Below are positions 1 through 21,937 of a DNA stretch of 21,937 bases, in pieces; the first letter of the stretch is position 1, and each line of letters starts with the position of its first letter. The DNA is from a virus. The notes below the pieces were generated by a model. The model saw only the letters and a program-made list of their open reading frames with translations, did no database searches and was not told where the DNA came from. The position numbers and the translations under genes were made by a program. The stretch spans positions 1 to 21,937 of IMG/VR virus record IMGVR_UViG_3300030099_001209, one strand, 5' to 3'.

Positions 1-1
1 A

Positions 2-319
2 ACATCAAAGCCATCAGACCGACATTTTAGAAATGCTTGGGCGATTTCTGGTAAAGTTATAGCTGAAGACATGACTAAGGCTAAAGAAATATTTAAAGAC
101 AAAATAAGGGAAGTAAGAAAACCTTTATTAGAAGCTGAAGATGTTGTGTACATGAAAGCACTAGAAGCAGATGACGCTTCTGCTAAAACTGCAAGTGTTA
201 ATAAGAAGAAAGCATTAAGAGATGCACCTGCGGCAAAAGCTATTACAGATGCAGATACTATTGATAAGTTAAAAGCAGCGTGGGATACATCTGTACTTGG
301 TGACAGCCCTTACGCATAA
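2..319 (+). CDS. Tail-assembly-type phage protein, 5' end cut by the window
   Basis: The frame is open from base 2 to the TAA at 317-319, so this is the C-terminal 105 residues of a longer gene. An internal ATG at 71 would drop the segment reading PSDRHFRNAWAISGKVIAED, which fits the start of a domain I recall from small tail-assembly or tail-fibre-assembly-like proteins of marine phages: Arg-x-Phe-Arg-x-Ala-Trp, then a helix (AKEIFKDKIREVRKPLLEAED), then Lys-rich and Leu-Arg-Asp motifs, and a Leu-Lys-Ala-Ala-Trp near the end. The segment is charged and mostly helical, with no membrane segment. It precedes a run of fibre genes, which fits a chaperone or assembly role, but function is inferred from context. 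Translation probably passes to the next gene through AAGGAG at 318-323, which overlaps its stop. Confidence 0.75.
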   Translation, partial: TSKPSDRHFRNAWAISGKVIAEDMTKAKEIFKDKIREVRKPLLEAEDVVYMKALEADDASAKTASVNKKKALRDAPAAKAITDADTIDKLKAAWDTSVLGDSPYA

Positions 320-328
320 GGAGTAACG

Positions 329-850
329 ATGGCTTTAACTAAAGTAAGAGGTGATGGAGTATTAGGAATGAGTTTGCTCTCTACTTCTACAGCTATATCT
401 ATGGATGCAAATGGTAATATAACCAACCCATTACAACCTATGTATCGTGCAGTATTAACAAACAGAATGAGTTTAAGTGGCACTGCCGAAACACAAGTAA
501 CAGATATAACAGAAAATTTTGATGTAGGTAATGATGCTACTGGTGGAACATTTACTTGTCCTATTGCAGGAAAATATCTTGCAACTTTTAGTGGCTCTTA
601 CCGAAGTGATGGTGCAAGTTATGTTGATGCTTCCATAAAACACAATACGTCATATGTAGCAAGAGGATATAGTGAACTTCCAAATGCTGCTGAAGTTAGA
701 GGTGCAAATGCTTGGCATCCGTTTGGATGCACTGCATTAGTAAGTTGTTCTGCAAGTGATACAATAAAATTCTTTTTTGGTGCAGGAACAGGAGCATCAC
801 AATTACTTGAAACACCTTACACAGTTATGCAAGTAAAATTAGTAGCATAG
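329..850 (+). CDS. Tail fibre / adhesin with C1q-like jelly-roll domain
   Basis: A 173-residue protein. The N-terminus (MALTKVRGDGVLGMSLLSTS, then DANGNITNPLQPMYRAV) resembles the attachment segments of marine phage fibre proteins. From about residue 55 the pattern becomes C1q/TNF-like: a Thr-Phe-Thr-Cys-Pro-x-Ala-Gly-Lys-Tyr-Leu strand around residues 72-83, alternating strands, then VSCSASDTIKFFFG near 142-155 and a hydrophobic final strand MQVKLVA. Such trimeric jelly rolls serve as receptor-binding heads in several phages. Start is set by AAGGAG 5 nt upstream of the ATG. It lies between an assembly-like gene and other fibre-type genes. The fold is assigned from pattern only, and receptor specificity cannot be read. 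Confidence 0.65.
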   Translation: MALTKVRGDGVLGMSLLSTSTAISMDANGNITNPLQPMYRAVLTNRMSLSGTAETQVTDITENFDVGNDATGGTFTCPIAGKYLATFSGSYRSDGASYVDASIKHNTSYVARGYSELPNAAEVRGANAWHPFGCTALVSCSASDTIKFFFGAGTGASQLLETPYTVMQVKLVA

Positions 851-858
851 GAGATAAA

Positions 859-1131
859 ATGGCTAAGTACACAGTTGAATTAACAGATACAGAAGATAAG
901 GCAATGACATATGTTACTGATGGTACATTAGATTGGGTTACAAATGCTTTAAAAAATAGAGCAAGAAAAGGTAAAGATGAAATCATTGCTCTTAATATGA
1001 AACATTGTAACGCTAATGGAATTGCAATAGCTACTGGCGAAGATGCACAAGTAAATCAAGCATTTGAACTTAAAGTTGTAAAAACAGCTAAAGAAGTTTA
1101 TGAAGAGCAAAAAGCACCTATAGGAGAATAA
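859..1131 (+). CDS. Small conserved phage protein of unknown function
   Basis: A 90-residue soluble protein. I recognise its style from marine phage genomes: YTVELTDTEDKAM at the start, then DWVTNALKNRARKGKDEII as a predicted helix, an Asn/Cys/Gly segment, and a C-terminal helix with KTAKEVYEEQKAP. No catalytic motif, signal peptide or membrane segment is visible. AGGAG at 849-853, overlapping the previous stop, lies 5 nt from the ATG and fixes the start. It is flanked by two fibre-type genes and separated from the next only by its own TAA, so it is probably a minor tail or assembly component. That role is inferred from position. Confidence 0.7.
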   Translation: MAKYTVELTDTEDKAMTYVTDGTLDWVTNALKNRARKGKDEIIALNMKHCNANGIAIATGEDAQVNQAFELKVVKTAKEVYEEQKAPIGE

Positions 1132-1590
1132 ATGCCATACATAGGAAAAGCACCAAACTTTGGAGTAAGAAGTAGATTTGTATATCAAGCTACAGCAGGA
1201 CAAACATCCTTCAGTGGTTCAGATAGCAATTCATTAACGCTGTCATACAACGACAGTCTATACATGGATGTGTATCAGAATGGTGTGTTGTTAAAAGCAG
1301 GAACAGACTACACAGCTACAACAGGCACAACAGTCGTACTCGTCACAGGTGCAAATGTAAATGACATTGTTGAGATGATTGTATATGATGTGTTCAGTGT
1401 AAACAATACTTACACTAAAACAGAGTCAGATACACGCTATCCTTTTAAAGGCAACAACAGTATTATAAGATTAAATGGTCAGACTATATCAGCAGATATA
1501 ACAATTGACAGTGATGAAAATGGTGTTAGTGCAGGTCCTATAACACAAAACGCTACAGTGACTGTTAATGGTTATTGGAGTATCGTATGA
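1132..1590 (+). CDS. Tail fibre shaft-like structural protein
   Basis: A 152-residue protein. Residues about 13-90 carry a pattern common to marine podovirus and myovirus fibre proteins: a Phe/Tyr-x-Ala-Thr-Ala-Gly-Gln-Thr-x-Phe-x-Gly-x-Asp opening, then strands ending VYQNGVLLKAGTDYTA and a GANVNDIVEMIVYDVF strand. A Thr-Tyr-Thr-Lys-Thr-Glu-Ser-Asp-x-Arg-Tyr motif near residues 93-103 resembles trimeric-shaft registers. The end (AGPITQNATVTVNGYWSIV) matches the typical last strand of such proteins. AGGAG 5 nt before the ATG supports the start. The stop overlaps the next start as ATGA (1587-1590), implying coupled translation with the four-gene array that follows. It probably links or caps fibre parts; the exact role is unknown. 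Confidence 0.6.
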   Translation: MPYIGKAPNFGVRSRFVYQATAGQTSFSGSDSNSLTLSYNDSLYMDVYQNGVLLKAGTDYTATTGTTVVLVTGANVNDIVEMIVYDVFSVNNTYTKTESDTRYPFKGNNSIIRLNGQTISADITIDSDENGVSAGPITQNATVTVNGYWSIV

Positions 1591-1979
1591 CAAGTCAGCT
1601 AAACGTAGACACAATAGCTAACAAGGCAGGTTCTGGAACTGTAGCTTTTACAAAACAAGAAGGTGTAAAAGCAAGATTAAACTATAATGACAACTCAGCT
1701 AACATATTAGGAAGTTTTAATGTTTCTTCAATTAATGATGAAGCAGCAGGTAAATTTAAGGCTTCTTGGACTAATAGTTTTGATAATGATGATTACTCAA
1801 CTACAGGAAATCATGCTGAAGATAATGGTTTATACAGTAACTTTGGTGCAGGTAGTAGAATATCTTGGTTTAACTCATCAAGATCATCATCAGTTTGTTA
1901 TGGTGCAACAGAAGTTGTTGGCAGTGGGTTTACTGACATGAGAACAGTTGAAGGACAGTTCATTGGAGACCTAGCATAA
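1587..1979 (+). CDS. GDLA-array protein 1 (tail fibre-like paralogue)
   Basis: A 130-residue protein, the first of four tandem paralogues. I chose the ATG at 1587 over a TTG at 1575 because it overlaps the previous stop as ATGA, has GGAG at 1577-1580, and then starts MTSQLNVDT like its neighbours (MASQLKVDT, MASELRVNT). The middle holds the shared core: a Ser-Phe-Asn-Val-Ser-Ser-Ile-x-Asp segment, an Ala-Gly-Lys-Phe strand, a Phe-Thr/Trp-Thr-Asn-Ser strand and an Asp-Asp-Tyr turn. It ends FIGDLA. Related domains occur, as I recall, in fibre proteins of uncultured marine phages. The ligand is unknown, and a surface-binding or decoration role is inferred. Confidence 0.6.
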   Translation: MTSQLNVDTIANKAGSGTVAFTKQEGVKARLNYNDNSANILGSFNVSSINDEAAGKFKASWTNSFDNDDYSTTGNHAEDNGLYSNFGAGSRISWFNSSRSSSVCYGATEVVGSGFTDMRTVEGQFIGDLA

Positions 1980-2417
1980 TGGCAAGTCAACTTAAAGTAG
2001 ATACGCTAACAGGTGTAACAACGGCAGGAAGCATTGCTGTTACAGGTGAAGGCAACAGTACAACAACAAACTTGCAACAGGGTTTGTGTAAGGCATGGGC
2101 TAGTTTAAATGATGCAGACACTGGTAGCCCTGCACTTTTAGATAGTTTTAATTCTTCAGGATTTACGGATACTGCAACAGGTCATTTTAAAATAAATTTT
2201 ACTAATAGTTTTAATAATAATGATTTTGCTACAACCACCTCTAGTCGTTTTGCAGATGTAGATGTTGGTGCAATGTTGACTGACCAAACAACATCGCAAA
2301 CTAAACTTTTAGGTCGTGCTTACAATTCAAATAGTAATACTGATTTTAATGAAAATATGTGTGCATCTATGGGAGATTTAGCATAATGGCAAGTGAACTA
2401 AGAGTAAATACGTTAAA
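1965..2417 (+). repeat. Direct repeat at GDLA-array junctions (1965-2010 and 2372-2417)
   Basis: Two copies of a roughly 46-nt junction sequence differ at only eight positions. Each runs from the GGAGA of the Gly-Asp-Leu-Ala codons through TAATG into the next gene's MASxLxVxT codons; the central 16 nt (TAGCATAATGGCAAGT) are identical. The distance between copies (407 nt) equals one gene. The start of array gene 1 at 1587 carries a more diverged copy of the second half. The repeat would allow homologous exchange or loss of a whole cassette. Confidence 0.75.
1979..2386 (+). CDS. GDLA-array protein 2 (tail fibre-like paralogue)
   Basis: A 135-residue protein starting MASQLKVDTLTGV, from a TAATG overlap with the previous gene. 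The core follows the family pattern: GLCKAWASLNDADTG, then LLDSFNSSGFTDTATGHFKI, a Phe-Thr-Asn-Ser-Phe strand and NNNDFATT. It ends ASMGDLA. GGAG at 1965-1968, inside the preceding gene's Gly-Asp-Leu-Ala codons, is the only visible Shine-Dalgarno and lies 10 nt upstream. It is about as long as array members 1 and 3, but its sequence diverges outside the ends and the core, as expected for paralogues under diversifying selection. No signal peptide or transmembrane segment is present. Function is inferred only from neighbours. Confidence 0.6.
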   Translation: MASQLKVDTLTGVTTAGSIAVTGEGNSTTTNLQQGLCKAWASLNDADTGSPALLDSFNSSGFTDTATGHFKINFTNSFNNNDFATTTSSRFADVDVGAMLTDQTTSQTKLLGRAYNSNSNTDFNENMCASMGDLA

Positions 2418-2793
2418 GGATGCAAGTGGCAATAACTCTATAGCAACGAGTGTGGTGTTTGCAGGTACGGCAAAGGCTTGGGTTGTATGCGACCAAAGAA
2501 CATCATTAAGTACAGGAGATAGCTATAACATTGCTAGTACATCTGATGAATCAGCAGGTGAATTACAACATAACTTTACTAATAATATGGGTAGTGCAGA
2601 ATATTCTATTGCAGGTGCTTGTGGATATGAAGATACAAATGATGATGACCAAGTTTTTACATTAGGGTTAAGAAGAAATAATGCACCTACAGCAGGTAAT
2701 TATACAATTCAAACTTGTAATGCTTTGGCAAACTCCAGTGGTGGAATAGATTTAGATAATGTAATGACTCAAGTATGTGGAGATTTAGCATGA
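2386..2793 (+). CDS. GDLA-array protein 3 (tail fibre-like paralogue)
   Basis: A 135-residue protein. An in-frame ATG at 2359 exists, but it would give a 9-residue extension out of register with the family. The ATG at 2386 sits in a TAATG overlap, gives MASELRVNTLKDAS, and has GGAG at 2372-2375. The core reads TAKAWVVCDQRTSLSTGDSYN, then a Ser-Asp-Glu-Ser-Ala-Gly-Glu-Leu strand, HNFTNNMGSAEYSIAGACG, and ends QVCGDLA. Two cysteines occur in the central part and one in the C-terminal tail; nothing shows whether they bond. Its 5' end shares a near-identical DNA segment with member 2, suggesting duplication or recombination. Confidence 0.6.
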   Translation: MASELRVNTLKDASGNNSIATSVVFAGTAKAWVVCDQRTSLSTGDSYNIASTSDESAGELQHNFTNNMGSAEYSIAGACGYEDTNDDDQVFTLGLRRNNAPTAGNYTIQTCNALANSSGGIDLDNVMTQVCGDLA

Positions 2794-3143
2794 GCAGAGC
2801 ATCAGATTTAGGTAGGTTGGAGGGTGTATCAAAGTCTTGGTGGCAATATGATCAAGTTAATACTACAACAGATGGTAGTTTTAATGTGTCATCAATTAGT
2901 GATGATTCAACAGGAATATACACACCAACATTAACTGCTGCACAAGTTAATATAACAGATAGATGTGTGGTTTTAACCAGTAACCATGATACTGGAGAAA
3001 ATTATGCTAGAATTTCTGCTTTACGACACGATAAAGGTGGAACTTATTCAACAACAGCTATATCAGTTGAAGTATTTTATGCTTCTTTTGTTTTAAACGA
3101 CAACCGACATAACTTTGGCACTGTATTTGGAGATTTAGCTTAA
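2790..3143 (+). CDS. GDLA-array protein 4 (shorter tail fibre-like paralogue)
   Basis: A 117-residue protein from an ATGA overlap with member 3; GGAG at 2779-2782 is 7 nt upstream. An ATG at 2775 is rejected because it would overlap the preceding gene further. Unlike members 1-3 it lacks the MxSxLxVxT opening and starts MSRASDLGRLEGVSKSWWQY. It keeps the core (DGSFNVSSISDDSTGIYTPT) and the ending FGDLA. It is therefore a truncated or rearranged family member rather than an unrelated gene. The Ser-Lys-Ser-Trp position aligns with the Lys-Ala-Trp of members 2 and 3. The function is unknown and is taken to be the same as its siblings. Confidence 0.6.
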   Translation: MSRASDLGRLEGVSKSWWQYDQVNTTTDGSFNVSSISDDSTGIYTPTLTAAQVNITDRCVVLTSNHDTGENYARISALRHDKGGTYSTTAISVEVFYASFVLNDNRHNFGTVFGDLA

Positions 3144-3620
3144 ATGTTAGGCTTTAGTGCTTTATCAGAAAACCCTATTAGTAGTGTTAATAAGGTACTA
3201 GAACTTTCAGCATCAATGACAGGTTTAGCCGTATCGTCTTCTGCTGCGGCTGGTACGCTTGTTGGTGCAAGTACGATGTCTGCTAATTCTACACAAACAT
3301 CAACTGGAGTTAGAATACTTGTTCACAGTGCAAGTCTTGAGTCATCATCTGTAGCATCCTCTTCTGCTGTGTTCATAAAAGGATCAACATTACAAACGGA
3401 TTTAGTATCGTCCTCTGTGCAAACAGCAACTGGTGTTCGTGAAAGATTTGGAACGGCCGTTGCTAGTTTAAACACTACACAAACAGCAACTGGTGAATTA
3501 TTATTTACAGAAATTAATCCAAGTGTTACTGTGACTTACACAGAGATTACGCCAAGTGTCACGGCTACTTACACAGAGATTACACATACTGGTGACACAT
3601 GGACAGAGATTACACCATAG
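3144..3620 (+). CDS. Ser/Thr-rich repeat protein, probable fibre component
   Basis: A 158-residue protein made mainly of Ser, Thr, Ala and Val, with two repeat systems. Residues about 50-116 have three copies of a Gln-Thr-x-Thr-Gly motif (QTSTGVR, QTATGVR, QTATGEL). The C-terminus has four copies of Thr-Glu-Ile-Thr/Asn-x (TEINPSVT, TEITPSVT, TEITHTG, TEITP) spaced 10-11 residues apart. Repetitive Ser/Thr-rich strands suggest a fibrous beta structure exposed on the virion. There is no signal peptide. The start directly follows the previous stop, with GGAG at 3129-3132 inside that gene's GDLA codons. Function is unknown. Low complexity makes homology searches weak, but the uninterrupted frame and tight packing between genes argue that it is real. 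Confidence 0.6.
   Translation: MLGFSALSENPISSVNKVLELSASMTGLAVSSSAAAGTLVGASTMSANSTQTSTGVRILVHSASLESSSVASSSAVFIKGSTLQTDLVSSSVQTATGVRERFGTAVASLNTTQTATGELLFTEINPSVTVTYTEITPSVTATYTEITHTGDTWTEITP
3420..3495 (+). repeat. 16-bp direct repeat in the Ser/Thr-rich gene
   Basis: CAAACAGCAACTGGTG occurs at 3420-3435 and again at 3480-3495, exactly 60 nt apart, encoding two of the three Gln-Thr-Ala-Thr-Gly motifs. A third, diverged copy lies near 3294. The in-frame spacing (20 residues) means slippage or recombination would change repeat number without breaking the frame. Confidence 0.7.
3507..3617 (+). repeat. Four tandem Thr-Glu-Ile coding repeats
   Basis: Units start at 3507, 3540, 3573 and 3603, so the periods are 33, 33 and 30 nt. 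The segment ACTTACACAGAGATTAC is identical at 3534-3550 and 3567-3583. Units encode TEI(N/T)PSVT-type strands at the C-terminus of the Ser/Thr-rich protein. All periods keep frame. Confidence 0.75.
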
Positions 3621-3629
3621 GAGTATTAA

Positions 3630-5357
3630 ATGGGAAGTGATTATACAGATAATAACAAGTTTGAAAAAATAGGAACGGGAGAACAGGCAGGAACCTGGGG
3701 AACCACGACTAATTTAAACTTTGATATGATAGATAGAGCGATTAACGGAGTTACAAGTATTAGTTTAAGTGGGACTGCTAGTAGTATAACAACTTCTGAT
3801 GGCACATTGACAGATGGTCTTTTTAAAGTTTTACAATTTACTGGTTCTTTAAGTGCTGGTCACACAGTAACTATTGCTCCAAACAGTGTTGAAAAATTAT
3901 ATTTTATAAATAATACTTCTGGAAATACTTTGACATTTATTCAAGGCACGGGTGGGACTGTTGGCAATGGCCGTGCTGTTGCAATCGAAAACAATAAAAC
4001 TGGAATCATATTTTGTGATGGAAGTGGAGATGACGCTACTGCAAAAGTACAGAAGATTGAAACTGGTTCAGATGAATTTACAGAAGATGTAACTATTAAA
4101 ACAGATGATGGTGCACTGTTAACTTTGCAGACAGGTGATACGACTGTTACAGATGGTGACGTTCTTGGAGCTTTACAGTTTCAAGCACCAAGTGAAACAG
4201 ATGGTGATGGTGATGCAACTTCTGATTCAAGATCAGTTGCTGCTGCTATTGTAGCTGAAGCTGATGATACTTTTGATGATGATTCTGCTGCAACAGATCT
4301 TGTTTTTAAATTAGGAACAACTGTTGCTGGTGATGATACAGCTATTGAAAAGATGAGACTGACGCATGAGGGTGATTTAAATCTTGTTACGGATGGTAAA
4401 TCAATTAACTTTGGTGCTGACAGTGAAATACAATTAACACATCATGCAGATACAGGTTTAAAAATAAAACACAACACAAATGGTGATGATAAATTTCCAA
4501 CTTTAACATTACAAACAGGTGATCAAGATATTGCAGAAGATGATGTATTAGGACGCATTTCTTTTCAAGCACCAGATGAAACAGAAGGAACAGATGCACA
4601 ATTATCTGCTGTAAATATTGAGGCAGTTTCAGAGGGTAATTTTAGTGCAAGTAACAATGCAACAAGTTTAGTAATTAATACAACACATCATCAAACATCT
4701 GGAAATGGTGCAAAATACAGTTTTTCGGCAAATGGTTCATTTGAAGTAAAAACTGAAGAAACAGGCGATGGGGAAAACCCAGTGATAATGTTGCTCAATG
4801 GTGATACAAATATCGAAATAAATGATACTATAGGTTTCATAGGTTTTCAGGCACCAGATGAAACTTCAGCATCTGGTGATAATAAATTAGTATGTGCTGG
4901 TATTGCAGCTTTATCTGAAGGAGATTTTAGTGGAACTAATAATGCTACAAAACTTTCTTTTAGAACAGCAGCAAGTGAAACTGCAACAGAAAAAATGGCT
5001 TTATCATCCGCTGGAGCTTTAACTGTTACAGGTGATATAACAGCCTTTTCTTCAGATGAACGACTTAAAAACTTTGAAGGAACAATATTATCACCTTTAG
5101 AAAAAATACAAAAGTTAAATGGTTACACTTTTACATGGAACGATAAAGCAAAAGAATTAGATAAACATTTGTTTAAAGATCAAAAAGAAGTTGGCGTATC
5201 AGCACAAGAAGTACAGGCCGTATGTCCAGAGGTTGTAAAACCAGCACCTTTTAATAAAGATTATTTAACAGTTCAATATGAAAAACTTGTTCCGTTATTA
5301 ATTGAAGCGATTAAGGAACAGCAAAAACAAATTGATGAATTAAAGAAAGATAAGTAG
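3630..5357 (+). CDS. Tail fibre with C-terminal S74 intramolecular chaperone
   Basis: A 575-residue protein. Residues 1-40 (YTDNNKFEKIGTGEQAGTWG, then NLNFDMIDRAINGV) form the N-terminal motif common to marine phage fibres and presumably attach it to the virion. The shaft contains three diverged repeats near 160-230, 289-350 and 383-447, each with a Leu-x-x-Gly-Asp turn and Phe-Gln-Ala-Pro-Ser/Asp-Glu-Thr. A segment near 254-281 (INFGADSEIQLTHHADTG) is also typical. Residues 475-575 form a Peptidase_S74 / endosialidase-type chaperone: Ser475-Asp-Glu-Arg-Leu-Lys480, then GVSAQEVQAVCPEVV and a C-terminal coiled helix. In that family the chaperone drives trimer folding and then cuts itself off at the conserved Ser. 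The shaft shows no enzymatic motif. AGGAG 6 nt upstream fixes the start. Confidence 0.85.
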   Translation: MGSDYTDNNKFEKIGTGEQAGTWGTTTNLNFDMIDRAINGVTSISLSGTASSITTSDGTLTDGLFKVLQFTGSLSAGHTVTIAPNSVEKLYFINNTSGNTLTFIQGTGGTVGNGRAVAIENNKTGIIFCDGSGDDATAKVQKIETGSDEFTEDVTIKTDDGALLTLQTGDTTVTDGDVLGALQFQAPSETDGDGDATSDSRSVAAAIVAEADDTFDDDSAATDLVFKLGTTVAGDDTAIEKMRLTHEGDLNLVTDGKSINFGADSEIQLTHHADTGLKIKHNTNGDDKFPTLTLQTGDQDIAEDDVLGRISFQAPDETEGTDAQLSAVNIEAVSEGNFSASNNATSLVINTTHHQTSGNGAKYSFSANGSFEVKTEETGDGENPVIMLLNGDTNIEINDTIGFIGFQAPDETSASGDNKLVCAGIAALSEGDFSGTNNATKLSFRTAASETATEKMALSSAGALTVTGDITAFSSDERLKNFEGTILSPLEKIQKLNGYTFTWNDKAKELDKHLFKDQKEVGVSAQEVQAVCPEVVKPAPFNKDYLTVQYEKLVPLLIEAIKEQQKQIDELKKDK

Positions 5358-5359
5358 AA

Positions 5360-5995
5360 ATGGCTCTAACAGGTAGCGGCACTATAAGTATGAGTGATAT
5401 GCGAACTGAGTTTGGCATATCTGGTTCTATATCAATGAGTCAATTGTATAGAGGTGGTAGTGAAGTTTCTTCTACTGCAAGTCTTGGTGGTAGTGTAACT
5501 ACTGATGCAATTTCTTTTAGTTCTTTTGGTCAAAATGCATCTGGTTCTGCCACAAGCACAAAAGCATTAGGTGCAACTGTAGCTTCTGGCGATACTTTTT
5601 CTTCATTTACTTATAGTGGTTCATATGCAGTTAAACAAACTGGAGGTTTTGGAGTTCCAGGAGCAAGAGTTTTTTTCTCAAATAGTTCTGGAATTAGAAT
5701 TGGTAATTTTTTATCTCAAGCTCCTGCACCAGCACATAATACAACTAGCTCTCTAATTACAACACCTTTTAGTGTAACAGTATCAGCTGCAACTGTTTCA
5801 TCAAATCATGTTGGAGCAACACATATTTCGTCACAAGTTATTGATCCAGGAGCTCAATTTAGAATAGAAGATACTAACATACAAGCAAGTATGGCTGCAT
5901 TTACTTTTACAACTACACAAATTAGAGATGCTAATACAGGTGTTCCTCCATCTGGAACAATATCCTTCTCTGATTTATATGGAGCTACAGCATAA
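5360..5995 (+). CDS. Ser/Gly-rich tail structural protein
   Basis: A 211-residue protein. It begins with SGTISMSDMRTEFG followed directly by SGSISMSQLYRGG, and ends SGTISFSDLYGATA, so one short Ser-Gly-x-Ile-Ser motif occurs three times, at residues 6-19, 21-33 and 198-211. This arrangement is, as I recall, frequent in marine phage tail and baseplate-associated proteins. The middle is a Ser/Thr/Ala-rich predicted beta region (FSSFTYSGSYAVKQTGGFG, later PFSVTVSAATV). No signal peptide, membrane segment or catalytic motif is visible. It starts 2 nt after the fibre gene's stop and shares TAATG with the hub gene, placing it between fibre and hub. It could be a fibre-hub connector or a further adhesin; this is inference. 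Confidence 0.6.
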   Translation: MALTGSGTISMSDMRTEFGISGSISMSQLYRGGSEVSSTASLGGSVTTDAISFSSFGQNASGSATSTKALGATVASGDTFSSFTYSGSYAVKQTGGFGVPGARVFFSNSSGIRIGNFLSQAPAPAHNTTSSLITTPFSVTVSAATVSSNHVGATHISSQVIDPGAQFRIEDTNIQASMAAFTFTTTQIRDANTGVPPSGTISFSDLYGATA

Positions 5996-8142
5996 TGCCA
6001 CTAACCAAATTACAATTTCGCCCAGGTATAAATACAGACATAACATCCTATAGTAATGAAGGTGGGTGGACAGATTGTGATAAAATTCGTTTTAAGTTAG
6101 GATATCCAGAAAAGATAGGTGGATGGTCTAAGTTAACGGGAAGCACATATTTAGGTACGGCTAGACGTTTACATAACTGGACTGCGTTAGATGGTTCTGA
6201 CTTTTTAGGCGTAGGGACACATTTAAAATACTACATAGAAGAAGGTGGGTCTTTCAACGATATAACGCCAGTTCGTAAATCTACAACAAATTCTACAACA
6301 TTCGCAGCTACAAATGGTTCTGCAAATATAACTGTTACAGAAACTAGTCATGGTGCAGCAGAAAATGATTTTGTTACATTTAGCAGTGCTGTTAGTTTAG
6401 GTGGTTTAGTTACAGCAACCATACTTAATGCTGAACATAAAATAGTAAATGTTATAGATGGTAACTCTTACACCATAACAGTTAGTGTAACTGCTAATTC
6501 ATCTGATACTGGCAATGGCGGAAGTGCGACAGATGCTGTGTATTTAGTAAGTGGAGGTCTTGACTCTCAAATTGGTGGTACTGGTTGGGGTGGTGGCTTA
6601 TGGGGTGGCACAACTGCTAACGCTACAACAACCACTTTAACTGCAGCTATTACCAGTACAACTGCTACAACCATAGCTGTTACAGACGAAACAGGAATAG
6701 GTGTTGAATCTGACGGAACAACAACAAACACTGATGTTATATTAATTGGTGAAGAACTTATGCTCGTAACAGGTACAACAGATGATAATAGTTTAACTGT
6801 TACAAGAGGTCATAGTGGCACAACAGCTACTACACATTCAAATGGAGCAATTGTTCGATTAGCTGTAGGTAATTCATCCTCTGATGATGACTTTACTGGT
6901 TGGGGAATAGCAGCCGTAACTGGTACAACTCGTGAAATACGAACATGGTCACATGACAACTTTGGTGAAGATTTAATTATTAACCCTAGAGATGGTGGAA
7001 TATTTCTTTGGGATAAAACAACTGGTCTATCTACACGAGCCGTGGAAATAGGTACAATATCTGGTGCAGAAAATACACCGACTGTTGCCAAACAGGTTCT
7101 TGTAAGTGACATCGATAGACATGTGCTTTGTTTCGGTACGAACACATACGGAACAGATGTTCAAGATCCTTTGATGATAAGATGGTCTAACCAGGAGTCT
7201 GTAATAAACTGGACAATTAGCTCGGCTACAACAGCTGGAAGCATAAGACTTGGATCTGGATCAGAGTTTGTACAAGCCATAGAAACAAAACGTGAGATAC
7301 TTGTATACACAGATACATCATTACACTCTTTACGTTTTATTGGTGGTGAGTTTGTTTTTGGCATACAACAGATCGCATCTAACATCACAATTATGGGTCC
7401 AAACGCTGCTGTCGCTACAGAGGATTTTGTATTCTGGATGGGTAAAGATAACTTTTATGTATATGCTGGTGGTACGAAAACTCTACCTTGCACTGTTAAA
7501 GACAAAGTTTTTCTTGATTTTAATAATGAACAGAGAGACAAAGTTGTATCTGGTGTTAACTCTGAGTTTGGTGAGGTGATATGGTTGTATCCATCACAGT
7601 CTAATTCATTAGCTAATGCTGGAACAGGTGATATAGATAAATATGTCATCTATAATTACAATCAGCAAATCTGGTACTATGGAACATTAGTAAGAACAGC
7701 ATGGTTGGATAAGGGTATAAGACAGTTTCCTATAGCTGCTGGAACACCATTTTTATACAACCATGAGTTTGGTTTTGATGATGATGGTTCTGCCATGACA
7801 TCGTTTATTGAATCTGGGCCAATGGATATAGGAGATGGAGATAAATTTACTTTGATACAGAAAGTAATACCAGACTTAACCTTTCAAGGTTCTGACTCTA
7901 CCAGTTCTCCTGCGGCAACATTTACAATAAGAGCTAGAAACGAACCTGGTTTAGCTTACAGCAATACATCTTCTGGTACAGCAACCAGAACATCTGCGTC
8001 TCCTGTAGAGTTGTTTACGAATCAAATTAATCTAAGAGCAAGAGGTCGATCTTTTTCTTTAAAGGTTGATTCAAGTGCTCTTGGTATGAAATGGAAACTA
8101 GGATCACCAAGGGTTAGTCTTAGACCAGATGGGAGGCGTTGA
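5995..8142 (+). CDS. P22 gp10-like tail hub / DNA stabilisation protein
   Basis: A 715-residue protein. The N-terminus (LQFRPGINTDITSYSNEGGW, then CDKIRFKLGYPEKIGGW and LGVGTHLKYYIEEGG) and the C-terminus (LKVDSSALGMKWKLGSPRVS ending RPDGRR) match the phage stabilisation protein family typified by P22 gp10, as I recognise it. That protein forms the tail hub that closes the portal after packaging and carries fibres. Between roughly residues 95 and 290 lies a Thr/Asn/Gly-rich beta-type insertion with a GGTGWGGGLWGG stretch, also usual in marine relatives. From about residue 310 onward the sequence is a Trp- and Tyr-rich beta structure. TAATG couples it to the gene before. Its stop overlaps the next start as TGATG. 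The hub call is fairly sure; exact equivalence to gp10 is less so. Confidence 0.65.
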   Translation: MPLTKLQFRPGINTDITSYSNEGGWTDCDKIRFKLGYPEKIGGWSKLTGSTYLGTARRLHNWTALDGSDFLGVGTHLKYYIEEGGSFNDITPVRKSTTNSTTFAATNGSANITVTETSHGAAENDFVTFSSAVSLGGLVTATILNAEHKIVNVIDGNSYTITVSVTANSSDTGNGGSATDAVYLVSGGLDSQIGGTGWGGGLWGGTTANATTTTLTAAITSTTATTIAVTDETGIGVESDGTTTNTDVILIGEELMLVTGTTDDNSLTVTRGHSGTTATTHSNGAIVRLAVGNSSSDDDFTGWGIAAVTGTTREIRTWSHDNFGEDLIINPRDGGIFLWDKTTGLSTRAVEIGTISGAENTPTVAKQVLVSDIDRHVLCFGTNTYGTDVQDPLMIRWSNQESVINWTISSATTAGSIRLGSGSEFVQAIETKREILVYTDTSLHSLRFIGGEFVFGIQQIASNITIMGPNAAVATEDFVFWMGKDNFYVYAGGTKTLPCTVKDKVFLDFNNEQRDKVVSGVNSEFGEVIWLYPSQSNSLANAGTGDIDKYVIYNYNQQIWYYGTLVRTAWLDKGIRQFPIAAGTPFLYNHEFGFDDDGSAMTSFIESGPMDIGDGDKFTLIQKVIPDLTFQGSDSTSSPAATFTIRARNEPGLAYSNTSSGTATRTSASPVELFTNQINLRARGRSFSLKVDSSALGMKWKLGSPRVSLRPDGRR

Positions 8143-8366
8143 TGGCAGAATCTGATCAAGGCCCACCACGTTTACCCGATCCACCACCACAAGATTCTCC
8201 TTTTGGATATAGTCCTGGTGCGGGTGGAATAAATTATTCTTTACAGCAGACAATGAATACTCAATATTTACAAGACTTAGTAAGAGCATTAGAGTTTTAC
8301 ATTGCACAACAACAACGTAGTGAAATAGCTAATAACTCACAAACAATAAACTGGTTTTTAAGTTAA
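8142..8366 (+). CDS. Small Pro/Gln-rich virion-associated protein
   Basis: A 74-residue protein of unknown function. A TTG at 8139 is in frame, but the ATG at 8142 forms a TGATG overlap with the hub gene and lies 5 nt after GGGAGG (8131-8136), so I use it. Residues 1-30 are Pro-rich (GPPRLPDPPPQDSPFGYSPG). The rest is a predicted helix rich in Gln and Asn (LQQTMNTQYLQDLVRALEFY), ending INWFLS. There is no signal or membrane segment. The tight coupling on both sides suggests a minor tail protein made in step with the hub. Confidence 0.65.
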   Translation: MAESDQGPPRLPDPPPQDSPFGYSPGAGGINYSLQQTMNTQYLQDLVRALEFYIAQQQRSEIANNSQTINWFLS

Positions 8367-8689
8367 TGCCTATATTATACAAAAATGTTAAAAAGAAGTT
8401 ACAAACAGATACAACAATTTTAACACCAGCTAATGCAACAACGGCTATTATTAAATCAATTGTTGTTTGTGAACAAAGCAACAATAGCGAAACATTAAAT
8501 GTAACAATTACAGATACAGCAGATACTCCTGTAACATTTCAATTGTTTAAAGATAAAGCAATATCTGCAAAAGCAACAGTTGAATTGTTAACAGAGCCTT
8601 TGGTGTTGGCAGAATCAGAAACATTAAAAGCAACGGGTGCTGTAAATGATCAACTACATATGGTTGTAAGTTATCAAGAAATAAGTTAA
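8366..8689 (+). CDS. Small beta-rich phage structural protein
   Basis: A 107-residue protein whose start overlaps the previous stop as TAATG. It reads as alternating strands: TILTPANATTAIIKSIVVC, LNVTITDTADTPVTFQLF, then AKATVELLTEPLVLAESETL and HMVVSYQEIS. This pattern (a Thr-x-Ile-Ile-Lys-Ser-Ile strand, Val-Thr-Ile-Thr-Asp, a final Val-Val-Ser-Tyr strand) recurs, as I recall, in small tail-associated proteins of marine phages, and suggests an immunoglobulin-like or jelly-roll sandwich. No enzymatic residues stand out. A 22-nt gap follows. A decoration or connector role is inferred from fold and place. Confidence 0.6.
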   Translation: MPILYKNVKKKLQTDTTILTPANATTAIIKSIVVCEQSNNSETLNVTITDTADTPVTFQLFKDKAISAKATVELLTEPLVLAESETLKATGAVNDQLHMVVSYQEIS

Positions 8690-8711
8690 GGTGTAGCAAA
8701 GAGGGTATTAT

Positions 8712-9248
8712 ATGTTTTCAGGTCTTGGTGGTTTATTTAAAAGTATAGGCGGTTTCCCAGGTGTTTTTCTGGGTGCTAGTTTATTAGACATGTTACTTAA
8801 ACGTGGCGGAGGTAAAGGTTTAGAAAGTCTTTTTACACCAGAACAGATAGCAACGGGTGAAAGAGATCCAGACTATAAAGGTGATCCAACAAAATATAAT
8901 GTTTTTGTTAACACATTAACTGATGAAAGATTTGGTACAAAAGAAGAGCGTGACAAAGACCTCGAAGAAGTAAAGAAAGCAGCAGATGGTGGCATAATGT
9001 CAGCATATAGTTTAGGTGGTAAGGCAGAGCCAGAATTTGGTGGTTTGTTGCGTGGACCTGGTACTGGAACCTCGGATAGCATACCTGGCATGATATATCA
9101 AAATGGTAAACCAGTTCAAAGAGCAGCCTTGTCAGATGGTGAATTTGTGTTTACAAACAAAGCAGTCAAGGCTGCAGGTGGCGGAAGTATTGAAAAAGGT
9201 GCTGATGCAATGTATGAATTAATGAATAAGCTTGAAAGGAAAGCGTAA
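8712..9248 (+). CDS. Virion protein with tape-measure-type C-terminal motif
   Basis: A 178-residue protein. The N-terminus (MFSGLGGLFKSIGGFPGVFL, then GASLLDMLL) is hydrophobic and Gly-rich and could insert in or lie on a membrane. The middle is charged. The last 70 residues (GLLRGPGTGTSDSIPGMIY, then RAALSDGEFVFTNKAVKAAG and a helix MYELMNKLER) match a motif I know from the ends of tail tape-measure and internal virion proteins in marine phages, where Ser-Asp-Gly-Glu-Phe-Val is invariant. GAGG 7 nt upstream supports the start. It precedes three larger putative internal proteins, so it may be packaged in the head or tail tube and ejected. This is an inference. Confidence 0.6.
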   Translation: MFSGLGGLFKSIGGFPGVFLGASLLDMLLKRGGGKGLESLFTPEQIATGERDPDYKGDPTKYNVFVNTLTDERFGTKEERDKDLEEVKKAADGGIMSAYSLGGKAEPEFGGLLRGPGTGTSDSIPGMIYQNGKPVQRAALSDGEFVFTNKAVKAAGGGSIEKGADAMYELMNKLERKA

Positions 9249-10174
9249 TGGCAGTTCAATCTGGTTCTTCACAAACCTTTTTACCAGCTTACCAAGAAAA
9301 TTATCTTAAAGATTTATTAGCAAACGCAGCGGCTCTTGGAACTCAAGGCGGTATGGAAGTACCAGAGTATAAAATTGCAGATATGACACCTCTGCAAAAA
9401 CAAGCCATACAAATGGGTGCAGCAGGATTAGGTGCGTATGCTCCATTTTTTCAATCAGCCGCTGGAACATTAGGCAAAGGTGCAGAAGCTATAGCAGGCA
9501 GTACTGGAACTTTTGATCCTCGTTCTGTGTCACAGTTTATGGATCCGTATACAGAGGATGTAATAAGACAATCAGAAAAAGACATTGCAAGATTAGGGAC
9601 TAAACAGCAACAAGGTTTAAGAGATAGAGCAGTTGCTGCTGGTGCATTTGGTGGTGGTAGACAGGCAATAGGGGAGGCTGAAGTAGGTAGGAATGTTCTT
9701 GATCAACAAGCAAGAACTGGTGCACAGTTAAGATCGCAAGGCTATCAACAAGCTATGGGTCAAGCACAAGCAGCGTTTGAAAACCAACAGAGAAGACAGC
9801 AACAAGCTGGACAAATATTTGGTGGACTTGGACAAGCTACAGCACAATTAGGTCTTGGTCTGCAAGGTGCACAGCAAAGAGATGTATCAAGTCTTCTTGG
9901 TTTAGGTGGCTTGGAACAGGCACAACAACAGGCTGGTCTGGATGCATTTAGAAGAACTGCGGCAGAAAGAGCAAGATCACCTTATCAAAACTTAGGTTTC
10001 TTATCCGATATATTTAGAGGTGTGCCATCAACTGGCGGTACATACACACAACAATTTACACAAGATCCTAGTATGCTGTCACAAGTCGCTGGATTAGGAC
10101 TTGGATTAGCTGGATTAGGACAAGCATATCCTAAAATGTTTAGCGGAATATTTGGAGCACCAGCAAAAACATGA
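9248..10174 (+). CDS. Gln/Ala/Gly-rich putative internal virion (ejection) protein
   Basis: A 308-residue protein. The opening (MAVQSGSSQTFLPAYQENYL) and the PEYKIADMTPLQKQAIQMG segment are typical of a conserved marine phage virion protein. Residues about 95-240 are a long helical Gln/Arg/Ala-rich part (IRQSEKDIARLGTKQQQG, AVAAGAFGGGRQAIGEAEVG, then GQIFGGLGQATAQLGLGLQG). The Ala-Phe-Gly-Gly-x-Arg-Gln-Ala motif is a recognisable signature. The C-terminus has two Gly/Leu-rich hydrophobic stretches near residues 277-300 (LSQVAGLGLGLAGLGQAYP) that could contact a membrane. TAATG joins it to the previous gene and ATGA to the next. In podoviruses, helical Ala/Gln-rich proteins at this place are ejected with the DNA; I infer the same here. 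Confidence 0.55.
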   Translation: MAVQSGSSQTFLPAYQENYLKDLLANAAALGTQGGMEVPEYKIADMTPLQKQAIQMGAAGLGAYAPFFQSAAGTLGKGAEAIAGSTGTFDPRSVSQFMDPYTEDVIRQSEKDIARLGTKQQQGLRDRAVAAGAFGGGRQAIGEAEVGRNVLDQQARTGAQLRSQGYQQAMGQAQAAFENQQRRQQQAGQIFGGLGQATAQLGLGLQGAQQRDVSSLLGLGGLEQAQQQAGLDAFRRTAAERARSPYQNLGFLSDIFRGVPSTGGTYTQQFTQDPSMLSQVAGLGLGLAGLGQAYPKMFSGIFGAPAKT

Positions 10175-12726
10175 GCGTACTAAGCCGTAAAATGTTTAAT
10201 AGAGGTGCTCGTAAAGAGTTACGCAAAAAAGGTGGCATTGAAGATGTGCAATATTTTCAAACCGCTGGACCTGTTAATGTTCCTGGAACTCCTGCTCCAT
10301 ATACAAATCCTGCTGGAATGAATATTCCAGGTTTACAAGGTCCAGGAGTTAATCCTTATTTTAATTATAGACAAGCTTTAGCAAAAATTTCACCTAAACA
10401 ATTTGGATATCCAGCACCAGTTCAATCTACTAGAGGATTTGGAAAATTACCAGGAACTGGTTCTTTTACATATCCAACTGACAGAATAAGTAGCATTGGT
10501 TCTGGTTACTTCTCTGCTGATACAAAAGGTAGACCACTTTCAGATATAGCAAAACAAGCTTTAGAAGAGGGGGTTGGATCTTTAGGAGTTTTAGAACAAG
10601 GTCGTTTAGGTGCAGCATTTAGAAGATTTCAAGGTAAACAAGGTTTGAGTACGTTGTTAGATGAAGCAGTTAAAAAGACAGATTTTCCTGTTGTTAGAAG
10701 AATAGATCAAGCCGCTCCGATTGTGGGAGATGTATTAGGAACAATAGGAGGATTTACAGAGGGAGTTTTAGGATCTGCTTTTGCTGGTACAGAACCTGGA
10801 ACACCTGGTGGAGATATTGGTGGGGCAAAGCCTGGCACTCCTCAAGGAGATTTAAAAAAGTTTTATGAATCATTAGGGATTAGTTTTCTTACAGACAGTC
10901 CAACTCAACAAGGAAGACCTTTTCAAGATTTAACTGATGATGCAGACACTATGTTTCCAGATATTCCAGCTTTTGCATCATTAACAGATCAAGATAAAAA
11001 GATAAACGAAGATATAAAAGATTTGCTTTATCCAACTGAACAAAAAAATCTAGAAAACAGATATGATGCTGACAATGTTCCAGAAATTGATGCAGCTATA
11101 AATGAAGATATAAGAAAATTACTTTATCCAAAAGAACCAGACCCAGAATTAAATTTAGAAAATTTAATAACTAAAGAAACTGAAGGTAAAAAACGTATCA
11201 AAACTGAGATTAAGGCTGAAGATAAGGCTGAAGAACCAGAATTAAATGAATCTAATTCTGTTGAAATAACAAATGATGATACAAATGAAACAGTAAAAAT
11301 TCCAGATCTTAAAAATGCTAACGTGCAAAATCCAATTAATAGACCAGATAATTGGTCTAATATAGTAGCAAAAGCAAAAAATAATACTGGTGTAGTTAAT
11401 AAATCAACAGATGCAGACACTCTTGTTGATATGGAACGTGAAAAAGGATTAGGAACAGCAAAAGATTTTGCTGCGGAATTATTATCTATGTTACCTAAAT
11501 ATGGTGAAGATGATGCAAGAGACAAAGGTCTAAATTTAGCTATGATAGGTTTTAGTATTATGGCAGGAGACAGTCCTAATCCTCTTGTTAATATAGGTAA
11601 AGGTGTTATGAAAGTTTTACCTAGCATTATGAAAGATGTTAAAGATAAAAAGAAATATGACAGAGATATTCAAACAATAACAGCACAATATGGAATTAAG
11701 AAAGCTGATGCTATTGAACAAGAAAAGAGAAAGAAATCGGAATACATTGTTTCTCAAGATTTTACAGATTCGATAACTGGAAGAAAATATTTTGCAAATC
11801 AAAAAATTAATCTTAACGATGAAGGATATAATGATTTCGTGAAATCTGGTGGAGCAGCCTATTTAACTACAGCAGAAATTCAAAAACAAAATATTGTTTC
11901 TGCTGCGGCTGTCAGAAAGGCTGAAATAGAAAATAAAGGTAAACTTACAGGTATTAAAAATGTTAATGACATGTATGAAAAAACCACTCAATTTAAACCT
12001 TTTCCTGGAGATGATTTTAGCATACCTGTTCAATATGCTAAAGCAGGCGCACAAGGATTAGGATTGCCAGATATAAGAATAGTTAATGAAAAAGGCACGA
12101 TAGATGCTCTCTATTCTCATTATGAAGGCAAGGTTGGAGATTTTCAAAGAATTTTAGAAACAACTGAAAGTTTAAGAAAAATTACTTTTACAGAAAAAGT
12201 TACAGGTGGTGCCGCTATTTTTGCAGAAATAGACAAGGGAATAAAATCTGGGTTAAACTTTTCACCAAGACTTTTAAATGCTTATAATCGTCTCACTGGA
12301 ACAGATTTAACAGATAAAAATTTAACATATAAAAATCAATTTGAAATAAAACATAGAATGTTAACTCTCGAAGTTACTCCTCTTCTTTTAGGTGAATCTG
12401 CTAAAACTATTTCGGATGCAGATAGAGTTTTAATAGCTCAAGCTTTAGGTTTTGAAAATGCAAAAATGAGAGGAAAAGAAGGAGAGGGTGTTGATTTCGG
12501 AAAACAAAAGGTTTTTACAAGTAGCGATGAAATAAGAGAAGCGTTAGTAGAAGTTGATAAATATATGTTAAAAGAAGTTAAAAAAGTTAATAGAACATTT
12601 ACAGGAAGTTTGCGTGGATTAGGGATTGAAATGCCAGAAACAGAAGTTCAACCTTCTGAAGTAGCTCAAGTTTTTGATCGATACGCTATTGTAGATGGTA
12701 AATTACAACTAAAAGACACAGCTTAA
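10171..12726 (+). CDS. Large putative internal virion / ejection protein
   Basis: An 851-residue protein starting in an ATGA overlap. The first 130 residues are Pro/Gly-rich. Residues about 275-330 carry a duplicated motif Asn-Glu-Asp-Ile-x-x-Leu-Leu-Tyr-Pro at 279 and 311. Residues 330-420 are very acidic and Lys-rich and probably disordered. A conserved segment near 430-530 (DFAAELLSMLPKYGEDDARD, then GLNLAMIGFSIMAGDSPNPL and long charged helices) resembles marine phage proteins encoded next to lysozyme or ejection genes. The C-terminal 200 residues are helical. No catalytic motif was seen. Size, helical content and position between a Gln-rich protein and a 1062-residue protein fit the three-member ejection sets of P22/T7-type phages, but sequence alone does not prove it. 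Confidence 0.55.
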   Translation: MSVLSRKMFNRGARKELRKKGGIEDVQYFQTAGPVNVPGTPAPYTNPAGMNIPGLQGPGVNPYFNYRQALAKISPKQFGYPAPVQSTRGFGKLPGTGSFTYPTDRISSIGSGYFSADTKGRPLSDIAKQALEEGVGSLGVLEQGRLGAAFRRFQGKQGLSTLLDEAVKKTDFPVVRRIDQAAPIVGDVLGTIGGFTEGVLGSAFAGTEPGTPGGDIGGAKPGTPQGDLKKFYESLGISFLTDSPTQQGRPFQDLTDDADTMFPDIPAFASLTDQDKKINEDIKDLLYPTEQKNLENRYDADNVPEIDAAINEDIRKLLYPKEPDPELNLENLITKETEGKKRIKTEIKAEDKAEEPELNESNSVEITNDDTNETVKIPDLKNANVQNPINRPDNWSNIVAKAKNNTGVVNKSTDADTLVDMEREKGLGTAKDFAAELLSMLPKYGEDDARDKGLNLAMIGFSIMAGDSPNPLVNIGKGVMKVLPSIMKDVKDKKKYDRDIQTITAQYGIKKADAIEQEKRKKSEYIVSQDFTDSITGRKYFANQKINLNDEGYNDFVKSGGAAYLTTAEIQKQNIVSAAAVRKAEIENKGKLTGIKNVNDMYEKTTQFKPFPGDDFSIPVQYAKAGAQGLGLPDIRIVNEKGTIDALYSHYEGKVGDFQRILETTESLRKITFTEKVTGGAAIFAEIDKGIKSGLNFSPRLLNAYNRLTGTDLTDKNLTYKNQFEIKHRMLTLEVTPLLLGESAKTISDADRVLIAQALGFENAKMRGKEGEGVDFGKQKVFTSSDEIREALVEVDKYMLKEVKKVNRTFTGSLRGLGIEMPETEVQPSEVAQVFDRYAIVDGKLQLKDTA

Positions 12727-12727
12727 T

Positions 12728-15700
12728 ATGGGAACTATTCAAATAGACACAGTTCAAGGTCCAATCCTTGTAGATATAGCAGGCGACACACCTACAGAAG
12801 AGGAACAAAAAGCAATCATAGAAGGTATTCAAGAATTAAATGCTGTTCAATCTGATGAAGAGGAGAAAAAAGAAGAAGTTATTGAAACTGTTGAAAAGCC
12901 AAAAGTAGAAGTTGATTATAAAACTGGTGTATCGGACATTGGTTTTCGTATGTTTGTTGCTAAAGGCGATAATGCTCAAGAAAAAATTCTACGTTTAAAT
13001 GAATTAGGTATCCCAAGTGAAGCTATCTCTCAAGATGAAAAAGGTGAGATACTGCTTAATAGAGATCAAATACCAGATGAAATAAAGGATAAATATAAAA
13101 TTCAAGGATCTGGTTTACTATCTATTGAAGAAGAAGCAAAGTTCACAAAAGCAGATTTTGCAGAATTTTTTAGCAAAGAACGTGGACCTTTGGTAGGAGG
13201 ATTAGCTGCATCATTAGCTGCATCAGGTTTTGGAATACCTATCGCAGCATTAATAACAGGTGGAGGTTCCACTCTTGGTTATTTATTTGATGAATATCAA
13301 GAGGACAAAGAGGGTCTTAGAGCACAAGACTCAAGTGATTTAATTAAAGGAACTGCGTTTGAATTTGCAGCAGGTGCTATAGGTGAGTCGGGTGGTAGAC
13401 TATTAACTAAAATGTTAGGTAGATTATTTAAAGGTTCTGGAGCAGAAAGTTCTAATGACGCTAGAACCATTGCAAGAGAAATATTAAAAGAAGGTGGAGC
13501 ACCTACTGTTAGAGCAGTCAATGAATCAGCTATTTTAGGTAGATTACAAGCCATATATGAGGGTGTATTTCCTAATAAAAAAGCTGCAGCTCAAAACGCT
13601 AAATTTGTTTCAGACTCCATAGCTAAAGCTATCAAAGAAACTGGTTTAAAAGGAGCATCGGCAAATTCAGATGAAGTATTTAAATTAATACAAAGAGATT
13701 TAAATGAGATATATGGAACATCAGATGATTTAATAAATCAAGCAAATAAAGATTTAGCTGATTTCGTAGACAAAGAATTTGATAAACTAAGGACTATGTA
13801 TAACAAAGGGACTATGTCTGAACAAGAAATTATAAAATCAATTCAAATAGCAAAAAGAATTTTTGATGAAGATTCAAATGCTATTTATGATAAAGCTAAT
13901 AAACTTTTAGGTGGAGTTGAATGGATAAATACAAAGCCTTTAATTGATAGATTTTTAAAATTAGTAGAAGATAATCCAGCATCTGGTTTACAAGATTCAA
14001 TTGTAGGCAAAACTATTTTAAAAGGATATGTACCCGCTAAAGAAGCAGTTAAAGATAAAAACGGAAAAATAATTAAAAAAGCTGTATTAGCTAAATATCC
14101 TAAAGTTACCATATCTTTTATAAATAGTATTAAAAATGCTCTTAGAAATAGTGAATTTGATCCTTCATTGGTAGGAACACCAGAAAAGAAACTTATAGGA
14201 GAAATGATTGGAGCTGCAGAACATTCAATAAGAACTTCTGAAACTGAATTAATAGAGCAACAAGCTAAATATGGTTTTAATATGGATGATCTTGGTGAGT
14301 TTGAGGATTTTGTAGATGTTAGTAAGCAAGTTAGAGATGGTTTAAATTATTTAAGAAAAGCAAATAAATTTTATGATGATGGAATACAAAGACTTAGAGC
14401 ACCTTACACTTCAAATATAATGGCTAAATTTTATTCTGGTAAATTTGACCCAGAAGAATTAATTGAAGAATTAGTTTTAAATAAACCAGATAGAGGAGGG
14501 CAATTAAATAAGTTCTTAAAATCTGTTAGAGGAACTCCTTTTATGTCTGGAAAACTTCTCGGAGGAGAAGGTGAAAGAATCATACAAGCTCCAGACTTTG
14601 AAAAGTTTTTAAAAGATGAATATGCGATGAGCAGAGAAATATTTGATTCAATACCAGATGGTGATGCTCTAAAAACATCAATTAAAAATAGATTTAGATC
14701 TATTCAAGATTTATTTCAAGACATGCAAAAGGCTAGAGGGAAAGGTGTCCCCACAAAAGAGGTTGTAAGAGAATCTTTAGCTAAAAACTATCTTAATAGA
14801 ATGTTTGCAGCAAACAAAAATGCGTTTGGTACTTTAAGTGCGTCAAGAGTTGCAGATGAATTATCTAAATTGGGGAGCACTGGAAGAGTTCTTTTTGGTA
14901 AAGATTACAATAAAGTGATGAATATTTTACAAGACATCACGGCATCTGGTCAAAAATTAACTCCTAGAGAAATAGCCAGTCTTAAAGGTAGACCAATAGC
15001 AGAGCAAGTTGATTTTTTAAATTCACTTACACAATCATCAAAACAAATTCAAAATCAAGCTTTAATGAGATCATTAAGCACAGCTATTAATCAAGGAAAT
15101 GTAGAAGGTATATCAGAATTATTGTTAAGACCTGGTTCAAGAGGTCTAACTTTAATTAGACAAGCAAAACAAAGTTTAAAGCCAGATACTATGGAAGCTG
15201 TAAGAGAAGCAGCTCTTTACAGAATTTTATCAGAACTACCAGACCCAACAACTGGTGGTAAAGAATTTATTGATAAAGTTTTTGATGGATCTTATTCTTC
15301 TCAACTTGCTAGAATATTGGATTCTTATGATGATAAGGTTTTAAAAGAATTGTTTGGAGATGGGGCAGAAGCACTTAAAAAATTATCTAAAAAATCAGAA
15401 TTAGTTTCACAAAAGCCAATAAAAGGATTAGGTGGATTAGCTGCTCCTTCTTATGCCACAGCTTTAGGATTAACCGCTTTTTTAGCTGGTCCGTTAAATG
15501 CGATTGGTTTGTATGTAGGATTGAATTTTGCATCAAAAATATTAAGACAACCTTGGTTTCTTAAATATTTAGCTAGACCAGTAGGAGTTAGACCAGGTGC
15601 TGGTGAATACGATAAGTTGGGTAGATTATTTGAAATTACATATGAAACTCTAGGACAAAGTGGTGCAAGAGAAACTGAAGTTTTGGGTATGTTAAGTGAT

Positions 15701-15916
15701 ACAGCTATTTCACAAATTACTGGACAGCCAAAAGAAAACGAAGAACCTGTATTACCTGTTCAACCTGTGTCAAGACCAAGTAAGATAGTTCAAAACATTC
15801 AACAACAAGCATCAAACTTAAACGTATCTCCTCCTTCAGCGGCATCAAGTGCTGGAGGTATTAATCCTTTACTCGTTCCTAATCCACTAACAAGAGCAAC
15901 ATTCGGGAGTCCATAA
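12728..15916 (+). CDS. Very large putative internal virion / ejection protein with two hydrophobic segments
   Basis: A 1062-residue protein starting 1 nt after the previous stop. Residues 1-36 form a short beta unit and helix (IQIDTVQGPILVDIAGDTP). Residues 66-122 form a conserved-looking alpha/beta unit. Residues 153-187 are strongly hydrophobic (GPLVGGLAASLAASGFGIP, then IAALITGGGSTLGYLF), and about 909-935 is a second hydrophobic stretch (LGLTAFLAGPLNAIGLYVGL). Between them lie some 700 residues of charged helices with no visible catalytic motif. The C-terminus is Pro/Ser-rich and ends NPLLVPNPLTRATFGSP. Large helical proteins with membrane-active segments form the trans-envelope channel in T7 and P22 type ejection, so I infer that role. 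No lytic transglycosylase motif was found, which fits the separate lysozyme gene next door. TAATG couples it to that gene. Confidence 0.6.
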   Translation: MGTIQIDTVQGPILVDIAGDTPTEEEQKAIIEGIQELNAVQSDEEEKKEEVIETVEKPKVEVDYKTGVSDIGFRMFVAKGDNAQEKILRLNELGIPSEAISQDEKGEILLNRDQIPDEIKDKYKIQGSGLLSIEEEAKFTKADFAEFFSKERGPLVGGLAASLAASGFGIPIAALITGGGSTLGYLFDEYQEDKEGLRAQDSSDLIKGTAFEFAAGAIGESGGRLLTKMLGRLFKGSGAESSNDARTIAREILKEGGAPTVRAVNESAILGRLQAIYEGVFPNKKAAAQNAKFVSDSIAKAIKETGLKGASANSDEVFKLIQRDLNEIYGTSDDLINQANKDLADFVDKEFDKLRTMYNKGTMSEQEIIKSIQIAKRIFDEDSNAIYDKANKLLGGVEWINTKPLIDRFLKLVEDNPASGLQDSIVGKTILKGYVPAKEAVKDKNGKIIKKAVLAKYPKVTISFINSIKNALRNSEFDPSLVGTPEKKLIGEMIGAAEHSIRTSETELIEQQAKYGFNMDDLGEFEDFVDVSKQVRDGLNYLRKANKFYDDGIQRLRAPYTSNIMAKFYSGKFDPEELIEELVLNKPDRGGQLNKFLKSVRGTPFMSGKLLGGEGERIIQAPDFEKFLKDEYAMSREIFDSIPDGDALKTSIKNRFRSIQDLFQDMQKARGKGVPTKEVVRESLAKNYLNRMFAANKNAFGTLSASRVADELSKLGSTGRVLFGKDYNKVMNILQDITASGQKLTPREIASLKGRPIAEQVDFLNSLTQSSKQIQNQALMRSLSTAINQGNVEGISELLLRPGSRGLTLIRQAKQSLKPDTMEAVREAALYRILSELPDPTTGGKEFIDKVFDGSYSSQLARILDSYDDKVLKELFGDGAEALKKLSKKSELVSQKPIKGLGGLAAPSYATALGLTAFLAGPLNAIGLYVGLNFASKILRQPWFLKYLARPVGVRPGAGEYDKLGRLFEITYETLGQSGARETEVLGMLSDTAISQITGQPKENEEPVLPVQPVSRPSKIVQNIQQQASNLNVSPPSAASSAGGINPLLVPNPLTRATFGSP

Positions 15917-16362
15917 TGGATTTAGAAAAATTAAGAGAACAACTCATCATTGATGAGGGGGTCAAGTATGAGACTTACCTCGATCACCTTTCGCTAAAGA
16001 CATGCGGCATTGGACATTTGTGCAGAGAGGATGAACCAGAGTTTGATCTAGAGCTAGGTGCAAAAGTATCTGAAGAAAGAGTTACAGAACTCTTTGAACA
16101 AGATATACAGATTGTTATCCAAGACTGTAAGAAAGTCTATGATGATTGGGACAAGCTACCAGAAGAAGTAAAACAGATTGTAGCAAACATGATGTTTAAC
16201 CTGGGCAGACCAAGATACAGCAAGTTTCGCAAACATATCCAAGCTGTAATGGATGGCAATTGGCAGGAAAGTGCCAATCAAATGCGTGACTCGAGGTGGC
16301 ATAAACAGGTTCCAAATCGGGCGGAGCGTTTATGTAAGCGTATGGAAGAGGTAGAAGTCTAA
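15916..16362 (+). CDS. T4-type lysozyme (endolysin, GH24)
   Basis: A 148-residue protein close to T4 lysozyme in length and plan. It cleaves the beta-1,4 bond between MurNAc and GlcNAc in peptidoglycan. The catalytic residues are in exact register: Glu14 in IIDEGVKYETYLD, Asp23, and Thr29 in KTCGIGHL, matching Glu11, Asp20 and Thr26 of T4 with the same 9 and 6 residue spacing. The C-terminal lobe keeps the family pattern: MMFNLGRPRYSKF, then NWQESANQMRDSRWHKQVPN and Arg-Ala-Glu-Arg. There is no N-terminal signal or anchor, so release would need a holin, which is not visible here, or the enzyme may be a virion part. It shares TAATG with the ejection gene. Its stop overlaps the stop of the convergent polymerase gene by 4 nt. 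Confidence 0.92.
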   Translation: MDLEKLREQLIIDEGVKYETYLDHLSLKTCGIGHLCREDEPEFDLELGAKVSEERVTELFEQDIQIVIQDCKKVYDDWDKLPEEVKQIVANMMFNLGRPRYSKFRKHIQAVMDGNWQESANQMRDSRWHKQVPNRAERLCKRMEEVEV

Positions 16363-18251
16363 CCAACCTCTCCCCAGTTATCACCTAACTCCTGGTCAAC
16401 TTTACTTGGAACTTTTAGTTCAAGACCCGTTTCCATAATCTCCTTGATCTTCGATGCTTGATCCTCGGACTCTATACTAAAGCACAGTTCATCATGCACA
16501 GTGATCAATGGACAAAATCCCTCTTCATAACAGTCCGCCATAGCTTTCTTTGTTTGATCTGCAGCACTGCCTTGTATAAGTTTATTCAATGCCTTGTAAG
16601 TAAAGGCTCTTCGTATACTAGGTCCATACTCCTTATGTGCTTCTTCATACTTCAAAGGTTTCTTGTAACCAAAACTATTAGGCTCCCATAAATTAAAACG
16701 GCAACGTCTACCTAAGATAGTCCGTATCTGTCCGTATCTAGATGCTCTGGAAGAAACCATATCTGCCAAACCTTTTACAAACGGCACACGGGAGTGATAT
16801 TTAGCTAACAACTCTTTGGCCTCCTCTTTTGTTATATCTAGAGTGTTTGCCAACTTACCTATACCCATACCATACATAATACCAAGATTGACTGTTTTGG
16901 CTTGTTTACGATTAATCTCAGCCATATCCGCCACCATCTGATGAAAGTCTGGGTCATCTGTATTGTACTGCTCTACAAGTTCATCAATCTTGGGATGTCT
17001 ATCTTCACCAAGACTCGCACAATAATGAACCAATAACCTTGGCTCCTGGCTCGAATAGTCAAAGCTACCCCACTTTGTGCCTTCTTCTGGTAGAAACAAA
17101 CCTCTTATCAAAGATTTAATCTCTGGATCTCTAGCGGGTATCTGCTGCAGATTTGGATTAGAAGAAGAAAAGCGGCCAGTAACTGTTCCTCCGTCATCTG
17201 ATCTTAGCTGATGAAACTCACAATGTATTCTACCTTTGTGCTCATATCTTAGTATACTATCAATAAACGTATTGTTTGCCTTATCAACTTCTCTTAGTTT
17301 CAATATCTTTGATGCAATAGGGTGCTCACAAGTCTGTAAGAAAGCTTTTGTAAAAGACGGCTGATTGTTGCTTTCTGTCCGTCCGTAAGGCACTTTGTAA
17401 AAGTCAAACACAGATGCAATACTTGTTGCCACCCAAGGTAATACTTCCAGACTAGTTTCTTTCTTTATGTCAAGAACTAAATCATCTTTTATTTTAATTA
17501 ATTTTTTCCTTGCTTTTTCAGCTTGATCAAGATCTACCCTTACACCCTTCTTTCTCATATCCATGACAACGGGTATTAAGCTTGTTTCCAAATCAAACAC
17601 TGTCTCAAGACTTTGTGATGTAATCTCCGTGTGCAATCTATCCCATAATTTTAACGTCATAATTACATCTTGCTCGGCATATGCACCAACAAACTTTGCA
17701 GGCAATCGCCACATCTCTTCTTTAGCATCGATACCCCAATCACTTGCTGTTGCCCTTAAAAGCTTTTCATCTTTTCTCATGTCTATGTAATCCCGCCCTA
17801 GAGCATTCAGAGCATATGAAAACCTATTCTCATCTACCAGAGGTGCAGCAACCATTGTGTCTATGATCTTGCCCTTCACATCAACACCAGAGGCATATAG
17901 CCATCCCATATCATACATGGAGTTGTGCATAATCTTTGGAATGTTAGGAGTGTTTAACTGATCCTTTAGCCAAGACATAACTCTGTCCTCTGCAAGATTG
18001 CCACCTGCTTCATGCCGTATAGGATAATAACCCATGAAATCACCACCTGCGATAGCTATACCAACCACATATCCGTCTTTGCGTACCCAACCTGGACCTA
18101 ACTTTTTAAGGTTTGGATCTTTTGTTTCCAAGTCTATAGCTATATATTTACAGTTTGTCAGATCTGGAAACTCTGTAGGAGGTGTCCAATCATTTTCCAT
18201 CTGGTCAAGTTCAAGACGTTCAAGAAAATGCATTGTACTGTTATCCCTCAT
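16359..18251 (-). CDS. polA: Family A DNA polymerase with Leu at the 762-equivalent position
   Basis: A 630-residue replicative polymerase. The 3'-5' exonuclease is intact: Asp40-x-Glu42 (IAIDLETKD), Asn110-x-x-Tyr-Asp114, and Tyr191-x-x-x-Asp195. There is no 5' nuclease domain. Polymerase motifs are TGRFSSSNPNLQQIP (358-371), motif A with Asp398 (FDYSSQEPR, Glu403 as steric gate), the O helix Arg448...Lys452...Leu456...Tyr460 in RKQAKTVNLGIMYG, and motif C His-Asp587-Glu. Leu456 replaces the Phe of E. coli Phe762, a variant known from marine viruses. The ATG at 18251 follows AGGAGG and overlaps DUF6378 by 11 nt; Met7 is a weaker alternative. It is the last gene of the leftward replication operon and meets lysozyme tail to tail. 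Confidence 0.95.
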   Translation of the reverse strand: MRDNSTMHFLERLELDQMENDWTPPTEFPDLTNCKYIAIDLETKDPNLKKLGPGWVRKDGYVVGIAIAGGDFMGYYPIRHEAGGNLAEDRVMSWLKDQLNTPNIPKIMHNSMYDMGWLYASGVDVKGKIIDTMVAAPLVDENRFSYALNALGRDYIDMRKDEKLLRATASDWGIDAKEEMWRLPAKFVGAYAEQDVIMTLKLWDRLHTEITSQSLETVFDLETSLIPVVMDMRKKGVRVDLDQAEKARKKLIKIKDDLVLDIKKETSLEVLPWVATSIASVFDFYKVPYGRTESNNQPSFTKAFLQTCEHPIASKILKLREVDKANNTFIDSILRYEHKGRIHCEFHQLRSDDGGTVTGRFSSSNPNLQQIPARDPEIKSLIRGLFLPEEGTKWGSFDYSSQEPRLLVHYCASLGEDRHPKIDELVEQYNTDDPDFHQMVADMAEINRKQAKTVNLGIMYGMGIGKLANTLDITKEEAKELLAKYHSRVPFVKGLADMVSSRASRYGQIRTILGRRCRFNLWEPNSFGYKKPLKYEEAHKEYGPSIRRAFTYKALNKLIQGSAADQTKKAMADCYEEGFCPLITVHDELCFSIESEDQASKIKEIMETGLELKVPSKVDQELGDNWGEVG

Positions 18252-18504
18252 TCTTCTCTCCTCCTAATGCAGCGTAACCACATATATCAATCCACGAGTC
18301 CTCATGGTCTGGTGTTTCAATCAATCTAGATAACTTAACAGCAATCATACAAGCATACACTTGTTCAACTGTAATATCTTTATCAAGTATTGGACTCCAG
18401 AGTTCGGCTATCCTTTTGTGGTTAAGATAAGCATCACCATAGTCCTTTGCCCTCTCACCACTGATTAATATCTTTGCTTTGTCTAATATCTGTTCTCTTT
18501 TCAT
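18241..18504 (-). CDS. DUF6378-like small phage protein
   Basis: An 87-residue, all-helical protein. It fits the family I know as DUF6378: ILDKAKILISGERAKDYGDA, then NHKRIAELWSPIL, EQVYACMIAVKLSRL and DHEDSWIDICGYAALG. The invariant-looking residues are Arg-Ala-Lys-Asp-Tyr-Gly, Asn-His-x-Arg-Ile, Lys-x-x-Arg and Asp-Ser-Trp-x-Asp. The family has no proven function to my knowledge. The fold pattern and the paired acidic residues recall all-alpha nucleotide pyrophosphohydrolases (MazG-like), which is speculation. It is coupled to the helicase by ATGA and overlaps the polymerase start by 11 nt, so it is made together with the replisome. Its last codons contain the Shine-Dalgarno for the polymerase. 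Confidence 0.8.
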   Translation of the reverse strand: MKREQILDKAKILISGERAKDYGDAYLNHKRIAELWSPILDKDITVEQVYACMIAVKLSRLIETPDHEDSWIDICGYAALGGEKNEG

Positions 18505-20018
18505 ATTTGATACCTATTCTCTGACTCCGTTTCAATTATGTGTAAGTTTTCTTTTGTTCTTGTAACACCTGTATAAAAGACTCTATGCTCATCATCTTGG
18601 TTTTCATTCTTGACACAAGCACGAGAAGACTCTGACATGAGTATGATATTGTCATCCTCACCACCTTTCATAGCATGAATGGTTGATATATCAATCCTCG
18701 GAGACTCAAAGTCTTCACCTCTTCTAGTCAATGCATCCATGTAAAACCGATCATCTTTTGATACATTCAACATATCTCTTGAAGATGTTTCTTTAGGTGC
18801 AATCATTCCGTGGTTCTGTACCAAATCATCATAGCCTAAAATTAAATCAGAACTTAAAAACTCTAGCTGTTTAGAAACACCTCGTTTAACTTTTGCCTTA
18901 TCTCCCACTTTGGGAAGTGCAGAATATAAATCCCTTATCATCTGTAAAGGTAACTTACTGCCCTTCTGTAGAAGTTCCCAAGTCTTCATGTTCTTAATCA
19001 TATCTTGATTTAAACTTGGTACTCCGTACAAGCTGTAAAGATAACCATCATCACGCAAAGACTCAGCAACATTTTGTACAATTTTATTTGTACGAGCCAT
19101 AATTGTCCACGAACCTTGGTCAATATCCACATCAAACAAACTTAAATGATAGTTGACACTTCCTTGTTTAGGAAAAGGTTTCCAATCTTTAGGCTGTCTA
19201 TATGATATCCTTTTCACAATTTTGTCAGCAACAGAATGAACAGAGTTAGGTATCCTATAACTTTGTTTCAATACTTCAATATTGTCACAAGCATTTATAA
19301 AGTTTTCAACAGATACACCATTCCATCTGTGTATACATTGATCATCGTCACCCGCATACCAAATATCTTTAGCATTTTGTTTCATAACCTCAACTTGTTT
19401 CCATTGCAGCGGAGTTAAATCTTGTGCTTCATCTACAATCAACAGATCAAGGGAGGGAGCATTGCCTTGATCTACAAATTGTTTAATCATGTCCGTAAAG
19501 TCAACTTTATCGTTTTCTTTTTTAAAATTATCGTAAACAACTTGAAGTTTTTTAAGTAAGGTCCAATGCAACGTATAATCTTCTGTTTCGTTGAACTGCT
19601 CTTCTAAAGATACACATCTCATAATAGATCTATGTATGATCTCAAGATACTTGTTACCTTCTCTGGCTGACACACTTATCAAACCATCTTGACTGTTTCT
19701 AGCTGTGCTGTTGTCAAACACCAAGCCAACCTCACTACCAACAGTGCCAAAGTCGTATCGAGACATGACTTGTTCTTTGTTATAACCCAACCATTGAAAA
19801 CCCGTAGAATGCAAAGTTCTAAACCAAGGAGTATCTTCTTCCGTTAAGTTCAGTTCAGTAGCAACCCTTGCTCTAGCCTCCTCAACAGATTTACGAGAGA
19901 AAGACACAAAACCTATCTTATCTGGTGGTGTGCCCTTTTTAAGAGCATCACGAACCACGTTTATTAAAGTAAACGTCTTGCCACACCCTGGCGGCCCAAA
20001 GATCAATCTTTCTGACAT
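18501..20018 (-). CDS. Superfamily 1A (UvrD/Rep-type) DNA helicase
   Basis: A 505-residue ATP-dependent helicase. The ATG at 20018 is chosen because it forms TAATG with the previous gene and follows AAGGA; an ATG at 20048 would add 10 polar residues inside that gene. Motifs in order: Walker A GPPGCGKT (8-15), Ia GFVSFSRKSVEEARAR (36-51), Walker B with Asp196-Glu-Ala-Gln-Asp200, motif III AGDDDQCIHRW (222-232), motif IV with Arg255 (LKQSYRIP), motif V STIHAMKGGE (445-454), and motif VI YTGVTRTKE with Arg487. It is shorter than UvrD (about 720 residues), so the 1B/2B insertions are small, as in phage Dda-like enzymes. Set between the helix-turn-helix gene and polymerase, it likely unwinds the phage fork. 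No DnaB-type helicase is visible, so it may be the main one. Confidence 0.9.
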   Translation of the reverse strand: MSERLIFGPPGCGKTFTLINVVRDALKKGTPPDKIGFVSFSRKSVEEARARVATELNLTEEDTPWFRTLHSTGFQWLGYNKEQVMSRYDFGTVGSEVGLVFDNSTARNSQDGLISVSAREGNKYLEIIHRSIMRCVSLEEQFNETEDYTLHWTLLKKLQVVYDNFKKENDKVDFTDMIKQFVDQGNAPSLDLLIVDEAQDLTPLQWKQVEVMKQNAKDIWYAGDDDQCIHRWNGVSVENFINACDNIEVLKQSYRIPNSVHSVADKIVKRISYRQPKDWKPFPKQGSVNYHLSLFDVDIDQGSWTIMARTNKIVQNVAESLRDDGYLYSLYGVPSLNQDMIKNMKTWELLQKGSKLPLQMIRDLYSALPKVGDKAKVKRGVSKQLEFLSSDLILGYDDLVQNHGMIAPKETSSRDMLNVSKDDRFYMDALTRRGEDFESPRIDISTIHAMKGGEDDNIILMSESSRACVKNENQDDEHRVFYTGVTRTKENLHIIETESENRYQI

Positions 20019-20233
20019 TACTTTGTCCTTGGTCTTGTTTTGATCCAATCAGACACATCCTTGCGTATCCAACGCATAGGACTCTGTTTGCTCTCCGCAC
20101 CTAACTTCAAAGGTCTTGGAAAGATACCTTCGTCCATCCATCTGTAGATGGTAGACTCAGAAACCTTTATCCATTCGACAATATCCGTTAATGTGAGAAG
20201 TTCGTCATCTTCAGAATGGGATGTCGGATTCAT
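20018..20233 (-). CDS. AlpA / excisionase-like helix-turn-helix protein
   Basis: A 71-residue DNA-binding protein. The pattern LTLTDIVEWIKVSESTIYRW, MDEGIFPRPLKLG, RWIRKDVSDWIKTR is that of the AlpA/MerR-type winged helix found in prophage regulators and excisionases: helix-turn-helix, a short wing with Phe-Pro-x-Pro, then an Arg-Trp...Val-x-x-Trp end. A GTG at 20236 could add one Met, but the ATG at 20233 has better spacing (7 nt) to the GAGGAG encoded inside the primase's Glu-Glu-Ser codons. It overlaps the primase end by 23 nt and shares TAATG with the helicase. It could regulate this operon, bind an origin, or act as an excisionase. No integrase is visible in the window, so the last option is open. 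Confidence 0.8.
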   Translation of the reverse strand: MNPTSHSEDDELLTLTDIVEWIKVSESTIYRWMDEGIFPRPLKLGAESKQSPMRWIRKDVSDWIKTRPRTK

Positions 20234-21749
20234 CACTGCTCTCCTCTATTGGTAATTCAACTTCTTCTTCATGGAACTCTGGAACCCACCAAACTCGTAT
20301 GTTTGACCACTTTCCAGTTTCCTCATCTTTTAATTTATATACACCATGACAATTCTGACCACTGTTCAAGTCTCTCAACCTTTGCTGAAGTTGTGGTCTG
20401 GTGTAATGATTAAACCCACGTTGTTTTAAAAACTCTTGTAAACCTTTTATTGTGAAGTATGTAAGGTCATTCTCCGTCCACGGCTTACCTATATTTAGTT
20501 CCTCTGGAGATCTTGCCCTTATTCGGCTTGTACAATACGTCTGTAGCAACTCTTTGAACTGACCCTTCATAGTTAACTCTTCTGGCACTTCGATAGTCGT
20601 AGCCTTCTCTAACAGACGATTAATCAATGTTTGCCAATCTACAGGTTTCATAATTGGTGGCATATAATTTAACTGCTCTATACAAGCCTCTTGAAAATGT
20701 TGTTGCATCTGTAATTGCTTTGTAGACAACTCAAGACGTTTACCATTTACATCTAGAAAGAATAATCTTGGATCTGATAACAGTATCGTAAGACCACCTA
20801 TCGAAGGTGCTGCATTGCCATTGCCAACACCATACTTCCTAGTTTTACAAACTTGTTTATCACAATGGCTCCTTAACGGCTCAACATTACATTGATACTG
20901 ATACTCTTTCTTCTCATGTTGTTTCTGTAACGCAACAATCTCCGTGGCAGGTAGTGGTGGAGACGAATACTTTTGGTTTATCTCTTCAAACATCTTTTGC
21001 CAGGTGTCTTTGTCCTTCTTCTGACAGTATGTGCATACATTAAATAGAACTGTGTTCCTCGAACCTTGTGGCACACCCAAGTTTAAAAACCCTTGAATAC
21101 ATGGCGGAGCATCTGAAAACTCTTCTCTGCGTGTACCAAAATCAATCTTGTTTAAATCATATAGTGTTATCTGTTTCTTTTCAGCTTGTTTAACAAACTG
21201 TTCTACACTTAAATCTTTACCCTTTTCATCCACTGCGTATCGAACTGTCTTGTCACTATCAAAGTAAGGTAGGTTTATAAAGTTACCTACATCACCACGA
21301 TCTGCTAATATCTGATCTTGTTTTGGAAATATCTCACAACCAGAAAAACCCATCGCTGCGGCAATCTCGAACATATGATCACGAAACTCTGCAGCATTTA
21401 CCCAATCCTTCATAAAGATAAATATATGTGCACCACCAGACTTTGAACGGCAAACAACTGCTGGTATCTTCAATGCTTTACATTTCTTTGCTATTTCTTT
21501 GTGATCTACGTTGTAAGTATCAATATCCAAAACACCAAACTTACATTCGTTCTTATCTGTAATAGGAATTGAACCTATACCTTTGACACCTTTTAAATGA
21601 TCTTCAATCATGTCCACAGATAAAGGTGTCTTAACGATAATGCTTTTTGCTTCAGCCTTACCATTACGTCTCATACTGCCCACAGTAGTTTCACCATGTG
21701 CTAGATTAGAGCCTTCAAATAAATCAAAAAATTTTTGCGTTACTGACAT
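20211..21749 (-). CDS. Archaeo-eukaryotic-type DNA primase with SSB-like C-terminal tail
   Basis: A 512-residue primase. The catalytic core is of the AEP kind close to TOTE-type primases: motif I FGVLDIDTYN with Asp75 and Asp77, motif II RSKSGGAHIFIF with His108, then EIFPKQDQ and GNFINLPYFD (155-164). Residues about 205-275 (PPCIQGFLNLGVPQGSRNTV) resemble a PriCT-like helical domain. Next come cysteines Cys239, Cys242, Cys287, Cys296 and Cys301 (YQCNVEPLRSHCDKQVCKTR), a possible metal site. Residues 430-490 look like a winged helix. It ends EESSDESDIPF, like the protein-binding tail of bacterial SSB. An in-frame stop lies upstream, so the ATG at 21749 is the only good start, though no Shine-Dalgarno is evident. 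It probably lays primers for the polymerase in the same operon. Confidence 0.82.
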   Translation of the reverse strand: MSVTQKFFDLFEGSNLAHGETTVGSMRRNGKAEAKSIIVKTPLSVDMIEDHLKGVKGIGSIPITDKNECKFGVLDIDTYNVDHKEIAKKCKALKIPAVVCRSKSGGAHIFIFMKDWVNAAEFRDHMFEIAAAMGFSGCEIFPKQDQILADRGDVGNFINLPYFDSDKTVRYAVDEKGKDLSVEQFVKQAEKKQITLYDLNKIDFGTRREEFSDAPPCIQGFLNLGVPQGSRNTVLFNVCTYCQKKDKDTWQKMFEEINQKYSSPPLPATEIVALQKQHEKKEYQYQCNVEPLRSHCDKQVCKTRKYGVGNGNAAPSIGGLTILLSDPRLFFLDVNGKRLELSTKQLQMQQHFQEACIEQLNYMPPIMKPVDWQTLINRLLEKATTIEVPEELTMKGQFKELLQTYCTSRIRARSPEELNIGKPWTENDLTYFTIKGLQEFLKQRGFNHYTRPQLQQRLRDLNSGQNCHGVYKLKDEETGKWSNIRVWWVPEFHEEEVELPIEESSDESDIPF

Positions 21750-21758
21750 AAATAGAAA

Positions 21759-21812
21759 AGTAGCAGTGATTATGACATGGAGATATCATTATTATTAACC
21801 TACACTGCTACT
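21759..21812. repeat. 10-bp perfect inverted repeat upstream of primase
   Basis: AGTAGCAGTG at 21759-21768 and CACTGCTACT at 21803-21812 are perfect reverse complements separated by 34 nt. The right arm lies between the candidate -35 and -10 boxes and the left arm just downstream of the expected start point, an arrangement like paired operators. With a 34-nt spacer it is not a terminator. It could bind a phage repressor, possibly the AlpA-like protein of the same operon, or mark an origin. Confidence 0.5.
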
Positions 21813-21818
21813 CTCCAA
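21791..21818 (-). promoter_or_regulatory. Candidate sigma70-type promoter for the primase operon
   Basis: Read on the minus strand, TTGGAG (21818-21813) is followed after 16 nt by AATAAT (21796-21791), which matches the -10 consensus at 5 of 6 bases; the -35 matches at 3 of 6. Transcription would start near 21784 and give a leader of about 35 nt. AT-rich DNA gives such matches by chance, so this is a weak call supported mainly by its place in the only real intergenic gap of the replication arm. Confidence 0.3.
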
Positions 21819-21845
21819 CCCCCTAAAAATACCTTAAAAGGGGGT
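21818..21845. repeat. Short hairpin at the end of the right-edge gene
   Basis: ACCCCCT (21818-21824) can pair with AGGGGGT (21839-21845) around a 14-nt loop that contains the stop codon of the minus-strand gene. No T-tract follows on either strand, so it is a poor intrinsic terminator. It might protect the mRNA end or weaken transcription passing into the primase gene. Confidence 0.35.
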
Positions 21846-21937
21846 ATCTTCTTGGTTTTCAGCTACAGCTTTCGCCTCCCCTTTCATCACTGATGATCGA
21901 AAGCTTTTCGCTTCATCAAACAGAGCCTTGGTATCAA
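21834..21937 (-). CDS. C-terminal fragment of a gene running off the right edge, SSB-like tail
   Basis: The frame is open from the window edge to a TAA at 21836-21834 and encodes 33 residues reading DTKALFDEAKSFRSSVMKGE, then AKAVAENQEDTPF. The acidic tail with a final Thr-Pro-Phe resembles the SSB C-terminal tip (Asp-Asp-Asp-Ile-Pro-Phe). It is on the same strand as and upstream of the primase, where phages often encode SSB, recombinase or DUF669/DUF2815-type proteins. Candidate identities are therefore a single-stranded DNA-binding protein or a recombination partner, but 33 residues cannot decide. Codon use looks ordinary and the stop is clean, so I believe the frame is real. Confidence 0.65.
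   Translation of the reverse strand, partial: DTKALFDEAKSFRSSVMKGEAKAVAENQEDTPF

Follow-up and report, generated by a model that had tools for sequence, protein, structure and literature searches.

Among described systems, those closest to the gene array analysed here are receptor-binding protein domain shuffling, in which distal domains are exchanged behind conserved N-terminal domains (PMC10684548), and metaviromic islands, which, in the parts of the study considered here, carry marine phage tail fibres and C1q proteins with hypervariable C-termini (PMC3909814). The array shares the exchange of distal domains with the former, but in the array a single domain family moves between eight positions of one locus, the borders are fixed, and a translation signal is embedded. 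Like the islands, it combines a conserved N-terminus with a hypervariable recognition end in marine phages; the islands, however, as described in those parts of the study, hold single fibre and C1q genes, without tandem slots or slot-to-slot swaps. The N-terminal domain of the T7-type tail fibre gp17 (PF03906) is present in the first position of the array (slot A). Instead of a fused shaft and tip as in gp17, slot A encodes only ~149 aa, and the tips are encoded by genes of their own downstream.

The closest isolate carrying the array is the Puniceispirillum (SAR116) phage HMO-2011 (NC_021864, 25.0-31.4 kb), in whose deposited record the run of small genes is annotated with tail fibre, tail-related or hypothetical products. 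The organisation of this run is not described in the parts considered here of three papers on HMO-2011-type phages (PMC6918029, PMC8528129, PMC9038755), and the entry of the PHROG family phrog_11355, which the tips match, is silent on slots, tags, tip exchange and an embedded Shine-Dalgarno sequence. An earlier note on this DNA had put the array forward as an undescribed system. That holds for the slot-and-swap organisation, and a slot system with fixed tags, tips shared among eight positions and an in-frame border signal was not found in the literature searched; it does not hold for the genes, which are annotated in HMO-2011, or for the modularity of the tips, which is known (PMC3909814, PMC10684548). 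What is new here is the slot-and-swap organisation only.

In the array, the slots are fixed, the tags are conserved, the tips are swapped at definable borders, and a Shine-Dalgarno-like sequence is embedded in the coding sequence. We think it probable that these features belong to a slot-and-swap tail-fibre locus, in which the tag docks, an exchangeable tip contacts the host, neighbouring genes share translation junctions, and recombination renews the array. The tag would give each protein a separate docking site on the fibre or tail, and the tip, a predicted eight-stranded beta domain, would contact the host surface. The slots would be translated together via overlapping starts, with the terminal GGAGAY of one slot acting as the Shine-Dalgarno sequence of the next. 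Homologous recombination would carry tips as cassettes from slot to slot and from phage to phage, within bounds set by GxxKxW at the edge of the fold and by the GDLA/stop/start junction; a new tip would enter a slot without loss of the tag or of the next gene's translation start, and all tips would be present in the virion.

Genes of the window and relation to HMO-2011

The DNA analysed (the window) spans 1-21937 of a virus record 31,227 bases long. Its features relevant here are as follows.

2..319, + strand: 3' part of slot F; the full gene, in contig L001 (2362-2730), encodes 123 aa and ends SPYA
329..850, + strand: slot G, with tag MALTKV and here a C1q-like module
859..1131, + strand: small ORF of 90 aa after slot G; small ORFs occur at the same place in some other contigs
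1132..1590, + strand: slot H, conserved and adaptor-like, ending WSIV
1577..1580, + strand: GGAG, predicted Shine-Dalgarno of slot I, in Trp-Ser codons of slot H
1587..1979, + strand: slot I gene (m1), 130 aa; tag 1587-1661, tip 1662-1964, GDLA 1965-1976
1965..1968, + strand: GGAG, predicted Shine-Dalgarno of slot J, in Gly-Asp codons of slot I
1979..2386, + strand: slot J gene (m2), 135 aa; tag 1979-2080, tip 2081-2371, GDLA 2372-2383
2372..2375, + strand: GGAG, predicted Shine-Dalgarno of slot K, in the GDLA of the slot J gene
2386..2793, + strand: slot K gene (m3), 135 aa; tag 2386-2463, tip 2464-2778, GDLA 2779-2790
2779..2782, + strand: GGAG, predicted Shine-Dalgarno of slot L, in the GDLA of the slot K gene
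2790..3143, + strand: slot L gene (m4), 117 aa; tag 2790-2822 (MSRASDLGRLE), tip 2823-3128, GDLA 3129-3140
3129..3132, + strand: GGAG before the start (3144) of the next gene, seen in the sequence
3144..3620, + strand: gene for a Ser/Ala/Thr-rich protein of 158 aa ending in TEITP repeats; adjoins the slot array, outside it
3630..5357, + strand: fibre of 575 aa whose C-terminus is a Peptidase_S74 chaperone (PF13884, E 3.4e-12, above cut-off); a neighbour, no slot member
16359-18251 and 18501-20048, - strand: replication genes (family A polymerase, UvrD-like helicase)

The earlier note had picked out m1-m4 as four consecutive paralogous genes all ending in GDLA, and the ORFs, alignments to shuffled sequences, BLASTP and PHROG matches bear this out. 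Each start overlaps the preceding stop via ATGA or TAATG in the window ORFs. Local-alignment scores compared with 300 shuffles gave z = 5.8-13.9 for five of the six pairs, which BLASTP also aligned at E 2e-12 to 2e-4, while the m2/m4 pair is weak (z = 2.5, a score reached by 6 of 300 shuffles). All four match phrog_11355 "tail fiber protein" (E 6e-12 to 8e-8), as do 96 of 100 sampled array members. Searches with m1-m4 against Pfam gave nothing above cut-off, a PDB sequence search returned chance matches only, and megablast against phage records found no match. The array is not confined to bases 1587-3143, as first supposed; it begins upstream of window base 1, as visible in relatives and in the near-identical contig L001, and ends at about base 3143. 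Beyond that end, the terminal 30-33-base tandem repeats of the 3144-3620 gene encode TEITPSVTxTY, the 575-aa fibre gene (3630-5357) contains three 65-base repeats, and in other contigs genes ending EINA or similar come after the array.

The HMO-2011 array has the same slot order and tags as that of the window, with slot F 69% and slot H 82% identical, the latter protein being akin to pelagiphage tail fibres. It holds five GDLA tips, which are mostly 30-50% identical to those of the window and often best matched in other slots, and its slots C, J and L hold other modules. Within HMO-2011 22-36 kb, the only stretch compared, only the array genes match the window, and the window genes from 3144 to 16362 have no match there. 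HMO-2011-type phages are characterised, in the part of the source considered, by a DNA polymerase with two CXXCXGXG motifs (PMC6918029). This motif was not found in the window polymerase, and we therefore do not assign the window virus to the HMO-2011 type; its polymerase is closest to those of phage 023Pt_psg01, DSL-LC04 and HTVC023P/027P, the last being pelagiphages. Since an HMO-2011-like array accompanies a polymerase of another kind, the genome may be a mosaic, or phages whose cores differ may pass the array on as a block.

Slot order and slot-specific tags

We scanned IMG/VR with the four genes and the gene preceding them, and merged the relatives into 220 marine contig pieces; such phages are frequent in collections of marine viruses. 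The locus consists of about 12 slots in a nearly fixed order (A, B, C, D, E, F, G, H, I, J, K, L), of which the window covers F (partial), G, H, I, J, K and L. Slot A starts MPYIG and carries the T7-fibre N-terminal domain, slots B, C and D are tips, and slots E, F and H are marked by PEFQGT, SPYA and MPYIG..WSIV respectively. A GDLA tip can occupy eight slots (B, C, D, G, I, J, K and L). Of 90 contigs, 66 have tip-tip-tip-other downstream of slot H, and 16 have, as the window does, four tips before another module; downstream of slot A, tip-tip-tip-other is found in 31 of 37. The number and order of the genes are fixed, then, which the earlier note would have taken, together with a lack of divergence, as evidence against an array of cassettes; the tips themselves, however, are extremely divergent.

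Slot H is 84-97% identical in 80 contigs. No relative of it was found in a scan of bacterial and archaeal genomes, which gives no prophage or host link. Slots A and H are related only across their C-terminal 41 aa (44%), and since these parts are related, the locus appears to resemble two copies of "adaptor plus three tips". Slot A, which falls outside the window and was seen in L001, passes the PF03906 cut-off of 25.2 bits in L001 and L021 (27.9 and 27.7 bits respectively), whereas slot H (1132-1590) has no match to this profile.

Among the remaining slots, F weakly matches the PHROG tail fibre assembly families phrog_4912/8746 (E 0.0025/0.011), with a match to Phage_tail_APC below cut-off, and may be a fibre assembly factor. 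Relatives of slot F (49%) adjoin small genes in the Prochlorococcus podoviruses NATL2A-133 and 9515-10a, where they lie close to the tip domain, which is present there on its own or fused. Slot E (L001 1880-2350) is a conserved 157-aa PEFQGT protein of the arrays, with no family match in Pfam or PHROGs. The C1q match of slot G (PF00386, E 0.07) is below the Pfam cut-off, at 13.8 versus 23.7 bits, and slot G resembles an HMO-2011 CDS (L015 4951-5259) within a protein annotated as putative C1q. In most relatives (L015, L216, L166), slot L holds a protein of 320-380 aa ending DAEL or similar, which sits behind the tag MSKAAELA in place of the GDLA tip found in slot L of the window.

Each slot keeps its own N-terminal tag of ~10-45 aa: MTSQLNVDT in slot I, MASxLKVDT in J, MASELRVNT in K and MS[KR]xxxLA in L (MS[KR]A[AS][ED]L at the position of m4). 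Over the first 9 aa, within-slot identity is 0.45-0.91, and the nearest relative of a tag comes from the same slot in 526 of 554 cases. The shared start had been suspected to be a tag, and it behaves as one that is specific to position. What follows the tag varies: slot G carries a GDLA tip in 37 cases and another module in 126, slot L in 21 and 77 respectively, and in slots G, L and J the tag is unchanged when a non-GDLA module stands behind it. Identity of tags between the tip-bearing and the other type (0.50 in G, 0.47 in L) is no lower than that within the tip-bearing type (0.50 and 0.45), so member 4 has not lost the common start, as had been thought; its start is the tag of its slot, kept elsewhere whatever comes behind it.

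The GDLA end and the translation junctions

The exact GDLA end is present in 502 of 538 complete relatives, and its Gly codon is GGA in 478 of 490 (98%), compared to 30% elsewhere in these genes. The next ATG is at TAATG or ATGA in 473 of 487 cases, which places the GGAG of the Gly-Asp codons (GGAGAY) 7 or 10 bases before the next start. This codon bias, along with the fixed spacing to the ATG, points to the Gly-Asp GGAG as the Shine-Dalgarno sequence of the next gene, and the GDLA ending would mainly be that gene's ribosome-binding site. Slot H encodes a different protein and provides GGAG through TGGAGT/TGGAGC (Trp-Ser) at the same distance from ATGA, in 98 of 104 junctions. Whether TGA or TAATG follows GDLA depends on the slot, which suggests that the stop belongs to the slot and not to the tip. 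A translation signal hidden in a conserved peptide would explain why the ending looks like an assembly tag, and its being embedded would explain how a tip can be replaced while the following gene stays undisturbed. The Leu codon of GDLA is CTC in 33% of cases versus 2% elsewhere in the same genes, a DNA-level bias at the cassette border.

The earlier note had read the shared end as an assembly tag, and a related possibility is that GDLA is a structural or assembly element in which GGAG is incidental. Its Asp and Leu are kept through synonymous changes, with Leu in six codons, and GELA is rare although the Glu codons GAA/GAG would preserve GGAG, so that a protein-level constraint on GDLA, or a young junction, is possible. 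We consider an incidental GGAG unlikely, given the near-exclusive use of GGA for Gly, the equally spaced GGAG in slot H despite its WSIV end, the position of GDLA beyond the last predicted strand in the m2 and m4 models, and the tip relatives in two cyanophages, outside the array, that end otherwise than in GDLA. A purely assembly-related tag was rejected on the embedded Shine-Dalgarno sequence and these cyanophage endings, while a joint protein and RNA role is possible.

Fold, deployment and exchange of tips

The structures of m2 and m4, predicted as monomers with pLDDT 84 and 85 respectively, have eight strands in identical order, with the first strand at the GxxKxW border; these two models at least do not have the unrelated folds that would have spoken against a common family. 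BFVD matches (67 at E <= 1e-3) are phage proteins, including marine tail fibres. A 1710-aa ORF of the tail region of cyanophage 9515-10a has the tip domain at its extreme C-terminus (residues 1605-1705); NATL2A-133 encodes the domain on its own, in a gene for 118 aa. Further, part of the phiAB6 tailspike is similar to m4 (E 3e-3), and m2 weakly resembles an H-type lectin and a pyocin fibre, its best PDB matches being SLL-2 and the R2 pyocin fibre (E ~0.3). A host-contacting tip is the best reading of these similarities.

The cassettes might instead be proteins that decorate the virion or act as chaperones, interchangeable but with no part in host binding, since function is read here from family names and fold similarity, and the PDB match of m2 is weak. 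We regard this as quite unlikely: the 9515-10a domain stands at the very end of a long tail-region protein, a C1q-like module fills slot G in the window, and similar modules dominate the hypervariable host-recognition islands of marine phages, as far as the parts of that study considered here go (PMC3909814).

For host-contacting tips, the next question is whether they are displayed together. Shufflons and alternative fibre pairs hold several similar tip domains in store, and the array could likewise be a reservoir from which one or few tips are put on display, with inversion, recombination or a diversity-generating retroelement making the choice. This appears improbable, as all slots run in the same direction, each with its own start and predicted Shine-Dalgarno sequence, and slots remain filled in most contigs. 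No reverse transcriptase and no tyrosine or serine recombinase (PF00589/PF00239) was detected in the 31-kb record, possibly a fragment, which contains one weak inverted pair only; as far as that record goes, inversion was rejected as the source of variation, and a retroelement seems an improbable one. The earlier note had left the tips as "alternative or co-assembled"; with slots and order nearly fixed, and three tips following an adaptor, co-production is the likelier of the two. A more detailed picture, which we offer tentatively and hold to be rather doubtful, is that adaptor A or H bears three different tips simultaneously (B, C, D or I, J, K), held by their tags either in a hetero-trimer or on three distinct branches, giving six to eight different tips per virion. 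If true, the six to eight binding tips of a virion would evolve by combinatorial cassette exchange across the array.

Within the slot-and-swap locus, the interchangeable tip is ~95 aa long, and comparisons of tags and tips support the earlier view of an array of cassettes whose distal parts vary. For tips, the nearest relative lies in the same slot in only 245 of 554 cases, and even at >=90% identity in 60 of 89; the tip tree has 297 slot changes (356 when shuffled, with a minimum of 7). The 245 cases nevertheless exceed the 88 expected by chance, so vertical descent or slot preference is apparently also at work and tips are partly linked to slots. In contig pairs with slot H >=97% identical, tags are ~0.9 and tips ~0.33 identical, and tip identity is bimodal, ~90% of values being below 0.5 and ~10% above 0.9. 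This bimodality, alongside tags at ~0.9, argues that tips are replaced and do not drift gradually.

Individual exchanges can be recognised. Slot B of L098 holds a tip that shares 95% identity with that of m3 over 105 aa, behind a different tag, and slot B of L171 holds one that shares 75% with that of m4 over 88 aa; the nearest tips of m1 are in slot I of L002 (75%) and L003 (68%). A reciprocal swap was found between L216 and L229, where the slot K tip of each is the slot C or D tip of the other. Across 33 independent cross-slot swaps, the 5' border has its median 2 codons before the K of GxxKxW, and the 3' border 1 nt into the stop codon. Most contigs come from metagenomes, and in single contigs a chimeric assembly could pass for a swap, a reading weakened by the presence of tags on both sides and by borders with little shared sequence. 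Ancient tandem duplication followed by gradual divergence, with fast-evolving ends and no cassette exchange, would fit the slot linkage of the tips and the apparent homology of the tags of B-D with those of I-K, but is highly improbable given the bimodal tips of close kin and the near-identical tips with sharp borders behind different tags, as in m3/L098 and L216/L229.

With hundreds of naturally interchangeable tips and known borders, slot function and tip specificity become separable for study. Repeat families D1 and D4 occur at the junction and in the tip core, and could provide the substrate of ordinary homologous recombination.
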